64,000 bases of DNA. Origin: Lentzea tibetensis (lineage in GTDB: Bacteria; Actinomycetota; Actinomycetes; Mycobacteriales; Pseudonocardiaceae). Below, one piece after another: positions 1 to 64,000 of the stretch; the stretch's first letter is position 1, and each line of letters starts with the position of its first letter. The notes beneath the pieces were generated by a model, which saw only the letters and a list, made by a program, of their open reading frames with translations, searched no databases and had not been told where the DNA came from. Where the stretch lies: positions 1-64,000 of the forward strand of contig NZ_VOBR01000012.1 of the NCBI RefSeq assembly GCF_007845675.1, read 5' to 3'. The position numbers were made by a program, and so were the translations under genes.

Positions 1-129
1 GGGGCCCCTCGCGGCGTGGTGGGGCCGGCTCCGCCGGCAGGAAGAGCACCTGCCGGCCCGATAGGGGTACCACGCCGCACCCCAAGTCAAGGCCCAATCG
101 CGCGGTGCCCACCACCCCGCACACTGCGG

Positions 130-729
130 ACACGCACACTCCTAGCCTGACCACACCGGCCCACCTGCCGTCGGACTCGCCTTCCGCAATCACACCGACC
201 CGCCTGCCGACGTGCTCGCCTTCCGTTCTTGCACACCGACCCGCCTGCCGACGTGCTCGCCTTCCGTTCTTGCACACCGACCCGCCTGCCGACGTGCTCG
301 CCTTCCGTCCTGACACACCAGCCCACCCGCCGTCGGCCGCTTTCCTGCCCGCCTGCCCTGCCCTGCCCTGCCTTGCCCGCCTGCCTTGCCTTGCCCGCCT
401 GCCTTGCCTTGCCCGCCTGCCCTGCCCTGCCCGCCTGCCCTGCCCTGCCCTGCCTTGCCCGCCTGCCTTGCCTTGCCCGCCTGCCTTGCCTTGCCCGCCT
501 GCCCTGCCCTGCCCGCCTGCCCTGCCCGCCCGCCTGCCCTGCCCTGCCTTGCCCTGCCCGCCCTCCCCGGCGGCGGGCCCACCTTCCCTTCTCACACACA
601 CCGGCCCGCTCGCCGCCGGACGCTTTCCTTGCCCCGCTTTCCTTGCCCCGCATTCCTTGCCTGCCTTCCTGCCCTGCCTGCCGAACCCGCCTTCCCGGCC
701 ACCCGCCGCCAGGCTCACCTTCCCTTCTC
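130..729. repeat. Tandem-repeat, C/T-skewed intergenic tract
   Basis: Bases 1-729 hold no gene I can support. From about 191 to 313 a 41-bp unit beginning CACACCGACCCG is repeated three times (starts 191, 232, 273). From about 350 to 560 the top strand is a run of degenerate units built from GCCTG, CCTTG and CCCGC, with a period near 18 bp. A segment beginning CCTTCCCTTCTCACAC occurs twice, near 583 and 718. The top strand is almost free of purine runs, so long open frames exist on both strands, but they encode only low-complexity Ala/Pro/Cys or Gly/Arg/Gln strings and are not genes. The first 130 bases show nothing recognisable. Confidence 0.85.
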
Positions 730-775
730 ACACACCGCAGGCCCCCGACCACGTGGTCGGGGGCCTGCGGTGTGT
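730..775. terminator. 46-bp perfect palindrome, probable terminator
   Basis: The left arm reads CACACCGCAGGCCCCCGACC (from 731) and its exact reverse complement follows with no loop, giving a 23-bp stem on each strand. It lies 15 bp beyond the stop codon of the leftward oxidoreductase gene, so intrinsic termination is the likely role. There is no clear T-run. Confidence 0.8.
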
Positions 776-789
776 CGGAGCCGGTGAGG

Positions 790-1770
790 TCAGGGAACCA
801 GGACAACCCGGCCCAGCTGGGACCGCGCCTCCATGATCTCGTGCGCCTTCACGGCCTCGTCCAGCGAGAGGCTGGCGTGCACGATCGGCTTCACCTTGCC
901 CGCCAGCACGAACTCGATCAGCTCGCGCTGGCCCGCCGCGAACTCCTCGGGGCGCTTGTAGAGCATGGCGTAGACGCTGAAGCCCGCGACGGTCTTCATG
1001 CCGAACAGGTGCATCGGGTTGATCATCGGGATGTCGGCGCCGGACGCCGAGCCGTAGAACACGAGCCTGCCGAAAGTTGCCAGTACGTCGAGGCTCTTCA
1101 GCAGGATGTCGCCGCCCACGGTGTCCAGCACCACGTCGGCGCCCTTGCCGTCGGTTGCCTCTAGGACCTTGTCCGTCCAGTCGTCCGACGTGTAGTCGAA
1201 GGCGTGGTCTGCGCCGAGTGACTTGGCGAACGCGAGCTTCTCGGGGCTGCTCGCCGTGGCGATCACTGTGCCTGCGCCCAAAGCTTTGGCCACCTGGACG
1301 GCCAGGTGGCCTACGCCGCCTGCTGCGGCGTCCACCAGGACCGTCTCGCCTGGGCGGACTGCGGCGCTGAACTTGAGGATGCCGTAGGCAGTCTGCGCGG
1401 GCGTCGTCAGTGCGGTCGCCTGTGCTGCGTCGATGCCCTCGGGGATGTGCAGCAGGCCCCTGGCCGGTGCGATGACGAAGTCGGCGTAGGCGTCCTGGTG
1501 GACCTCGGTCACCACGCGGTCCCCTGCGGTGACGTCCACCACGCCGGTGCCGATCGACTCGACGATGCCCGCTACGTCACCTCCCGGTGAGCCGGGCAGT
1601 TCGGCGGGGCCGCCGATCGGGATGCCCTGGCGGCGTTGGACTTCGGCGAAGTTGACGCCTACGGCCTCTACGCGGATCAGCACCTCCCCCGCGCCGGGTG
1701 CGGGCTTGGCTGCCTCGTCCACCTGCAGCACCGACGGTGCGCCGAACTCGTGGTAGCGAACGACTCTCAT
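790..1770 (-). CDS. Zinc-independent NADPH:quinone oxidoreductase (MDR family)
   Basis: A 326-residue medium-chain dehydrogenase/reductase of the quinone oxidoreductase/crotonyl-CoA reductase-like type. The N-terminal GroES-like domain begins MRVVRYHEFGAP, and the Rossmann part carries the NADPH-binding AAAGGVG motif near residue 150. The catalytic zinc cysteines of alcohol dehydrogenases are absent. I start it at the ATG at 1770 because this matches the family N-terminus; upstream in-frame starts would add a non-family extension. It is the last gene of a leftward run (acetyltransferase, P450, SDR, this gene) and probably performs a redox tailoring step on a quinone or enone. The exact substrate cannot be read from sequence. 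Confidence 0.88.
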   Translation of the reverse strand: MRVVRYHEFGAPSVLQVDEAAKPAPGAGEVLIRVEAVGVNFAEVQRRQGIPIGGPAELPGSPGGDVAGIVESIGTGVVDVTAGDRVVTEVHQDAYADFVIAPARGLLHIPEGIDAAQATALTTPAQTAYGILKFSAAVRPGETVLVDAAAGGVGHLAVQVAKALGAGTVIATASSPEKLAFAKSLGADHAFDYTSDDWTDKVLEATDGKGADVVLDTVGGDILLKSLDVLATFGRLVFYGSASGADIPMINPMHLFGMKTVAGFSVYAMLYKRPEEFAAGQRELIEFVLAGKVKPIVHASLSLDEAVKAHEIMEARSQLGRVVLVP

Positions 1771-1807
1771 GACACTGGCTCCCCAAAGATTGTGGTGGAC
1801 AAGGACT

Positions 1808-2581
1808 TCAGGCTCCACCGGTGAAGCGCAACGCCTGGCCGGTGATGTTTCCGTTCGCTGCGGAACCCAGGAAGAGGACGGCATTGGCCACGTCCGAAGG
1901 CACGGAGAGCTTTCCCGAGGCCAGGGTCTTCGCCTTGGCCTCGAGGGCTTGCGGCGGTGCGAAGCGCACCACGTTCTCCGTCAGGGTCTGGCCCGGCAGC
2001 ACCACGTTCACGAGGATGCTCTCGGGAGCCAGCTCCCACGCCAGGCTGCGTGCCATACCCAGCAGGGCGGCTTTCGCTGCGCTGTAAGCGGTTCCGCCCA
2101 CCATGCCGTACTCGGCCAGGCCGCAGGACATCATGACGATCCGGCCCCACTCGCGGCCGCGCATGGCTGGCACCGCGGCCTGGATCGTGTGGTACACGCC
2201 GTCTACGGTCGTGCGCAGCACTTCCTGCCACGTGGCCGACGGCACGTCCTCGAACTTCGGCATCGGGCGGCCTGGGCGGGGAATGCCGTCGCTCCAGGCG
2301 ATCGCGCTCGCCACCAGCACGTCGATGCCGCCCCACTCGCTGACGACCGCGTCCACCGCGGCGCGGATCGACTCGAGGTCGGTCAGGTCGTAGCGGACGA
2401 CTAGTGCGGAGCCGCCCGCCTCGCGCACCAGGCGGGCCGTCTCGTCGGCGCCGTCCTTGTTGTCGTGGAAGGTGACGGCGACGCGGGCGCCGTCCGCGGC
2501 GTAGGCGAGAGCCGTCGCGCGGCCGATGCCCGAAGAGGCACCGGTCACCAGCACGACCTTGTCCCGAACTGCAGTTTCCAT
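1808..2581 (-). CDS. Short-chain dehydrogenase/reductase (third SDR of the cluster)
   Basis: A 257-residue classical SDR. The NAD(P)-binding TGASSGIG motif lies near residues 14-21 and the catalytic YSAAK near residue 160, with a Ser 14 residues upstream (MSCG). The usual NNAG stretch is replaced by VASAIAW, so it is a divergent family member. It ends in FTGGA, resembling the FabG-type DGG terminus. It lies 37 bp upstream of the quinone oxidoreductase gene and 19 bp downstream of the P450 gene, so the three are probably cotranscribed. A ketoreductase or dehydrogenase role in polyketide tailoring is inferred from context; the two FabG-like SDRs at 13-15 kb are better candidates for the early ketoreduction. 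Confidence 0.85.
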   Translation of the reverse strand: METAVRDKVVLVTGASSGIGRATALAYAADGARVAVTFHDNKDGADETARLVREAGGSALVVRYDLTDLESIRAAVDAVVSEWGGIDVLVASAIAWSDGIPRPGRPMPKFEDVPSATWQEVLRTTVDGVYHTIQAAVPAMRGREWGRIVMMSCGLAEYGMVGGTAYSAAKAALLGMARSLAWELAPESILVNVVLPGQTLTENVVRFAPPQALEAKAKTLASGKLSVPSDVANAVLFLGSAANGNITGQALRFTGGA

Positions 2582-2600
2582 CGGCTGGAGACGTCCTTTC

Positions 2601-3854
2601 TCAGGAGAGTGCGACCGGAAGCGATGCGAGGCCGCGCAGGTTGAAGCTCGGCCGCCACTCGGCCTGCCCCGGCTCGACGGCGAGCCGCAGCTTCGGGAAC
2701 CTCTGGAACAGCCTGCTCAGCACGATCTGGCCTTCCATCCTGGCCAGAGGCGCGCCGACGCAGTGGTGGATGCCGTGCCCGAACGACAGGTGACCCGCCG
2801 CGGCGCGGCGCACGTCCAGGCGGTCGGGATCGGCGTACTTGGCGGGATCCCGTCCGGCCGCGCCCAGCGCGATCGTGACGAACTCCTGCGCGGGGATGTG
2901 CACTCCCGCTACTTCGATGGGCTCGGTGGTGTAGCGCCAGGTCGCGTTGGCCAGCGGGGCGTCGTAGCGCAGGATCTCGTCGACCGCGCCCGGCCACAGC
3001 CCTTCCTCTGCCTCCACCAGCGCGCGCTGGTCGGGGTGCGTGAGCAGCGCCAGCACGCCGGTGCCGAGCATGTTCACCGTCGTCTCGTGCCCGGCGACCA
3101 GCAGCAGGAACGCCATCGACATCAGCTCGGTCTCGTCGAGCTTGTCGCCCTCGTCGCGCACCTGGATCAGCTCGCTGAGCATGTCCTCGCCCGGCTCGGC
3201 GCGCTTGTCCGCGATGAGGCCGCGCAGGTAGACGACCATCGCCTCGCTCGCGTCCAGCACCTCCTCGCCACCGGAACCCGAGGTGAGGGTGTTCGACCAG
3301 CCGCGGAACGTGGCCCGGTCGTCCTGCGGAATCCCCAGCAGCCAGCAGATCACCGTGAACGGGATGGGGAACGCGAGCTCCTCGATGAGGTCCGCGCTCT
3401 GTTTCCCCTCCAGCGCGTCGAGCAGCTCGTCGGTCAGCGCCACGATCCTCGGCCGCAGCGCCTCGACCCTGCGCGCCGTGAAAGCCTTGCCCACCAGGCG
3501 ACGCAGCCGGGTGTGGTCGGGCGGGTCGCTGTCCAGCATGGTGGTGCTGAGCTCGGTCGCGAACTGCTTGCGGGTACCGACCTCCTGCAGGAACTCAGCC
3601 CGCCGCACCGGATCGACGAAGTTCTGCGGGATCAGGCCGTAGCCCACCCGCATGTCCTTGCTCAGCCGGGGATCGACGAGCAGCGCGCGGGCCTCGTCGT
3701 AGCCGGTGACGACCCAGGTCTTGATCCCGTTGGGGGTGGCCATGACGTGCACCGGCGAGCTGGCGCGCAACGCGGCGAGCACGGGGTGCGGGTCACGGAC
3801 GTAGCCGTCGTCGAACAGTTCGAGAATCTCTTGCGGCGCAACGATGTCCGTCAT
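2601..3854 (-). CDS. Cytochrome P450 (CYP105/107-like bacterial class)
   Basis: A 417-residue soluble P450. The I-helix AGHETT oxygen-activation motif, the K-helix ExxR (EILR) and the heme-binding FGHGIHHCVG loop with its Cys ligand are all intact, and the length is normal. The start is the ATG at 3854 (MTDIVAP). A longer open frame runs upstream but only overlaps the acetyltransferase gene out of frame. In polycyclic-xanthone clusters P450s form methylenedioxy bridges or hydroxylate the skeleton; which applies here is unknown. No ferredoxin gene adjoins it, so electrons must come from partners elsewhere. It lies 35 bp downstream of the GNAT gene. Confidence 0.93.
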   Translation of the reverse strand: MTDIVAPQEILELFDDGYVRDPHPVLAALRASSPVHVMATPNGIKTWVVTGYDEARALLVDPRLSKDMRVGYGLIPQNFVDPVRRAEFLQEVGTRKQFATELSTTMLDSDPPDHTRLRRLVGKAFTARRVEALRPRIVALTDELLDALEGKQSADLIEELAFPIPFTVICWLLGIPQDDRATFRGWSNTLTSGSGGEEVLDASEAMVVYLRGLIADKRAEPGEDMLSELIQVRDEGDKLDETELMSMAFLLLVAGHETTVNMLGTGVLALLTHPDQRALVEAEEGLWPGAVDEILRYDAPLANATWRYTTEPIEVAGVHIPAQEFVTIALGAAGRDPAKYADPDRLDVRRAAAGHLSFGHGIHHCVGAPLARMEGQIVLSRLFQRFPKLRLAVEPGQAEWRPSFNLRGLASLPVALS

Positions 3855-3889
3855 GGTTTGGTTCCTCTCTTCGGCAACGTGCGCCGCGG

Positions 3890-4843
3890 TCAGGCGGAGA
3901 CCTCGTAGGTCGCCCAGCCCCCGGTCGATGAGAAGCCGAGCTTGCGGTTGAGCGCGAGCACGGCGGAGTTGGTCTCGTCGTTCCACGCCTGCACCAGTAA
4001 GACCTGCGGCTCGGTCCCGGCGACCCAGGAGAGCAGCTCGGCCTTCAGCTGGGCGGCCAGGCCCTTGCGGCGGTGCGCGGGCAGCACCAGCACCTCGCCC
4101 GCGTCGGCCATCGGGCTGTCCCGCACGAACATCGTGCAGTAACCGGCGATCTCGCCGGTCGCCTCGTCCACAGCCGCGGTGACGTAGCACCGGTGCCGGG
4201 CCCGCTCCGCCTCGGCCTCGCGCTCCCGCACGTCGGCGGCGGTGGCCTGACCGACCCGCGCCTGCCCGTTGATCGGCACGTCCAGCTCGCTCCACGCCTT
4301 CGCGTACGAGTCGACGAGGTCGTCGGGGCAGCCGTCGTTCCAGCGCACGAACCGGTACCCGGCAACGGCTTCCGCCGCGATGGCGGCGCCCTTCAGCTTC
4401 AGCCGGTTGCGGACGTTCACGACGATCCGCTTGCCCCCGGCCGACTCCGCGAACGCGTCGGCCTCCGCGGTATGCGGCGCGTCGACCAGCAGCCTGGTCC
4501 GGCCGCGCGCGGCGAGCTCCTCGCGTGCGGCGTCCACCAGCAGACGCCCGGCGCCGCGGCGCCGGAAACCGGGGAACACCCACAGGGAACCGTGCCCGGT
4601 GTCCAATGTCGCCGAGAGGTCGAGGCCGAGCTTCACGTATCCGGCGGGCTCGGCGCCGTCGTAGACCGCCAGCACGACGCGGTCGGTTCCCCTGCGCTTC
4701 TGCAGCAGCCGCGCCATCAAGTCCTCCGACGCCGGCGGATCGTCCGGCAGCGCAACGCGCATGGTCTCGGCAAAGCCGGGGAACAGTGCCCGCACGGTCG
4801 CCTGGTCGTCTCCGTCGAGGGTTCGGATTTCCATGCTCGTCAT
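3890..4843 (-). CDS. Tandem-domain GNAT acetyltransferase
   Basis: A 317-residue protein with two GNAT folds in tandem, the layout seen in mycothiol synthase and related acetyltransferases. The first acetyl-CoA-binding signature is RRRGAGRLLVDAA near residue 95 and the second is HRRKGLAAQL near residue 258. The start is at 4843 (MTSMEIRT) or at the second Met at 4834. It is the first gene of the leftward run that continues with the P450. It could acylate an intermediate or act in self-protection. Nothing in the sequence fixes the substrate, and mycothiol synthase itself is unlikely in this setting. Confidence 0.8.
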   Translation of the reverse strand: MTSMEIRTLDGDDQATVRALFPGFAETMRVALPDDPPASEDLMARLLQKRRGTDRVVLAVYDGAEPAGYVKLGLDLSATLDTGHGSLWVFPGFRRRGAGRLLVDAAREELAARGRTRLLVDAPHTAEADAFAESAGGKRIVVNVRNRLKLKGAAIAAEAVAGYRFVRWNDGCPDDLVDSYAKAWSELDVPINGQARVGQATAADVREREAEAERARHRCYVTAAVDEATGEIAGYCTMFVRDSPMADAGEVLVLPAHRRKGLAAQLKAELLSWVAGTEPQVLLVQAWNDETNSAVLALNRKLGFSSTGGWATYEVSA

Positions 4844-4897
4844 TCAGCCAGACAGGACGCCTCGCGCGCAGTGGCCGAACACCGGATTCCACCGAGC

Positions 4898-4954
4898 TTT
4901 CAGCGTTCTTCCAGCGGGGCAACGGGTTTCAGGCCGACTCCAGGGCTCTTTCAG
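4898..4954 (+). promoter_or_regulatory. Direct-repeat array, putative SARP operator A
   Basis: The hexamers TTTCAG (4898), TTCCAG (4909), TTTCAG (4927), CTCCAG (4938) and TTTCAG (4949) lie at 11-bp steps within each group. Such 11-bp-phased direct repeats are the established binding layout of SARP activators. The last repeat ends 54 bp before the ATG at 5008, the same geometry as the other arrays in this cluster. Confidence 0.72.
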
Positions 4955-5007
4955 ACGGTCCCGGCAGCGTGAGGCGCAACGCACCTGAGACTTCACGAGG
5001 GAGAACC

Positions 5008-5382
5008 ATGAACACCGTGCAGGCGCAGCTGGTCGGCAGCTGGACGACGGAGCTGGACAACGACGGCACCCCCGCACTCGGCCTGGTCGCCTTCTCCGCT
5101 GACGGTGGCGTCACGTCCACGCAGCTCAACACCAAGCACATCGGACTCGGCACCTGGCGTGCCACGGGTGCGACGACGTTCGAGTACGCCTTCCACATCC
5201 TGGCGTCCGACGACGAGGGCAAGCACGTCGGCGAGGCCCGCATCCACGTCGAGGGCGAGATCGTCGACGACGGCACCTGGGTCGGTACCGGTGGCGCCAC
5301 CTTCTACAACCCCGAGGGCAAGTCCCTGCGCGGCCACGGCGGCTCGAAGGTGGTCGCGAAGAAGTTCGGCATCGGCAAGTAG
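5008..5382 (+). CDS. Small lipocalin-like beta-barrel protein, possible cyclase or binding protein
   Basis: A 124-residue protein, all-beta in character, with the pattern VGSW near residue 10, GTWRATG near residue 49 and GTWVGTGGATF near residue 92. This is typical of small calycin/lipocalin-like or allene-oxide-cyclase-like barrels. No signal peptide is present, so it acts in the cytoplasm. The start is the ATG at 5008 after CACGAGGGAGAACC, which contains a good ribosome site. It leads a rightward operon with the BBE-like oxidase and a MarR regulator and sits directly behind SARP array A. Small barrels of this kind can shape or bind polycyclic intermediates, but this role is inferred. A secreted protein of similar fold is encoded near 33 kb. 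Confidence 0.75.
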   Translation: MNTVQAQLVGSWTTELDNDGTPALGLVAFSADGGVTSTQLNTKHIGLGTWRATGATTFEYAFHILASDDEGKHVGEARIHVEGEIVDDGTWVGTGGATFYNPEGKSLRGHGGSKVVAKKFGIGK

Positions 5383-5405
5383 CCACCCTCGATCCTGGAG
5401 CTCGA

Positions 5406-6869
5406 ATGTCCGCAGGCCCAGATTCACAGATCGCGGCGGAATTCCCTTCCACCGCACTGCCCGCGTCGTTCTGGAGCGGACTCGCCGCCCAGCTGTCCGG
5501 TGAGCTCGTCCTTCCCGGCGACCCCGGCTACGTCTTCGCCAAGCAACTGCAGAACTACGAGTTCGACGCGATCGAGCCGGCGGCCGTCGCCTACTGCGAA
5601 ACGGCGCGGGACGTGCAGGCGTGCCTCAGGTTCGCCCGCGGTCACGACGTCCGGGTCCACATCCGCAGCGGCGGGCACAGCTTCAACGGCTGCTCGACCG
5701 GCACCGGTCTGGTGATCGACGTGTCGCGCATCAACCACGTGATCGCGGGACCGACCGTCCAGCTCGGCGCGGGCAGCCAGTCGGTCGACGTCCTGGACGC
5801 CCTGCACCGGCAGGGCGCCCAGGTCGTCACCGGGACCTTTCCCACCGTCAGCGCGGGAGGATTCCTCTCCGGCGGCGGGATCGGCTGGCAGACGAGGAAG
5901 TTCGGCATCGGCAGCGACCGGATCGTCTCCGCGCGGGTGGTGCTCGCCGACGGCAGGCTGGTGCACTGCTCGGCCACCGAGGAGCCGGACCTGTTCTGGG
6001 CCGTGCGCGGCGGAGGCGGCGGCAACTTCGGTGTCGTCGTGGAGTTCGAGGTCCGGCCGATCGAGGCACCACTGCTGGTGGGCTACGAGACGACCTGGCC
6101 GATCTCCGCTGCCGCCGAGGTGATGGCCGCCTGGCAGGCGTGGTGCATGGACGGCTCGGAGGACCTCGGCTCGTCGCTCGTCGTGCTGCCTGCCTTCGGC
6201 CCGGACAACCCGCCGATGGTCAAGGTCTGGGGCGTGCACCTGGGTTCCCGCGACCAGCTGGACGCCGCGCTGGACGAGCTGGCCGAGCGGGTGGGTGTGG
6301 CGCCGTTGAGCCGGACGAGCAGCGACCCCGCGCCCTACGGCAAGGTCATGCACAGCCAGCTGTGCGGCGGGAACGGCCTGGCCGAGTGCCACCGGACCGG
6401 CTCCAACCCGGTCGCGGTCGGCCACCGGCACCCGTACACCCGGCAGAGCTACCGGCTGATCGACCGGGCGCTGGACGTCCAGGAGACCGCCGAGGTCATC
6501 CAGGCGTGGGATCCGTCCCTGAACCGGGAGCGCTACGTGCTCTGCATCGCCATCGGCGGTGCGGCCAACCGGGTCTGCCGGACGGAGACCGCGTACGCCC
6601 ATCGCGAAGCGCAGTTCCTGATCGGCTACCAGATCGCGCTGCGCGGCGACGACCGTCCAGCCGAGGACGTCGCGTTCATGAACGCGTGGGCGGACCGCGC
6701 CGACGCGCTGCTGACCCCGCTGTCCTGCGGTGCGTACGTCAACTTCCCGAGCTCGAACCCCGACGCGGACTGGCTGTCGGAGTGCTACGGGGAGAACCTG
6801 TCCCGGCTGCGCAGGGTCAAGCGGAAGTACGACCCCACCGGGATGTTCCAGCACGCACAGGGCATCTGA
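5406..6869 (+). CDS. FAD-linked oxidoreductase, berberine-bridge-enzyme-like
   Basis: A 487-residue member of the PCMH/BBE family. The FAD-binding domain contains RSGGHSFNG, whose His is the site of 8-alpha covalent FAD linkage, and the C-terminal BBE element contains the KRKYDPTGMF signature. At the position where bicovalent members carry a Cys (G-T-C-P), this protein has Phe (GTFPTVSAGG), so a single His-FAD link is expected. No signal peptide is seen. A GGAG lies just before the ATG at 5406. The family oxidises alcohols or phenols, or closes rings oxidatively; in a type II polyketide cluster a late dehydrogenation is likely. It lies 23 bp after the beta-barrel gene. Confidence 0.9.
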   Translation: MSAGPDSQIAAEFPSTALPASFWSGLAAQLSGELVLPGDPGYVFAKQLQNYEFDAIEPAAVAYCETARDVQACLRFARGHDVRVHIRSGGHSFNGCSTGTGLVIDVSRINHVIAGPTVQLGAGSQSVDVLDALHRQGAQVVTGTFPTVSAGGFLSGGGIGWQTRKFGIGSDRIVSARVVLADGRLVHCSATEEPDLFWAVRGGGGGNFGVVVEFEVRPIEAPLLVGYETTWPISAAAEVMAAWQAWCMDGSEDLGSSLVVLPAFGPDNPPMVKVWGVHLGSRDQLDAALDELAERVGVAPLSRTSSDPAPYGKVMHSQLCGGNGLAECHRTGSNPVAVGHRHPYTRQSYRLIDRALDVQETAEVIQAWDPSLNRERYVLCIAIGGAANRVCRTETAYAHREAQFLIGYQIALRGDDRPAEDVAFMNAWADRADALLTPLSCGAYVNFPSSNPDADWLSECYGENLSRLRRVKRKYDPTGMFQHAQGI

Positions 6870-6877
6870 CCGATCCC

Positions 6878-7333
6878 GTGGACGAGCCGACCGCCGCCAT
6901 CGAGCGGGCCCTGTTCACCCTGCGCCGTCTGCACGCCCGCCGCACGCCGTCCCGGACGGCGTGCGGTTCGGCGTGGGACAACGCGCTCATCGCCGTGCTC
7001 GACGCGATCGACCAGACCGGCGAGCGCCCGTGCACCGTTTCCGCGGTGGCCAAGGCGTTGCACGTCGACCTGTCCAGCGTGAGCAGGCTCGTGGCGCAGG
7101 CGGTCGAGGCAGGCCTGGTGGAGCGGACAGCGGACCAGACAGACGGCCGCAAAGCGGTGCTGGTGCTGACCCCCGACGGACAAGCCACGGCCGAGAAGGT
7201 GCAGGCACTGCGGCGTTCACTGTTCACGCAGGCGATGGCCGGCTGGCCCGCGCACGAGCAGGCGACCTTCAGCCGCCTGCTCGTGACGTTCACCGAGCGG
7301 TACGAGGCGGTCGTCAACGCCGACCGCCCCTGA
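6878..7333 (+). CDS. MarR-family transcriptional regulator
   Basis: A 151-residue winged-helix protein beginning with GTG at 6878, eight bases after the oxidase stop. The recognition-helix region is near LHVDLSSVSRLV, followed by the wing TADQTDGRKAVLVLT, both characteristic of MarR. Helical dimerisation segments flank it. It closes the rightward operon and meets the transporter gene tail to tail with 2 bp between stops. MarR proteins often sense phenolic compounds and control efflux, so it may respond to the cluster product and control the convergent transporter or its own operon. No operator was identified. Confidence 0.87.
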   Translation: MDEPTAAIERALFTLRRLHARRTPSRTACGSAWDNALIAVLDAIDQTGERPCTVSAVAKALHVDLSSVSRLVAQAVEAGLVERTADQTDGRKAVLVLTPDGQATAEKVQALRRSLFTQAMAGWPAHEQATFSRLLVTFTERYEAVVNADRP

Positions 7334-7335
7334 GC

Positions 7336-8787
7336 TCAGGACAGGCCGGCCAGCAGGCGGTGGCGGTACGCGGCCACCAGCACCGCTGCCAGCAGGGCGA
7401 TGCCACCCGCCAGGACGAAGTACGCGGGCAGCGGGATCCCGGTGGTGAGCCGGTACAACTGCCCGCCGATCACCACACCGACCGCGCCGAACAACCCGTT
7501 GACCGCGAGGAACCTGCTGCCGTAGCCGGGCGGGGCCACCGAGGCGGCCAATGCCAGCCCCACCGGGGCGATGGCGACCTCGGCGCAGGAGAAGAGCAGG
7601 TAGACCACCAGCAGCCACATCGGCGTCACCGGGCCGCTCTGGGCATCAACCGCCGCCACGGCCATCAGCACGAAGCTCAGGCCTCCGGCCGTGAGTCCGG
7701 CGGCGAACTTGACCGGCACGGTCAGCCGGTCGCCCGCCCGGACCCACAACCACGCGCACAGCGGCGCGATCAGCAGCACGAACAGCGGGTGCACCGACTG
7801 GAACCAGCTGGCGGGCACCTCGTACCCGCCGACGGCGCGGTCGGTGTCGCGTTCGGCGAACAAACCCAGCACGGACCCGGACTGGGCGAAGATCATCCAG
7901 AACGTCGACGCCGCCAGCATCAGCAGGGTGAAGCTCCGCAGCCTGGCCCGCGGCATCTCGAGCGCGCCACGCCGCCGCAGCGTGTTCAGGAACCAGAACG
8001 GGACGACGAGCGTGCCCAGGCCGAACAGTGCGAGAACGGCCTGCAGCGGAACGGTTCCGCTGGCGACTCCCGCCACCAGCACGACGGCCACGGGTACGGC
8101 CACCGCCGCGGTTCTCCGCAGCACGCGCTGGATCTCGGCGGGCGGGAGCGGATGAGCCGGGTAGCGCCCCAGGTCGCCGAACTTCCGCAGCCCCAGGGTG
8201 AACTGGACCAGTCCGAGAGCCATCCCGGCCGCGGCCGCGGCGAACCCGAGGTGCCAGGCCACCTTCTCGGCCAGGAACCCGGTCACCACCGGCGCGATCA
8301 CCGCGCTGACCTGGATGCTCATGTAGAACAACGAGAAGACGGCTTCGCGGTCGCGGTCGTCCGAGCCGCCCGTTCCGCCGACCATCGCGGCCATGGCGGG
8401 CTTGACCAACCCGGTTCCCGTCGCCACCAGGAACAGTCCCAAGTAGACAGATGCGTCGAACGGCAGGCTGAGCGTGACGTGCCCGGCGACGATCAGCCCG
8501 CCGCCGAGCAGGACCGACCGCCGGGCGCCGAGCACCCGGTCGGCCAGCCAGCCGCCGGGCAGCCCGGCCATGAAGGCCAGCGAGATGTAGCAGGCGAACA
8601 GCGCTGTCGCCGTCTGCCCGCTCATCCCCTGCCCACCGTCAGCGACCGGTGCGGCGAGGTACAGCACGAGGATCGCCGCCATCCCGTAGAAGCTGAAGCG
8701 CTCCCACAGGTCCACGACGAACAACGTGCCGAACCCTCGGCGTCCGGGAGCGGAAGTCGTGCTCGGTTCGTTCGCGGTCGCGACCAT
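7336..8787 (-). CDS. POT/PTR-family proton-coupled transporter
   Basis: A 483-residue integral membrane protein with 12-14 predicted membrane segments. The segment DLWERFSFYGM in helix 1 is the ExxERFxYYG signature of the proton-dependent oligopeptide transporter (POT) family, and GGWLADRVLGARRS matches the loop after helix 2 of the MFS fold. The start is at 8787 (MVATANEP). It is the last gene of the long polyketide operon, 11 bp after accC, so it probably moves the product or an intermediate. Most type II clusters use drug:H+ antiporters, and a POT protein as exporter would be unusual. Uptake of a peptide or amino acid is the alternative. Confidence 0.87.
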   Translation of the reverse strand: MVATANEPSTTSAPGRRGFGTLFVVDLWERFSFYGMAAILVLYLAAPVADGGQGMSGQTATALFACYISLAFMAGLPGGWLADRVLGARRSVLLGGGLIVAGHVTLSLPFDASVYLGLFLVATGTGLVKPAMAAMVGGTGGSDDRDREAVFSLFYMSIQVSAVIAPVVTGFLAEKVAWHLGFAAAAAGMALGLVQFTLGLRKFGDLGRYPAHPLPPAEIQRVLRRTAAVAVPVAVVLVAGVASGTVPLQAVLALFGLGTLVVPFWFLNTLRRRGALEMPRARLRSFTLLMLAASTFWMIFAQSGSVLGLFAERDTDRAVGGYEVPASWFQSVHPLFVLLIAPLCAWLWVRAGDRLTVPVKFAAGLTAGGLSFVLMAVAAVDAQSGPVTPMWLLVVYLLFSCAEVAIAPVGLALAASVAPPGYGSRFLAVNGLFGAVGVVIGGQLYRLTTGIPLPAYFVLAGGIALLAAVLVAAYRHRLLAGLS

Positions 8788-8798
8788 GACGGCCCTTC

Positions 8799-10139
8799 TC
8801 AGGTAGCGGTGCCCAGCTTCGAGATCAGGGAGGTGTCGTGCACGCCCTTGACGAACTCGGGGGTGTCGAGGATGCGCAGCAGGGCGGGGATCGTGGTCCT
8901 GATGCCCTTGCCGGTGATCCGGAACTCGCTCAGCGCCCGGCGCATCCGCGCCACCGCCTGCGGCCGGTCGGGCGCCCAGACGACGACCTTGGCCAGCAGC
9001 GAGTCGTAGTCGGGGCTGATCCGCCAGCCGGCACGCGCATGCGTGTCGACCCTGGTGAACGGTCCACCTGGCGGCACGAACTCGTCGATCAGACCGGCCG
9101 CGGGCAGGTAGTCCCGGTCGGGATCCTCCGCGTTGACCCGGCACTCCAGCGACACGCCCCGGCCGTCGAACTCCAGGCTGAGCGGCAGACCCGCGGCGAC
9201 CCGCAACTGCTCGCGGACCAGGTCGATGCCCGTCACCATCTCGGTCACCGGGTGCTCGACCTGGATCCGGCAGTTGATCTCCATGAAGTAGAACTCGTCG
9301 TCGACGACGAGGTACTCGAACGTGCCCGCGCCGACGTAGCCGACAGCCTTCGCGCCCGCCACCGAGGCCTCCGCCATCCGGCGGCGCAGGCTCTCCGGCA
9401 GCTCGGGCGCCGGGCTCTCCTCGATCAGCTTCTGATGGCGGCGCTGCACCGAGCAGTCGCGCTCGCCGAGGTGGACGACCTCGCCGTAGGAGTCCGCGAG
9501 CACCTGGACCTCGACGTGCCGCGCGCTCTCGCAGAACCGTTCCATGTAGACAGAGCTGTTGCCGAACACGGCCTGTCCCACGGCACGCGTGCTGCGGTAG
9601 GCCTTGGCGAGGTCCCGCGGGTCGCGCACCACCGTCATGCCCCGGCCGCCACCGCCCGCGGTGGCCTTGATGATCACCGGGTAGCCGATCTCCGCGGCGA
9701 GCGCCGTCGCCTCGGCCGCGCTGTCCACAGTGGACCTGCTGCCGGGCAGCAAGGGCAACCCGGCCTCGGCCATCGCGGCGCGCGCCGACGCCTTGTCGCC
9801 GAGCCGCGCCATCACCTCGGGCGGTGGCCCGACGAAGACGAGACCGTTGTCGGCGCAGATCTCCGCGAAGTCCGGATCCTCGGAGAGGAACCCGTATCCG
9901 GGGTGCACCGCCTGTGCTCCGGTGGCGAGTGCCGCCTCCACCAGCGCGGGCGCGAACAGGTAGCTGCGGCGGGCGGGCGGCGGGCCGATCTGGACGGCCA
10001 CGTCGGCGGCGCGCACCGCCGCCGAGTCCGCGTCCGCGGTGGAGTGGACCACGACGGTGCGGATGCCCATCTCCTGACAGCTGCGAACCACGCGCAGGGC
10101 GATCTCACCCCGGTTCGCGACGAGTACCGTGTCGAACAC
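8799..10139 (-). CDS. accC: Acetyl-CoA carboxylase, biotin carboxylase subunit
   Basis: A 446-residue biotin carboxylase with the order typical of AccC: N-terminal preATP-grasp (MFDTVLVANRGEIALR), ATP-grasp glycine loop GGGGRGMTVV near residue 165, and the active-site segment MEINCRIQVEHPVTE near residue 285. Length equals that of stand-alone AccC, with no fused biotin domain. The start is GTG at 10139. The stop of accB lies only 3 bp upstream. Together with accB and the fused carboxyltransferase gene it makes a dedicated enzyme supplying malonyl-CoA to the polyketide synthase, as in several pentangular polyphenol clusters. Confidence 0.96.
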   Translation of the reverse strand: MFDTVLVANRGEIALRVVRSCQEMGIRTVVVHSTADADSAAVRAADVAVQIGPPPARRSYLFAPALVEAALATGAQAVHPGYGFLSEDPDFAEICADNGLVFVGPPPEVMARLGDKASARAAMAEAGLPLLPGSRSTVDSAAEATALAAEIGYPVIIKATAGGGGRGMTVVRDPRDLAKAYRSTRAVGQAVFGNSSVYMERFCESARHVEVQVLADSYGEVVHLGERDCSVQRRHQKLIEESPAPELPESLRRRMAEASVAGAKAVGYVGAGTFEYLVVDDEFYFMEINCRIQVEHPVTEMVTGIDLVREQLRVAAGLPLSLEFDGRGVSLECRVNAEDPDRDYLPAAGLIDEFVPPGGPFTRVDTHARAGWRISPDYDSLLAKVVVWAPDRPQAVARMRRALSEFRITGKGIRTTIPALLRILDTPEFVKGVHDTSLISKLGTAT

Positions 10140-10142
10140 GAT

Positions 10143-10634
10143 CTACTCCTCCTGCTCGGCCGGAGCGATGACGAGCAACGGCTGGTCGTACTCGACCGCC
10201 TGACCATCGGCGGCGAGCACCTCGGTCACCGTTCCGGCGCACGGCGCCACCACGGCGTTCATCAGCTTCATCGCCTCGACGATGCCGACCTGCTGCCCTT
10301 GCGCGACAACGTCTCCGACCGCCGCGAACGGACGCGCACCCGGCTCGGCCGCCACGTAGAACGTGCCGACCATCTCGGCCCGCAGCACCTCACCGGTCGG
10401 CTCGGCCTCCAGCGCATTCCCTTCGCCGGACGGCACCACGGAGCCCGCTTCGCCCACCGGCCACTCGACCTCGACGCGCACCGACCCGGCCGCCATCACG
10501 ACCCGCGTCGCACGCCCGGCGGGCCCGCGGACCAGATCGCCCAGACTCCGGCACAACTCACGCACCGTCTCCCGTTCGTCGGCGAGGCTCGGTGGCTCCT
10601 CGCCCAACGGGAGCCGGTCAGGCACGATGCTCAT
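10143..10634 (-). CDS. accB: Biotin carboxyl carrier protein
   Basis: A 163-residue BCCP. A charged N-terminal half and Pro/Ala-poor linker are followed by a lipoyl/biotinyl domain from about residue 80. The biotin attachment site is Lys123 in the EAMKLMN motif, and the thumb region (GTFYVAAEP) is present. The ATG at 10634 overlaps the stop codon of the preceding 48-codon ORF (ATGA), indicating translational coupling. It carries the carboxyl group between AccC and the AccD-AccA carboxyltransferase. Confidence 0.96.
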   Translation of the reverse strand: MSIVPDRLPLGEEPPSLADERETVRELCRSLGDLVRGPAGRATRVVMAAGSVRVEVEWPVGEAGSVVPSGEGNALEAEPTGEVLRAEMVGTFYVAAEPGARPFAAVGDVVAQGQQVGIVEAMKLMNAVVAPCAGTVTEVLAADGQAVEYDQPLLVIAPAEQEE

Positions 10635-10777
10635 GTCACTTCTCCTCTGCCGAGCCCGCGGAAACGCACCCGCCGGACGATGATCAGCTCAACGCTTCCT
10701 GTGCTCGCCGACTCGGCGAGCGACCAGGCAACGGCCACGCGCGGCGGCACCTCGCACACCCGATACGCGACGCTCAC
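10631..10777 (-). CDS. 48-residue ORF, duplicated 3' end of the carboxyltransferase gene
   Basis: A small frame from a GTG at 10777, which overlaps the upstream stop (GTGA), to a TGA at 10633 that overlaps the accB ATG (ATGA). Its C-terminal half (SLAESASTG, then [11 protein letters not shown]) closely matches the C-terminus of the adjoining carboxyltransferase (SLAELVGRE, then [13 protein letters not shown]), and the DNA of 10651-10740 aligns with 10800-10890 at an offset of about 149 bp. So it is a diverged tandem copy of the 3' end of the neighbouring gene that has stayed open and coupled at both ends. It may be translated only to carry ribosomes into accB. It does not resemble the AccE epsilon subunit. 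Confidence 0.6.
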
Positions 10778-12441
10778 GCCACCTCACCCCCGCCGAGGCC
10801 GAGCCTGCGGAAACGCAACCGCCGCGCAGCGACCAGCTCAGCGCTCTCCCTGCCCACCAGCTCGGCGAGCGACCGCGCGACGGCCTGCCGCAGGAGCTCG
10901 GACGCGGCAGCGGGATCGAGGTGGCTGCCGCCGTCCGGCTCGGGCACCACCGCGTCGACGACACCGGCCCGCAGCAGGGAAACCGGGTCGATCCCCAGTG
11001 ACGCGGCGGCGAGCGGTGCCGCGGCCGCGTCGCGCCAGAGGATCGACGCGCACCCTTCCGGGCTGATCACGGAGTAGGTCCCGTTCTGGGTGATGAGCAC
11101 GGTGTCGGCGACGGCCAGCGCGAGTGCGCCGCCGCTGCCTCCCTCACCGGTGATCACGGACACCACCGGCACGCCCAGTCCGCCCATCAGGCGCAGGTTC
11201 TCCGCGATGGCGACGGCCTGGCCGTTCTCCTCGGCCTCGATCCCGGGAAACGCGCCGGGGGTGTCGATCAGCGCCACGACCGGCGTGCCCAGCTTCGCCG
11301 CCAGTCGCAGCAGCCGCGCCGACTTGCGGTAGCCGGCGGGCGAGGGCATGCCGAAGTTCCGCGCGACCAGTTCGGCCGTGTTGTGCCCCTTCTGGTGGCA
11401 CAGCGCCAGCACCGGGAGGCCGTCGAGCACGCCGAATCCCCCGACCAGTGCGGGACAGTCCGCGCCGAGCCGGTCGCCGTGCAGCTCGACGAAGCCGTCG
11501 AGCAGATGCGCGACGTGGTCCAATCCGGTCGGCCGGTCGATGTGGCGGGCCAGCTTGACCGTGTCCCAGCCGGACGCCGCAGCGAGATCAGCAGAGCCCA
11601 GCCGGACGTCGGGCAGGTCCGCGCACCACCGCGCGGGGGCGCGGTCGGTGACCGCGAGCAGCCGCGACAGCGTCGCGCGCAGCTCGCTGCGGGGGCGGAC
11701 CAGGTCGACGAGTCCCTTGGCCAGCAGGTACTCCGCGGTCTGGAACCCCTCCGGCAGGCGCTGGCGGATGGTCTGCTCGATCACCCTGGGGCCGGCGAAC
11801 CCCATGCGGGCACCGGGTTCGGCGACGACGACGTCGGAGAGCGTGGCGAACGACGCCGCCACTCCCCCGTACGTGGGGTCGGTGACCAGGGTGATCGTCA
11901 GCAGGCCCGCCTCGTCCAGTGCGGCGAAGGCGTTGCTCGTCTTCGCCATCTGCATCAACGAGAGCGCGCCCTCCTGCATCCGGGCACCACCGGAGGCGGT
12001 GACCACCAGCAGGGGCAGGCGTTCAGCGAGTGCGGCCTCGGCCGCGACCGTGATCGCCTCGCCCTCCGCGGCACCCAGGCTGCCGCCGAGGAAGCGGAAG
12101 TCCATCACGGCGGCCACCAGCGGCCTGCCGTCGATCGACCCCCGCACCACGACGACGCCGCGTTCCATGCCGGTGTCGGCACGCGCGGAGGCGTGCCGCT
12201 CGGCATAGGCCCGGACGTCCACGAAGGACAGCGGGTCGACCGTGGTGCCGGGGACACCCAGCTCTTCGGCACCGTGGTCGAAGAGCTGGGCGATCCGTTG
12301 TGCGGCACTGAGTCGCGAGTGCCAGCCGCAGTCCTGGCAGACGCGGAGCTCGCGGGCGAACCGCTTCGCGTAGATCGTCGTCCGGCAGTTCGAGCAGACG
12401 TACCAGTCCGCCTGCGTGCTCACTTCGCGTGCGATCGTCAC
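10774..12441 (-). CDS. accDA: Fused acetyl-CoA carboxylase carboxyltransferase (AccD-AccA)
   Basis: A 555-residue fusion of the beta and alpha carboxyltransferase subunits. The N-terminal part has the AccD zinc finger (CSNC, then CQDC 17 residues on) followed by a crotonase fold with SGGARMQEG. The C-terminal part, from about residue 300, is AccA-like, with [15 protein letters not shown] and [11 protein letters not shown] choose GTG at 12441 because a strong AAGGGAGG ribosome site lies 6 bases upstream; an in-frame GTG at 12546 would add 35 non-conserved residues. It transfers the carboxyl group from biotin to acetyl-CoA to make malonyl-CoA for the polyketide synthase. Confidence 0.93.
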
Positions 12442-12553
12442 CGGTGTTCCTCCCTTCGTCGTCGTCGAGCCGATCACCGGGCACGGCACGCCCGCGACCG
12501 CCGCGCCGTACCTGGCCAGCCCCTGCAGCACGGTGTCCCAGTCCACCGGGAGC

Positions 12554-12874
12554 TCAGAGCTCCGGCTGTGCGCCGTACGCAGCCACGACCCGGCAGACCT
12601 CGAACGGCTTGGCGCGCGAGTGGTCGCGGAACGGCCGCAGCGGCGCCGTCTGGTCGAGGTGGCCCTCGCTGCGCTCCCACTCCTCGAACACCTGCCAGCT
12701 CGCCCACCGGCTCACCACCGTGTAGCTCGCCGGGTCGCCGACCGAGCGGAGCAGGTGGTTGCCCAGCAGGCCGGTCGTCCCGGCCATCCGGGCGCTCGAC
12801 TCGTGGTAGGCGTCGAGCACGGCCTGCTCGTCGTCGCTGGAGTGGTAGAGGATCACCTGGACTTCCTGGCTCAT
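12554..12874 (-). CDS. Antibiotic-biosynthesis monooxygenase (ABM) domain protein, first copy
   Basis: A 106-residue ferredoxin-like-fold protein with the ABM pattern: an N-terminal strand (VQVILYHSS), a long helix, then [23 protein letters not shown], ending with the strand [13 protein letters not shown] proteins of type II clusters (ActVA-orf6, TcmH and pradimicin-type homologues) oxidise anthrones to quinones or hydroxylate the nascent polycycle without a cofactor. The ATG at 12874 overlaps the stop of a second ABM-type gene (ATGA), so the two are made in step and may form a heteromer. A 112-bp gap to accDA follows. Confidence 0.88.
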
Positions 12875-13176
12875 GAGCCACCTGGCAGGTGCGCGACCAC
12901 CGTCATCGTCGTCATCGACCCACCGCTGCGGTACGGGTGCAGCTTCTGGCGGTGCTCGAGGTGTCCGTCGCTGGTCTCGAACTCGCGGAACCGCGGCTCG
13001 TCGACCCAGTCGCTGACGATGTAGTAGATGTCCTCTTCCTCTTCACTGCGCGACAGCCACTGGCCGAGGTTGGCCGGGTGACTGGTGACGGAAGTGCCGA
13101 CCTCGAGCCACTTCTGCTCGAACTGGCCGCCGAGGCCTGGCTTGATCTGCATCCGCAGCATCACGCGGAAAGCCAT
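12871..13176 (-). CDS. ABM-type monooxygenase, second copy
   Basis: A 101-residue paralogue of the adjacent gene with the same ferredoxin-like layout: MAFRVMLRMQIKPG strand, then DIYYIVSDWVDEPRFREFETSDGH, then a C-terminal MTVVAHL strand. The paired HL(E/D) segment after SDGH is shared with its neighbour. The start is the ATG at 13176, 1 bp after the ketoreductase stop. Pentangular polyphenol clusters commonly carry two such proteins acting on the early polycyclic intermediate, and this pair fits that layout. Confidence 0.85.
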   Translation of the reverse strand: MAFRVMLRMQIKPGLGGQFEQKWLEVGTSVTSHPANLGQWLSRSEEEEDIYYIVSDWVDEPRFREFETSDGHLEHRQKLHPYRSGGSMTTMTVVAHLPGGS

Positions 13177-13177
13177 G

Positions 13178-13927
13178 TCAGATGCCCCCGTCCACGTTGA
13201 TCGTCGCGCCGGTGACGTACCGGGAGAGGTCGCTGAGCAGGAAGAGCACCGGCCCGGCGATCTCGTCGGTGGTGCCCAGCCTGGCCAGTGAGGTCTTCTG
13301 CGAGTAGGTGGCGCGCAGGCCTTCGGCGCGCTCGGCGGGCATGTCGTCGAACGCCTCGGTCTCGATGACACCGGGCGCCACGACGTTGACCCGCACGCCC
13401 TTGGGGCCGAGCTCCTTGGCCAGCGACCGGGTGAGACCGATCATCGCCGACTTCGCGGCGGTGTAGTGCGCGCGCAGCGGGATGCCCGCGGCGGCACCGC
13501 GGGAGCCGATGTTGACCACCGACGCCCCGTCGCCGAACAGCGGCAGCGCCTGCTGGATCACCCGGTACGCGGCGGTCAGGTTGGTGTCGAGGATCCGCGA
13601 CCACTCGTCGGCGGGGAGCTTCTCGAACGGGATGTGGCTGATCACGCCGGCGTTGTTGACCACGCCGTCGAGGCTGCCGAAGCGCTCCTTCGCCTCCTCC
13701 AGCAGGCGGTCGATCTCCTCGATCTCACCGACGTCGGCGCGCACGACGTGGTGCTGGCCGCCGGTCTCCTTCAGTTCGCGGGTGAGGCTTTCGACCGCTT
13801 CGCTTTCCTGCCGGTAGCAGGTGATCACGTCCGCGCCCGCCCGCGCGGCGGCCAGCACGATGCCGCGCCCGATGCCTCGCGAGCCGCCGGTGATGAGGAG
13901 CTTCTTGTTCTGCAGTCCGAGTTCCAT
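13178..13927 (-). CDS. FabG-like ketoreductase, first copy
   Basis: A 249-residue classical SDR of the 3-oxoacyl-ACP reductase type. [10 protein letters not shown] binds NADPH near residue 14, NNAG is near residue 90 and the catalytic set is SRG...HYTAAK near residues 143-160. It ends in VDGGI, the family's usual terminus. It is about as close to the neighbouring SDR (13950-14711) as to general FabG, so the pair arose by duplication. In type II systems such enzymes reduce one or more carbonyls of the poly-beta-ketone or the cyclised product. Position within the core operon makes a core role likely. Confidence 0.92.
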
Positions 13928-13949
13928 GACGTTGTCCCTTCGCGCGGAT

Positions 13950-14711
13950 CTAGACGCAACCGTCGGCGTGGATGTCCTGACCGGTGATGTACGAGGCCAG
14001 GTCGCTCGCCAGGAAGAGCACGACGTTCGCGATCTCCTCGACGGTGCCGAGCCTCTTGACCGCGGACATCTGGCTGAACATCGCCCGCTGGCGAGCGGCC
14101 ACCTCCGGCGGCATCGCGTCGAACGCCTCGGTGTCGATCCGGCCGGGCGAGACGACGTTGACCCGAATGTTGCGCGGGCCCAGCTCCCTGGCCAGCGAGC
14201 GGGTCATCCCGACCAGCCCGGCCTTGCCCGCGGTGTAGTGCGCACCGCCCGCCATGCCGATGAACGTGACGATCGAGCCGAGGTTGACGATCGACGAGCC
14301 GGACGCCAGCAGGTCCAGCGACAGCGCCCCGTGGATCAGCCGGTGGGCCGAGGTCAGGTTCCCCTCGACGGCGGCACCCCACCCCGCGTCGGTCAGCTCG
14401 GCGTACGGCTGGGGGCTGAACTCACCGACGTTGTTGACGAGCACGTCGAGCCCACCGAAGTGGCTCTGCGCCTCGGCGAGCAGCCGGGCGGTTCCGTGCG
14501 CGTCCGACACGTCGGCTTCCACGATGCGGTGGTCACCCGCGGTCTCGGCGAGCTCGTCCTCCAGCCCGCGCACCGCCTCCTTGCCCTTGCGGTGACAGGT
14601 GATCACGTTGGCGCCTGCGCGTGCCGCGGCGATCGCGATGCCGCGACCGATCCCCCGCGAGCCACCGGTGACCACGACCCGCTTGCCCTTCAAGGCGAAA
14701 TCCACACTCAT
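13950..14711 (-). CDS. FabG-like ketoreductase, second copy
   Basis: A 253-residue SDR paralogous to its downstream neighbour. It has [10 protein letters not shown] near residue 14, NNVG in place of NNAG near residue 92, and catalytic Ser plus HYTAGK near residue 160, and ends in HADGCV rather than DGG. The start is the ATG at 14711 ([10 protein letters not shown]). It lies 22 bp upstream of the other SDR and 29 bp after the aromatase gene. Two SDRs in tandem may act at different positions, or one may have turned to a later tailoring step. Confidence 0.92.
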
Positions 14712-14740
14712 CTGAAGTTTCTCCTGTGCCTGTGCGAGAT

Positions 14741-15496
<756 letters not shown>

Positions 15497-16747
15497 CTAG
15501 CTGGGAAACCGCCGGTTTCCCTTGCCCAGCACGAGCGCGGCGGTGAACCCTCCGTGACCTCTCGCCAGCACCAGCGCGGTGCTGGGCCGGGTCTCGCGCG
15601 AGTCGTCCATCACCAGGTCGATGTCGCAGCCGGGCCTGAGCGTCGCCGGGCCGACGGTGTGCGGGACGACACCGGCCGACATCGACAGCAGTGCCGTGGC
15701 GACGTCCAGCGCCGCGCCACCCGCGTACAGCCGTCCGGTGAGCGTTTTCGGTGCGGTGACCGGAACTCCGCGCGGGCCGAACACCTCGGTGATCGCCCTG
15801 GCCTCGGCGAGGTCGAGCGCGGGAACACCAGCGGCGTCGGCGAACACGACATCCACTTCGGACGGTTCGAGACGGGCCTGCTTCAGCACCCGGCGGATCG
15901 TGCCCGCCAGCGCGGGCGGTCGGCCGGAGCCGGGTGGCGGGTCGAAACCGGCCGCGTACCCGAGCAGCGAACCGTAGTGCGGGACGTCTCGAGCGGCGGC
16001 CGAAGCGGCGCTCTCGACGACCATCATCGCGCCGCCCTCACCCGGCAGGTAACCGGACGCGTCGACGTCGAACGGGACGTACGCCCGCTGCGGATCATCC
16101 ACAGTGGACAATTGGCCGGTCGCGAGCTGCGCCACGAGGCCGTACGGGCACAGCGAGGCGTCGGTGCCGCCGCTGAGCACGACCTTGGAGCCCTCGGCGA
16201 CGAGTCGCCGCGCCTGCCCCAGCGCGTCCAGCGCGCCCGCCTGCTCGCTGCAGAACACGCCGCAGGGGCCGCGCATCCCGTGGCGGATCGAGACCTGCCC
16301 GGTGGTCGCCGCGTAGAACCACGCGATGGACTGGTAGGCGCCGACCCACGAGGGACCGTTGGTGTAGAGCCGTTCCATCTCGTGCTGGCCGAACTCCGTG
16401 CCACCCGACGAGCTCGCGGTGACCACGGCCATCTCGAACTCCGGCATCGATGCCGGGTCGAGGTGCGCGTCGTTCAGCGCCGCCTCGGAGCCCGCCAGCG
16501 CGAGGTGGGTGTACCGGTCCGTCTGCGGGATCAGCCTGCCGGGAACCAGGTCTCGCGCGAAGAACCCGGAGACCTCACCCGCCAGGCGCACCGGGTACGG
16601 GCTCGGGTCGAACAGGGTGATCGGGGCGATCCTGCTCTTGCCGCCGAGCACCGACTCCCAGTGCTCACCGACGTCGAGACCGGTGGGCGCCAGCACACCG
16701 AGCCCGGTGATGACCGGCGGTTCCTCCCGGATCAGGGACGCGTGCAT
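15497..16747 (-). CDS. Ketosynthase chain-length factor (KS-beta)
   Basis: A 416-residue thiolase-fold protein. At the position of the ketosynthase nucleophile it has Gln169 (SEQAGALDALG), the hallmark of KS-beta, so it decarboxylates and primes rather than condenses, and sets chain length with KS-alpha. A near-perfect AAGGAGGT ribosome site lies 7 bases before the ATG at 16747. It follows KS-alpha by 35 bp. The residues that gate the chain-length cavity cannot be judged without alignment; the accessory gene set suggests a long chain (around 24-26 carbons). Confidence 0.97.
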   Translation of the reverse strand: MHASLIREEPPVITGLGVLAPTGLDVGEHWESVLGGKSRIAPITLFDPSPYPVRLAGEVSGFFARDLVPGRLIPQTDRYTHLALAGSEAALNDAHLDPASMPEFEMAVVTASSSGGTEFGQHEMERLYTNGPSWVGAYQSIAWFYAATTGQVSIRHGMRGPCGVFCSEQAGALDALGQARRLVAEGSKVVLSGGTDASLCPYGLVAQLATGQLSTVDDPQRAYVPFDVDASGYLPGEGGAMMVVESAASAAARDVPHYGSLLGYAAGFDPPPGSGRPPALAGTIRRVLKQARLEPSEVDVVFADAAGVPALDLAEARAITEVFGPRGVPVTAPKTLTGRLYAGGAALDVATALLSMSAGVVPHTVGPATLRPGCDIDLVMDDSRETRPSTALVLARGHGGFTAALVLGKGNRRFPS

Positions 16748-16782
16748 CGGGATACCTCCTTACCGAATCGAAGGCCGCCCGG

Positions 16783-18036
16783 TCACAACCGGCTCAGCAC
16801 GAGCGCGCTCTGGAAACCGCCGAACCCGCTGCCGACGCTGAGGATCGTGTCCATCCGGTGCTCCCGGGCGACCACGGGCACGTAGTCCAGATCGCACTCG
16901 GGATCCGGGGTGGACAGGTTCGCCGTCGGCGGCACGACCTGGTGCCGCAACGCCATCGCGCACGCCGCGACCTCGAGCGACCCGATCGCGCCCAGCGAGT
17001 GCCCGATCATCGACTTGATGGAGCTGACCGGAACCTCGTACGCGCGCTCACCGAGACTGCGCTTGAACGCCGCGGTCTCGTGCCGGTCGTTCTGCTTCGT
17101 GCCGGAACCGTGCGCATTGATGTAGTCCACTGTGGATGGATCGCGTTGCGCGCGGTCCAGCGCCACCCTGATCGCCTCGGCCATCTCGCGACCGTCGGGC
17201 TTGAGGCCCGTCATGTGGAACGCGTTGCTGCGACTGGCGAACCCGGCGATCTCACCGTAGATCCGCGCACCACGTGCCCGCGCGGCCTCCAGCTCCTCGA
17301 GCACCATCACGGCCGATCCCTCGCCGAGGACGAAGCCGTCCCGGTCGGCGTCGAACGGGCGGGACGCGTGCTCGGGGTCGTCGTTGTTCGACGTCGTCGC
17401 GCGGATGGCGTCGAAGCACGCCGAGGTGATCGGGGACAGCGGTGCGTCGGTCGCGCCGGCCAGCACGAACTCGGCGCTCCCCTCCTCGATCAGCTTGGCA
17501 CCGTGCCCGACGGCGTCCAGGCCGGACGTGCAGCCGGTGGAGATCAGCGACACCGGGCCCTCGGCGCCGACCACCCACGCCACCTCGACGGCGAGCGTGC
17601 TCGGCACCATGTACCCGTACAGCTGCGGTACGCCGTACTCGTGGTCGACGAGCCACTCGCGGCCGCCGTCCGACAGGACCGCGTACTCCTGCTCGAGCCC
17701 CATCGTGCAGCCGACCGCGCTGCCGATGCTCACCCCGATCGCCGACGGGTCCGCCGACGACAGGTCGAGGCCGCTGTCCGCGAGAGCTTCGCGGGACGCG
17801 ACCACGGCGAACTGCGCCGCCCGGTCCATCCGGCGGATCTCCTGCGGTGACAGGCCTTCCGCGGCCGCGTCGAACGAGCACTCGGCGGCGACCCGCGAGC
17901 GGAACCTCGAGGCGTCGAACAGGCTGATCGCCCTGGTGGCCGTGCGACCGGCGGTCAGCAGCTCCCAGAACGCCTCACGACCGGTGTGGCCCGGTGCCAC
18001 CACGCCGATCCCGGTGATCACCGCTCGGCGGGTCAC
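16783..18036 (-). CDS. Ketosynthase KS-alpha
   Basis: A 417-residue beta-ketoacyl synthase. The nucleophile is Cys169 in [12 protein letters not shown], with the His-containing NAHGSGT near residue 310 and GHSLGAIGS near residue 345 completing the Cys-His-His triad. The start is GTG at 18036, overlapping the stop of the cupin gene (GTGA). A longer upstream frame is only read-through of another frame. It pairs with the chain-length factor to condense malonyl units into the poly-beta-ketone. The unusual order, with two cyclase genes leading KS-alpha, recalls pentangular polyphenol clusters. Confidence 0.98.
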
Positions 18037-18461
18037 GGAGCACCGCCGACGTCGGGGCCGGCCGCGTCGGGATCGGCGACCTGCTCCGTGTCGACGTGCC
18101 CCAGTTCCGGCCGCGGCGCGAGCGGTGACAGGTGGAACACGCACCGGGCGGGCGCGTCGCCGACGTTGCGCAGCCGGTGGCGCGCGCCGATCGGCACCAG
18201 CACCGAGTCACCGGGGCCCAGCGGCACCACGGCGTCGTCGAGGGTGATCTCGAGCCTGCCGTCGATCACGTGCAGGAATTCCTCGGAGTACGGGTGGTAA
18301 TGCTCGGTCACGTGCTCGCCGGGCGCGAGGGTGAGAAATCCGCCGAATCCCGACGTGCACCCCACCGTCTTCGGGCTGAGCGTGACCCTGATGTCGCCGC
18401 CGCGTTTGCGGTTCGGAACGGCGTCGCTTTCCGCGACACGGGTCTGCCTGGTCGCCGTCAT
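18033..18461 (-). CDS. Cupin-domain polyketide cyclase, TcmJ-like
   Basis: A 142-residue single cupin. Metal-binding motif 1 is seen as [15 protein letters not shown] (His-x-His and Glu) and motif 2 includes [10 protein letters not shown] with its His. Small cupins next to the ketosynthase genes, such as TcmJ, assist cyclisation of later rings. The start is the ATG at 18461, overlapping the TcmI-like stop, and its own stop overlaps KS-alpha, so three proteins are coupled in stepwise translation. Confidence 0.88.
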
Positions 18462-18829
18462 CGAGCACCGCCCATGTTCGCGCCGGCCACCTCGGTGATC
18501 AGGCAGCCGTTTTCCGGAGTCCACGAGTAGAAAGGAACCGCCATCGCGTCCTTCGGTTCCCGCCAGCCGGGGTCGAACGGCGAGATGGACTCCGAGAGCT
18601 TCTTGTTGAGCTCGCCGTACAGCGGGTGGCTGCGCGCCTTGTAGAGGCCGGGAGCGATGTCGTGGTCGGCCTCCACGAGGTGGAAGTAGAGGTTGTGGAA
18701 GGCGAACAGGGTGCGACGGGAGACGCCGATCATGTGCGGCAGCTCCGTCCCGTCCGAGGCAGCAAAGGCTTCGGCGACATTCGGCGCATCGGCCGGATCC
18801 ATTCTCGCCACGATCAATGTCCGGTGCAC
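18458..18829 (-). CDS. TcmI-family polyketide cyclase
   Basis: A 123-residue cyclase of the TcmI family (ferredoxin-like fold). The sequence VHRTLIVARMDP opens as the family does, and FHLVEADHDIAP and HPLYGELN are family-typical segments. I start it at GTG 18829, with a GGAAGGA ribosome site 6 bases upstream; an ATG at 18853 would add eight residues not seen in the family. With the GTG start the distance to the SARP repeats (52 bp) matches the other arrays. It leads the long core operon and probably closes one of the last rings. Confidence 0.92.
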   Translation of the reverse strand: MHRTLIVARMDPADAPNVAEAFAASDGTELPHMIGVSRRTLFAFHNLYFHLVEADHDIAPGLYKARSHPLYGELNKKLSESISPFDPGWREPKDAMAVPFYSWTPENGCLITEVAGANMGGAR

Positions 18830-18880
18830 AGGCGGTCCTTCCGACGTCTTCATTCCGTTGTGTCAGCTTGCCCCGTGCTC

Positions 18881-18908
18881 CTGGAATGAATCTGTAAGAC
18901 CGCTGAAT
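18881..18908 (-). promoter_or_regulatory. Direct-repeat array, putative SARP operator B
   Basis: Read on the minus strand, ATTCAG, TTACAG and TTCCAG occur at exact 11-bp steps (top-strand positions 18903, 18892, 18881). The array precedes the core polyketide operon that begins with the TcmI-like cyclase. Confidence 0.75.
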
Positions 18909-18949
18909 CAAGACCGCCGAATCAACTACCGGGCCCAGAACGAACAAAA

Positions 18950-18974
18950 GCCCACCAGCAGCACGCTGGTGGGC
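18950..18974 (-). terminator. Intrinsic terminator of the SARP gene
   Basis: A 10-bp perfect stem (GCCCACCAGC) with the loop GTGCT, read on the minus strand, followed by TTTTGTTCG. This is a classical rho-independent terminator 35 bp beyond the SARP stop codon. It separates the SARP transcript from operator B. Confidence 0.85.
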
Positions 18975-19008
18975 GGGTGGAGAATTGCTCGAAGCCGAAT
19001 CGGCAGGA

Positions 19009-20928
19009 CTATCCGAAAACCACGCTGGACTTGCCGGGCGCCGCCTGCGCGACCACTACCGGAAGTGGCACCAGCACGCCGCCCTCCGCGTGCCGCTCCT
19101 GCTCGAGCAGCAGCTTCAGCGCGGGCTTGAGCAGCTCCGGCACGACGTACCCCGTCTCGCGCTCGTCGAGCAGGTAGACGTCGACGAGGTACTCCAGCGC
19201 GGCGGCGGCGTCCTCGGCTTCGATGCCTGCCCGCGTGGCCACCTCGCACGCCTCCCAGCGCATCCGGTCGCCGCGGACGAGCACCCGCAGCACCGCGCGG
19301 CAGTGGACGGGCAGGTTGCGGAAGCTCGACTCCACCGTGCCGAGGAGGCTCTGCGCGCCGCCGGGGAGCTCGGACAGCAGCAGCTCGTCGGCGATCATGC
19401 GGTCCAGCAGATGCGCGACGATCTTGGAGGACCGGCTCGCGAGCTTCACGGCCACCGCGCGCACGGTCAGCGGCAGGCGGCCGCACAGCCGGATGAGCTC
19501 GCGCACGGCGTCCGGCTCGGCCGAGCGGCGTTGCGGGCCGACGATGCGGTCGAACATCAGCTCGGCCTCGTTCTCCCGCAGCGGGGCCAGGTCGATCTGC
19601 TCGCCGATCGAGAGCGTGTCCCGCCGGTACCGGTAGCTGACGATGAGCGCGCAGCCCGAGCCGCCCGGCATGAGCGGTCGCACCTGCGACGCCGTGAACA
19701 CGTCGTCGACGACGATGAGCACCCGGCGGTCGGCCGTCCAGGTCCGGAACAACGCGCTCAGCTCACCCAGCCCGGTGGGCAGGGTCTCCCTGGCGAAACC
19801 GCAGGCGCTCAGGCAGGCGGCCAGCGCGTTCGACAACGGCACGCTGCCCGCGTCCACCCCGGCCAGGTCGACGTAGAGCTGCCCGTCGGGGAACTCGGGC
19901 CGCAGTTTGTGCGCCGCACGCGTGGCCAGCGCCGTCTTGCCCGCACCGGGCGGACCGTGGATCTCGACGACGCGCATGGCCGCGGCGCCGTTCGCCGGGG
20001 TCTTCCCCAGCTGGTCGGCGATCCGGCCGAGCTCGTGCTCCCTGCCGACGAAACCGGGCAGGTCCGGCGGCAGCTGCCGGGGCACCACCGCGGCCCGCGC
20101 TTCGACGCGCTGGGTCGCGACGGGGGTGACGAACAGCCCCGGATCCTCGGCCAGCATCGCCTCGTGCAGCCTGCGCAGCTTGTTCGTCGGCTCGAGCCCC
20201 AGCTCCTCCACGAGCCTGCCGCGGGCGGCGCGGAAGACCTCGAGCGCCTCCGTGCGACGGCCGCACCGGTACAGGGCGACCATCAGCAACCCGGTGAAGC
20301 CCTCGTGCGTGGGGTTCATCCGGACCAGGCCGGCCAGCTCCTCCAGCACGTCCTGGTGCCGGTCGAGCTGGAGCTCGGCGCTGAACCGCTGCTCGAGCGC
20401 CCGCTTCCGGCGCTCCTCCAGCTGGGTGCGCCACGCGTCGAGGCGCTGGCTCGCGCTGACGTCCATCAGCGCCCCGCCGCGCCACACGCCCAGCGCTTCG
20501 GTGAGGCTGCTCGCCGCCGTGTGGTAGTCCGCGGCCTCGAGCGCCACCCTCCCCTTGGTGACGAGCCGGTCGAACCGGTCGATGTCGGTGATCTCGCCCG
20601 GCCCGAGCCTGAGCTCGTAACCGCCGACCTTCGTCAGCAGTGCGGGCTGCCTGCCCGCTTCGCCGGAGCCCTGCCGCGTGGGGAGTGCGGACTCGCTGGT
20701 CAGCCGCAGTCGCCTGCGCAGCTGGTAGATGTAGGTCTGCAGGGTCGTGGCCGCGCTCGGCGGCATCCCGCCCTCCCACATCTCCTCGCAGAGCTGCTCG
20801 ACGGTGACCAAGGAGTTGGCGTTGAGCACCAGCAGCGCGAGAACTCGCCTGAGCTTGGGTGCCGATGGCGTGACGTCCTCACCGTCCCGGCACACCTTTA
20901 AAGCGCCCAGCAAAGAGATCTCGATCAT
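19009..20928 (-). CDS. AfsR-like SARP transcriptional activator with NB-ARC domain
   Basis: A 639-residue regulator. Residues 1-95 form the OmpR-like winged-helix domain of SARPs (MIEISLLGALKV, then LRRVLALLVLNAN), residues 95-245 the bacterial transcriptional activation domain, and from about 265 an NB-ARC ATPase with Walker A GPPGAGKTALATR and a Walker-B-like RVLIVVDDV. The C-terminal TPR array of full-length AfsR is missing, so it ends soon after the winged-helix part of the ATPase module. It is the only SARP in the polyketide cluster and the natural candidate to bind the TTYCAG arrays A-E. Confidence 0.93.
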   Translation of the reverse strand: MIEISLLGALKVCRDGEDVTPSAPKLRRVLALLVLNANSLVTVEQLCEEMWEGGMPPSAATTLQTYIYQLRRRLRLTSESALPTRQGSGEAGRQPALLTKVGGYELRLGPGEITDIDRFDRLVTKGRVALEAADYHTAASSLTEALGVWRGGALMDVSASQRLDAWRTQLEERRKRALEQRFSAELQLDRHQDVLEELAGLVRMNPTHEGFTGLLMVALYRCGRRTEALEVFRAARGRLVEELGLEPTNKLRRLHEAMLAEDPGLFVTPVATQRVEARAAVVPRQLPPDLPGFVGREHELGRIADQLGKTPANGAAAMRVVEIHGPPGAGKTALATRAAHKLRPEFPDGQLYVDLAGVDAGSVPLSNALAACLSACGFARETLPTGLGELSALFRTWTADRRVLIVVDDVFTASQVRPLMPGGSGCALIVSYRYRRDTLSIGEQIDLAPLRENEAELMFDRIVGPQRRSAEPDAVRELIRLCGRLPLTVRAVAVKLASRSSKIVAHLLDRMIADELLLSELPGGAQSLLGTVESSFRNLPVHCRAVLRVLVRGDRMRWEACEVATRAGIEAEDAAAALEYLVDVYLLDERETGYVVPELLKPALKLLLEQERHAEGGVLVPLPVVVAQAAPGKSSVVFG

Positions 20929-21012
20929 GCGATACTCCCCAATTTCGCTTGAGAACCTGACGCCGGCTTCACCTGGCCAAGAAAGTGGAACAACGGCCGC
21001 GCCGCGAATTCA

Positions 21013-21048
21013 TTGAGCGCTCAACCACAGGTTTCGTTGAAAGCTCAA
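21013..21048. promoter_or_regulatory. Twin palindromes upstream of the SARP gene
   Basis: A perfect 12-bp palindrome TTGAGCGCTCAA (21013-21024) and a near copy TTGAAAGCTCAA (21037-21048) lie 24 bp apart centre to centre, about 90-120 bp upstream of the SARP start. The surrounding 20929-21212 segment is unusually AT-rich for this genome and contains no gene. Two dimer sites on the same helix face are suggested. They differ from the TTYCAG arrays, so a different regulator may control the SARP. Confidence 0.55.
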
Positions 21049-21212
21049 CATGCCGACCTTTACCTTCACCCCGGGCCGACACTATCAGAAACGGCATTTT
21101 TCAATCCGGCAAATCGGACACATCGAAAGTTACACTAAAGGATTCACTCGATTGCAGTAATCACGTTATGTAATTAAGTAAAAGAGCCTTTAACGTTCGA
21201 GAAAGACACTGG

Positions 21213-23072
21213 TCACAGGCGCAGCCTCACGTCACACTGCGTGAGCCAGTTCTCCAGCTGCAGCACCATTTCCATGCTCGCGCGCTCGACCCACGCGAAA
21301 GCCCCACCCATGGCGTCACCCGGCTGCAGCGCCGCACGCGTGGCCTCGATATCCAGGAGCGGTGTGACCTGCGCGGAACCGTCCGCCATCAGCTCGACGA
21401 ACCTCGACCGCACGAATTCTCCGTATCGCACCTCCTGGGTGGTGGGATAGGCGCTCTTCCGCCGATCGAGTACCGCCTGTGGCAGCAGATCGGCCACCGC
21501 CGTTCGCAGCAGGCCCTTCTCCTGCCCGTTGACCCGTTTCACGGCCGCCGGAACGTTGAACACGTACTCGACCAACGCACGGTCACAGAAAGGAGCGCGC
21601 AATTGAACGCCCGCGGACATGCTCAGCCGGTCGGCCCGGTCTAGATGTGTAGGAGCCCAGCGAGTCAGCGCCAGATACGTGATCTCGCGCGCCCTCGCCT
21701 CCTCGGTTGTCTCGCCCGCCAGCCGCGGCACTTCCCGCAGCGCGTCGCGGTAGTGCTGGTCGGCATAACCGAGGAAGTCCAGCTCCAGGCGCAACGACCG
21801 GTCGATGAGCGAACAACCGAGTCCACCGGCCGCCGCGTCGTGCCCGCGTTCGAAGGAGACCCACGGAAAAGTGTGTGCGTTGCTGTGTGCGGGGTCGTAT
21901 GCCCAGAAGTAGCCGTTGAACAGCTCGTCGGCCGTCTCGCCGGACAGCACCGCCGACACGCCGTGCTTCTTCAGCGCGGCGAAGAAGAGCACGAGTGAGA
22001 CGTCCATGTCGCCGAGCGGCGACGGCATGTCCTGGCTGCGCATGGCCGTTTCGTGCGCCGACAGGTCGGACAGCCCCTCGGTGTCGAGGAGGATCTCGGT
22101 GTGCCGGGTCCCGACGTGCTCGGCGACCATCGTGGCGAACGGCGCGTCCGGCGTCGCCCGCATCGTCGGGTGCGGCTCGAAGTTCTCGGCGTAGCCCGCG
22201 AAGTTGAGCGAGAACGTCGACAGGCCCGCACTGCCCGCGCGCTGCCTGGCCAGCGCGGTCAGCGCGCTCGAGTCGATGCCGCCGGACAGCATGCAGGCGA
22301 CCTCGACGTCCGCGTCGAGATGACTCTCGACGGCGTCCGCGAGCAACGACCGCACGGTCTCCACGGTCGTGTCCAGGTCGTCGGTGTGCTCACGGGCGGG
22401 CAACGTCCAGTACCGCTGCTGGGTCGGGCCTTCCCGCCGTTGCACGGCGATGTGCCCCGGCCGCAGCTCGTCCACACCGCGGAACACCGTGGTGCCGGGC
22501 ATCTTGCCGTGGGCGAAGAGCTCGCGCAGTCCGGTCGCGTCGACCTCGGCCTCGATCGCGGGGTGCGCCAGCACCGCCTTCGGCTCGGAGCCGAAGAGGA
22601 TCCCGTGCGGCAGTCGCGCGTAGGTGAGCGGCTTGACCCCGAGCCGGTCGCGGGCGAGGAGCAGCCGCTGCTCCCGGACGTCCCACACGGCCAATGCGAA
22701 CATCCCTTCGAGCCGTTCGACGAAGGCGGTTCCCCACTCGAGGTAGGCCCGCAGCGCGACCTCCGCATCGTCGCCCCGGCGGAAGGGACCGGTCCCGGCG
22801 AGCTGACGGCGGAGCTCGCGGTGGTTGGTCACCGCACCGTCCAGCACCAGCACCGCCGCGGTGGTCCCGCCGACCTCGAAGGTGACCGGCTGCGCACCGC
22901 CCTCGACGTCGCGCAGCGCCAGCCGGCGATGGCCGAGCGCGGCGTGTCCACCCGCCCACTCGCCAGCACCGTCGGGCCCGCGATGGGCCAGCGTGTCCGC
23001 CATCCGGCGGACGGTGCCCTGCTCGGCGCCGAGGTCGCGGTCGAAGTCGACCCAGCCGACGATTCCACTCAT
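21213..23072 (-). CDS. Asparagine-synthetase-like amide synthetase with altered N-terminal nucleophile
   Basis: A 619-residue class B asparagine synthetase homologue. The N-terminal class II glutaminase-like domain (residues 1 to about 210) is followed by the ATP-pyrophosphatase domain with SGGIDSSALTALA near residue 265. The protein begins M-S-G-I-V-G-W: Ser replaces the essential Cys that follows the initiator Met, so glutamine hydrolysis is probably lost and free ammonia or an amine serves as nucleophile. In pentangular polyphenol and xanthone clusters such enzymes form the amide leading to pyridone/isoquinolone rings or attach an amino acid. Its ATG overlaps the upstream stop. Confidence 0.92.
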   Translation of the reverse strand: MSGIVGWVDFDRDLGAEQGTVRRMADTLAHRGPDGAGEWAGGHAALGHRRLALRDVEGGAQPVTFEVGGTTAAVLVLDGAVTNHRELRRQLAGTGPFRRGDDAEVALRAYLEWGTAFVERLEGMFALAVWDVREQRLLLARDRLGVKPLTYARLPHGILFGSEPKAVLAHPAIEAEVDATGLRELFAHGKMPGTTVFRGVDELRPGHIAVQRREGPTQQRYWTLPAREHTDDLDTTVETVRSLLADAVESHLDADVEVACMLSGGIDSSALTALARQRAGSAGLSTFSLNFAGYAENFEPHPTMRATPDAPFATMVAEHVGTRHTEILLDTEGLSDLSAHETAMRSQDMPSPLGDMDVSLVLFFAALKKHGVSAVLSGETADELFNGYFWAYDPAHSNAHTFPWVSFERGHDAAAGGLGCSLIDRSLRLELDFLGYADQHYRDALREVPRLAGETTEEARAREITYLALTRWAPTHLDRADRLSMSAGVQLRAPFCDRALVEYVFNVPAAVKRVNGQEKGLLRTAVADLLPQAVLDRRKSAYPTTQEVRYGEFVRSRFVELMADGSAQVTPLLDIEATRAALQPGDAMGGAFAWVERASMEMVLQLENWLTQCDVRLRL

Positions 23073-23602
23073 TGCACGGTCCTCCCAGTACTCAGATCAC
23101 GCCGGTGGCCTGTTGATACAAGAAAGTTCCCGGTGACTTCGACGAGTCCGAGGCCGCAGCGTTCCACCGCCTCAACGATTTCTTCGAGGCTCGGTACCCG
23201 GTCGGCGGGTAGCCGCAGGCCGAGACGCCGTTCCGAGGTCTGGACGCCATAACGCTCGATGAGCTCCTGATAGGCAGGCGCCACCTGGTCGACGTCGCTG
23301 ATCAGTCGGAAGTGGACAGCCGTGTGCTCACCGCGCCAGGTCAGCGCTCCGCGGCTGCCGCCGTCGAAGTTGTGCCGCCAGGCGCTGCCGGTGGCGACGA
23401 CGAGGCGTTCCCGCCACGGGTGGACTCCGGCGGGCAGCACGAACTCCCGGCCGCTGCGCCTGCCCGTGAAGTGCAGCAGCGCCAGGTGTTCCGCGACCGG
23501 TCCCGGATCCGGCTGGGACAGCAGGGCGACCATGCGGCGGTTGGCCGCGTCCCGCTCCAGCGCGTCCGGAACGATCCGCTCGATGGCGTGCGAGGTGGTC
23601 AT
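23069..23602 (-). CDS. Putative deazaflavin-dependent (DDN/DUF385-like) nitroreductase-family protein
   Basis: A 177-residue protein. LLHFTGRRSGREFVLPAGVHPW followed by LVVATGSAWRHNFDGG resembles the split-barrel core of F420-dependent DDN-family proteins (tTGRkSG, then a G-x-x-x-x-x-N motif). The C-terminal 60 residues are helical and unmatched. It is coupled at both ends: its ATG overlaps the DUF1772 stop and its stop overlaps the amide synthetase start. It could be an F420-dependent reductase of a quinone or enone. The family call is moderate only. Confidence 0.6.
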   Translation of the reverse strand: MTTSHAIERIVPDALERDAANRRMVALLSQPDPGPVAEHLALLHFTGRRSGREFVLPAGVHPWRERLVVATGSAWRHNFDGGSRGALTWRGEHTAVHFRLISDVDQVAPAYQELIERYGVQTSERRLGLRLPADRVPSLEEIVEAVERCGLGLVEVTGNFLVSTGHRRDLSTGRTVQ

Positions 23603-24057
23603 GCCACCACCGCCGCGCCGGTGGCCAGGCAGCCGGCCATGGCGAAGGCCATGCGCACCAGGTTCCAGTTCCGCCAGGCGATCCGCGGATCCTGCCAGCC
23701 TGCCGGGATCCCGTCCGGCTCCAGCGCCTTGACCCGGTTGTTGATCGGCACGTTCTTCGTCTGCGACACCGCCGCCACGCCGGCCATGAACACCGCCGCG
23801 ACGACGAAGAGCGCCCGCCGCTCCGGCTGTTCCGCCTGGACCGCGAGGAACACGTCGATCAGCGTCGACCCGGCGACGATGAACGGCATCACCCGGTCGT
23901 AGTGCCTGCCCAGCAGCTTGTGCGTGAACACGTACCGGTCCGGCGGCATGGCCAGCAGCGCGGGCATCACGCTGATCGCCACGGCGAACAGCACACCGGC
24001 CACCAGTCCGCTGCCCGCCAGCGCCAGCACGCTCAGGAGTTCCAGCAAGCCGTTCAC
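23599..24057 (-). CDS. DUF1772 membrane protein, anthrone-oxygenase-like
   Basis: A 152-residue protein with four predicted membrane segments and the DUF1772 pattern: an N-terminal helix, a loop with PALLAMPPDRY, and NVPINNRV followed later by WNLVRMAFAMAG. DUF1772 includes the fungal anthrone oxygenases. I start it at GTG 24057, behind GAGGGG; in-frame TTG 24072 and GTG 24069 are alternatives. It leads the operon to the deazaflavin-like and amide synthetase genes, behind SARP array C. Oxidation of an anthrone-type ring to a quinone is the likely role, overlapping with the ABM pair. Confidence 0.8.
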   Translation of the reverse strand: MNGLLELLSVLALAGSGLVAGVLFAVAISVMPALLAMPPDRYVFTHKLLGRHYDRVMPFIVAGSTLIDVFLAVQAEQPERRALFVVAAVFMAGVAAVSQTKNVPINNRVKALEPDGIPAGWQDPRIAWRNWNLVRMAFAMAGCLATGAAVVA

Positions 24058-24115
24058 CTGTCCCCTCACCAATTGAGAAATTCACCACCCGTGGGCGTGA
24101 AGCTGCCACCGGCTG

Positions 24116-24143
24116 CTGGGACGCCGCTGGAAGAAGGCTGAAC
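24116..24143 (-). promoter_or_regulatory. Direct-repeat array, putative SARP operator C
   Basis: On the minus strand GTTCAG, TTCCAG and TCCCAG are spaced exactly 11 bp (top-strand starts 24138, 24127, 24116). The nearest repeat lies 58 bp upstream of the GTG at 24057, matching arrays A, D and E. Confidence 0.75.
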
Positions 24144-24239
24144 GACGCCGCCTCCATCGATGCTGTGGCCGATGTTCCAGCTGTCCGGGGTTCCCTCGCA
24201 GAGATGACCACCGCATCGAGCCGAGGAAAGGACGTGGAC

Positions 24240-25832
24240 ATGCCCGCCGAACGGACATCGGTCCTGATCGCAGGAGGCAGCATGGTGGGCCTCTCAGCCG
24301 CGCTGTTCCTTGCCCGCCAAGGGATCGACACCCTGCTCGTCGAACGCCACGAGAACATCTCGCAACACCCGAGGGCGCAGGCGACGAGTCCGCGGACCAT
24401 GGAACTGCTGCGGCCGCTGGGGCTCGAGCCCGAGGTGCGCGCGGCGGAGACGCCCAATGCCAGGTACGGCAACATCCTGCAGGTCGAGTCGCTCGCCGGT
24501 GCGGAACGAGGCTGGTTCGACGGGCCGTTCCGGACCGAGCAGAACGGCGTCAGCGCGACCGGCTGGACCCTGATCGGCCAGGACCGGCTGGAGCCCATCC
24601 TGGCCAAGCACGCCGTGGCCGCGGGCGCCGACCTGCGCTTCGGCACCGAACTGCTGAGCTGCCAACAGGATTCCGACGGCGTCGACGCCGTGCTGAGGAA
24701 CCCGGACGGGACCGAGACGACCGTCCGGGCCGACTACCTCATCGCGGCCGACGGCAACAGGAGTGCAATTAGGACAAACCTCGGGATCGGGACACACGGC
24801 CGCGATGTGTTCGGCCGACAGATGATCATCTTGTTCCGCGCCGACCTGACCGAGCACGTCGCAGGCCGCGAGTTCTTCCTCTGCTTCGTCAGCAACTCCG
24901 AGGTCCACGGCGTGCTGGGCCAGCTGGGCGCGACGGACGCGGACCGATGGTGCCTCGCGCTGAGCCTGCAGCCCGGCGAGCGGCACGAGAGCTACACGCC
25001 GGAACGGTGTGCCGAGCTGATTCGGTCTGCAGTGGGCAATCCGGACATCGCAGTCACGGTGGACAATGTGGACAGTTGGGAGATCGCGGCGCGGGTGGCC
25101 GACCGGTTCCGCGACCGGCGGATCTTCCTCGCGGGCGACTCCGCCCACATCATGCCGCCCACGGGCGGCTTCGGCGGGAACTTCGGCGTGCAGGACGCCC
25201 ACAACCTGGCGTGGAAGCTCGCGATGGTGCTGAAGGGCGCTGCGGGGCCGGACCTGCTCGACACCTACGAGCGCGAGCGGCTGCCGCTCGCCGACGTCGT
25301 CGCCGAGCAGGGCGTGATCCGCTACCTGCAGCGCAGCGGGCTGGACGAGGCCGCCGCGGCCCGGCACCGCCCGGAGTCGACCGTCCTCTTCGGACACAAC
25401 TACAGCGCGGCCGATGCCGAGCTCGACGTGCTGCTCGAGGACCCGACCGAGCCGTCGGCCCGCCCCGGCACGAGGGCACCGGATCTGACGCTGCGGCGCG
25501 ATGACGAGGAGATCAGCGTGCACGACCTGATGCTGGGTGGCTTCGTGCTGCTGGCCGCGGACGGCCGGTGGCGGGAAGCGGCCAGTACTGCCACCGCGCG
25601 CACCGGGGTCGACATCGACGCGAAGATCCTCGGCAGCGACGTGCAGCCCGCGGGCGACACGTCGTTCACCGACCGCTACCAGGTGGGCGACCAGGGCGCC
25701 GTGCTGATCCGGCCGGACGGGTTCATCGCGTGGCGCAGCGCGGACCTGCCAGCCGACCCGGCGGGCACGCTCACCTCCGAGCTGCGCCGGACGCTGTGGC
25801 GCGTCACCGAGCCGGAAAGCGCTCTTCGCTGA
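24240..25832 (+). CDS. Class A FAD-dependent aromatic monooxygenase
   Basis: A 530-residue PHBH-fold hydroxylase. The FAD-binding GGSMVG motif follows the N-terminal VLIA strand, the DG motif reads ADYLIAADGNRS and the GD motif RRIFLAGDSAHIMPPTGGFG. A thioredoxin-like C-terminal domain from about residue 410 is typical of RdmE/PgaE/MhqO-like enzymes. The start is the ATG at 24240, behind AAGGA; Met and Val codons upstream are in frame. It is transcribed divergently from the amide synthetase operon and ends in a strong bidirectional terminator. It hydroxylates or performs Baeyer-Villiger-type chemistry on the polycycle. Confidence 0.93.
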   Translation: MPAERTSVLIAGGSMVGLSAALFLARQGIDTLLVERHENISQHPRAQATSPRTMELLRPLGLEPEVRAAETPNARYGNILQVESLAGAERGWFDGPFRTEQNGVSATGWTLIGQDRLEPILAKHAVAAGADLRFGTELLSCQQDSDGVDAVLRNPDGTETTVRADYLIAADGNRSAIRTNLGIGTHGRDVFGRQMIILFRADLTEHVAGREFFLCFVSNSEVHGVLGQLGATDADRWCLALSLQPGERHESYTPERCAELIRSAVGNPDIAVTVDNVDSWEIAARVADRFRDRRIFLAGDSAHIMPPTGGFGGNFGVQDAHNLAWKLAMVLKGAAGPDLLDTYERERLPLADVVAEQGVIRYLQRSGLDEAAAARHRPESTVLFGHNYSAADAELDVLLEDPTEPSARPGTRAPDLTLRRDDEEISVHDLMLGGFVLLAADGRWREAASTATARTGVDIDAKILGSDVQPAGDTSFTDRYQVGDQGAVLIRPDGFIAWRSADLPADPAGTLTSELRRTLWRVTEPESALR

Positions 25833-25839
25833 CACACCG

Positions 25840-25886
25840 AACGACGAAGGTGCCGGGTTCGGATCGAACCCGGCACCTTCGTCGTT
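25840..25886. terminator. Bidirectional terminator between convergent monooxygenase genes
   Basis: A perfect 22-bp stem (left arm from AACGACGAAGGTGCCGGG) closed by a 3-base loop GAT. It lies between the stop codons of the convergent genes, 7 and 8 bp from each. Confidence 0.92.
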
Positions 25887-25894
25887 GACCCGTG

Positions 25895-27499
25895 TCAGTC
25901 GAGTGCCAGCACCGTGTGGACGGCGTTGTCCAGCTCGGCGGCGGGGTCCGGCAAGCCCGCGGTGGCGCGCCAGGCGACGACACCGTCGGGGCGCACGAGC
26001 ACCGCGCCGCCGTCGATCAGGCGGTAGCGGTCGGCGAACCCACCCGAGGGGTCACCGAACGCGCCGTCCTCGCCGACCTGGACGACGCGCACCGACACAC
26101 CGGTGCCCACCGCCACGCCCGCCGCGGCCCGCTGCCACTCCGTCGCGTCGTCGGTGGTGAACAGGACGAACTCAGCACCGAAGAGGTCGATCACGGACAT
26201 CGCGACGCCCTCGTCGTCGACCAGCACGTGGGGAGCACGGGCACCCGCCCGCACCGACGGTGCCGTCGGGTCCTCCAGCAGCGCGGGGTCGAAGTCCGCA
26301 CCGGGCACGAACGCGCCGGCCGGGTAGCGGTAGCCGAAGGTCATCACGGTCTCGTCGACCAGGTCCGCGGCCACGTCGGCCAGCTGCTTGCCCTCGCGCA
26401 CCGCGAAGCGCAGGCCAGCCTGGCGGACGGTCTCCCGCGCCACCGGGAGGCGTTCCTGCTCGTAGCTGTCCAGCAGTGCCGGCGCGGCGCGGCCGGACAG
26501 CACGTAGGCCAGCTTCCACGCGAGGTTGTACGCGTCCTGGATGCCGGTGCTGGCACCGAAGGCGCCCGTCGGCGGCATGACGTGCGCCGCGTCGCCCGCG
26601 ACGAAGACCCGGCCCTGCTTGAACCGGTCCGCGACCTTCGCCGAGATGTCCCACGACGGGGTGCCCGCGGCCTCGATGTCCACCGGCAGGTCCGGCACAC
26701 CGACCGCCGCGCGCACCAGCTCGAGGCAGCGTTCCTCGGTGAAGTCCTCCGGCTTGTCGCCGCGGTCGGGGAAGTAGGAGACGTTGAGCACCCAGCGCTT
26801 CTCGTTGTCGACCGGGATGAGCGTGCCGCGCACCTCGGGGTTGTTGACGTAGGCCGCGACGATCTTGCGGCCGCGCAGCGCGTCGGTGAGGTCGGCGTGG
26901 AAGAAGAAGCTGATCAGGTTGGTGATCGTGCCCCGGCCGTGGTGACCGATGCCCAGGAGCTCGCGCACGCTGCTCTTGCTGCCGTCCGCGGCGATCACGT
27001 ACTTGGCGCGGACGCGCAACGCGTCACCGGTGCCGAGATCGGTGATCACGGCGGTGACCCCGTCGCCGGACTCCTCCAGCGCGTCGAGCCGGTGGTGGAA
27101 CCGGACGTCGGTGCCCGCCGCCACGGCGCGCTTGCGCAGGATCGGCTCGAGCTGGTTCTGGTCGATGAACGTCCACTGCGTCGCGCTGATCCGGCTGATG
27201 TCCTCCGGCGAGGCGTTGGGCATCCGGACGCGTTCCTCGCCTGCGAGCGTGTGCACGTGGACGAGGTCGGTGTTGCCGGAGATGGGCGACTGCCCGGCCC
27301 GGACCACCTCCTCCATGTCGACCGCGCGGTAGAGCTCCATCGTGCGCGGGTTGATCGCCCTGGCCTTGGGGTGGGCGGAGGTGTCCGCGTGCCGTTCGAC
27401 GAGCATCGCGCGCTGACCGTGCCACGCCAGGAAGACCGCCGCCGACAGGCCGGTGAGCCCCCCGCCGACGATGAGAACGGGAACCTCTTCGTCGTACAT
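25895..27499 (-). CDS. Class A FAD-dependent monooxygenase
   Basis: A 534-residue PHBH-fold hydroxylase with GGGLTGLSAAV for FAD, AKYVIAADGSKS as DG motif and GRVFVAGDAAHVMPPTGAFG as GD motif, followed by a thioredoxin-like tail. I start it at ATG 27499 with GGAGG 6 bases upstream; a GTG at 27526 overlapping the methyltransferase stop is an alternative. It is close to the 24240 and 31126 enzymes in layout. It shares a transcript with the O-methyltransferase gene from operator D. One of these enzymes could form the xanthone ring, as proposed for xantholipin-type pathways, but sequence alone cannot tell which. Confidence 0.93.
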   Translation of the reverse strand: MYDEEVPVLIVGGGLTGLSAAVFLAWHGQRAMLVERHADTSAHPKARAINPRTMELYRAVDMEEVVRAGQSPISGNTDLVHVHTLAGEERVRMPNASPEDISRISATQWTFIDQNQLEPILRKRAVAAGTDVRFHHRLDALEESGDGVTAVITDLGTGDALRVRAKYVIAADGSKSSVRELLGIGHHGRGTITNLISFFFHADLTDALRGRKIVAAYVNNPEVRGTLIPVDNEKRWVLNVSYFPDRGDKPEDFTEERCLELVRAAVGVPDLPVDIEAAGTPSWDISAKVADRFKQGRVFVAGDAAHVMPPTGAFGASTGIQDAYNLAWKLAYVLSGRAAPALLDSYEQERLPVARETVRQAGLRFAVREGKQLADVAADLVDETVMTFGYRYPAGAFVPGADFDPALLEDPTAPSVRAGARAPHVLVDDEGVAMSVIDLFGAEFVLFTTDDATEWQRAAAGVAVGTGVSVRVVQVGEDGAFGDPSGGFADRYRLIDGGAVLVRPDGVVAWRATAGLPDPAAELDNAVHTVLALD

Positions 27500-27522
27500 G
27501 CTTTCCTCCGTAGCCGGGGTGC

Positions 27523-28554
27523 TCACTTGGTCCCGATCACCAGGGTGTGGGTGTCGAGGAACGGTTCCGCCGACGTGGACGTGAAACCCGCTTCACGCAG
27601 CCACGCCTGGCAGTCCGCCGCGCGGTACTCCGAGCCGGTCTCGCTCACCAGCCGCATGTGGAGGCTGCTCAGCAGGCGGTCCGGGTCGCTGCGGTCGTCG
27701 TCGATCATGCGGTCGTAGATCAGCACCCGGCCACCGGGGTTGACCGAGTCGAAGATCTTGCGCAGCAACGACTTCCGCTTCTCGTCGTCGAAGCCGTGCA
27801 GGATGTGGCCGAGCACGAGGACGTCGGCGGCGGGCACGGGGTCGGCGAAGAAGTCGCCGCCCGCGAAGGAGATCCGGTCGGTGAGGCCGAGCCTGCCGAC
27901 GTGCTCGGTGAACAGCGGCCGGGTCCGCTCCAGGTCGAAGCAGGACGCCGCGAGGTGCGGGTGGGTCTGGACGAGCACCGCGGCGAGGTTGCCGCGCGCG
28001 CCGCCGACGTCGACGAACGACCGGTACGCCGACCAGTCGATCCGGTCGGCGAGCTCGGTGCCCATGCGGTCGGAGAAGGCGTCCAGCCCGGAGAGGAACC
28101 GCTTCATCCGCTCGGGGTCGGTGTGCTTGTCACCGAAGAAGCCGCCCTTGTCCGGGTCCAGCCGCTGCGGCTCGCCGGTGCGCAGCGCGTCGGTCAGCCG
28201 GTTCCAGGTCTCGTACAGCGTCTGGTCGGTCAGCTCGACGAAGCCGCCGAGGTAACCGCTGCGCCCCTGGACGAGATAGGCGTCGGCGATCGCGGCGTTG
28301 CGGTAGGAGTCCCCGTCGCGCTCCAGCAGTCCCAGTGCCGCCAGCGCGTCGAGGAAGTCGGTCGCGAGCCTCGGGTGCAGGCCGGCCGCCTCGGCGACGC
28401 TCGCGGCGTCCGCTGGGCCGTCCGCCAGCACGGAGAACACCCCGAGCCGGACCGCGCTCTGCAGCACCTTCGCCGAACAGTCCGCGATGGTCATCTTGAT
28501 CAACTGGCCGGGGCTCACCGGCGTGCCGGCCGCCAGTTCCTCAGTACTCGTCAC
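27523..28554 (-). CDS. SAM-dependent O-methyltransferase (class I, plant-type OMT fold)
   Basis: A 343-residue methyltransferase. An N-terminal winged-helix dimerisation domain (SAVRLGVFSVLADGP) precedes the Rossmann domain with the SAM motif DVGGARGNLAAVLV near residue 180 and later DVLVLGHILHGFDDE, where the His is the usual catalytic base position. The start is GTG 28554, with GGAGGA 5 bases upstream. It is the only clear O-methyltransferase in the cluster, so one phenol methylation is expected unless it is promiscuous or others lie outside. Confidence 0.93.
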   Translation of the reverse strand: MTSTEELAAGTPVSPGQLIKMTIADCSAKVLQSAVRLGVFSVLADGPADAASVAEAAGLHPRLATDFLDALAALGLLERDGDSYRNAAIADAYLVQGRSGYLGGFVELTDQTLYETWNRLTDALRTGEPQRLDPDKGGFFGDKHTDPERMKRFLSGLDAFSDRMGTELADRIDWSAYRSFVDVGGARGNLAAVLVQTHPHLAASCFDLERTRPLFTEHVGRLGLTDRISFAGGDFFADPVPAADVLVLGHILHGFDDEKRKSLLRKIFDSVNPGGRVLIYDRMIDDDRSDPDRLLSSLHMRLVSETGSEYRAADCQAWLREAGFTSTSAEPFLDTHTLVIGTK

Positions 28555-28610
28555 ACGATCCTCCTCGACGCGCCAATTAATTAGGCCTGAAGAAGACGAT
28601 GCCACGCATT

Positions 28611-28638
28611 GTGGAACCAGCCTGGAATCCGGCTGAAC
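28611..28638 (-). promoter_or_regulatory. Direct-repeat array, putative SARP operator D
   Basis: On the minus strand GTTCAG, TTCCAG and TTCCAC are spaced 11 bp (top-strand starts 28633, 28622, 28611). The nearest repeat lies 57 bp upstream of the methyltransferase GTG. An AT-rich stretch near 28575 may hold the -10 region or leader. Confidence 0.72.
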
Positions 28639-28645
28639 AACCCCG

Positions 28646-29488
28646 TCAGCGGAAGTCGTCGACGTTTTCGTTGACCCAGTCGACCAGCGAAAGGGGAACG
28701 GAGTCGATGACCTGCTCGAGGGTTTCGAAGACGATGCGGCCGCAGTCGGCCGACTGCTGCTTGAAGTCGAACAACGCGTTCACGTACTCGGGACACCACC
28801 CGCTAGCGGCCATTCGCACCTTGGACCGCTCGACGGTCTCCTCGACGAACTCGAGGCTTCTGCCCAACGCCACTTCGAGGCAGTTCACCTGCTGCCGCGG
28901 CGACAGCTCCTCCCTGCCGGTGAGCACGTGCGTCCTGCCGACGTGGCCGCCGCCGGTCATCGCCACGACGGCGGCAGCGGCGACGTCTCGTGGGTGCACG
29001 AGGGCAGCACCCAGATCGCCCGCGGTCGCGTAGACCGTGTTCTCCATGCGCACCGACCACGCCCAGCGGCAGAGGTCCGTCATGAACGCCCCGCACCGCA
29101 GCATCGTCCAGTCGAGCCCGGACGCCATCACCGCCGCCTCGTCCGCCTGGTCCTTCATGCTGATCGGGTCGGTCAGCCCGAACGCGCTGCCGATCGCCGA
29201 CACCTTGACCACGTGGCGGACACCGGCCTTCTTCGCCTCGGCGAGGAGATCCGGTATTTTGACTCCTCCTCTCCGGCCGCTCGCCATGACGAAAACGCCC
29301 TCGACATTCTCCAGTGCGCCGGGTAGCGTTTCAGCATCGTCGAGCTCCCCGGTGAACACTTCTACTTCTGAATCGAAATAGGTCCCTTCCGGAACGCGGC
29401 TCAGCACCCGGATTCGGAACCCCGAAGTGACGAGCTGAACGACTATCTCGCGACCGACGTGCCCCATTGCACCGGTGACCAGATACAT
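28646..29488 (-). CDS. NmrA/SDRa5-type NAD(P)-binding oxidoreductase
   Basis: A 280-residue atypical SDR. It opens MYLVTGAMGHVGREIV, the NmrA-like nucleotide-binding glycine motif, and keeps the VSAIGS element near residue 96. The Tyr-Lys pair of classical SDRs is not evident, as in NmrA/isoflavone-reductase-like proteins. Homologues are frequent in aromatic polyketide clusters, where they reduce quinones or sense NADP(H). It has its own transcript: a strong terminator lies just upstream and the SARP array D just downstream. No SARP repeat precedes it. Confidence 0.88.
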   Translation of the reverse strand: MYLVTGAMGHVGREIVVQLVTSGFRIRVLSRVPEGTYFDSEVEVFTGELDDAETLPGALENVEGVFVMASGRRGGVKIPDLLAEAKKAGVRHVVKVSAIGSAFGLTDPISMKDQADEAAVMASGLDWTMLRCGAFMTDLCRWAWSVRMENTVYATAGDLGAALVHPRDVAAAAVVAMTGGGHVGRTHVLTGREELSPRQQVNCLEVALGRSLEFVEETVERSKVRMAASGWCPEYVNALFDFKQQSADCGRIVFETLEQVIDSVPLSLVDWVNENVDDFR

Positions 29489-29519
29489 CCGTTTCTCCTT
29501 GCTGAGCAGCTCGGTGAGA

Positions 29520-29569
29520 ACACCGTGATGTGCCGGGCCCGCGCATTCGGACCCGGCACATCACGGTGT
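29520..29569 (-). terminator. Terminator after the flavin monooxygenase pair
   Basis: An 18-bp perfect stem (left arm ACACCGTGATGTGCCGGG) with a 14-base loop. It lies 6 bp beyond the stop of the 29575 gene and before the NmrA-type gene, separating two leftward transcripts. Confidence 0.88.
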
Positions 29570-29574
29570 GGGGC

Positions 29575-31080
29575 TCAGCCCTGACCGAACCATCGTTCGA
29601 GCGCGGCGTTGACGTTCTTGCGCACCTCGGTGCCGTCCCGGTCGGCCGCCCATGCGACGTAACCGTCCGGGCGGATCAGCACGGCGGCGAGCTCGGGCCG
29701 GTCCGCGCACGTGGCTTCGACGACCCGGACCTTGCCGTTCGGCTCGGCCGCCCAGTCCCGCACGCCCTCGGCGGTCTCCGGAAGTCCGCCCAGGTCCAGC
29801 AGGATGGCGTCACCGTCGTGCATGAGGTCGGAGAGCTTGCGGCTCTCGCCCGCGATGTCCAGCTGGAGGTCGGCCGCGAACACGCCGAGCAGCGGGTGCT
29901 CCGGGCCGTCCAGGTCGTAGCGCACGCCCACGCCGGTCAGCATCTCGGCGATGTAGTGGTTGACCTGGCCGAGTCGCATCCAGTCGGTGACGAGACCGCG
30001 CAGCGCCGTGACGTCCGGGTCCGGGTTCATCAGCGCGATCTGCGCCCTGGTGTTCTCCAGCACCTTCGCCGCGGGCGCGCGCCGTTCCTCGGTGTAGCTG
30101 TCCAGCAGCCCGCTGGGCGCGGTGCCGTGCACCGCGGCCGCGAGCTTCCAGCCGAGGTTGAACGCGTCCTGCAGACCGAGGTTGAGTCCTTGCCCGCCAA
30201 CGGGGAAGTGCACGTGGGCGGCGTCGCCCGCGATCAGCAGCCGCCCGTTGCGGTAGGTGTCGGCCAGACGCGCGGAGTCGGTGAACCAGGAGAGCCAGCG
30301 CGCCTCGTGGGCACCGTGGTCCGTGCCCCAGATCTCGCGCATGCTCGAGGTCAGCTCGTCGAGCGTCAGCTCCTCGGCCGGGTCCTTCCCGACGGCGAAG
30401 TCGAACGTCGCGACCCGGTGGTAGCCCTCCTCCAGCGGGACGCAGAAGAGCAGGCCGCGCTCGGTCCGCTCCATGCCCATCGGCGCGTCCTCGCCCTCGC
30501 GGAGCTTGACGTCGCCGAGCCGCGCGGTGACCCGGCCGCCGGAACCGGGGAAGTCGATGCCGGCGGTCTTGCGGACCAGGCTGCGCGCGCCGTCGCAACC
30601 GACGACGTACTTCGCGCGGAACCGGAACGCGCCTTCGGGTCGCTGCCCGTCGACGGTGACGCCGTCGTCGTCCTGCTGGATGGCGCTCACCTCGTGGCGG
30701 CGGAGCACGTCCGCGCCGAGCTCGGTGGCCCGCTCCTCCAGCAGCTGCTCCGTCTTCGTCTGCTGGACGAGCAGCGCGTACGGGTGGCTGCTGTCGAGGA
30801 CGCTGAAGTCGACCCACTCGTCGAGACCGGCGAAGTGGCCGTTCGCCCACGACCGCGCTCCCGCGCGGAACCGGTCGACCAGGCCGCGGCGGTCCAGCAC
30901 CTCGAGCGACCGGGCGTGCAGCCCGAACGCCTTCGAGTGCGGCGAGCGCTCGGCCAGCCGTTCGAGCACGGCCACGTCGACACCGGCGAGCCGCAGCTCG
31001 GCCGCCAGCATCATGCCGACCGGGCCGCCACCGACCACGACGACGTCGTACTCGCGGGAAAACTCAGAAGATGTGGTCAT
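29575..31080 (-). CDS. Class A FAD-dependent monooxygenase (PgaE/RdmE type)
   Basis: A 501-residue PHBH-fold hydroxylase with VVVGGGPVGMMLAAEL, the DG motif KYVVGCDGARS and the GD motif GRLLIAGDAAHVHFPVGGQG, plus a short thioredoxin-like tail. The GGQGLN segment is the form found in angucycline and tetracenomycin oxygenases, setting it apart from the three TGGFG-type enzymes in the cluster. The start is the ATG at 31080. It follows the 31126 gene by 45 bp and ends at a strong terminator. A ring hydroxylation is the likely reaction. Confidence 0.94.
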   Translation of the reverse strand: MTTSSEFSREYDVVVVGGGPVGMMLAAELRLAGVDVAVLERLAERSPHSKAFGLHARSLEVLDRRGLVDRFRAGARSWANGHFAGLDEWVDFSVLDSSHPYALLVQQTKTEQLLEERATELGADVLRRHEVSAIQQDDDGVTVDGQRPEGAFRFRAKYVVGCDGARSLVRKTAGIDFPGSGGRVTARLGDVKLREGEDAPMGMERTERGLLFCVPLEEGYHRVATFDFAVGKDPAEELTLDELTSSMREIWGTDHGAHEARWLSWFTDSARLADTYRNGRLLIAGDAAHVHFPVGGQGLNLGLQDAFNLGWKLAAAVHGTAPSGLLDSYTEERRAPAAKVLENTRAQIALMNPDPDVTALRGLVTDWMRLGQVNHYIAEMLTGVGVRYDLDGPEHPLLGVFAADLQLDIAGESRKLSDLMHDGDAILLDLGGLPETAEGVRDWAAEPNGKVRVVEATCADRPELAAVLIRPDGYVAWAADRDGTEVRKNVNAALERWFGQG

Positions 31081-31125
31081 GGGGTGGTTTTCTCCATCTC
31101 GTTGCCATGGGAAGTTCGGTCGTGC

Positions 31126-32721
31126 TCAGCGGCTCAGCACGGCGCGGAAGACAGCGGCCAGCTCGTGCACCGGGTCCTGGGCGGAGCCCCGCGAACGCCA
31201 CGCCACGAACCCGTCCGGCCGGACCAGGACGGCGCCATCGGCGGCGATGCCGTAGGCGGCGAGCCAACCACCGGAGGGATCCGCGAGCAGCGAGCCCGGT
31301 GCGATCCGGTGGGCGGCCACGGACACCTCCAGCTCGGTGCTCACCGCGTTCGCGGCACGCAGCCACTCGTCCGCGCGCTCGCCGGCCAGCAGGACGAAAC
31401 CCGTGCCGAACAGGTCCACAGTGGACACCGGTTCACCCTGCAGCTCCAGCAGCACGTGCGGTGCGCGGCCGCCCGGCTCACCGCCCAGCGCGCGCGGGTC
31501 GGTCGTCACCTGCTCGAGGTCGCCTTCGGCGCGCACGGCGGTGGACCGGTAGCGGTAGCCCGTGGTGACCGTGATCGCGTCGTCGACGGCGGCCAGCTGT
31601 TCTTCGGTCGCCTTCTTCGAGCGGACCGCGAGCGTCAGCGAACCCTGTCCGGCGACGTAGCGCCCGACCGGCTCGCGCTCGGCGGCGTAGGTGTCGACCA
31701 GTTCCGGGCCCGCCTGGCCGTGCACGACCATCGCGAGCTTCCAGGCGAGGTTGTGCGCGTCGGCGATGCCGGTGTTGGCGCCGTAGCCGCCCGTCGGCGG
31801 GATGACGTGCGCGGCGTCGCCCGCGAGCAGCACCCGGCCGTCGACGAACCGCTCGGCGACCTGCTCCGCCATGTCCCACGGGAAGACCGACCGGATCCGG
31901 ATCGCCGTGCTCGGGTCACCGATCGCGGCGCGCACGAGCTCCGCGCACCGCGCGTCGCCGAAGTCCTCGAGGCTCTCGCCCTTGTCCGGGTCGTAGGCGA
32001 CGATGAACGTGCCCTCGGTGAGGGTGTCGTCGTGCACCAGAATCCCGCTCACGACGGAGTTCTGCACGTGCACGACGCTGAACCGGCGCCCGCGCAGCGC
32101 CTCGGACATGTCGGCGTTGAACGCGATGCTGACGTGCCTGGACAGCACGCCGCGCCCGGTGCGGGCGATGCCCAGCGACTCGCGGACCGCGCTGCGCGGA
32201 CCGTCCGCCGCCACCAGGTAGTCGGCGCGCACGGTCGTCGTCGCACCCGTCGCCACGTCGGCGAGCACCGCGGTCACGCCGTCGGCGTCCTGCTCGAACG
32301 AGCGCAGTTCGGTGCCGAACCTCAGTTCCGCGCCGAGCTCCTCCGCGCGGTAGCGCAGGTGCGGCTCCAGCCTGTCCTGCGGCAGGAGAACCATCCGGCA
32401 CGGTGTGAGGTCGCTCAGCGCGTCCTCGTCCTCGAGCTCCTCCTTGGCGAAGAGCTCCTTGCCGGCCAGCGACTCGACGCCGGCACGGGTCCGGTGCGTC
32501 GCGAACCCCGCAGCGGACTTCTCCACCGCGTCCGCCACACCGGCGGAGCGGAGCAGCTCGATCGTCCGCGGGTAGTAGCCGACCGCCCGCGGGTGGATCG
32601 ACGTGGACGGATGACGCTCCACCAGCACGCAGGGAACGTTGTGATGGGCGAGGAACATCGCCGTGGACAAGCCGACCACGCTTCCCCCGACGACCAAGAC
32701 CGGTGCATGCCCATCACTCAT
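31126..32721 (-). CDS. Class A FAD-dependent monooxygenase
   Basis: A 531-residue PHBH-fold hydroxylase: VLVVGGSVVGLSTAM, DG motif ADYLVAADGPRS and GD motif GRVLLAGDAAHVIPPTGGYG, with a thioredoxin-like C-terminal domain. The start is ATG 32721, behind AAAGGGGAG. It leads a two-gene transcript with the 29575 enzyme, downstream of operator E. It is one of four enzymes of this class in the polyketide cluster, which points to an extensively hydroxylated or ring-rearranged product. Confidence 0.93.
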   Translation of the reverse strand: MSDGHAPVLVVGGSVVGLSTAMFLAHHNVPCVLVERHPSTSIHPRAVGYYPRTIELLRSAGVADAVEKSAAGFATHRTRAGVESLAGKELFAKEELEDEDALSDLTPCRMVLLPQDRLEPHLRYRAEELGAELRFGTELRSFEQDADGVTAVLADVATGATTTVRADYLVAADGPRSAVRESLGIARTGRGVLSRHVSIAFNADMSEALRGRRFSVVHVQNSVVSGILVHDDTLTEGTFIVAYDPDKGESLEDFGDARCAELVRAAIGDPSTAIRIRSVFPWDMAEQVAERFVDGRVLLAGDAAHVIPPTGGYGANTGIADAHNLAWKLAMVVHGQAGPELVDTYAAEREPVGRYVAGQGSLTLAVRSKKATEEQLAAVDDAITVTTGYRYRSTAVRAEGDLEQVTTDPRALGGEPGGRAPHVLLELQGEPVSTVDLFGTGFVLLAGERADEWLRAANAVSTELEVSVAAHRIAPGSLLADPSGGWLAAYGIAADGAVLVRPDGFVAWRSRGSAQDPVHELAAVFRAVLSR

Positions 32722-32779
32722 CGCGCTCCCCTTTCGCTGCCTCAACGCCGGTATGGTGCCCAGCCGATCTTGCTCGTCG

Positions 32780-32796
32780 CTGAAATGTCACTGGAA
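32780..32796 (-). promoter_or_regulatory. Direct-repeat pair, putative SARP operator E
   Basis: On the minus strand TTCCAG and TTTCAG are exactly 11 bp apart (top-strand starts 32791 and 32780), 58 bp upstream of the ATG at 32721. Only two good copies are present, so this is the weakest of the five arrays. Confidence 0.62.
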
Positions 32797-32814
32797 TCCC
32801 TGACCAGGGCCGTT

Positions 32815-32855
32815 GGTGCTCGAACCCGAGCCGCCGTCTCCCGGGTTCGAGCACC
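32815..32855 (-). terminator. Terminator of the secreted-protein gene
   Basis: A 14-bp perfect stem (GGTGCTCGAACCCG) with a 13-base loop lies 17 bp beyond the stop of the leftward secreted-protein gene and just upstream of operator E. Confidence 0.8.
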
Positions 32856-32871
32856 TGTGGCGGTGGTGCGA

Positions 32872-33339
32872 TCAGACGCAGTCAGCCGGGTCGCTCGCGC
32901 TCGTCCTGGTGGCCGAGGCCTTGGAAGGCCACGAGCCGAGCGGAGTGCCGTCGGACGCGAAGATCTCCGAAACGCCCGAACTGGTGAAGTTGTCGCTTTC
33001 CTGACCGGCCTGCTGGCTCGCCTTCACCGTGATGGGGTTGCCCGCCGGGTCGAGCGCGCCGCGCACGACCTCGAACGAGAAGTGGTCCGCGTCCGTCGCC
33101 GACCAGGTGCCCACGCCGGTGCTGGCGCTTTCACCCGAGCCGAACGTGACGCAGGCCTTGCCGCTGGCGGCGAACGACAGCGTGGCGTGCTGCGCCGGAG
33201 CGTCCGCCACGGTCACGATGCCGTCCCAGGTGCCGACCGGGGTCGTGTCGGCGGCAGCGGACGCGGGAATCGCCGTTCCCAGCACCGCGGCCAGTGCCGC
33301 GGTCACGCCCATGATTCGTTGCGAGTAAGACATCTGCAT
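32872..33339 (-). CDS. Secreted small beta-barrel protein
   Basis: A 155-residue protein with a Sec signal peptide (RIMGVTAALAAVLGTAIPASAAA, read in pieces) and a likely cleavage after ASA. The mature part is all-beta: TPVGTWDGIV, GVGTWSATDADHFSFEV, and a C-terminal DGTPLGSW, with two Cys residues that could form a disulfide. The GTW repeats recall the cytoplasmic barrel protein at 5008. The start is ATG 33339, or 33333. Function is unknown; it lies at the edge of the polyketide cluster, and binding of the exported product is only a guess. Confidence 0.78.
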   Translation of the reverse strand: MQMSYSQRIMGVTAALAAVLGTAIPASAAADTTPVGTWDGIVTVADAPAQHATLSFAASGKACVTFGSGESASTGVGTWSATDADHFSFEVVRGALDPAGNPITVKASQQAGQESDNFTSSGVSEIFASDGTPLGSWPSKASATRTSASDPADCV

Positions 33340-33484
33340 CAACCCGTTCCGTCAGTCCATCACTTGCCCGGCGAGGAGTCTCACCGTGTTGATGATCTTT
33401 CCGGCCGACGGTCCAAGATCAATCCACGCGTCCTGAACTTCGTTACATGCCAGGACTTTCAGACGTTGAGAGCGCTCTCGCGCC

Positions 33485-34141
33485 CTAGGGCCGGCCGAGC
33501 CCCGCGTCGCGGGCGCGGATGATGGCCGCGGCGCGGTCCGCCACCTGGAGCTTCGTGAAGATCGCGGAGACGTTGTTCGCGACGGTCTTGGACGCGACGC
33601 CGAGGCGGGTGGCGATGGCCCCGTTGGGCAGTCCCGCCGCGAGCAGGTCGAGTATCTGGCGCTCGCGGCCGGTCAGGTCCGGGAACGGCACGTCCGCGGC
33701 GGCCGGCGGGGCGGCGAAGAAGCTGAGAACGCGTTGTGCCACAGCGGGTCCGAAGATCGCTTCGCCCGCGGCAACGGCGCGGATGGCCCTGGCGATCTCG
33801 TCCTGTTCGGCGCCCTTGACCAGGTAGCCGCGGGCGCCCGCGCGCATCGCCGCGAAGACCGAGTCGTCGTCGGAGAACATGGTCAGCACGAGCACGGCCA
33901 CGCCGGGTGCGGCGCGGGCGATCTCCTTCGTGGCGGCGATGCCGTCGAGGTCCGGCATCTGCAGGTCGAGCACGGCCACGTCCGGGCGGGTGGCGACCAC
34001 CTCGCGCACGGCCTCGCGGCCGGTGGCGGCCACACCCGCGACGGTGAAGCCGGGCAGCGACGTGAGCAGCGCCGTCATGCCCTCGCGGACGATCGGGTGA
34101 TCGTCCGCGATCACCACCCGGATCTCTGGCGCGGCTGTCAT
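33485..34141 (-). CDS. NarL/LuxR-family response regulator
   Basis: A 218-residue regulator: receiver domain with phospho-acceptor Asp in AVLDLQMPDLDG near residue 59 and the Lys in YLVKGAE, and a C-terminal LuxR helix-turn-helix (LTGRERQILDLLAAGLPN). The ATG at 34141 overlaps the histidine kinase stop (ATGA), so the two form a coupled two-component pair. Its targets are unknown; the divergent small membrane protein genes at 36.2 kb are the nearest candidates. Confidence 0.94.
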   Translation of the reverse strand: MTAAPEIRVVIADDHPIVREGMTALLTSLPGFTVAGVAATGREAVREVVATRPDVAVLDLQMPDLDGIAATKEIARAAPGVAVLVLTMFSDDDSVFAAMRAGARGYLVKGAEQDEIARAIRAVAAGEAIFGPAVAQRVLSFFAAPPAAADVPFPDLTGRERQILDLLAAGLPNGAIATRLGVASKTVANNVSAIFTKLQVADRAAAIIRARDAGLGRP

Positions 34142-36102
34142 GGGACCACCAAGGGCAGGGACACGTGGACCCGGCCGCCGGTGGGCGACGGGCCCGCGTC
34201 GAAGCGGCCGCCGAGCTCCGCGGCGCGCTCGCGCATGGTGTTCAGGCCGACGCCAGGATGCCACGGGCCGTTGAGCGGGCCGTCGTCGGTGATCTCCACG
34301 TCCAGGTCGTCGGTGCAGCGCAGCCGGAGCACGGCACCGGACGCGCCGGAGTGCCGCACCACGTTGGTGAGCGCCTCGGTGGCGATGCGGTACGCCGCCA
34401 CCTCGACGGCGGCCGGGAGTGCCGGGACCTCGTCGGGGACGTCGAGCCGGACGTGGAGCGCGGCGCCGTCGGCGCGCCAGGCCAGGTGTTCGGCCCGTTG
34501 CCGGAGTGCGCCGAGCAGGCCGAGCTCGTCGAGCGCGGGTGGGCGCAGGTTCTCGACGAGGCGGCGCACGTCGGTGATCGCGGTGCGGACGTCCGTGCGG
34601 ATCGCCGCCAGCAGGCTCCGCGTGCGGGCGGGGTCGGTGCCGAGGAGGTTGGTGGCGGCGTCGGCGGTGAGCGCCACGCCGGTCAGCGTGGGGCCGAGGC
34701 CGTCGTGCAGGTCTCGGCGCAGCCGGCGGCGTTCCTCTTCTTGCGCGGCAACGATTCTCTCGCGGGAGGTCTGCAGCTGGGCGGACAGCAGGGTGGCGTG
34801 CACGGCAACCGCGAGCGGCGCGGCGACGAGACCGAGCACCGCGCGGTCCGCCGCCCCGAGGTCGCCCTCGCCGGGACGCACGCCGACGCGCAGCTCACCG
34901 ACGGGCGCGCCGCCGTACTCGAGCGGGACGACGGCGACCTCGGCGGGCGCCGTGCCGTCCTCGGCGAGTGGTCCGTCGCTCGTGTGGACCGCGACGTACG
35001 GCACGCGCAGCGCGGTGCGGATCGCGGACACGACGCCCGCGAGCCCCGGTCCGGCGAGCTGTTCTCCCACGCGGGACACCACGCGTGCGGGATCGCCTCG
35101 GTCGCCGTACAACGCGCGGTCGACGAGCCGCTGCAGCCGCGGCAGGACGGGCGCGACGAGCAGCGCCACCACGATCGTCGCCACCGCCGACCTGCCGAGC
35201 TGCGCGGACACGAACCGGTCCAGCACGGCGACCAGCACCCCGTACGCCAGCACCACGCAGGCGGACAGCAGCAGCCAGGTGACCACCCGCGACACCACGA
35301 GCCGGATGTCCAGCAGGCGGTGCCGGATGATCGCGATGGTCACCGCGACCGGGATCAGCGGGATGGCGAACAGCACCACGATCGGCGTGCCCGTCACGAG
35401 CGACCACGGCGTGACGAATCCGACGGTGGTGATGGTGGCCAGCACCAGCCACAGCAGCTGACGGCGCAGCACGTCGTCACCGCGCCGGTACCGCACGACC
35501 ATCGCGATGATCCCGACGAACAGCGCGGCCAGCGTCCGCACCTCGCTGAGGATCCACAGTGGAGCGACCTGGTCGTACCAGTCGACGGTCAGGTACCCGG
35601 TGGGCAGGCCGGGCGTCAGCGGTTGCGGGGTCGCTCCGAGCTCCACCACGAACAGCGGGGCGGTGACGACCAGCACGAGCAGCACGGGCCGCCAGCGGGG
35701 CGAAGGCGGCCTGCCGTCGGGGAAGAGCACCAGCGCCAGCGGCAGCAACAACCCGATGGACCACGGCCACGAGTAGGCGAACACCGTGGCGACCAGCCGC
35801 TGGAGGCCGACGGGCGCGCCGCCGTCGTGCAGGACCTGGAGCAGCGGTGCGGCCATCGCGGTGGTGGCGTGGCCGAGTCCGTCGGCCACGAACAGCCAGC
35901 CGATCGGGTTGCGCGGCCGGTGCCAGGCGATGATCGCGCCGCAGGCGGCGAACGCCGCGCCGATGACCGAGTTGGTCACCACGAAAGCGTTCAGCGCCTG
36001 CTGCCACGACCACCCGACGCCGATCGTGAACGCGACGGCGAGGCCGACCTCGGCGACGGCGAGCGCACCGAGGCCGGACGAGAGCGCGCGGCCGACTGCC
36101 AT
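34138..36102 (-). CDS. Membrane sensor histidine kinase (HisKA_3 type)
   Basis: A 654-residue kinase. The N-terminal ~330 residues contain about eight to ten membrane segments, then a GAF-like region, then the HisKA_3 dimerisation helix with the phospho-accepting His in RRDLHDGLGPTL near residue 465, and an HATPase domain ending HVSLPLV. The layout matches actinobacterial kinases paired with NarL-type regulators. It is transcribed divergently from two small membrane protein genes. Confidence 0.93.
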   Translation of the reverse strand: MAVGRALSSGLGALAVAEVGLAVAFTIGVGWSWQQALNAFVVTNSVIGAAFAACGAIIAWHRPRNPIGWLFVADGLGHATTAMAAPLLQVLHDGGAPVGLQRLVATVFAYSWPWSIGLLLPLALVLFPDGRPPSPRWRPVLLVLVVTAPLFVVELGATPQPLTPGLPTGYLTVDWYDQVAPLWILSEVRTLAALFVGIIAMVVRYRRGDDVLRRQLLWLVLATITTVGFVTPWSLVTGTPIVVLFAIPLIPVAVTIAIIRHRLLDIRLVVSRVVTWLLLSACVVLAYGVLVAVLDRFVSAQLGRSAVATIVVALLVAPVLPRLQRLVDRALYGDRGDPARVVSRVGEQLAGPGLAGVVSAIRTALRVPYVAVHTSDGPLAEDGTAPAEVAVVPLEYGGAPVGELRVGVRPGEGDLGAADRAVLGLVAAPLAVAVHATLLSAQLQTSRERIVAAQEEERRRLRRDLHDGLGPTLTGVALTADAATNLLGTDPARTRSLLAAIRTDVRTAITDVRRLVENLRPPALDELGLLGALRQRAEHLAWRADGAALHVRLDVPDEVPALPAAVEVAAYRIATEALTNVVRHSGASGAVLRLRCTDDLDVEITDDGPLNGPWHPGVGLNTMRERAAELGGRFDAGPSPTGGRVHVSLPLVVP

Positions 36103-36135
36103 GTGGACAGTGTCCGCCCTCGGGTTCCCGCTGTC

Positions 36136-36153
36136 CCGGGATCGTGATCCCGG
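36136..36153. promoter_or_regulatory. Palindrome in the divergent promoter region
   Basis: CCGGGATC-GT-GATCCCGG, an 8-bp perfect inverted repeat with a 2-base spacer, lies between the histidine kinase start and the rightward membrane protein gene. Position and symmetry fit an operator, but there is only one copy. Confidence 0.4.
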
Positions 36154-36252
36154 ATCGGCCGGGCGATCTCCTCGTTCACCCGGAACGCGGCCTCATGCCG
36201 GGGGAGGTGTCCCGGCCGCACGGTGGACGCAGTCGAACTCCGGAGGTGTCCA

Positions 36253-36603
36253 GTGTCCAGATCCACGCGTGCCGGGCTGATCGTGCTCGGTGTGCTCTCA
36301 GTGCTCGACCTGTTGCTGCCGCTGCTGACCGACGGCGAGCACCCACCGATGGCGATCGCGCTGGTCGCCGCCGCACTGGGGCTGGCCAGCCTGGTCCTCG
36401 TGGTGTCGGCGTGGCGTGGCGCCACCCGCGCGGTGGTCCCGCTGGTCGTTCTGCGCGCGTTGTCCGCGCTCGGGGCCGTGCCCGCGGCCGTCGTGCCCGG
36501 CGTCCCCCAGCCGGCGATCATCGCAGCGGGTGCAGGCGTGCTGCTCACGGCCGTCGGCATCGTCCTCGTGCTGGCCAGCCGGGTCACGGCGGGTGCGCGA
36601 TGA
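36253..36603 (+). CDS. Small four-helix membrane protein, unknown function
   Basis: A 116-residue hydrophobic protein with about four predicted membrane helices and no domain I recognise. The GTG start at 36253 has GGAGG 7 bases upstream. Its stop overlaps the next ATG (ATGA), so it is coupled to a second membrane protein. Divergence from a two-component system suggests the pair may be its target. Confidence 0.75.
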   Translation: MSRSTRAGLIVLGVLSVLDLLLPLLTDGEHPPMAIALVAAALGLASLVLVVSAWRGATRAVVPLVVLRALSALGAVPAAVVPGVPQPAIIAAGAGVLLTAVGIVLVLASRVTAGAR

Positions 36604-37274
36604 CCGCCGGCCTCCTGACCGCCGCCCCGCGGACGAGACGTCCGTCCCGCTGGCTGGCCGCGGCGCTGCTGCCCGTCGGCCCGGCCGCGATCGCCGTGCT
36701 CCGGCTGGTCATCCCCTACGACACGACGGACTCCCCGGCCGCGGCCGTCGCGAAGGTCGCCGCGGATCCGGACGCCATGTCCCTGGCCGTCTGGCTGGGC
36801 CTCGTCGGCATGCTGACCATGGTTCCGGCCGTGCTGTGGGTCGCCGGGCTCACCCGCGCGGCGGCACCGCGCACGACCGCGGCGGCCGTGCTGCTGCTCG
36901 TCCCCGCCTACCTGTCGCTCGGTGTGCTGCTGTCCGGTGACGCGGTCCTGCTGTTCGGTGTGCGGGAAGGACTGCCCGACGGTGTGACCGCCCAGCTGTT
37001 CGACGGCGCGTCGGTGCACCCGGCGATCGCCGTCGCGGGCCTGGTGTTCATCGTCGGCCACGTCTTCGGCACGGTGCTGCTGGGTGTGGCGATGTGGAGC
37101 TCGCGCGCGGTGCCGCGCTGGGCGGCCGTGGCGACGCTGGTGTCGCAACCGCTGCACTTCGTGGCGGCCGTGGTGATCGTCAGCCACCCGCTCGACCTCG
37201 TCGCGTGGGGCCTGAACGCGGCAGGCTTCGCCGCGGCGGCGATCGCACTCCTCCGGCAGCCTCCTGCCGAGTAG
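36600..37274 (+). CDS. Multi-helix membrane protein, unknown function
   Basis: A 224-residue protein with six or so predicted membrane helices. A periplasmic loop between the first two helices (YDTTDSPAAAVAKVA) recalls DUF4386-like proteins, but I cannot name the family firmly. Coupled to the preceding gene through ATGA. It ends at a bidirectional terminator. Confidence 0.75.
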   Translation: MTAGLLTAAPRTRRPSRWLAAALLPVGPAAIAVLRLVIPYDTTDSPAAAVAKVAADPDAMSLAVWLGLVGMLTMVPAVLWVAGLTRAAAPRTTAAAVLLLVPAYLSLGVLLSGDAVLLFGVREGLPDGVTAQLFDGASVHPAIAVAGLVFIVGHVFGTVLLGVAMWSSRAVPRWAAVATLVSQPLHFVAAVVIVSHPLDLVAWGLNAAGFAAAAIALLRQPPAE

Positions 37275-37287
37275 GTCCCGTTCGCAC

Positions 37288-37324
37288 GGCCGACCCGGCG
37301 TCCACTGTGGACCCCGGGTCGGCC
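37288..37324. terminator. Bidirectional terminator
   Basis: An outer 11-bp stem (GGCCGACCCGG) encloses an inner stem GTCCAC/GTGGAC, between convergent genes ending at 37274 and 37335. The inner stem is also a copy of the dispersed TCCACWGTGGA motif. Confidence 0.82.
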
Positions 37325-37334
37325 ACGAGAGTGA

Positions 37335-37793
37335 TCAGTTGGCCTCGGGAGTGCCGTCAGGCATCGCGAGCCGGTATCCCACCGCGAGCAGGGGCGCGAC
37401 CACGGCGAAGACGGGCATGAGCTGGTTGAGCTGGACGCCCGCGACGACAGGCAGCCGGTCGGCGAACTCGGGATCGGTGAACTCGGCACCGGGGAACAGG
37501 ATCGCGGGTACCTGCGTGGCGGAGTAGAAGCCGGCGAACAACGTCGCCCAGCGCACCGCGGATCGGGATCGCTTCCCCGGTCCCCACAGCTGCCAGAGGC
37601 TCACCGCCGCCAGTTCGAAACCGAGCGCGATCGTCTGTCCGTTGTGGAACTTCGCGTGCGGGGGCCAGTTCGGGTTGAACACGTGGGTCTCGTTCCAGTC
37701 AGCGGCGATCGCCCCGGCCGGCCCGGCGATCGCCACCGCGGAGATGAGCAACTTCCCGACCAGACGTCGAGTGGAGCGGCCCGCGGTGCTCAC
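37335..37793 (-). CDS. Small integral membrane protein (possibly DUF6640-like)
   Basis: A 152-residue protein with four predicted helices and a conserved-looking loop DWNETHVFNPNWPPHAKFH near residue 35. That loop resembles a family of uncharacterised bacterial and fungal membrane proteins (possibly DUF6640), but the match is from memory. The GTG at 37793 overlaps the stop of the TetX-like gene (GTGA), so the two are coupled and probably under the same TetR repressor. Function unknown. Confidence 0.7.
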   Translation of the reverse strand: MSTAGRSTRRLVGKLLISAVAIAGPAGAIAADWNETHVFNPNWPPHAKFHNGQTIALGFELAAVSLWQLWGPGKRSRSAVRWATLFAGFYSATQVPAILFPGAEFTDPEFADRLPVVAGVQLNQLMPVFAVVAPLLAVGYRLAMPDGTPEAN

Positions 37794-39247
37794 GACGCCG
37801 CGCCACGGGTGCCGGTGAAGGCGATCGACATCATCGCGGCCTTCGCCTTGCCGGTCATCCGGTCGCCGTCGATCGAGGCGGTGCACGTGACCTTCACCGG
37901 GAAGGGCGAGGTGAGCTTGGCGGTGAACCTGAGGTCGTCGCCCGCGAGCTCGCACTCCTCCAGCGCGACGCCGTCGAGGGTGCCTGCCGTCCCGCCGGTG
38001 CCGAGCACCAGCGCACTCCGCCTCTCCCCGCTCGGTGTCCGGAAGCGCAACGTCCACGTGGTGACGGCGGGGTTGAGGCGCCGGTACTCGGCGGCGGCCG
38101 CCATCGACGCCCGGTGCTCCTCCGCTGTGTCGGGAACGTCGGCGGGGTCGAACTCCTTGGTGGCGAAGAACCTCTCCATCGCCTCGTTGGCGCCGACGGC
38201 GTGCTCACCGGCTCGGGGGAACATGACCTTTTCGTAGCGGATGACGGCTTCGTCGACCGTGGCCTCCTCCGCGATGGCGCGGGCGAGCTCGGCGCCGTCG
38301 AGCATCGCGAGGTTCACGCCGAAGCCGCCCCACGGGGACATCAGGTGCGCGGCGTCCCCCAGCAAGGTCACGCCGGGACGGTGCTCCCACGCCAGAGGTG
38401 CGGGCAGCGCGTGGATCGGGCGGTTGACGAAGCCGCCGTCGCCGTCGGTGATGAACGGCATCAGGTCGTCGGACCAGCCGGCGAACTCCGCGCGCAGGAA
38501 CCGTTGCACGGCAACCCGGTCGTCGAGGTCGAGGTCGGCGCACCAGTCGAGGCCGGTGCGCAGGGCGACGTAGCCGCGGACGTGCCCGTTGCTGTTGCGC
38601 TGGCCGATGAGCGCCCGTCCGGCGTTGTCGCTGGCGAACATGTGGCCGTCGCCGACGAGCTTCGCGATGCGGGGATGCCGGACGTCGACGTCGTCGAAGC
38701 GGGCGTCGAGGAACGAGATGCCGCTGTAGTCCGGGGTGGCGCCGGTCAGGAGTGGACGGACCCTCGACCAGGCCCCGTCGGCCCCGATCAGCAGGTCGGC
38801 CTCGGCGACGGCACCGTTGGCGAACTCGAGGCGGTGCACTCCCCCGCCGAGCGGCGTCGCCACGTGCAGCTTGTGGCCCCACCGCACGGTTCCAGCTGCC
38901 AGGTGCGCCGCGAGCAGCGCCCGCAGCTGCCCGCGGTCGATCTCGTTCGCTGCCTCGTCGTGTTCCTCGGGGACGTACGCGACCAGCACGGTGCCGTGCT
39001 GGTCGAGCCGGGTCTTGGCCTGGCCTTCGGGCCGGGCGAGTGCGCGGAACTCGGCTAAGAGACCCGCGTCCTCCAAGGCGATCTGCCCCGAGTCGGCCTT
39101 GAGGTCGAGCGTGCCTCCGGCGTCACGGGCACCGACAGAGGCGTCGGCGTCGTAGACGGCGACCTCGATGCCGTGCCGCTGCAGGACACGGGCGCACAGC
39201 AGGCCGCCGGGTCCGGCTCCGATGATGGCGATGCGTGGAGTGGTCAT
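37790..39247 (-). CDS. TetX-like FAD-dependent monooxygenase with C-terminal beta-module
   Basis: A 485-residue flavoprotein. Residues 1 to about 385 are a TetX-type hydroxylase: IAIIGAGPGGLLCARVL, DG-type ADLLIGADGAWSRVR and the GD motif GVTLLGDAAHLMSPWGGFGVN. TetX proteins are about 380 residues; here about 95 extra residues follow, from TTWTLRFRTPSG to IAFTGTRG, a beta-rich module of the kind found as a C-terminal add-on in some actinobacterial enzymes. It is divergent from a TetR gene across a short operator-bearing gap. It could inactivate a tetracycline- or aromatic-type compound; it is outside the SARP-array regulon. Confidence 0.9.
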   Translation of the reverse strand: MTTPRIAIIGAGPGGLLCARVLQRHGIEVAVYDADASVGARDAGGTLDLKADSGQIALEDAGLLAEFRALARPEGQAKTRLDQHGTVLVAYVPEEHDEAANEIDRGQLRALLAAHLAAGTVRWGHKLHVATPLGGGVHRLEFANGAVAEADLLIGADGAWSRVRPLLTGATPDYSGISFLDARFDDVDVRHPRIAKLVGDGHMFASDNAGRALIGQRNSNGHVRGYVALRTGLDWCADLDLDDRVAVQRFLRAEFAGWSDDLMPFITDGDGGFVNRPIHALPAPLAWEHRPGVTLLGDAAHLMSPWGGFGVNLAMLDGAELARAIAEEATVDEAVIRYEKVMFPRAGEHAVGANEAMERFFATKEFDPADVPDTAEEHRASMAAAAEYRRLNPAVTTWTLRFRTPSGERRSALVLGTGGTAGTLDGVALEECELAGDDLRFTAKLTSPFPVKVTCTASIDGDRMTGKAKAAMMSIAFTGTRGAAS

Positions 39248-39260
39248 GTGCAGGCTCCAA

Positions 39261-39296
39261 AGTTTCAGTAGCTGTAAAACTATAGTAGCAGAAACT
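39261..39296. promoter_or_regulatory. Putative TetR operator between tetX-like and tetR genes
   Basis: AGTTTC at 39261 is mirrored by GAAACT ending at 39296, with TAGCTGTAAAACTA and TAGCAGAAACTA forming an internal direct repeat. The 76-bp divergent gap is AT-rich against its surroundings, so this is the likely shared promoter and repressor site. Confidence 0.6.
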
Positions 39297-39323
39297 ATCG
39301 TGCGGCTGGACTACGCTGGAGCC

Positions 39324-40034
39324 ATGAGTGCGCGATCGGTGAGCTGGACGGCTCTGCGCGGCCCGGCGGGCCACCCGCCGGCCGACGAAGGACTGCGGGA
39401 GCGCAAGAAGCGCCTGATGCGCCAGCAGCTCTCCGACACGGCGACTGAGCTGTTCATGGAACGGGGCTTCGACGCCGTCCGGGTGGCCGAGATCGCCGAG
39501 GCGTGCGGGGTGTCGGAGAAGACGGTCTTCAACTACTTCCCGACCAAGGAGTCGCTGGTACTGGACCGCTGGGAGGCCACGACCGTCTCGCTGCGGTCGG
39601 GCCTGGCCGACGCTTCACCCGTCGACGCGGTGCTGCGGATCCTGGCCAGCGAACTGGAGGACGTGCTGTCCTGGCTCGCCGGACAGGAGGATGCGGCGCT
39701 GGCGCGCTCTGCGGTGCGACGCTTCGGCGAACTGGTCAGCGCCACGCCGTCATTGCGCGCGCACCAGCGGGATGCGCTGGACCGCGTGGTCACCGTCGCC
39801 GCGGAGATACTGGCCGAGCGCGCCGGGATGAGCGCCGACGACCCCGAGCCGCGGATCGCCGCGACCGCACTGGTCGGGCTGTGGGACGTGCAGGCCCGCT
39901 CACTGCGGGCCCACCTGGACGGCGACCAAGGGCTGGACGAGGTTCGCGACGGCGTGTCGGCCGCGGTTCACCGCGCGGCACGCGTCATCGACACCGGACT
40001 CGGCTCGTACCCCTTCACACCAAGCCAGTCGTAG
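39324..40034 (+). CDS. TetR-family transcriptional repressor
   Basis: A 236-residue regulator. After a 25-residue N-terminal arm, the TetR helix-turn-helix reads TATELFMERGFDAVRVAEIAEACGVSEKTVFNYFPTKESL in short pieces (residues 35-75). The C-terminal half is the variable ligand-binding domain. The start is ATG 39324. It is divergent from the TetX-like monooxygenase gene, the classic layout of a repressor controlling a drug-modifying enzyme. Confidence 0.92.
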   Translation: MSARSVSWTALRGPAGHPPADEGLRERKKRLMRQQLSDTATELFMERGFDAVRVAEIAEACGVSEKTVFNYFPTKESLVLDRWEATTVSLRSGLADASPVDAVLRILASELEDVLSWLAGQEDAALARSAVRRFGELVSATPSLRAHQRDALDRVVTVAAEILAERAGMSADDPEPRIAATALVGLWDVQARSLRAHLDGDQGLDEVRDGVSAAVHRAARVIDTGLGSYPFTPSQS

Positions 40035-40066
40035 TGATCAGGAGTGCCACAGGCCTCCTGATCACT
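40033..40066. terminator. Bidirectional terminator
   Basis: A 12-bp perfect stem (AGTGATCAGGAG) with a short inner stem GCC/GGC, located in the 31-bp gap between the convergent TetR and hydrolase genes; its right arm touches the hydrolase stop. Confidence 0.82.
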
Positions 40067-40938
40067 CACGACTTCTCGCTGAGAACCTCGCTGAGCTTCT
40101 GGGCGAACGCCTCGGGCTGGCCGGGATAGCCGAACTCGGGGCCTAGGAAACCGCCGTGGTGGCTCGGGAACACGACCGCCTGCAGACCGAGCAGCTCGGC
40201 GGCGGCGAGCGAGGTGCGTCCGGTGAAGACGTCGCCGGACTCCTCACCGACGGCGATCACGACGCGCGTCGGTGCCGCGGCGAGCGCGTCGACGTCGGGG
40301 CGGTAGCTGCTGACGGCCCACGACCGGTCGGACAGCAGCACGTCGTCGCGCGCGCCGTCGTCCTCGGCGGGCAGCCCGAACTGGACGGGATCGGCCGCGG
40401 GCTGGGCGAAGTACTCGTCGGTGAACTCGCCACGCCAGGCCGTCATCGCGATGAACGCCGCCATCCCGGCGCCGAACCCCTTGGCCTCGTAGGCGTCACG
40501 GATGCCCGCACGGGCGCGCTCCGCGGCCTCGGCGTCCGACAGCACCGGGATGAGCGGCGGTTCGTGCGCGACGAGGGTCGACACGTCGTCCGGGTGGGCC
40601 GCCACGAGCGCGAGCGCGGTCACCGCGCCACCGCTGCTGGCGAACATCTCGACCGGCCCCGCACCCAGCGCCTCGATCACCGCGTGCACGTCACCCGCCT
40701 GGACGTCGGGCGAGTTCTCGACCCGGCCGTCCTTGCGCGTGCTGCGGCCGAGACCGCGCGGGTCGTAGGTGACCACCGTGCGGTCGGGGAGGAACGACGC
40801 CAGGGTGGCGAACCCGTCGGCGGTCATGGGCTGGCCGATCATGAACAGCGGCGGCCTGCCGTCGGCGGCGGGCAGCGGGCCGTGCACGTCGTAGGTGAGG
40901 TCGGCTTCGGCGGTTTCGAGCAGGTGCGTCGTCGTCAT
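40066..40938 (-). CDS. Alpha/beta hydrolase
   Basis: A 290-residue alpha/beta-fold hydrolase. The nucleophile elbow reads FASSGGA near residue 103 (a G-less variant of GxSxG: A-S-S-G-G), an oxyanion-region segment MIGQPM lies near residue 35, and the catalytic His is probably in FPSHHGGF near residue 263. The start is ATG 40938. It stands alone, convergent with the TetR gene. Substrate unknown. Confidence 0.88.
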   Translation of the reverse strand: MTTTHLLETAEADLTYDVHGPLPAADGRPPLFMIGQPMTADGFATLASFLPDRTVVTYDPRGLGRSTRKDGRVENSPDVQAGDVHAVIEALGAGPVEMFASSGGAVTALALVAAHPDDVSTLVAHEPPLIPVLSDAEAAERARAGIRDAYEAKGFGAGMAAFIAMTAWRGEFTDEYFAQPAADPVQFGLPAEDDGARDDVLLSDRSWAVSSYRPDVDALAAAPTRVVIAVGEESGDVFTGRTSLAAAELLGLQAVVFPSHHGGFLGPEFGYPGQPEAFAQKLSEVLSEKS

Positions 40939-41103
40939 CGCAGTCGCTACATCTCCCGTGTCGAGAACTCAGCGAAAACCCTACGCCCGAGTGCCCGGAC
41001 AGGCAGCCTTTCCACTCGGCACGCAGACCGCATGAAGTGGATCTGCCACCGGCCATCGCGATGTACAGCCGCCTGGCGCGGCGCGTTGTGGTAGTGATCA
41101 TGC

Positions 41104-41547
41104 GTGATGCGATTCGGACACATGCGCGCAGCGATGGCCTTGGCAGCGCTCGCGACCATCGCGGGATGCAGCCAACAACAGCCGCCCACCCCAGCGCAGG
41201 TGAGCGTGACATCGGCGCCCAACACATCCGCAGCACTAGCGGTCGACGCGGCAGTCGAGCTCGAGGCAGCGGTCCGCGCGTACTCGGCGGCGTACCTCGG
41301 TGGGAAGGGCGAGGCCTACGATCTGCTGTCGCAGCGCTGCAGGGAACGCATGACGCGTGCTGCGTTCCTCCAACTCGTCGCCGCGGCGAGCGAGCAGTAC
41401 GGCCCGCAGGAGATCGCGTCGTTGAAGATCGATCAGGTCAGCGGCGACCTCGGCCGGGTGACCTACACCTACGCGAAGCCCGAACTGGACCAGCGCGGCG
41501 AGCCTTGGGTGCGAGAGACCGGCATGTGGCGCGTCGACGACTGCTGA
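41104..41547 (+). CDS. Putative lipoprotein, unknown function
   Basis: A 147-residue protein with a lipoprotein signal: charged MRFGHMR, a hydrophobic stretch and the lipobox IAGC, giving an N-terminal lipid-modified Cys. The mature part (about 125 residues) resembles NTF2-like or DUF4878-type small domains only in general character (AVRAYSAAYLGGKGEAYDLLS). Start GTG 41104 or ATG 41107. It ends 4 bp before the stop of a convergent gene. Confidence 0.78.
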   Translation: MMRFGHMRAAMALAALATIAGCSQQQPPTPAQVSVTSAPNTSAALAVDAAVELEAAVRAYSAAYLGGKGEAYDLLSQRCRERMTRAAFLQLVAAASEQYGPQEIASLKIDQVSGDLGRVTYTYAKPELDQRGEPWVRETGMWRVDDC

Positions 41548-41551
41548 GTGT

Positions 41552-42184
41552 TCACAGGCACGGTGGCCGGTAGCCGTCGACGCGCAGTCCGCGGAAGTCC
41601 AGCTCGTTCGGGGTCTTGCCGACGAAGACGAGGCCGCGCGCCTCGGTCAGCGCCGAAGCCAGCGAGTACGTCGGCTTGCCCAGTTCGGGCAGCGTCGTCC
41701 ACTTGTCGGGCGCGAAGCTGAAGAACTTCCGCACGAGCTTTCCGCGGGTCGACGGAACGAGCGTGAGCCACTTGTCGCCGCCGCTCCAGTGCGAGGCGGG
41801 ACGCAACTGGACGTAGAGGTCGTCGGTGGCGCTGTAGGTCAGCCAGAAGCCGGACGACCGGGAGAGATCGGCCTGCGCCTCGAACTTGTTGCCGAGCCAC
41901 ACGACGATCACGTGCCACTCGGCGTTGAGGAACGTCACCTTGGCCGCGTACCGGTCGCGCTCGCGGACGAGCAGGCTGCCGGTCGCGGGCACGGTGGTGC
42001 CCTCGCCGCTGGCGAGCCACTGCTGCAACCGGTCGATCGACGGCGTCGCGCATTCACAGTTCTGCTGATGCGACGCATCGCTGCCGGACGCGTGGCCGAA
42101 CGGGCCGACCAGCAGGGACGCGATCACCGCGAGAACACTGACCAATGCGACCGTTCCACGACTGTGCGTCGTCCCCATGCGCAT
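41552..42184 (-). CDS. Secreted protein of unknown function
   Basis: A 210-residue protein with an N-terminal signal peptide (VALVSVLAVIASLLVGP). The mature region is rich in Trp and beta-strand segments (SGFWLTYSATDDLYVQLRP, DKWLTLVPS), suggesting an extracellular binding or glycan-active domain, but I do not recognise the family. Cys pairs at both ends (CEC near 45, PPC at the C-terminus) could form disulfides. Confidence 0.75.
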   Translation of the reverse strand: MRMGTTHSRGTVALVSVLAVIASLLVGPFGHASGSDASHQQNCECATPSIDRLQQWLASGEGTTVPATGSLLVRERDRYAAKVTFLNAEWHVIVVWLGNKFEAQADLSRSSGFWLTYSATDDLYVQLRPASHWSGGDKWLTLVPSTRGKLVRKFFSFAPDKWTTLPELGKPTYSLASALTEARGLVFVGKTPNELDFRGLRVDGYRPPCL

Positions 42185-42224
42185 TCCAGCGACCGTAGCG
42201 GGTCGGCGCGTGAGTTGGGAAGGA

Positions 42225-42716
42225 TCAGTGCTTGCGCACGACGCGTTCCGGTTGGCCCTCTTTCCAGACGTGGATGTCGAGGTGGCCCTCGTTCATCCCC
42301 ACCGAGGACGCACTGACGATGTCGGCGGCGTAGAAGCGGTCGAACCGGCGGCCGCGGAGGTCGAACCCCGTGGTGGCGAACAGGTCTTCGGCGAACCGCT
42401 GGTGCAGCTGCGGGTCGGGCACGTCGCGGACGCGTCCGAACAGCTTCGCGTCGCCGTCCGACACGCCGGTGTCGACCGTGGCCGTGTGCAGGCAGAACCG
42501 CGGATCGCGCTCCAGGTCCGCGAACTTGGTGGTGTTGGGCATGCCGACGATCCAGAGCTCGTTCTCGAAGAACCGCGGCTCCATCGGGCTGATCCGCGGG
42601 AACCCGTCGGAGCGCAATGTGCCGAGCATGCACAGGTTGCCGGTCGCGGTGTGCCTGCGGACGAACGTGTCGGCGATCCGCGGGGCACCCTGGGCGAAGT
42701 CGTTCCACGTGGCCAT
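42225..42716 (-). CDS. PPOX-class flavin/F420-binding protein
   Basis: A 163-residue split-barrel protein of the pyridoxamine-5'-phosphate-oxidase-like class. LCMLGTLRSDGFPRISPMEP is the first barrel hairpin, and LWIVGMPNTTKFADLERDPR the following dimer-interface part. Such proteins bind FMN, F420 or heme; which one cannot be told. Start ATG 42716. It probably stands alone. Confidence 0.85.
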   Translation of the reverse strand: MATWNDFAQGAPRIADTFVRRHTATGNLCMLGTLRSDGFPRISPMEPRFFENELWIVGMPNTTKFADLERDPRFCLHTATVDTGVSDGDAKLFGRVRDVPDPQLHQRFAEDLFATTGFDLRGRRFDRFYAADIVSASSVGMNEGHLDIHVWKEGQPERVVRKH

Positions 42717-42735
42717 GCCCCCGAGCCTAGGGGTC

Positions 42736-43581
42736 TCAGCGCGCCGGCACAGCGCGCCTGGCCAGCCGCGCCAGGACCGTGGGGCGCGGGAACCACGGCA
42801 GGCGGTCGTCCGCGGACCACGCGTAGGACGGCACGCCGTCGGTCAGCAGGTCGCGCACACCGACCAGGCCGAGCTCGGCCGCCGACCAGTCGTAGACCTG
42901 CCGCAGGCGGGGCTGGATCACGCCGACGTCGAGCAGGCGGCCCAGCTGGTGCTCGATGGCCACGTACCGCTCGACGTCGTCCCCGAGCGGGTAGGTGGCG
43001 GGCAGGATCCGGGCCATCGAGAGGAAGAGTCCCGTCATCCTCACCCGCGGGTCGCCGAGCGCGGGCGCGACGGACGCGAGCCAGCCGAGTGCGAGCCGCG
43101 GCGCGGACACCAGCGCATGCGCGTAGAGCACGCGCATCAGGACGAGGTTGATGAAGAACCGCTCGGTCCGGCTCTCCCGCTCGGCCAGGTCGCGGTGCTC
43201 CAGATAGGCCGCGACGATGCTGACGTTGTGCGCGCGGTACCAGTTGCGCGCGGTGGGTTCACGGACGAACTCCAACGACGCCAACGCACTCGGCGTGGTC
43301 CCCGCCGGATCGAAACCGGCGGCCAGTGCGCGTGCTTCCCAGCCGTCACGCATCAGGCGCTCGTTGACCGCCCGCCACCACGGACTGCCCGCGCCCGGCC
43401 GGAGCAGGCCGCGCCGCAACTGCCACCGCACGAACGCGACCGCGGCACGGCGGTAGGGCAGGTGCGCCATGACCTCGTCATCGGATCCGTTGTAGAGCAG
43501 GCACATCAGCGCGAGCCGGGCGTCCGGGTCGTCGCGAACCCGGCTCACCTTCGCCATGGCGAACTCAGCCGCGGTCGACAT
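42736..43581 (-). CDS. Helical protein of unknown function
   Basis: A 281-residue, mostly helical, Arg- and Leu-rich protein starting at ATG 43581 (MSTAAEFAMAK). It contains RNWYRAHNVSIVAAYLEHRDLAERESRTE and ends in a basic tail. No signal peptide or catalytic motif is evident. It is codon-typical for this genome, so it is probably a real gene; I do not recognise a family. Confidence 0.7.
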   Translation of the reverse strand: MSTAAEFAMAKVSRVRDDPDARLALMCLLYNGSDDEVMAHLPYRRAAVAFVRWQLRRGLLRPGAGSPWWRAVNERLMRDGWEARALAAGFDPAGTTPSALASLEFVREPTARNWYRAHNVSIVAAYLEHRDLAERESRTERFFINLVLMRVLYAHALVSAPRLALGWLASVAPALGDPRVRMTGLFLSMARILPATYPLGDDVERYVAIEHQLGRLLDVGVIQPRLRQVYDWSAAELGLVGVRDLLTDGVPSYAWSADDRLPWFPRPTVLARLARRAVPAR

Positions 43582-43699
43582 CCCGCCATTCTCCCCGAAC
43601 CCGCATCGACCGGGGTAGTGGCGCTTCGTCGATTGACGCCGGAACTCGGTGCGCGCCAGGGTGGTGGCTCGAGCGCGTTTCGACCGCAGGGGGACTCTG

Positions 43700-44245
43700 A
43701 TGCGGGCACCATCGCGAACGGTGAAGGTCGTGCTGGGCGTCGTGCTGATCATGGGCGGGATGGTCGCGCCCGCCGCAGCAGCGGGGCCGTGCAACGCCAA
43801 GCCCGCCCGGTCGACCACGGGCGGGGTGATGGTCGGCATCACCTGCTCCTCGCCGACCGCGTTCATCGACGGCTTCGGCGACAACGCGTCGGACGCCAAC
43901 CGGGAAGCGTTGCTGCTGCGGCGGTTCCAGGTCACCGTCGGCCCGACGTGCAGCGGCACCCGGAGCCGGACCGCCACCGGCGGGTTCGAGCTGGGGATGA
44001 CCTGCAGCGGACCGACCAACTTCATCACCGCCTACGGCACCACGCTGTCCGCCGCCGCGGCCGAAGCCCGGCTGCTCGAGGCGATGGCTCCCGGCAGGCA
44101 ATGCACGGACACGTTCGTGAACAAGGTGTCCGGCGGCTTCCAGGTGAAGGGTCACTGCACCTCGCCGACCGTGTTCTTCAGCGGGATCGGCACGACGGTG
44201 ACCGCGGCCGCCGAGAACGCCCGGCTCTCCTCGGGCGTGGGCTGA
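43700..44245 (+). CDS. Secreted protein of three tandem repeats
   Basis: A 181-residue protein with a signal peptide ending near APAAAAG, followed by three repeats of about 45-48 residues. Each has a Cys, then a T/V-GGF/V core, a second Cys in TCSxPT or HCTSPT, F-I-x-G-x-GTT and an A-x-x-E/N-ARL helix. Two Cys per repeat suggest one disulfide in each. Start ATG 43700, behind GGGGGA. The repeat family is not known to me; adhesion or ligand binding are possible. Confidence 0.8.
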   Translation: MRAPSRTVKVVLGVVLIMGGMVAPAAAAGPCNAKPARSTTGGVMVGITCSSPTAFIDGFGDNASDANREALLLRRFQVTVGPTCSGTRSRTATGGFELGMTCSGPTNFITAYGTTLSAAAAEARLLEAMAPGRQCTDTFVNKVSGGFQVKGHCTSPTVFFSGIGTTVTAAAENARLSSGVG

Positions 44246-44248
44246 CCT

Positions 44249-45655
44249 TCACCCTTCGCGGGTGAGGTCGCGCCTGGGAATCAGCAGCGCGGAGAGGACG
44301 CCGAGCAGGGCGAACCCGCCCAGCGTCACGAGCGCCACCGCGAACGGATGCCCGCCGGGGTGGGCGGCCCCGGTCAGGATCGAGCCCGCGAGCGCCGTGC
44401 CCAGCGACGACCCCAGGTTCGACACGCTGCGCGACACCCCGGAGATCTCGCCCTGCGCCGAGTCCGGCCAGCTCGACTGGACGAGGTTCACCGACGCGGT
44501 CAGCATGATCCCGATCCCGACGCCGAGCAGGAACAGACCGGGCACGAAGCTCAGCACGCCCGAGTCGGCTCGCGCGAGTGCGAGCAGGAGCAGCAGGCCC
44601 GCGGTCGTGGTGCTGAACCCGGCGCGGATCAGCCTGCGCTGGGAGTGCCGCCGCGCGAGACGGGGCGCGGCGGCCGAGGACAGCAGGATGCCGATCGTCG
44701 CGGGTACCAGCACCAGGCCGGTCTGGATCGCGTTGTAGCCCCGAACCTGTTGCAGGAACACGGAGATCACGAAGAACGATCCCTGCAGGACGAGCCACTG
44801 CAGGTGCTGGGTCACCAGGCCGAGGTTCGACGTCCGGTCGCGGAACAGCGCGGGTGAGCAGAGCGGGGCCTCACCCTTCTTCTCCCGCGCCCTGATGTGC
44901 ACCGCGAACCCGGCCAGCACGGCGAGTCCGGCGGCCATCCACGCGAGCGGCCCACCGGTCCACCCCGCGCCCGCGGTCCGCAGCACGCCGCCGACCAGCA
45001 GGACCATGCCCGCCGCCGCGAGCACGGCCCCGAGCACGTCGAACCGCGGTAGCGGCCGGGGACGCGGCGGGTCGACGATCCGGCGGGCCAGCACCACGAT
45101 CCACGCCACGACCAGCACCTGCAGCAGGAACGACGCGCGCCAGCCGAACTGGGTGGTGACGAGACCGCCGACCAACGGCCCGGCGGCGGCGCCGAGACCG
45201 GCCGCGCCGCTCACCACGCCGAAGTACCGCGCCCTGGCCGCGACGTCGTCGAACGCCACGGTGATCAGGATGTAGATCGGCGGGATCAGCAACGCGGAGC
45301 CGATGCCCTGCAGCAGCGAGTACCCCGCGATCAGCAGCCCGAGCCCCTGAGCGAACGTGGCCAGCACCGCGCCCGCCCCGTAGACGACGAGCCCGGCGAC
45401 GAGGCACGTCTTGCGTCCCCAGATGTCGGTCAGCTTGCTGCCCGGCACCATCAACGCCGCCATCGTGAGGGTGAACAGCGTGATCGCCGTCTGCACACCG
45501 AACACCGTCGTCCCGATGTCCGCGGCGATCGCGCTGATGGCCACGTTCATGTTCGTGGCGGCGTAGCTCGCGATGAACTGGCTCAGCGCCAGCGGCAGCA
45601 CGATCCCGCGGGCCGCCACACGACCTGGTTGGGGCATCGCTCCACGGTGCGGCAT
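44249..45655 (-). CDS. MFS drug transporter, DHA2 (14-helix) type
   Basis: A 468-residue MFS protein with the helix 2-3 motif GSKLTDIWGRK and the helix 5 element GPLVGGLVTTQFGWRASF that marks proton-coupled exporters; about 14 membrane segments are predicted. Start 45655 or the Met at 45637. Likely a small-molecule exporter. It lies outside the polyketide operons but only 11 kb away, so a role in its export is possible, not shown. Confidence 0.9.
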   Translation of the reverse strand: MPHRGAMPQPGRVAARGIVLPLALSQFIASYAATNMNVAISAIAADIGTTVFGVQTAITLFTLTMAALMVPGSKLTDIWGRKTCLVAGLVVYGAGAVLATFAQGLGLLIAGYSLLQGIGSALLIPPIYILITVAFDDVAARARYFGVVSGAAGLGAAAGPLVGGLVTTQFGWRASFLLQVLVVAWIVVLARRIVDPPRPRPLPRFDVLGAVLAAAGMVLLVGGVLRTAGAGWTGGPLAWMAAGLAVLAGFAVHIRAREKKGEAPLCSPALFRDRTSNLGLVTQHLQWLVLQGSFFVISVFLQQVRGYNAIQTGLVLVPATIGILLSSAAAPRLARRHSQRRLIRAGFSTTTAGLLLLLALARADSGVLSFVPGLFLLGVGIGIMLTASVNLVQSSWPDSAQGEISGVSRSVSNLGSSLGTALAGSILTGAAHPGGHPFAVALVTLGGFALLGVLSALLIPRRDLTREG

Positions 45656-45721
45656 CGGCGAGGAGACGTCCTCACCCGCTCCGGATGACCCTGCCGTGAT
45701 TTCCCCTTGCCTCCAACCACA

Positions 45722-46402
45722 TCAGAGCTCGAAGCGATATCCCATGCCGGGCTCGGTGATCAGGTGGCGCGGGTGGGCGGGCACCGGTTCGAGCTTGCGC
45801 CGCAGCTGCGCCATGTACACCCGGAGGTACTGGGACTCGCCGACGTGCGACGGTCCCCACACCTCCCGCAGCAGCTGCTTCTGCGACACGAGACGGCCGG
45901 GGTTGCGGACGAGCATCTCCAGCAGGCCCCACTCCGTCGGCGTCAGGTGGACCTCGGCGTCACCGCGGTGCACTTTCTTGACCACGAGGTCCACCGTGAA
46001 CGTCGCCGTCCGCACCACCGGGTCGTCGGCCACCTGCGCGCTGGCGGACCGGCGCACGGCGGCGCGCAACCGGGCGAGCAACTCGTCCATGCCGAACGGC
46101 TTGGTCATGTAGTCGTCGGCGCCCGCGTCGAGCGCCTCGACCTTCCTCGCGGACTCGGTGCGCGCGGACAGCACGATGATCGGGATGGCCGTCCACCCGC
46201 GCAGGCCGGCGATGACGTCCACGCCGTCGATGTCCGGGAGTCCGAGGTCGAGCACGACCACGTCCGGTTTCGCCTCGACGGCCACGCTCAGCGCGGTTCT
46301 GCCGTCGTACGCCGTCATGACGTGGTACCCGCGCGCGGTGAGGTTGATGCGCAACGCTCTGACGATCTGCGGTTCGTCGTCGACCACCAGTACCGAGGTC
46401 AT
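45722..46402 (-). CDS. kdpE: Response regulator KdpE
   Basis: A 226-residue OmpR-class regulator: receiver domain with Asp in VVVLDLGLPDIDG near residue 52 and Lys in YMTKPFG, then a winged-helix DNA-binding domain containing LTPTEWGLLEMLVRNPGR. The ATG at 46402 overlaps the kdpD stop. It activates the kdp operon under potassium limitation. Confidence 0.96.
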   Translation of the reverse strand: MTSVLVVDDEPQIVRALRINLTARGYHVMTAYDGRTALSVAVEAKPDVVVLDLGLPDIDGVDVIAGLRGWTAIPIIVLSARTESARKVEALDAGADDYMTKPFGMDELLARLRAAVRRSASAQVADDPVVRTATFTVDLVVKKVHRGDAEVHLTPTEWGLLEMLVRNPGRLVSQKQLLREVWGPSHVGESQYLRVYMAQLRRKLEPVPAHPRHLITEPGMGYRFEL

Positions 46403-48966
46403 GCCGGCGTCTCCTCGTGAACGGGCAACGAGATCACGATCGTGAGCCCGCCACCCGGTGTGTCCTCGGCGGTGATCTCGCCGCCCATCGCCTCGGTGAA
46501 ACCCTTGGCCACGCTCAGTCCCAGTCCGACGCCGGGTGTCGCGTCGCGGTCGCCGAGCCGCTGGAACGGCGTGAACACGCGGCCGCCGGACTTCTTGGGC
46601 AACCCGCGCCCGTGGTCCACGACGCGCAGCTCCACGTGGTCGCCGTGCGCGCTCGCGCGCACCGCCACCTCGGGTTCGTCGTCGGCGACCCGCCCGTCGC
46701 CGTCCACGTCGACGAGCCGGCGCGGCGACAGGCGTCCGTGCCGCAGCGCGTTGTCGACGACGTTGGCGACCACGCGTTCCAGCAGGCCGAGGTCGGCGCG
46801 GACCGGTGGCAGCTGCTCGTCCACGTTCACCGACACGGCGCGTCGTTCCTCGACGCCGGACAACGCACTGGCCACCACCTCGTAGTAGCCGACCGGCCGG
46901 ATCACCGGCACCACCGCGCCGGTCGCCAGCCGCGACGAGTCCAGCAGGTTGTCCACCAGCCCGGTCAGCCGGTCCGCCGACTCCTCCACGGTCGCCATCA
47001 GCTCCGAGACGTCCTCTGTGGACAGACGCAGCTCCGGGTCGCGCAGGCTGCCGATCGCGGCCTTGATGGACGTCAACGGCGTGCGCAGGTCGTGGCCGAC
47101 GGCGGACAGCAGCGCGGTGCGCAGTTCGGTGGTCTCGGCACGACGCTGCGCATCGAGTGTCTCGGCGGCCATCCGCTGCTGCCGCAACGCCATCAGCGCC
47201 TGCCCGGCGGCGGCCTCCAGCACCCGCTGATCGCTCGCGGGCAGGGTGGGGCCGCGCAGCGCCAGGTGCACGTCGGAGGTGACGGCGACGTCCGCGTCCG
47301 CCTCGTCGGGCTCGTCGCACGGCCGCGGGCCGATGCAGGCGACCCGTTCCCAGCCGCCGTTGCGGCGCTCCAGCAGTGCGACTGACTCCAGCCCGAAGTT
47401 CTCCCGCACCTTCTCCAGCAACCTGGCGAGCGGGTACGGGCTGGTGAGCACGGTCCGCGCGTAGGAGGCCAGCAGCGCCGCCTCGGTGCGCGCCCGCGCT
47501 CCCTGCTCGGCCAGCCGGGCGGCCCGGTCCACGACGAGCGCGACGAGCACGGCGACGATCACCATCGCCACCAGGGTGATCACGTTCCGCGGGTCGTTGA
47601 CCGCGAGGCTGTAGCAGGGCGGCGTGAAGAAGAAGTTCAGCAGCCCGGCGCCGATGAACGCGGCGAACAACGCGGGGCCGAGGCCGCCGATCAGTGCGAC
47701 GACGCAGGTGGCGAGGATGAACCCGACCAGGTCCGTCGAGTAGTCCAGTCCGTTCTGCCACAGCAGGCCGAGCCCGGTGACCGCGGCGGGCAGCACCGCC
47801 GACGCCGCCCAGCCCGCGCTGCGCCGCGACCGGCTCAGCGCGTTGCGCCCGATCTTCCAGCGCAGCCCGCGGCGGGCCTCGTCGTGGGTGACCATGTGCA
47901 CGTCGATCGGGCCGGACGCCTGCACGACCGCGGAGCCGATGCCCTCGTCGAACGCCCGCGCCAGCCGGGAGCGCCGGGACGTGCCCAGCACGAGCTGCGT
48001 GGCGTTCACCCCGCGGGCGAACTCCAGCAGCGCGGTGGGCACGTCGTCACCGACGACGGAGTGGAACGTCGCGCCGAGGTCCTCGGCGATCCGGCGGCAC
48101 TTGGCGACCACCTCCGGTGCGGGGCCCGCGAGGCCGTCGCCGCGCATGACGTGCACGACGAGCAGTTCGGCACCGGCGCGCACCGCGATCCGCCGGGCGC
48201 GGCGGATCAGGGTCTCGCTCTCCGCTCCCCCGGTGATCGCCACGACGACGCGTTCGCGGGTCTCCCAGGTGTCGGTGATCCGCTGCTCGGACCGGTAGCG
48301 CTGCAACGCCACGTCCACCTGGTCGGCCACCCACAGCAGTGCCAGCTCGCGCAGCGCGGTGAGGTTGCCGACCCGGAAGTAGTTGCCCAGCGCAGCATCG
48401 ATCTTGTGCGCGGCGTAGATGTTGCCGTGGGCCAGCCTGCGGCGCAGCGCCTCGGGAGTGACGTCGACGAGCTCGATCTGCTCGGCGCGGCGCACGACCT
48501 CGTCCGGCACGGTTTCCCGTTGCCGCACACCGGTGATCCGCTGCACGACGTGGTTGAGCGACTCGAGGTGCTGGACGTTGACCGTGGACAGCACGTCGAT
48601 GCCCGCGTCGAGCAGCTCCTCGATGTCCTGCCAGCGCTTGTCGTTGCGGCTGCCGGGGACGTTGGTGTGCGCGAGCTCGTCGACCACGGCCACCTCGGGC
48701 GCGCGGGCCAGCAGCCCGTCGACGTCCATCTCGGTGAAGCCGGCGCCGCGGTGGTGGATCTCCTCGCGGGGCAGGATCTCCAGCCCTGCCAGCAGGTCGG
48801 CCGTCTTCTCCCGGCCGTGCGTCTCGACGAGGCCCACGACGACGTCCGTGCCGCGCTCCCGGCGCCGGTGAGCCTCGCCGAGCATGGCGAAGGTCTTGCC
48901 GACACCGGGAGCCGCACCGAGGTAGATGCGCAGCTCGCCGCGCTTCACCTCACCGTTCGAGTGCAC
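46399..48966 (-). CDS. kdpD: Potassium-sensing histidine kinase KdpD
   Basis: An 855-residue kinase with the KdpD layout: N-terminal domain with Walker A GAAPGVGKTFAML near residue 18, a USP-like domain near residues 235-365, four closely spaced membrane helices near 395-490, a GAF region, and the kinase core with the phospho-accepting His in VGHDLRTPLTS near residue 640 and GVGLGLSVAKG. The GTG start at 48966 lies inside the end of kdpC (17-bp overlap). Confidence 0.97.
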   Translation of the reverse strand: MHSNGEVKRGELRIYLGAAPGVGKTFAMLGEAHRRRERGTDVVVGLVETHGREKTADLLAGLEILPREEIHHRGAGFTEMDVDGLLARAPEVAVVDELAHTNVPGSRNDKRWQDIEELLDAGIDVLSTVNVQHLESLNHVVQRITGVRQRETVPDEVVRRAEQIELVDVTPEALRRRLAHGNIYAAHKIDAALGNYFRVGNLTALRELALLWVADQVDVALQRYRSEQRITDTWETRERVVVAITGGAESETLIRRARRIAVRAGAELLVVHVMRGDGLAGPAPEVVAKCRRIAEDLGATFHSVVGDDVPTALLEFARGVNATQLVLGTSRRSRLARAFDEGIGSAVVQASGPIDVHMVTHDEARRGLRWKIGRNALSRSRRSAGWAASAVLPAAVTGLGLLWQNGLDYSTDLVGFILATCVVALIGGLGPALFAAFIGAGLLNFFFTPPCYSLAVNDPRNVITLVAMVIVAVLVALVVDRAARLAEQGARARTEAALLASYARTVLTSPYPLARLLEKVRENFGLESVALLERRNGGWERVACIGPRPCDEPDEADADVAVTSDVHLALRGPTLPASDQRVLEAAAGQALMALRQQRMAAETLDAQRRAETTELRTALLSAVGHDLRTPLTSIKAAIGSLRDPELRLSTEDVSELMATVEESADRLTGLVDNLLDSSRLATGAVVPVIRPVGYYEVVASALSGVEERRAVSVNVDEQLPPVRADLGLLERVVANVVDNALRHGRLSPRRLVDVDGDGRVADDEPEVAVRASAHGDHVELRVVDHGRGLPKKSGGRVFTPFQRLGDRDATPGVGLGLSVAKGFTEAMGGEITAEDTPGGGLTIVISLPVHEETPA

Positions 48967-49471
48967 GGTTGAGCGCCGTCACATTGACAGTCTCGGTGAA
49001 TCCGGTGCTCGTGTTCTCCGCGACGAGCTCGCGCACCTCCTCCTCGGGCAGGCCGGTCGCCCGTGCCACGCGGGGCACCTGCAACGCGGCGTACGCCGGG
49101 CTGATGTGCGGGTCGAGTCCGGACGCAGACGCGGTCACCGCGTCCTGCGGCACCTGGTCCTCCGCGACACCCTCGCGCCGCGCGATCTCCGTTCGGCGCT
49201 CGGCGATGACCTGGTCGTAGTCGGGGTTCAGCTCACCCTTGTTGGAGCCCCCGGACGCGGGCAGCGTCGCCGCGGACGGCCTCGTGTGGAACCACCGGTC
49301 GCCCTCGCGGTCCACGCCGACGAGCGTGGTGCCGACCGCCTCCGCGTTGCCGTGCAGGCCGGGCACCCGCGACACCGCCCACACCGCGGCCGGGTAGAGC
49401 ACCCCGGTGAGCACGGTGAGCACCAGCAGGACGCGCAGCCCCGCGAGTGACTGCTTGACGAAGTTGTTCAT
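48950..49471 (-). CDS. kdpC: Potassium-transporting ATPase subunit KdpC
   Basis: A 173-residue single-span protein: membrane helix near residues 12-34, then the extracytoplasmic domain with WFHTRPSAA and DPHISPAYA, both family hallmarks. It stabilises the KdpFABC complex. One base separates it from kdpB. Confidence 0.97.
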   Translation of the reverse strand: MNNFVKQSLAGLRVLLVLTVLTGVLYPAAVWAVSRVPGLHGNAEAVGTTLVGVDREGDRWFHTRPSAATLPASGGSNKGELNPDYDQVIAERRTEIARREGVAEDQVPQDAVTASASGLDPHISPAYAALQVPRVARATGLPEEEVRELVAENTSTGFTETVNVTALNRALER

Positions 49472-49472
49472 G

Positions 49473-51464
49473 TCATCCGATCCCGGGAATCAGTCGCACC
49501 AGCAGGTCGATCAGCCAGATCCCGACGAACGGCGTGACGATGCCGCCCAGTCCGTAGATCAGCAGGTTGCGCCGCAGCAGCGCCGACGCGCTGGACGGCG
49601 TGTAGCGAACACCCTTGAGCGCCAACGGGATCAGCACCACGATGATCAGCGCGTTGAAGATCACCGCCGAGAGGATCGCCGACTGCGGCGTGGCGAGCCC
49701 CATGATGTTGAGCAGGCCGAGCTGCGGGTAGATCGCGGCGAACATGGCGGGCAGGATCGCGAAGTACTTCGCGAGGTCGTTGGCGACGGAGAACGTCGTC
49801 AGCGCGCCGCGCGTGATCAGCAGCTGCTTGCCGATCTGCACGATCTCGATCAGCTTGGTCGGGTCCGAGTCGAGGTCGACCATGTTGCCTGCCTCCTTCG
49901 CGGCCGACGTGCCGGTGTTCATCGCGACGCCCACGTCCGACTGCGCGAGCGCAGGCGCGTCGTTGGTGCCGTCACCGGTCATCGCGACGAGCCTGCCGCC
50001 CTCCTGCTCCTCGCGGATCAGGGCCATCTTGTCCTCGGGCTTGGCTTCGGCGAGGAAGTCGTCGACGCCTGCTTCTGCCGCGATCGCCTTGGCGGTCAAC
50101 GGGTTGTCGCCGGTGACCATGACCGTGCGGATGCCCATTGCCCGCAGCTCGGCGAAGCGCGCCTTCATGCCGGGCTTCACCACATCGGACAGCCGGATGA
50201 CACCGAGTACGACGTCGTTCTCCGCGACGACGAGCGGGGTACCGCCCTGCTCGCTGATCTCGTCGACCACCTCGCGCGCCTGTGCGGTCAGCGTGAACGC
50301 GGAGGCGGCGCCCTTGCGGATGCGGCGGTCACCGAGGTCGATGCCGCTCATGCGGGTCTGCGCGGCGAACGGGACGAAGTCGCCGGTCTTCTCGTGCTCG
50401 GTGGCGGGCTGTCCGCCCGTCAGGTCGAGGATGCTCCGGCCTTCCGGCGTGCCGTCGGCGAGGCTCGCCAGCCGCGCGGCCGCGACCAGCTCGTCGTGCG
50501 ACGCGCCGTCGACGGGCACGAACTCGGTGGCGCGCCGGTTGCCCCAGGTGATGGTGCCGGTCTTGTCCAGCAGCAGCGTGTCGATGTCGCCCGCCGCCTC
50601 GACCGCCTTGCCGGACATGGCGAGGACGTTGCGCTGCACCAGCCGGTCCATGCCCGCGATCCCGATCGCGGACAGCAGTGCGCCGATCGTGGTCGGGATC
50701 AGGCACACCAGCAGCGCGGTGAGCACGACGACCGACTGCTCGCCACCGGAGTAGATCGCGAACGGCTGCAACGCCACCACGGCGAGCAGAAAGATGATCG
50801 TGAGCGTGGACAGCAGGATCGTCAGCGCGACCTCGTTCGGCGTCTTCTGCCGTTCCGCACCCTCGACCAGCGCGATCATCCGGTCCACGAAGGACTCACC
50901 TGGCTTGGTCGTGATGCGGACGACGATCCGGTCGGACAGCACCGTGGTGCCGCCGGTGACCGCGCACCGGTCGCCGCCCGACTCGCGGATCACCGGCGCC
51001 GACTCGCCCGTGATCGCGGACTCGTCGACCGTCGCGATGCCCTCGACGACGTCACCGTCGCCGGGGATGACCTCGCCCGCCTCGACCACGACCAGGTCAC
51101 CGATCTTCAGCTCGGCTCCCGGCAGCACGTCGCCGTCGAGCAGCCTCGCCACGGCGTCGGTCTTGGTCCTGCGCAACGAGTCGGCCTGCGCCTTGCCCCG
51201 GCCTTCGGCGACGGCCTCGGCGAGGTTCGCGAAGAGAACCGTGAACCACAGCCACACCGCGACCGCGGCGGTGAACACGCGGGGGTCGCTGATCGCGAAG
51301 ACGGTGACCAGCAGCGAGCCGACCCACACCACGAACATCACGGGGTTGCGCAGCTGGTGGCGCGGGTGGAGCTTGCGGAACGCGTCGGGCACGGCGTCGG
51401 CCAGGTGTCCCCTGGCCACCACCTTCGGTTTCGGCGCGACGGGTTTCTCGATCGTCGTGGTCAC
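49473..51464 (-). CDS. kdpB: Potassium-transporting P-type ATPase subunit KdpB
   Basis: A 663-residue P-type ATPase. The phosphorylated Asp is in LLDKTGTIT near residue 297, the actuator motif is TGESAPV near residue 150 and the hinge is [13 protein letters not shown] near residue 510. GTG start at 51464 overlaps the kdpA stop. It hydrolyses ATP to drive uptake through KdpA. Confidence 0.98.
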
Positions 51465-53083
51465 AGCAGGGCCTCCGCGATGGGACCGAGAGCGAGAGCG
51501 GGGACGAACGTGAGCGCGGCGACCAGCACGATGGTGCCCGCCAGCAGCGTCGCGAAGAGCGGACCTGTCGTGGGCAGCGTGCCCGCGGTGACCGGCACCT
51601 TCTTCTGCGCCGCGAGGGATCCCGCGAGCGCGAGCACCGCGACGATCGGCAGGAACCGGCCGAACGCCATGCACACGCCCAGCGACGACTGGAACCAGTC
51701 GTTCGTCACGGTGATGCCCGCGAACGCGCTGCCGTTGTTGTTCGACGCCGACGCGTAGGCGTAGAGGATCTCCGAGAGCCCGTGCGAGCCGGGGTTGTTC
51801 AGCGCGGCGCCGGTGCTCGGCAGGACCGCGGCGACTCCCGCGAAGATCAGCAGCACGGTGGGCATCGCCAGGATCGACACCGCCGCGGCGGTGACCTCCT
51901 CGCGCCCCAGCTTCTTGCCGAGGTACTCGGGCGTGCGGCCGACCATCAGGCCGGCCAGGAACATCGCGATGATCGCCATCACCAGGATGCTGTAGAGGCC
52001 GGTGCCGGCACCGCCCGGCGTCATCTCGCCGAACAGCATGTTCAGCAGCGTGCCGCCGCCACCGAGCCCGGTGAAGCTGTCGTGCAACGAGTTGATCGCA
52101 CCGGTCGAGGTGCTCGTGGTCGAGTTGGCGAAGATCGCGCTCCCCGGAACGCCGAAGCGGAGCTCCTTGCCCTCCAACGGGCGCAGGCCGTTCGCCTCGG
52201 CCACCCAGATGACGGCGAGCATCGCGGACCAGATCAGGCCCATCACGCTGAGCAGGACGTAACCCTGCTTCTTGTTGCCCACCAACGTGCCGAACGTCCG
52301 GGTCAACGACACCGGGATCACCAGCAGCAGGAAGATCTCGACCAGGTTCGACCACGCGTTCGGGTTCTCGAACGGGTGCGCCGAGTTGGCGTTCAGGATG
52401 CCGCCGCCGTTGGTCCCGAGCTCCTTGACGGCCTCCTGCGACGCGACCGGCGCGGTCGCGACGAGCTGACCGTCGACGTGCACACCGGACTTGAGGCTCA
52501 TCGTCACGCCGAGCGCGATCAGCACGATCGCGAACACGAAGGAGATCGGCAGCAGGATGCGCACGACGCCGCGGACCAGGTCGACCCAGAAGTTGCCGAG
52601 CCGGTCGCTCTGGTGCCGCAGGAACCCGCGCACCAGCGCGACCGCGACGGCCATGCCGACCGCGGCGGACACGAAGTTCTGCACCGTCAGGCCAGCCATC
52701 TGAACTGTGTGGCCCATGACCGTCTCCGGGACGTACGACTGCCAGTTCGTGTTGGTCACGAAGCTGATCGCCGTGTTGAACGACATCCCGGGCGGCACGT
52801 CGCCGCGGCCGAAGTCGAACGGCAGGACGGACTGGATCCGTTGCAGCACGTAGAGGACGACGACGCTCACGAACGAGAAGCCGAGCACGCCGAAGGCGTA
52901 AATGCTCCACTTCTGTCCGGCATCGGGATCCACCCGGCCCAGCCGGTAGATCGCGAGCTCGAGCTTCGAGTGCTTCGTCGCCGAGTACACGCGGGCCATG
53001 TGGTCACCGAGCGGCCGGTGCACGACCGCCAGTGCCACGACGAGGATGCCGACCTGCACCAGGCCGGCCGCTGTGGGAGACAT
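51461..53083 (-). CDS. kdpA: Potassium channel-like subunit KdpA
   Basis: A 540-residue membrane protein with the repeated pore elements of the SKT superfamily (TNTNWQSY near residue 115, [12 protein letters not shown] near residue 235, NNNGSAF near residue 450). It provides the selectivity filter. The ATG at 53083 overlaps the kdpF stop (ATGA). Confidence 0.98.
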
Positions 53084-53184
53084 CAGAACTTCTCCGGCCT
53101 GATGAGAGCGATGAACAAGTAGACGATCAGCAGCAACGCGAGGACGCCGCCGACGGCGTTCGCGAGCAGGCCGGTGCCGCTCAC
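53083..53184 (-). CDS. kdpF: KdpF small membrane subunit
   Basis: A 33-residue single-helix protein starting at GTG 53184 and ending IALIRPEKF; the basic-aromatic PE(K/R)F tail is the KdpF signature. GGAGAGG precedes the start. It is coupled upstream to a second micro-ORF through GTGA and downstream to kdpA through ATGA. Confidence 0.92.
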   Translation of the reverse strand: MSGTGLLANAVGGVLALLLIVYLFIALIRPEKF

Positions 53185-53264
53185 AACCTCTCCAGTCCGC
53201 GCACGGTGAGCGCCAGCAGGAGGAAAACCCCGATCAGCAGCAACGCGTAGGCCAGGTCGGCCAT
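53181..53264 (-). CDS. 27-residue membrane micro-protein upstream of kdpF
   Basis: An ATG at 53264 with AAGGGAG 8 bases upstream opens a 27-residue frame: Met-Ala-Asp, a single hydrophobic helix (LAYALLLIGVFLLLALT) and a basic end (VRGLERL). Its stop overlaps the kdpF GTG. The ribosome site, membrane-helix composition and coupling argue that it is translated as the first product of the kdp operon, perhaps as a KdpF-like accessory subunit. Confidence 0.72.
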   Translation of the reverse strand: MADLAYALLLIGVFLLLALTVRGLERL

Positions 53265-53523
53265 GAGCGCGCTCCCTTCCGACGACAAGTGGTTCCGACG
53301 GCCGAAAGCGTGCATCACCGAAGTGGGGGTTTTGGCTGCTCTGACGACACCTTGACACCTGTTGCGGCGTCCCTTACGCGTTCTTGATGCCGACGAGACC
53401 CCGGTCTCATCCCGACGAGGCCACGGCGGTCACCGGGCGTGATCCACCTCGGTGTGCCGCAGGGGGGCACGCGCGGCACGGTGATGGCACGGCCGTGGCA
53501 CACCCGTGTCACGCCTTGGAGGT

Positions 53524-54324
53524 ATGGGTGAAAACAGGGGTGGATTGACCCAGGTGCGGTACCGCGCGGGCAGCTGGCAGGTTCGGCTGGTCGGTGCGGT
53601 GGCCGTGCACGGGGTGAACGGCACGTGGGAAGCGCTCGACGTGGGGAGCCGCAAGGCGAGAACCCTGCTGGCGCTGCTCGGTGCGTCGCACGGACGGCTG
53701 GTCACCGTCGAAACCGTCGTGGACGAGCTGTGGGGAGACGAGCCGCCGCGGCAACCGGAGGCCAACGTCGCGACGCTGGTCAGCAGGCTGCGGGCGAAGT
53801 TCGGGCCGGACGTGATCGCGGGCGGCCGGCAGGGATACCGGCTGGGAAACGCGGTCGGGGTGGACCTGCACGACGCGGCCGACCTGGTGGCACAGGCGGA
53901 GGCCGCGCTGGGCAGCGGTCAGCCGCGGGCCGGGTTGCTCGCCGCCGAGCAGGCGCTCGAGCTGATCGGCGGGGGTCCGGTGCTCGCCGACCACCCGTCG
54001 TCGGAGTGGGCCGACCGGGCCCGTGCCAGGCAGGCCGAGCTGCTGCGCCGCGGCCGGCACACGGGTGCGGAATGCGCGTTGCGGGAAGGACTCTCGGCGC
54101 GAGCGCAGACGTTGGCCGAAGCCGCGATCACGGCGGATCTGCTCGACGAACGCGCCTACGGCATGCTGATGCGCGCCCACGTCGCGGTCGGCGAACCGGC
54201 CAGGGCACTCCTCGCCTACGAGCGGCTGCGCGCCACGCTGGCCGCCGAGCTGGGCACGCTCCCGGTCGCCGCGACCCGTGACCTGCACGTCTCCATCCTG
54301 CGGGCAGACGTGATCTCGGCGTGA
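53524..54324 (+). CDS. Short SARP-type transcriptional regulator (BTAD)
   Basis: A 266-residue SARP: winged-helix domain (VRLVGAVAVHGVNG, then RKARTLLALLGASHGRLV, then EANVATLVSRLRAKFG) and a bacterial transcriptional activation domain (DLHDAADLVAQAEAAL to LHVSILRAD). No ATPase domain. The ATG at 53524 has GGAGG almost adjacent, so the true start may be GTG 53506 or a later codon. It is the nearest SARP to the operon at 57.6-64 kb and a candidate to bind the TCACTGC repeats there. Confidence 0.9.
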   Translation: MGENRGGLTQVRYRAGSWQVRLVGAVAVHGVNGTWEALDVGSRKARTLLALLGASHGRLVTVETVVDELWGDEPPRQPEANVATLVSRLRAKFGPDVIAGGRQGYRLGNAVGVDLHDAADLVAQAEAALGSGQPRAGLLAAEQALELIGGGPVLADHPSSEWADRARARQAELLRRGRHTGAECALREGLSARAQTLAEAAITADLLDERAYGMLMRAHVAVGEPARALLAYERLRATLAAELGTLPVAATRDLHVSILRADVISA

Positions 54325-54340
54325 CACGAGCCCAGCTGTG

Positions 54341-54382
54341 CCGTGGAGCGAGCTTTCCCAGCTGGGGAAGCTCGCTCCGCGG
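54341..54382. terminator. Bidirectional terminator
   Basis: A stem of about 21 bp with three G-T pairs centred on CCCAGCTGGG, between the convergent SARP and AAA-regulator genes. Confidence 0.8.
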
Positions 54383-54389
54383 CGCGCGG

Positions 54390-57300
54390 CTAGGGAGCCC
54401 TTTCGACGCGCCACTCGCGGGACGACGGCGCGTAGCGGCAGACGCCGCCGGTGGTGATGGCGGCGCACAGTTCGCCGCCGAGCACGGGGTCGTGCTCGCT
54501 GATGGCGTCGAGTGCCCGCTTGATGGCCTTGCGCACGGCGGTGCGCGCTCGTTCGGGCGTGGACGCGAAGCCGCGGACCTTGCTGCCGAGTCCCATCGCG
54601 CGGGCGAGCTCCGCGATCACCGCGTCCCGTTCCGACCGCAACCGCTGCGCCTTGCCCGGATCCGCGTTGGCCTCCGCGTCCTCGATGGCCTGCTCGAGGT
54701 CGCGCACGTGTCTTCGATAGGAGTCGACGGCCGCGTCGTCGAGCAGCTCGTGCCTGCCGGCCAGCACCGCCGACCCGACCAGTTCGACGGCGGCGATGTC
54801 CTCGCCCGGCTGCTCGAGGAGCCGGGCCACGTAGTCGATGCCGATCAGGTCCGGCAGGTCGAAGCAGGTCGTACCGCTGCGCACCGACCACTCACCGCCG
54901 CCGCAGCGCAGCACCGCGGGCGTCGTCGACGGTGCCAGCGCCTCGGCCTTGGCGGTCCACTCGTGCACGCGCTCGGACAGGTCCATCGCCGCCGCCTCGT
55001 CGATCGCCTGCGCGAGCAGGGCACGGGCCCGCGCGAGATCACCCGGTTTGGCACGCGCGACGAGCGCCTCGGCGAGCCGCGCCCGGCTGAGCGCGGTCGC
55101 CGGTCGGTTCTCGAGTCGGAGGTTGGTCTGGACAGCTCTGGTCAGGTACTCGACCGCGGCCATCGCATCCCCGGCGATCAGCGACGCGACACCGAGCGCA
55201 CCGGAGGCCGAACCCAGGCAGCACACCGCGAGCGAGACCGTGACCGGCAGGTGGGCGAACGGCCGCAGGAGGCCGGCCACCTCTGCGGCCAGCGCGGGGT
55301 CGTTCAGCAGCGCGGCGGCCTCGACGAGCACCACCATCGCGGCCAGCCAGGTGCTCGACTTCGGCATGTTGGCCAGCCCCATGCCGAGCAGCGGCGCCAA
55401 AGCCGCCCTCGCCTCGGCCTCCCGGCCGTCGCGGGCGAGCACCATCACCGCCGACGCCCGGAAGCCGTACTCGCCGACAGCGAGGGTGGCGGAGGTCAGC
55501 GTGTTGGTGACGAGGTCGGCCAACTCGGCGTCCCGCCCCTGGTACCACCGGATGTTCAGCAGCTGCGCGGCGTGGTAGCCGACCGAGTCGGCGTCGCCGA
55601 CCGCGAGGCCGAGCCGCAGGCAGCTCCCGGCAGCCGCCTCCGCCGCACCGAACCGGCCGGCCCGGATGTGCCGCATGACGTCCATGCACGCCACGATGTA
55701 ACCGGTGCTGGCCACGCCCAGCGTGGCCGACCGCTGGCGCAGCTCGGTCAGCGATCGCTCGGCCTCCGGATCGCCGAGCAGGTACAGGTCGGTGGTGCGC
55801 CACAGCAGTCCGAACAGCGCGAGGATCCCGTCGCCTGCCGCCGAGGCCGCCGCGATCTGCTCCTCGGCGAGCGGCAGCCGCATCGCCGCGTGCTCGGGGC
55901 TGAGCAACGCGTGGTGGGTCAGCGAGAGCGCGTCCGCCACCGCGTGCGGGTCACCGGTCGCACGGGTCCGGTCCAGCGCGTCCAGCACCTCCGGTACCGG
56001 TGCGCCCTCGTAGACGGCCTCGGCGGCGAGTCGCACCGCGAGCCGGCAGCGCAACGACCGCTCGTGCTCCGGCAGCGCGGCCAACGCGGCCCGCTGCCTG
56101 GCCAGCACGTGCGCCCGGACGGCCGCGTTGCGGTACTCGTGCACCCAGACACCGCCCAGCCCCAGCACGGCCCTGGCGGTCAGCACCGGATCACCGGTCA
56201 GCTCGGCGGCCTCGGTCGCGTCCTCGAACTCCGCTCGCGCGTGACTCAACCGTCCGCAGGCCAGCACCGCGTCGGCGTGTTCGACCAGCAGCTCGGCGCG
56301 GCCCGGCAGGTCCTGCCTCTGCTGTGCCAGCGCCGCCGCCCTGCCGAGCAGGTCCGCGGCGCGCTCGTAGGCGTAGCCGCGGCGCAACGACTCGGCGGCC
56401 GCGCGGCACGCGTTGATCGCGATCACGGTGTCGGCGTCGGACCGGACGGCGGCGGCGAGCGCGTGGTGGGCGATTCGCTCGGGGTTGCCCGTCAGGATGG
56501 CCGCGGCACGGGAATGCGCGTCGAGCAGCCGCACGGTGTCGAACTGGCCGAGTGCGGCCTCCCGGACGAGGTCGTGGAACCGGAACCCGTTCGGCGTCAG
56601 GTCGAGCAGTCCCTCGTCCGAGGCCGCGGTGAGCGCTTCCAGCACCTCGCCGGGTGATCGGCCGGCGAGGCTCGCGATCTCGCCCGTGGTGCCGTCGACG
56701 CCGAGCAGGGCGGCGCACGCGAGGATGCCGCGGTGCGGTGGCGACAGCCGGGTGACGGCTTCGGTGATGGCGTGCTCGAGGGTCGCCGGCCCGGATCCCG
56801 TCCAGCCGAGCTCCACCGCGCGGGCGAGGTACAGCGGGCTGCCGCCGGTGACGCGCATGAGCGTCCTGGCCGTGGTGCGGTCCGGTCTGGGCTGACCGTG
56901 CGCCTCCAGCAGCGCTTCGACGTCGCCGATGTCGAAGCGCCGCAACGTGATCGTCGCCGCGGTCGCCCGCAGCTCGCCGAGCAGCGCGTCGGCTGTCTGG
57001 CCGCTCTCCACCGGGGTGTTGCGGGTGGTGAGGATCATGATCAGCGGGAGCCGGTCGAGTGCGCCCGCGAGGAACCGGGTCAGCAGCAGCGCGCTCTCGT
57101 CGGCGTAGTGCACGTCGTCGACGACGATCATGGTCGGTTTGTCCGCGCGGGTCTCGGTGAGCAGCTCGGCCACCGCGGCGAACCGGGCGAAGCGCTCCGG
57201 GTCGACGCCGTCCCGGCCGGAGTCCGCGGCCAGCAGACTGGAACCCGCGGGACCGGCCAGCGCGGGCAGGACGGCGGGCCACGGCCACAAGGCGGGTGCG

Positions 57301-57503
57301 CCACCGTGCGGCCAGCACCGGCCCCACACCACCTCGAAGCCGTCGCGCTGAGCCGCCGCCGACGCCTGTTCGCAGAACCAGGTCTTGCCGACGCCCGCCT
57401 CACCGCTCACCACGACGAGTTGGCGGCGACCTCTCCTCGCCCGCGCTCTTGCCGCGGCCAGCACCTCGAGCTCATGACCACGACCGACAAACGTGCCTTC
57501 CAC
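54390..57503 (-). CDS. Large AAA-type transcriptional regulator (LuxR/MalT-like without LuxR tail)
   Basis: A 1037-residue protein. An N-terminal STAND-type ATPase has Walker A SGEAGVGKTWFC near residue 36 and Walker B MIVVDDVHYAD near residue 125; a long helical-repeat middle follows (about 330-840). The C-terminal ~170 residues hold a mixed domain with LEQAIEDAEANADPGKAQRLRSE and ARTAVRKAIKRALDAI, seen at the end of many actinobacterial AfsR/adenylate-cyclase-like regulators instead of a LuxR helix-turn-helix. GTG start at 57503. It may sense a signal for the adjacent operon. Confidence 0.85.
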   Translation of the reverse strand: MEGTFVGRGHELEVLAAARARARRGRRQLVVVSGEAGVGKTWFCEQASAAAQRDGFEVVWGRCWPHGGAPALWPWPAVLPALAGPAGSSLLAADSGRDGVDPERFARFAAVAELLTETRADKPTMIVVDDVHYADESALLLTRFLAGALDRLPLIMILTTRNTPVESGQTADALLGELRATAATITLRRFDIGDVEALLEAHGQPRPDRTTARTLMRVTGGSPLYLARAVELGWTGSGPATLEHAITEAVTRLSPPHRGILACAALLGVDGTTGEIASLAGRSPGEVLEALTAASDEGLLDLTPNGFRFHDLVREAALGQFDTVRLLDAHSRAAAILTGNPERIAHHALAAAVRSDADTVIAINACRAAAESLRRGYAYERAADLLGRAAALAQQRQDLPGRAELLVEHADAVLACGRLSHARAEFEDATEAAELTGDPVLTARAVLGLGGVWVHEYRNAAVRAHVLARQRAALAALPEHERSLRCRLAVRLAAEAVYEGAPVPEVLDALDRTRATGDPHAVADALSLTHHALLSPEHAAMRLPLAEEQIAAASAAGDGILALFGLLWRTTDLYLLGDPEAERSLTELRQRSATLGVASTGYIVACMDVMRHIRAGRFGAAEAAAGSCLRLGLAVGDADSVGYHAAQLLNIRWYQGRDAELADLVTNTLTSATLAVGEYGFRASAVMVLARDGREAEARAALAPLLGMGLANMPKSSTWLAAMVVLVEAAALLNDPALAAEVAGLLRPFAHLPVTVSLAVCCLGSASGALGVASLIAGDAMAAVEYLTRAVQTNLRLENRPATALSRARLAEALVARAKPGDLARARALLAQAIDEAAAMDLSERVHEWTAKAEALAPSTTPAVLRCGGGEWSVRSGTTCFDLPDLIGIDYVARLLEQPGEDIAAVELVGSAVLAGRHELLDDAAVDSYRRHVRDLEQAIEDAEANADPGKAQRLRSERDAVIAELARAMGLGSKVRGFASTPERARTAVRKAIKRALDAISEHDPVLGGELCAAITTGGVCRYAPSSREWRVERAP

Positions 57504-57607
57504 TCACCAAGTCTGCCCCATCCCGCTCGAGCGGCTGCGCCTTTCCCGTTGTACATAGGAGTTGAATTCATCCCGGTCGCCGTGATCAGGGCATCTACAC
57601 TGCTGCG

Positions 57608-58591
57608 GTGCTCGAGCAGGATGTCGTGCGACGGACCGCGTCCGCCGTCGAGAAGCTCACCGGAAGTCAAGGCGCCGAACAGGTGTGGATCGCGGAGCCG
57701 TCACCGCGCGCCGACATCGCGGCGAACCAGTTCGTCGTGTTCCTCAAACCGGAGGTCACCGCCGTCGCCGCGGGGGTGCGCTTCGCCGAGGTGTACGAGA
57801 TGGTGCTGAGCACCCTCGCGGCGCACGCGGTCGACGTGCACGCCGTGCGGGTCGTCAACGGACCGTTCGTCGAGCGAGCACGCATGATGGAGGGCCACTA
57901 CGGCGTCATCAACGAGGTTTCCCGGTTGGGAGAACCCGCGCTGTCCCCCGCCGCGCTGGCGGCGCTGCGTGACCGCTTCACCGGCGCGGACGTGCTCGGC
58001 GCGCACCAGTTCCTCGCGCGGTTCCCGCAGTTCTCGGCATTCGCGCTCGCCACGCTGTTCGGCAACGTCGCAAACGTGAAGCTCGCGTCCGGAACGTATG
58101 CGGGCGCGGTGTCGGTGCTGGGCAACGAGATCGTGCTGTTGAACGGTTTCCACCCGTTCCAGCTCGAGCGCTTCACCCGGCCGGAAGCGGTCGTCGTGAT
58201 CCTGGAATGCGCGGCGGCCACCCCGTGGAAAGTGCTGCGGCAGCACGTGGCCGGGGCCACCGACTCCGCCGCGGCCGCACGGGGCTCGATTCGGCGGACG
58301 TTGTTCGACCGCGCCGCGGAATTCGGCCTGAGCGGGCGGTCGAACGGGTTTCACCTGTCCGCGGGCCCACTGGAGGGCCTGGTGGAGATGCGCCGCTTCT
58401 TCGGCGACGCGGCGACCACGTTCGACCGTTTGCTGCTCGACGGCGGCCTTTCCCCTGAACAGGTCTCGCGGCTCACCGAGAATCCTGTGCTGCACACGGG
58501 CGGTACGCCCGCGCCGGCATTCGACCTGACCGAAGAGATGGATGCCGCCGAGGCCGCCGTCGCCCTGCGGACAGCGCTGGACCAGCGCTAG
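57608..58591 (+). CDS. Nucleoside-diphosphate-kinase-like protein, large variant
   Basis: A 327-residue protein that I read as a distant NDK. FVVFLKPEV near residue 41 parallels the NDK opening strand; HYGVI follows near residue 98; VVVILE near residue 198, then GATDSAAAARGSIR near residue 219 matches the NDK segment G-x-TDP-x-x-A-x-PGTIR; and NGFHLSAG near residue 246 matches NxxHGSD with the catalytic His. NDKs are about 140 residues; the extra length is an insertion of about 90 residues after HYGVI. Function in this operon is unknown; it may phosphorylate or transfer phosphate to a nucleotide-like intermediate. GTG start at 57608. Confidence 0.55.
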   Translation: MLEQDVVRRTASAVEKLTGSQGAEQVWIAEPSPRADIAANQFVVFLKPEVTAVAAGVRFAEVYEMVLSTLAAHAVDVHAVRVVNGPFVERARMMEGHYGVINEVSRLGEPALSPAALAALRDRFTGADVLGAHQFLARFPQFSAFALATLFGNVANVKLASGTYAGAVSVLGNEIVLLNGFHPFQLERFTRPEAVVVILECAAATPWKVLRQHVAGATDSAAAARGSIRRTLFDRAAEFGLSGRSNGFHLSAGPLEGLVEMRRFFGDAATTFDRLLLDGGLSPEQVSRLTENPVLHTGGTPAPAFDLTEEMDAAEAAVALRTALDQR

Positions 58592-58602
58592 TTCCCTCCC
58601 GT

Positions 58603-58635
58603 TCACTGCAACATCACTGCAACGTCACTGCAATC
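58603..58635 (+). promoter_or_regulatory. Triple 11-bp direct repeat, putative SARP operator F
   Basis: TCACTGCAAC occurs at 58603 and 58614, with TCACTGCAAT at 58625, exact 11-bp steps. The array ends 58 bp before the ATG at 58693, the same distance as arrays A, C, D and E in the polyketide cluster, but the sequence differs from TTYCAG. A weak TATGTT lies at 58644-58649. Confidence 0.8.
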
Positions 58636-58692
58636 CCCCTGGCTATGTTCCTGTTCCAGGAAAACGCATTCGGGCCGATGGGGAGTTGTTTG

Positions 58693-59730
58693 ATGAAAGG
58701 GTCATTGAGTCCTGGAAAGCTCCGCTTTCGCGCTCCAAGATCGTGGCAAGAGCCAGAAGGTCATTTCCTGGTGGCGTTGTCCGACCCGTGGTACCGCACC
58801 CTGGTGCAGGCGCAGGACACCATTGCCACCACCACTTCCACGTTCTGGTCGGCCCGCGGTGTGAAATCGTTGCTGCTGCCGGTGACGACGGGGTCGATCT
58901 CCTCACCGATGGGCCTCGGCAGCGACTCCGAGCCGGTTCTGGTCGAGCTGAACGGCGCGCCGACCTACCTCGCGGACTCCATGCAGTTCATGCTCGAGTA
59001 CGGCTGCCGGCTGTCACCCGGCGGGGCCTACTACCTCATGCCGTCGTTCCGCGGCGAGATGCCGGACGCGACGCACCTCAACGAGTTCTTCCACAGCGAG
59101 GCCGAGATCCCGGGCGAGCTCGACGACGTGATCGACGCGGTCGAGGCGTACGTGCGGACGATGTCCGGTGCGCTCGTGGCCGAACACGCCGAGGACATCG
59201 CTTCGGTCGCGGGCGATGTGACCCACCTGGAGGACCTGCACTCCTCGCCCGCCTCGCTGCCGAGGCTCACGTTCGACGAGGCGGTCGCCGTGCTGGGCAG
59301 GCTCGGTGGCGAGGTGCGCACCGATCCCGTGCACGGTTTCCGCACCATGCCGCGGGAATCGGAGCAGCTGCTCATGGAGCACTGCGGCGGAATGCTGTGG
59401 CTGACCCACTTCGACCGGCTGGCCGTTCCGTTCTACCAGGCCGATGTGGACGGCAAGGCCGTCGCCGCCGACCTGCTCATGGGACAGGGCGAGACCGCCG
59501 GTGCCGGGCAGCGCCACACGACCGGTGCCGAGGCGCGTGCCGCACTCGCCGCCCACAACGTGGCGGAAGAGGAATACGCCTGGTACGTCACGATGAAGGA
59601 CCGCTACCCGATGCTCACGTCCGGCTTCGGACTCGGCATCGAGCGGTTCCTGCTGTGGGTGTTCAACCACGACGACGTGCGCGACCTGCAGCTGCTGCCG
59701 CGCATGCGCGGGCGGGTCATCCTGCCATGA
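58693..59730 (+). CDS. Asparaginyl-tRNA-synthetase-like ligase without anticodon domain
   Basis: A 345-residue class II aminoacyl-tRNA-synthetase core. SPMGLGSDSEPV lies in the N-terminal part, the motif 2-like segment SFRGEMPDATHLNEFFHSEAEI near residue 120 and motif 3 GFGLGIERFLLWVF near residue 317 match AsnRS/AspRS and archaeal AsnA-like enzymes. The N-terminal OB-fold anticodon-binding domain is absent, so tRNA recognition is doubtful and amino-acid activation for amide bond formation is more likely. I choose ATG 58693, 7 bases after GGGGAG; ATGs at 58645 and 58678 are weaker. Its stop overlaps the MccF-like start (ATGA). Confidence 0.85.
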   Translation: MKGSLSPGKLRFRAPRSWQEPEGHFLVALSDPWYRTLVQAQDTIATTTSTFWSARGVKSLLLPVTTGSISSPMGLGSDSEPVLVELNGAPTYLADSMQFMLEYGCRLSPGGAYYLMPSFRGEMPDATHLNEFFHSEAEIPGELDDVIDAVEAYVRTMSGALVAEHAEDIASVAGDVTHLEDLHSSPASLPRLTFDEAVAVLGRLGGEVRTDPVHGFRTMPRESEQLLMEHCGGMLWLTHFDRLAVPFYQADVDGKAVAADLLMGQGETAGAGQRHTTGAEARAALAAHNVAEEEYAWYVTMKDRYPMLTSGFGLGIERFLLWVFNHDDVRDLQLLPRMRGRVILP

Positions 59731-60737
59731 CCGGCAGCGCCGTGCTGCCACCGCGTCTGCGACCGGGCGACGTGGTGGCGGTGATCTCACCGTCCGCCGG
59801 TGACGCCGCCCGGTACGCCCGGCGCGCCGCCCGCGGCGTACGAGCGCTGGAAGAACTCGGGTTCGTCGTCGACGTCATGCCGAACGCCACGCGTGACCGG
59901 TCCTGGGTGTCGGGCACCGTGCGGGAACGCGTCGACGACGTCCACCGGGCGTTCGCCGATGAACGGGTGCGCGCCATCGCCTCGTTCATCGGCGGCAACC
60001 ACAGCGCCCAGCTGCTGGGGTCGCTGGACCACGACCTGATCGCCGGCAACCCCAAGGTGCTGTTCGGGTACTCGGACATGACCAGCCTGCTGCACGCGGT
60101 GCACCGGATGACCGGGCTGGTGACGTTCTACGGGCCACAGGTGCTCCCCCAGTTCGGGGAGTGGCCGCGGCCGATGCGGGAGACCGTCGACCACTTTCGG
60201 GCGGTGACGTCGGTCGCCGCACCGGCGGGCGCGTTCCCGGTGCTCGACGGCATCGTCCGCGAGTTCATCGACTGGGCCGACGACGAAGTGCGGCCGCGCG
60301 AACAGGAGAAGGCGACCGGACGCCGGGTGATCCGCGACGGCCGCGCTCGCGGGCCGCTCGTCGCCGGGTGCCTGCCCACCATCCGGCACCTCGTCGGAAC
60401 ACCGTGGCAGGTCGACTGCCGGGGCAGCGTTCTCGTGCTCGACATCCCCGACTCCCGGTACCGCGTCGCCGACGCCGACGCCGACCTGTGGCACCTGCGC
60501 AACGCGCGGATCATGGACGGCCTCGCCGGTCTGGTGGTCTGCCGGTCGCGGCACTTCGACGAGCCGCTGACCGACCAGCTGTGCGACGTGATCGACGAAG
60601 TGACGCGGCCGTACGGGTTTCCGGTGCTCGCCGAGTTCGAGAGCGGCCACGGCGACCCGGCGCTGACGATTCCCATCGGGCCGGTCGCCGAGCTGTCCGG
60701 TGCCGAACTGACCGTGCTGGACGCCGCTGTGTGCTGA
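59727..60737 (+). CDS. S66 peptidase, MccF/LD-carboxypeptidase family
   Basis: A 336-residue Ser peptidase. The nucleophile is Ser in FGYSDMTSLL near residue 113 and the His in EFESGHGDPALT near residue 306; the Glu of the triad is probably in the LVCR/DE region between. Length and the GYSDMT form favour MccF over LdcA. MccF hydrolyses the amide or phosphoramidate bond of acylated nucleotide antibiotics of the microcin C type and gives self-immunity. Next to an aaRS-like ligase this suggests that the operon makes, or protects against, an aminoacyl-nucleotide analogue. Confidence 0.88.
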   Translation: MTGSAVLPPRLRPGDVVAVISPSAGDAARYARRAARGVRALEELGFVVDVMPNATRDRSWVSGTVRERVDDVHRAFADERVRAIASFIGGNHSAQLLGSLDHDLIAGNPKVLFGYSDMTSLLHAVHRMTGLVTFYGPQVLPQFGEWPRPMRETVDHFRAVTSVAAPAGAFPVLDGIVREFIDWADDEVRPREQEKATGRRVIRDGRARGPLVAGCLPTIRHLVGTPWQVDCRGSVLVLDIPDSRYRVADADADLWHLRNARIMDGLAGLVVCRSRHFDEPLTDQLCDVIDEVTRPYGFPVLAEFESGHGDPALTIPIGPVAELSGAELTVLDAAVC

Positions 60738-60765
60738 GCCGTGAATCCCATCCCGAGGCAATGGA

Positions 60766-61665
60766 GTGACCGCGTTGTTGGACAACCTGTCTTTGCGAGA
60801 CGACACCCGAGAAGCCGACCTGCCGTACGTCGACCTGCTGTCGCTCGTCGGTGAGACGAACCGCTGCCCCGGCGGCAAGCGGACCGTGCTGAGCATCGCC
60901 AGGCGGCTGGGCATCGGGCGTGACACGAAGGTGCTGGAGATCGGCTCGAACACCGGGTTCACCTCGACCGAACTGGTCAAGATCACCGGGTGCACGGCCG
61001 TCGGCGTCGACGTGAACCCGGCCGCCGTCGCCCAGTCCGAGATGATGCGCAAGTCCCTCGTGGACAGCATCGGCGACCGGATGCGGTTCCACGTGGCCGA
61101 CGCGGCGTCGCTCCCGTTCGAGGACGACAGCTTCGACGTGATCGTCTGCGGTGGCGCGAACACCTTCATCCAGGAGAGGGAAGCGGCCTTCCAGGAGTAC
61201 GCCAGGGTGCTGCGGCCCTACGGGTTCGTCTCGGTCACCAACCTCTACTACCGGCGGCGGCCGGACCAGGCGCTGCAGGACGACCTGCGCGACGTGCTCG
61301 GCTTCTCCGTGCCCGCACTCGGAGTCGAGGAGTGGCTGGAGATCCTCGCTCCGGCGGCCTGGGAGATGTACGACCTGAAGCTCTCCGAGCTGGCCGTCCG
61401 CGCGGACCACGTGCTGGACGCCTACGTGGCCGAGCTCTGCTCGCCGGAGCGGCTCGGGCACATCGACGAGGAGCAGCGGCGCCAGGTCAGCGCGCAGTGG
61501 CACCGGGTGATGAGCGTGTTCAACCGCAACAACGCCCACCTCGGGTTCATGGAGCTGACGCTGCGCAACCAGGAACCGGGCGACGAGGAGCAGCCCGAGC
61601 TGTTCCTGATGCCTGGCGTGTACGACCCGTACTTCGAGAAGGCCTTCGTGGGGATGAACGACTGA
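60766..61665 (+). CDS. SAM-dependent methyltransferase (class I)
   Basis: A 299-residue methyltransferase: LEIGSNTGFTSTEL near residue 57 is SAM motif I, VGVDVNPAAV follows, and FDVIVCGGAN is motif II/post. C-terminal part (residues 190-299) is helical, with ELFLMPGVYDPYFEKAF at the end. GTG start at 60766 with GAGG upstream. It probably methylates C, N or O of an amino acid or sugar-like intermediate; the precise substrate is not readable. Confidence 0.88.
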   Translation: MTALLDNLSLRDDTREADLPYVDLLSLVGETNRCPGGKRTVLSIARRLGIGRDTKVLEIGSNTGFTSTELVKITGCTAVGVDVNPAAVAQSEMMRKSLVDSIGDRMRFHVADAASLPFEDDSFDVIVCGGANTFIQEREAAFQEYARVLRPYGFVSVTNLYYRRRPDQALQDDLRDVLGFSVPALGVEEWLEILAPAAWEMYDLKLSELAVRADHVLDAYVAELCSPERLGHIDEEQRRQVSAQWHRVMSVFNRNNAHLGFMELTLRNQEPGDEEQPELFLMPGVYDPYFEKAFVGMND

Positions 61666-63005
61666 TGACGGACGTCTCGGTCACGGCACCAGCGCGCGGT
61701 CGCGACTTCCCCGCCCGCGTCGCCGAGCGCCTGCCGTACCTCACCCGCGACGACGACGGACGCGCGTTGCTGCACGGCCGGGACGCCGGAGAACTGCTGA
61801 CCCAGCACGGGTCTCCGGTGCTGGTGCTGCTCCCGGACCGAGCCGCGGACAACGTGCGCAGCGTCAAGGCCGCGTTCGGCGAGCACTTCCCCGACGTCTC
61901 GGTGCACTACGCGGTGAAGGCGTGCTACCACGCCGGAGTAGTGCTGGCCGCGAAGGACGCCGGTGCCGGGATCGAGGTCATGAGCGGTCTCGAGCTGCAG
62001 ATCGCGCGGCAGCTCGGTTTCCGGGCGGACCAGATCGTGCTCAACGGGCTGGGCAGGGACGAGGCGTACGTCCGAGGCTGCATCGACGTCCCCGAAGCGC
62101 TGAACGTGCTGGACACCTGGGACGACGTCGACGCGATCGCCCGTGCGGCACAACAGGCGCAGGTCGTGGTCGACGTGGCCGTCCGGGTCACGCCGTGGAT
62201 GCCGCTGGAGCTCGACGGCGCGACGCCGCGGGACAGCAAGCTCGGCAACCACGTCGACGGCGAGTCGTTCTGGCGGCTGCTCCGCGCGGTGACGGACAAC
62301 CCGTGGCTGAACCTCCGCGGGCTGCACGGGCACCAGTTCACCAGGGCCGCGTCGCTCGAGGACTACGGCCACTACCTCGAGGGCTTCGCCGATGTCGTGG
62401 TGGAGGCGGACAAGCGCGGACACCGGTTCGCCGTGCTGGACATCGGCGGCGGTTTCGAGGCGCGGTCCGCACTCGAGGCGCGCGGCGTGCGGATCGACGA
62501 CTTCGCCGCCGTCGCGGCCGAGAAGCTGGCCGTCGTGCCCAGCGGCTACCGGCTGGTCGTCGAACCGGGACGCTACGTGGCCGCGGACGCCGCGGTGGGG
62601 CTCACCAAGGTCCGCGCCCGCAAACCCCGTGACGGCTTCACCTGGCAGATCGTCGACCTGGCCACCAACGTGCTCATCCCGGTTCCCGGCGCGGAGTACT
62701 ACCCGGTCGTGCTCCAGGAGGACGCGGGCGACCGGACGACGATCGCCCGGATCGGCGACGGGACCTGCGCACCGTCGACGATGTGCGACGACGTCGAGCT
62801 GCCCGACGTGCGCGGCGGTGCCGGCCTGGCGATGCTGAACTGCGGGGCCTACACCACGGTGTTCAGCCACGTCTGGGGTCCGCGGCCACCGGCGGTGGTG
62901 TCGATGGACGGCGACGGCGTCGTCGAGGTGGTCGCGGGGCCCGCCGAGTTCACCGCGATCGCGAAGGCCATGTACGGCTACGACCTGGACCTGGGTGCGT
63001 CGTGA
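61665..63005 (+). CDS. PLP-dependent decarboxylase (fold III, ornithine/DAP type)
   Basis: A 446-residue alanine-racemase-fold decarboxylase. The PLP Lys is in VHYAVKACYH near residue 84, the phosphate-binding glycine loop is LDIGGGFEA near residue 257, EPGRYV near residue 304, and the Cys-containing loop GDGTCAPSTMCDDV near residue 364 replaces the GPxCxSxD of diaminopimelate and ornithine decarboxylases. It starts at ATG 61665, overlapping the methyltransferase stop (TGATG). A decarboxylated amino acid is therefore a probable building block. Confidence 0.92.
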   Translation: MTDVSVTAPARGRDFPARVAERLPYLTRDDDGRALLHGRDAGELLTQHGSPVLVLLPDRAADNVRSVKAAFGEHFPDVSVHYAVKACYHAGVVLAAKDAGAGIEVMSGLELQIARQLGFRADQIVLNGLGRDEAYVRGCIDVPEALNVLDTWDDVDAIARAAQQAQVVVDVAVRVTPWMPLELDGATPRDSKLGNHVDGESFWRLLRAVTDNPWLNLRGLHGHQFTRAASLEDYGHYLEGFADVVVEADKRGHRFAVLDIGGGFEARSALEARGVRIDDFAAVAAEKLAVVPSGYRLVVEPGRYVAADAAVGLTKVRARKPRDGFTWQIVDLATNVLIPVPGAEYYPVVLQEDAGDRTTIARIGDGTCAPSTMCDDVELPDVRGGAGLAMLNCGAYTTVFSHVWGPRPPAVVSMDGDGVVEVVAGPAEFTAIAKAMYGYDLDLGAS

Positions 63006-63901
63006 CCATTCCACCACCCGACCTCGTCTCCTGGGCGCACGAGGAGATCGGGGCGATCCAGCTGGCGACACCTCTGTCCACTTCGAACAGTCGGGTGTGG
63101 AGGGCAGCCACCTCGTCGGGTGACTGGGTGCTGAAGCACCTGAGCGACCTGTCCAGCACGCCCGAGGTCGAGTCGTTCGTGCTCGCGGAGCTGCGCGACC
63201 GGCCGGACGTCCGGCCGATCAAGGCGTTCCGGTCGTGCGCGGACGGTTCGACCTACCTCATCGCCGAGTACGCGCACGGGCGGACCCTCGACGAGTGCCT
63301 CGCCACCGCGAAGCCCGCCGCGGCGGGCGGGTGGGCCAGTCAGCTCAACGACCTGATCGACGCGGTCAGCCGGATTCCCGTGACGGGCTACGGAAAAGTC
63401 CGGCTGGGACCGGACGGGCTGTGCGCCGAGCACGACAGTTGGCCTGGGTTCCTCGAGGACTACTTGGAAGGGCAGCGCGTCAAGGCGCCCCGCCTGGCGG
63501 AGCTGCGGTACGACCGGCTGCACCGGGCCCTGGTGGCCGCGCGCGCCGAGCTGGCCGCGGCCGCGCCACTCCCCCGCCTCGTGCTGGCGGACGTGAACCT
63601 GCGCAACTTCGTGGTCGGCACCTCGGGCCTGGTGTGCTGCAACATCCCGGTGCTGTGGGCGGGCGATCCGGCCGCGTCCCGCGGTGAGGCCCTGCTGCAC
63701 TGGGCGGGCACGGCAGGCGAGCCGGTGCTGACCTCCGCGTCCGGGCTGCTGCACTTCTACGCCGCGTTCCACGCCTACGTGATCCTCGCCTACGTCGAGC
63801 GCTTCTCGCCCGAACCGCTCGACCGCGCCACGCCGTGGGGATCCGACACGCCTCTGCTCCAGCTGCTGGACCGGCACCTGCTCGGTGCGGAAGGAGCGTG
63901 A
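63002..63901 (+). CDS. Aminoglycoside-phosphotransferase-like kinase, altered catalytic site
   Basis: A 299-residue protein of the APH/choline-kinase fold. WVLKHLSD holds the ATP-binding Lys near residue 45 and LIAEYAHGRTLDE the hinge. The catalytic loop is LVLADVNLRNFVV near residue 199: Asp and Asn are kept, but the usual His-x-Asp is Ala-Asp. The metal-binding Asp of the following D-x-D/E segment is replaced (CCNIPVLWAGDP). It may be an active variant or a pseudokinase. GTG start at 63002 overlaps the decarboxylase stop (GTGA). Confidence 0.78.
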   Translation: MTIPPPDLVSWAHEEIGAIQLATPLSTSNSRVWRAATSSGDWVLKHLSDLSSTPEVESFVLAELRDRPDVRPIKAFRSCADGSTYLIAEYAHGRTLDECLATAKPAAAGGWASQLNDLIDAVSRIPVTGYGKVRLGPDGLCAEHDSWPGFLEDYLEGQRVKAPRLAELRYDRLHRALVAARAELAAAAPLPRLVLADVNLRNFVVGTSGLVCCNIPVLWAGDPAASRGEALLHWAGTAGEPVLTSASGLLHFYAAFHAYVILAYVERFSPEPLDRATPWGSDTPLLQLLDRHLLGAEGA

Positions 63902-63905
63902 GCAC

Positions 63906-64000
63906 GTGCCGGTCGCCCAGAAACCGAAGGCGCTGACGGGGTTCGACGACCGCCACCTGCACGCGCTCCGCGTCGCGTACGGGTTGGCGGACGTGGACGC
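63906..64000 (+). CDS. Start of a further gene of the second operon, truncated by the window edge
   Basis: A GTG at 63906, with GGAG about ten bases upstream, opens a frame beginning MPVAQKPKALTGFDDRH that stays open to the end of the window (31 codons). It follows the kinase-like gene by 4 bp. Too short to assign a family. Confidence 0.55.
   Translation, partial: MPVAQKPKALTGFDDRHLHALRVAYGLADVD

Follow-up and report, generated by a model that had tools for sequence, protein, structure and literature searches.

Organization of the locus

The window is the whole 64,000-nucleotide stretch of Lentzea tibetensis DNA that was analyzed, contig positions 1–64000, so contig coordinates above 64000 lie beyond it. 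A preliminary description based on the letters alone had placed six genes, overlapping or nearly abutting, at 57608–64000, and ORF coordinates and domain searches bear this arrangement out. In the extended contig sequence, the gene run continues past the right edge up to contig 68462, as had been foreseen. Gene calling used a purpose-written script, trained on this operon for high-GC loci. The features are as follows:

53506..54324, + strand: SARP-type regulator gene (BTAD 5e-20, Trans_reg_C 1e-7)
54390..57503, − strand: gene for a large AAA_16 ATPase protein (AAA_16 1.6e-18)
57608..58591, + strand: g1, 327 aa, weakly NDK-like (Pfam/NCBIfam below cut-off)
58603..58635, + strand: tandem 11-bp repeat in three copies, TCACTGCAA, resembling an operator and preceding g2 (repeat search)
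58693..59730, + strand: g2, AgnA-like truncated AsnRS (class II core, tRNA-synt_2)
59727..60737, + strand: g3, MccF/AgnC5-like S66 peptidase (N and C domains)
60766..61665, + strand: g4, MccD-like class I SAM transferase (5FCD match)
61665..63005, + strand: g5, LysA-fold PLP decarboxylase, distant relative of the MccE N domain (Orn_Arg_deC_N)
63002..63901, + strand: g6, APH-like phosphotransferase 1, marker of the L. tibetensis-type block (APH 1.9e-7)
63906 to contig 64952 (beyond the window), + strand: g7, APH-like phosphotransferase 2 (alternative start 63885 possible)
contig 64949–65620, + strand: g8, Mrp/MinD-type NTPase
contig 65607–66542, + strand: g9, JmjC/cupin-8 protein
contig 66535–67575, + strand: g10, HprK-like protein
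contig 67572–68462, + strand: g11, HAD protein with a weak NUDIX part
contig 68452–68471, + strand: fourth operator-like site, CACTGCAA
contig 68548–68613, + strand: candidate precursor peptide ORF, 21 aa (RBS, YxxPxL motif)
contig 68618–68660, + strand: hairpin after the peptide ORF
contig 68682–68936, + strand: g12, PqqD protein (PF05402; 59.2 bits, cut-off 23.4)
contig 68929–69657, + strand: g13, CPBP protease
contig 69647–70450, + strand: g14, nucleotidyltransferase-fold protein
contig 70447–71673, + strand: g15, MFS protein

The SARP-type gene is a candidate activator of the pathway, and the AAA_16 ATPase protein may act as a regulator. The best start of g2 is the ATG at 58693, with GGGGAG 7 nt upstream, in agreement with the earlier operon start of 58.69 kb. 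Because the tandem repeats sit between g1 and g2, g1 is probably a separate transcription unit. Its NDK-like label has weak backing, as the Pfam (0.03) and NCBIfam (0.003) values fall well short of cut-off, yet a g1 homologue lies approximately 7–10 kb from the block of the same type in genome G060 (29.6%, 4e-18). The kinase-like assignment of g6 is upheld by its APH match. An Rfam search gave no match across the window or across positions 1–12000 of locus L003.

Enzymes related to those of agrocin 84 and microcin C

The product of g2 matches Pfam tRNA-synt_2 (4.5e-26), and Pfam and NCBIfam searches returned no anticodon-domain match, as expected for the class II aaRS core without a tRNA domain described previously. 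In view of the missing domain, the idea of an AsnRS retained as the resistant target was dropped. With AgnA, whose gene on pAgK84 is annotated as agrocin 84 synthetase, g2 shares 41.4% identity over 338 aa (5.6e-86), and we propose that it is an N–P bond-forming ligase. With AsnRS and archaeal asparagine synthetase A it has in common the class II core, the residues of motifs 2 and 3 and a pocket of AsnRS type. It differs from AsnRS in lacking an anticodon domain, and further in its natural-product context and a score below the family cut-off. An ordinary amide pathway, in which g2 would amidate a small-molecule carboxylate like archaeal asparagine synthetase A, the S66 protein would be an LD-carboxypeptidase and no nucleotide product would arise, could draw on the best NCBIfam names (asparagine synthetase A, 205.8 bits, and asparagine–tRNA ligase) and on the solved truncated archaeal relative 3P8T, itself named archaeal asparagine synthetase A. 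We consider this improbable, given that the curated cut-off is 322 bits and that it would leave unexplained the companion aaRS and HIT genes as well as the partners resembling MccD and MccF.

Both S66 domains are present in g3 (N domain 3e-31, C domain 9e-22), which resembles AgnC5 (32.8%, 1.9e-49) and MccF (29.7%, 2.8e-43); its best PDB matches are MccF chains, ahead of murein-peptide carboxypeptidases. Ser116 and His308 are kept, and Asp239 stands at the position of the catalytic Glu243 of MccF. Asp occupies this position in five of 67 aligned S66 rows.

For g4, a class I SAM fold in Pfam/NCBIfam, the best PDB match is MccD (5FCD, 1.5e-22). It also resembles plasmid-encoded MccD (30.7% over 179 aa, 2e-29), the agn SAM enzyme of pAgK84 (5e-41) and, over a short stretch, agnC3 (36% over 50 aa, 1.9e-4). 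Instead of the methyltransferase suggested initially, g4 is probably a 3-amino-3-carboxypropyl transferase, by analogy with MccD/MccE. The same analogy makes g5 probably its decarboxylating partner; the original decarboxylase label fits the Orn_Arg_deC_N match (1.6e-27), while the likeness to MccE is weak (18.7% over 402 aa, 5.2e-8) and the general LysA model fits g5 better, at 152.8 bits against a cut-off of 297.9. Of the 36 residues invariant among nine LysA-group rows, 20 are also present in MccE, and a search of plasmids with g5 gave no match at 1e-30.

The agrocin 84 locus (pAgK84, CP000632) carries agnA, a related SAM transferase, agnB2 (LeuRS) and the MccF-like agnC5 on one strand. In a comparison with 19 agn-region proteins, convincing matches were limited to AgnA, the adjacent SAM transferase and AgnC5; the acyl-part enzymes AgnC1–C4, C6 and C7 did not, and no L. 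tibetensis protein in 54.4–71.7 kb matched the immunity LeuRS AgnB2 beyond chance. Relative to agrocin 84, the cluster adds the decarboxylase, kinases, JmjC and HprK-like proteins and a peptide unit. The microcin C operon (E. coli ATCC 25922 plasmid NZ_CP009074), in which ThiF, MFS, SAM transferase and GNAT protein genes are adjacent and S66 lies beside them on the opposite strand, shares MccD- and MccF-like proteins and possibly an MccE-N-like protein and a ribosomal peptide, although the 21-aa peptide with its leader-like motif is unlike the heptapeptide MRTGNAN. MccB (ThiF) and MccC had no match among 16 L. tibetensis proteins at E ≤ 1, and no GNAT/acetyltransferase domain was found in the cluster. 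For phosmidosine (Streptomyces durhameusis), no reported gene cluster is known, and no sequence comparison is possible. It is likewise an actinomycete phosphoramidate nucleotide antibiotic (PMC6429109). With two characterized relatives of its core, agrocin 84 and microcin C, the cluster no longer matches the earlier verdict that its mix fits no nameable pathway. Within the literature searched, the term undescribed holds for the combination and for the breadth of the AgnA family.

Recurrence and partial reassortment

The gene set is no chance assembly, as it recurs in other genomes: operons of the same type are present in genome G545 and, in a Poribacteria MAG, at locus L087, which answers the co-occurrence check proposed at the outset. 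Identity with G545 is 52–60% for g6–g10 and only 29% and 40% for g4 and g5. With L. tibetensis itself included, the g6 marker occurs in three of 391 family genomes and one of 394 class genomes, and an AgnA-like g2 in eight of 150 family genomes at 1e-20 and two of 396 phylum genomes at 1e-40. In trees that left out the rows of six duplicate loci, replaced any second AgnA-group member of a locus by motif and used SH-aLRT support only, the L. tibetensis AgnA protein has L030 as its nearest neighbor and falls outside the clade that holds the other block carriers (support 100). The S66 protein is likewise nearest to L030; the pair support is only 78, a set of 11 rows that excludes the block carriers has support 98, and two rows have very long branches. 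The operon genes thus partly reassort, with AgnA and S66 following another lineage than g6–g10. A well-known pathway in the extended sequence, or independent scattering of the genes, had been named as speaking against a novel operon; the extension reveals no such pathway, but the reassortment is a measure of scattering.

The AgnA family and its companion synthetases

A census prefiltered with two short peptide patterns found 111 AgnA loci, a minimum, spanning several phyla. The best 80 were analyzed, a set that includes close relatives and some loci clipped at contig ends; L102 and L103, for instance, come from a single genome that has two copies. By tblastn, S66 is present in 61 of these best 80 of 111 loci, and 19 have no S66 match in the stretch covered; the gene caller found it in 54, within five genes of AgnA in 50 and on its strand in 49. 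MccD-like genes occur in 36 of the best 80 of 111, and LysA genes in seven of the 80, all seven with an MccD-like gene (P 0.0026, uncorrected for relatedness). HIT-group genes adjoin AgnA in three loci (L085, L092, L097), and HIT enzymes are known phosphoramidases (PMC7157772). Additionally, AgnA chemistry may serve other products, since none of the 11 loci with a BBE-oxidase gene has an S66 or MccD-like match.

An aaRS gene or fragment accompanies AgnA in at least 30 of the 80 loci (same strand in 25), a count by similarity groups that includes three ThrRS-like fragments, had no random-window control and, by missing single aaRS of other kinds, is a lower bound. Representatives are of His, Pro, Gly, Cys, Met, Leu and Thr type. 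Eight of ten companion proteins searched against NCBIfam matched aaRS models (one a ThrRS-like fragment) and two matched nothing; Pfam served to check four more class II proteins, of which L073 contributed two and L042 and L049 one each. Nine loci hold two aaRS-like genes (L042, L049, L061, L066, L071, L073, L074, L083, L106). Copy counts in three genomes gave three HisRS-like copies each in G127 and G132, two of them in each within approximately 20 kb of AgnA, and three MetRS-like copies in G057, one inside the cluster. The L. tibetensis cluster has no recognized companion aaRS that would name its target, and the genome has no clear extra copy in the families examined, which exclude Ala, Phe, Arg, Glu/Gln, Trp and Tyr. 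Contig C14 has no tRNA-synt_2b, tRNA-synt_1 or further tRNA-synt_2 match, and an aaRS motif screen flagged none in 53.4–80 kb; this screen is a weak one, having picked up no class II enzyme at any position.

While the companion type varies, the AsnRS-type pocket is constant: across 94 AgnA-family rows, duplicate loci included, Arg290 (R364 of PhAsnRS) is kept in 94, Glu152 (E228) in 91, and Leu replaces the Lys of AspRS in 91. AgnA could accordingly be a constant nitrogen-donor module: asparagine and ATP would give an aspartyl-NH-nucleotide, a biosynthetic S66 enzyme would free H2N-phosphate-nucleotide, and other ligases would load a target-specific amino acid, the varying aaRS-like genes being partly ligases and partly immunity genes. 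The constant pocket, the frequency of S66, the loci with two aaRS-like genes and the split ancestry of g2–g3 and g6–g10 agree with this. The scheme presumes amino-acid pocket roles for E228, R364 and the AspRS Lys, and the 19 loci without an S66 match do not fit it. Furthermore, known roles of MccF and AgnB2 are in immunity (PMC7157772, PMC5059758). We regard such a module as possible but rather doubtful; it is a special form of the phosphoramidate pathway favored below, not its opposite.

A putatively co-regulated peptide unit

A second unit at contig 68548–71673 (peptide ORF, PqqD, CPBP protease, nucleotidyltransferase, MFS) shares with the g2 operon a rare repeated operator-like sequence, with two operator pair matches found against 0.01 expected. 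This sharing suggests that the product has a ribosomal peptide part. The ORF, from a search of ORFs of at least 20 aa, has an RBS and a leader-like YxxPxL motif, which also occurs elsewhere by chance, and is followed by a hairpin; no homologue of the peptide was found. A YxxPxL screen, weak by itself, recovered this peptide, gave two unconvincing matches in L022, drew a blank in seven more loci and, in further loci, gave one match each in L087 and G545. No counterpart of the unit was found in the other loci of this type, which leaves a single genome as the basis for the peptide step. Relatives of the PqqD unit occur in one of 388 family genomes, that of L. tibetensis itself; recurrence could therefore not settle the unit boundary, which was judged by the shared operator. 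A T-run hairpin at approximately 68495–68521, spotted by eye (fold −8.7 kcal/mol, z −2.4), makes an intrinsic terminator between the units possible, and a promoter/terminator pattern scan near the peptide ORF found none.

The PF05402 protein, short YxxPxL ORF and following hairpin recall PqqD/RRE-dependent RiPPs of lasso type, and no lasso cyclase, B2 protease or radical SAM enzyme was recognized among the called genes of 68–72 kb. If the AsnRS-like, JmjC, HprK-like and kinase enzymes modified the 21-aa peptide, a RiPP without a nucleotide toxin would result, as the peptide ORF, PqqD protein, CPBP protease and shared operator would allow. This reading is very improbable, given that in other loci of this type these enzymes occur although neither PqqD nor a similar peptide was found there, and that agrocin 84 is not known to contain a ribosomal peptide. 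A plain RiPP operon was dropped because G060, G545, L087 and L076 have the same enzymes with neither found nearby. Elsewhere in their genomes, G060 and G545 do contain PqqD genes.

Proposed pathway and implications

Taken together, it is likely that the operon at 58.69–68.46 kb both produces and detoxifies an N-acyl-phosphoramidate nucleotide of the agrocin 84/microcin C kind, probably a stable, aminopropylated aminoacyl-adenylate mimic. The homologies to AgnA, MccD, MccE-N (weak) and MccF/AgnC5 thus favor what the preliminary description suggested, a product of aminoacyl-adenylate-like or phosphoramidate type against which an MccF-type enzyme protects the producer. Points that weigh against the pathway are the better fit of g5 to LysA than to MccE, Asp in place of MccF Glu243 in g3, the absence of any recognized companion aaRS, ThiF/MccB match or GNAT domain, the low identity of g4 and g5 to their G545 counterparts, and a peptide unit found in L. 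tibetensis only. The AgnA-like enzyme would join an asparagine-like substrate and ATP into an acyl-NH-phosphate-nucleoside bond. The MccD-like enzyme would then add a SAM-derived 3-amino-3-carboxypropyl group to the phosphate, and the LysA-fold enzyme would decarboxylate it (or first make decarboxy-SAM), leaving aminopropyl. Cleavage of the acyl–N bond by the MccF-like enzyme would provide immunity and perhaps serve biosynthesis too. Work on the acyl or nucleotide part, whether its making, masking or unmasking, could fall to the JmjC oxygenase, the pair of APH-type kinases and the HprK-like and HAD/NUDIX proteins. The putatively co-regulated peptide, which would be PqqD-bound and CPBP-processed, is a possible carrier, with MFS export.

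More speculatively, the truncated AsnRS may be the common engine of a phylum-spanning family of aminoacyl-adenylate mimics, a constant Asn-fed N–P bond maker with an S66 partner, in which the acyl part and attacked aaRS (Leu, Met, His, Pro, Thr, Gly, Cys) are swapped; here it would be joined to microcin C aminopropyl enzymes and a ribosomal peptide, as a Trojan horse without MccB. Known natural aaRS inhibitors of the aminoacyl-adenylate-mimic type are few, namely agrocin 84, microcin C and phosmidosine (PMC6429109). If the AgnA family acts as its context suggests, many of the at least 111 loci, across several phyla, encode new inhibitors, and the companion aaRS gene, where present, names the likely target. 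The AgnA reaction becomes testable, with one pocket, many companions and natural AgnA–S66 pairs for comparison. In the operon of L. tibetensis, the logic of agrocin and that of microcin C meet in a single gene run.

Gene content and extent of the operon

The operon probably encodes a pathway to an N-acyl-phosphoramidate nucleotide, a kind of pathway already known from agrocin 84 and microcin C. All six genes named in the preliminary description were found as described there, and its expectation that the operon would run past the right edge of the window was borne out. On contig C14 (248,950 bases, the first 64,000 being the window; genome 9.36 Mb), examined beyond the edge to about 72 kb, further genes abut or overlap up to 68462, and a peptide unit follows (coordinates above 64,000 are those of the contig):

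63906-64952, second APH-type phosphotransferase (APH2)
64949-65620, Mrp/NUBPL/MinD-type NTPase (MinD)
65607-66542, JmjC/cupin-8 protein (JmjC)
66535-67575, HprK-like protein (HprK)
67572-68462, HAD protein carrying a weak NUDIX part
68548-68613, after a gap downstream of the HAD gene, 21-codon ORF, candidate precursor peptide
after this ORF and ending at 71673, PqqD protein, CPBP protease, nucleotidyltransferase-fold protein and MFS transporter

Core enzymes resemble those of agrocin 84 and microcin C

In a tblastn search of plasmids, the AsnRS-like protein matched the pAgK84 gene annotated agnA, Agrocin84-synthetase, whose product is described in PMC4392301 as a truncated AsnRS homolog without the anticodon-binding domain; direct comparison gave 41.4% identity over 338 aa (5.6e-86). 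The S66 peptidase resembles both AgnC5 of agrocin 84 (32.8%, 1.9e-49) and MccF of microcin C (29.7%, 2.8e-43), and MccF chains are its top solved-structure matches. Similarly, the SAM transferase matches the one adjoining agnA (28.6%, 5.5e-41) as well as MccD (30.7% over 179 aa, 1.9e-29), its top match among solved structures (5FCD), while the LysA-fold decarboxylase aligns with MccE at 18.7% over 402 aa (5.2e-8). The source of the mcc reference genes was the plasmid of E. coli ATCC 25922, on which genes for ThiF, MFS, SAM transferase and GNAT proteins stand in a row with an S66 gene alongside on the opposite strand; the labels MccB-MccF were assigned here from this gene order and the literature.

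Aminopropylation is attributed to the pair of MccD and the N-domain of MccE in PMC10491745 and PMC12250964. Judged by these similarities, the combination previously described as a methyltransferase plus a decarboxylase plus MccF is best interpreted as the trio MccD, MccE-N and MccF. The decarboxylase is the weakest assignment of this set because a generic LysA model outscores its MccE match. If the operon does encode an N-acyl-phosphoramidate nucleotide pathway, aminopropylation is somewhat favored as one of its steps.

Three loci of actinomycetes (L038, L039 and L050), compared with the pAgK84 locus (L110, 24711-30375), all carry homologs of agnC1, agnC3 and agnC6, with agnC2 also represented in L038 and L050; they appear to be actinomycete loci closely related to that of agrocin 84. 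In Umezawaea (L019, 5503-6684), an S-adenosylmethionine-synthetase-like gene, spotted by eye, adjoins a homolog of the weakly NDK-like gene and could possibly supply SAM for aminopropylation.

Spread and gene content of the AgnA family

A nine-sequence alignment was scanned against a genome-contig collection covering 84,980 species, and the best 80 of 111 relatives were kept. The taxa include Actinomycetota, Bacillota, Patescibacteria, Poribacteria, Elusimicrobia, Myxococcus and gammaproteobacteria. Among these best 80 of 111 loci, tblastn with the window's proteins detected S66 in 61, MccD-like genes in 36, LysA in 7, APH2 in 10, MinD in 9, the first APH-type gene (APH1) in 7, HprK in 3 and JmjC in 1. 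All seven LysA loci also bear an MccD-like gene (P 0.0026 by counting, which ignores kinship, four of them being near relatives).

Eleven loci count against a uniform picture of the family, as none of them (0/11) has an S66 or MccD-like match. In these (L018, L020, L054, L058, L081, L088, L090, L096, L102, L103 and L109), AgnA directly follows a berberine-bridge-type FAD oxidase gene, identified by a Pfam check on L018, and NRPS-group genes often adjoin. They may represent a different use of an AgnA-type enzyme.

Other settings were also observed. A HIT-group gene adjoins AgnA in three proteobacterial loci (L085, L092 and L097; Pfam confirmation for L085 alone), together with two further conserved genes; according to PMC7157772, the phosphoramide bond in toxins resembling microcin C is a target of HIT hydrolases, which cleave it. 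In L048, L101, L106 and L108, AgnA is accompanied by TfuA-, YcaO- and ThiS-group genes (Pfam checked for L108 and L048), and by a MetRS-group gene in three of the four, possibly marking a thioamide-bearing branch of the family. On a Pantoea agglomerans plasmid (L111, 9512-11107), the AgnA-like region lies within a gene annotated as a GNAT N-acetyltransferase, adjoined by an MFS gene; this is perhaps a unit of synthesis and immunity in one protein.

Recurrence and reassortment of the operon

The operon type of Lentzea tibetensis is rare: its marker, APH1, occurs in 3/391 genomes of the taxonomic family and 1/394 of the class, the present genome being counted in both. Genome G545 carries MccD-like, LysA, AgnA, S66, APH1, APH2, MinD, JmjC, HprK and NUDIX genes, and a Poribacteria MAG (L087) has the same set minus a recognized NUDIX gene. 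L076 and the Umezawaea locus L105 (genome G060) hold AgnA, S66, APH1, APH2, MinD and HprK. Four Streptomycetaceae loci (L084, L094, L095 and L098) have AgnA and, on the opposite strand, APH2, MinD, LysA, an MccD-like gene and an S66 match; this common locus of S. alanosinicus, S. stelliscabiei, S. scabiei and a MAG also bears CysRS.

When 85 AgnA rows were placed in a tree, the Lentzea sequence came out as the sister of L030 (support 100) and outside the clade formed by G545, L087, L076, L105 and the L084 group (support 98). The tree of 64 S66 rows is in main agreement: the Lentzea S66 is nearest L030, with a pair support of only 78 inside an 11-row set (support 98), and stands apart from a clade of G545, L087, L076 and L105 (support 100). 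The block from APH1 to HprK nevertheless shares 52-60% identity with G545. The SAM transferase (51% identity to L057, 29% to G545) and the decarboxylase (43% to L053, 40% to G545) follow a third course. Given these differing affinities, the operon is a mosaic, and within it AgnA and S66 have the appearance of a pair. Independent scattering of the genes in relatives had been named as grounds for rejecting the operon; the answer is a partial one, in that reassortment does occur, but not gene by gene at random.

A candidate peptide unit and a shared operator-like repeat

A search of both strands over 100 kb found four copies of CACTGCAA. Three copies form an 11-bp tandem immediately before the AgnA gene, where 0.01 pairs would be expected in the window, and the fourth precedes the peptide ORF with two TGCAAT 11 bp apart. 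The usual SARP site consists of 11-bp-spaced repeats, and positions 53506-54324 hold the gene of a SARP-type regulator. The candidate peptide, MRNYSKPALRKVSIRKAVIGI, has an RBS and a YxxPxL motif, the kind bound by PqqD-type proteins in lasso peptides, and a 15-bp hairpin (z -6.5) stands behind its ORF. Against a peptide, this motif also arises by chance, and a possible terminator between the operon and the peptide unit counts against their link. Also against a peptide, the PqqD gene had no relative in 387 other genomes of the taxonomic family at 1e-12, nor were relatives found near other operons of the Lentzea type. Within an N-acyl-phosphoramidate nucleotide pathway, a peptide part is less likely than not.

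Companion aaRS genes and the AgnA pocket

An aaRS gene or fragment was found in at least 30 of the 80 loci, within the stretch examined for each, and on the strand of AgnA in 25 of those. Representative companions bear NCBIfam names of histidine, proline, glycine, cysteine, methionine, leucine and threonine tRNA ligases. Copy numbers were determined for two cluster types, using three genomes. There are three HisRS-like genes in G127 and three in G132, in both cases with two copies no more than about 20 kb from AgnA; G057 has three MetRS-like genes, one inside the cluster. Such extra copies fit the pattern expected of a self-resistance gene, for which AgnB2 (PMC5059758) is the model.

Some loci bear two aaRS-like genes, a GlyRS-group pair in L066, L071 and L073 and a Pro/ThrRS-group pair in L042, L049 and L061; one may confer immunity and the other act as a biosynthetic ligase. 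A Xenorhabdus bovienii megaplasmid (L112, 6424-20162) carries, on one strand, genes for an AgnA-like protein, a SAM transferase, an S66 protein, a nucleoside phosphorylase, LeuRS and a second aaRS-like protein, adjoining an XyeA/XyeB triceptide locus.

The Lentzea genome has five tRNA-synt_2b matches, the number needed by the Gly, His, Pro, Ser and Thr enzymes. Its five tRNA-synt_2 matches, judged by the length of their frames and by expectation, are AspRS, LysRS, a pair of LysX-like proteins and AgnA; none of the five must be AsnRS. MetRS gave a single match at the threshold that was set, and class I aaRS matches comprised two strong ones and several weak ones.

The gene combination, the spread of the AgnA family, its changing companion aaRS and the AgnA-S66 pairing were not found described in searches of open-access papers and are new as far as that literature shows. 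Across an alignment of 94 rows, three of which resemble true AspRS, the AsnRS pocket is constant, with Arg290 in 94/94, Glu152 in 91/94 and Leu replacing the AspRS Lys in 91/94. We take these positions (R364 and E228 in PhAsnRS) to bind the Asn side chain; if this is right, the substrate of AgnA would be one Asn-like molecule whatever the companion aaRS. This leads to a bold reading, and even within an N-acyl-phosphoramidate nucleotide pathway we consider such an Asn-donor role rather less likely than not. If right, AgnA would supply the N-P bond from Asn, the S66 peptidase would trim, and other enzymes would load the acyl part.
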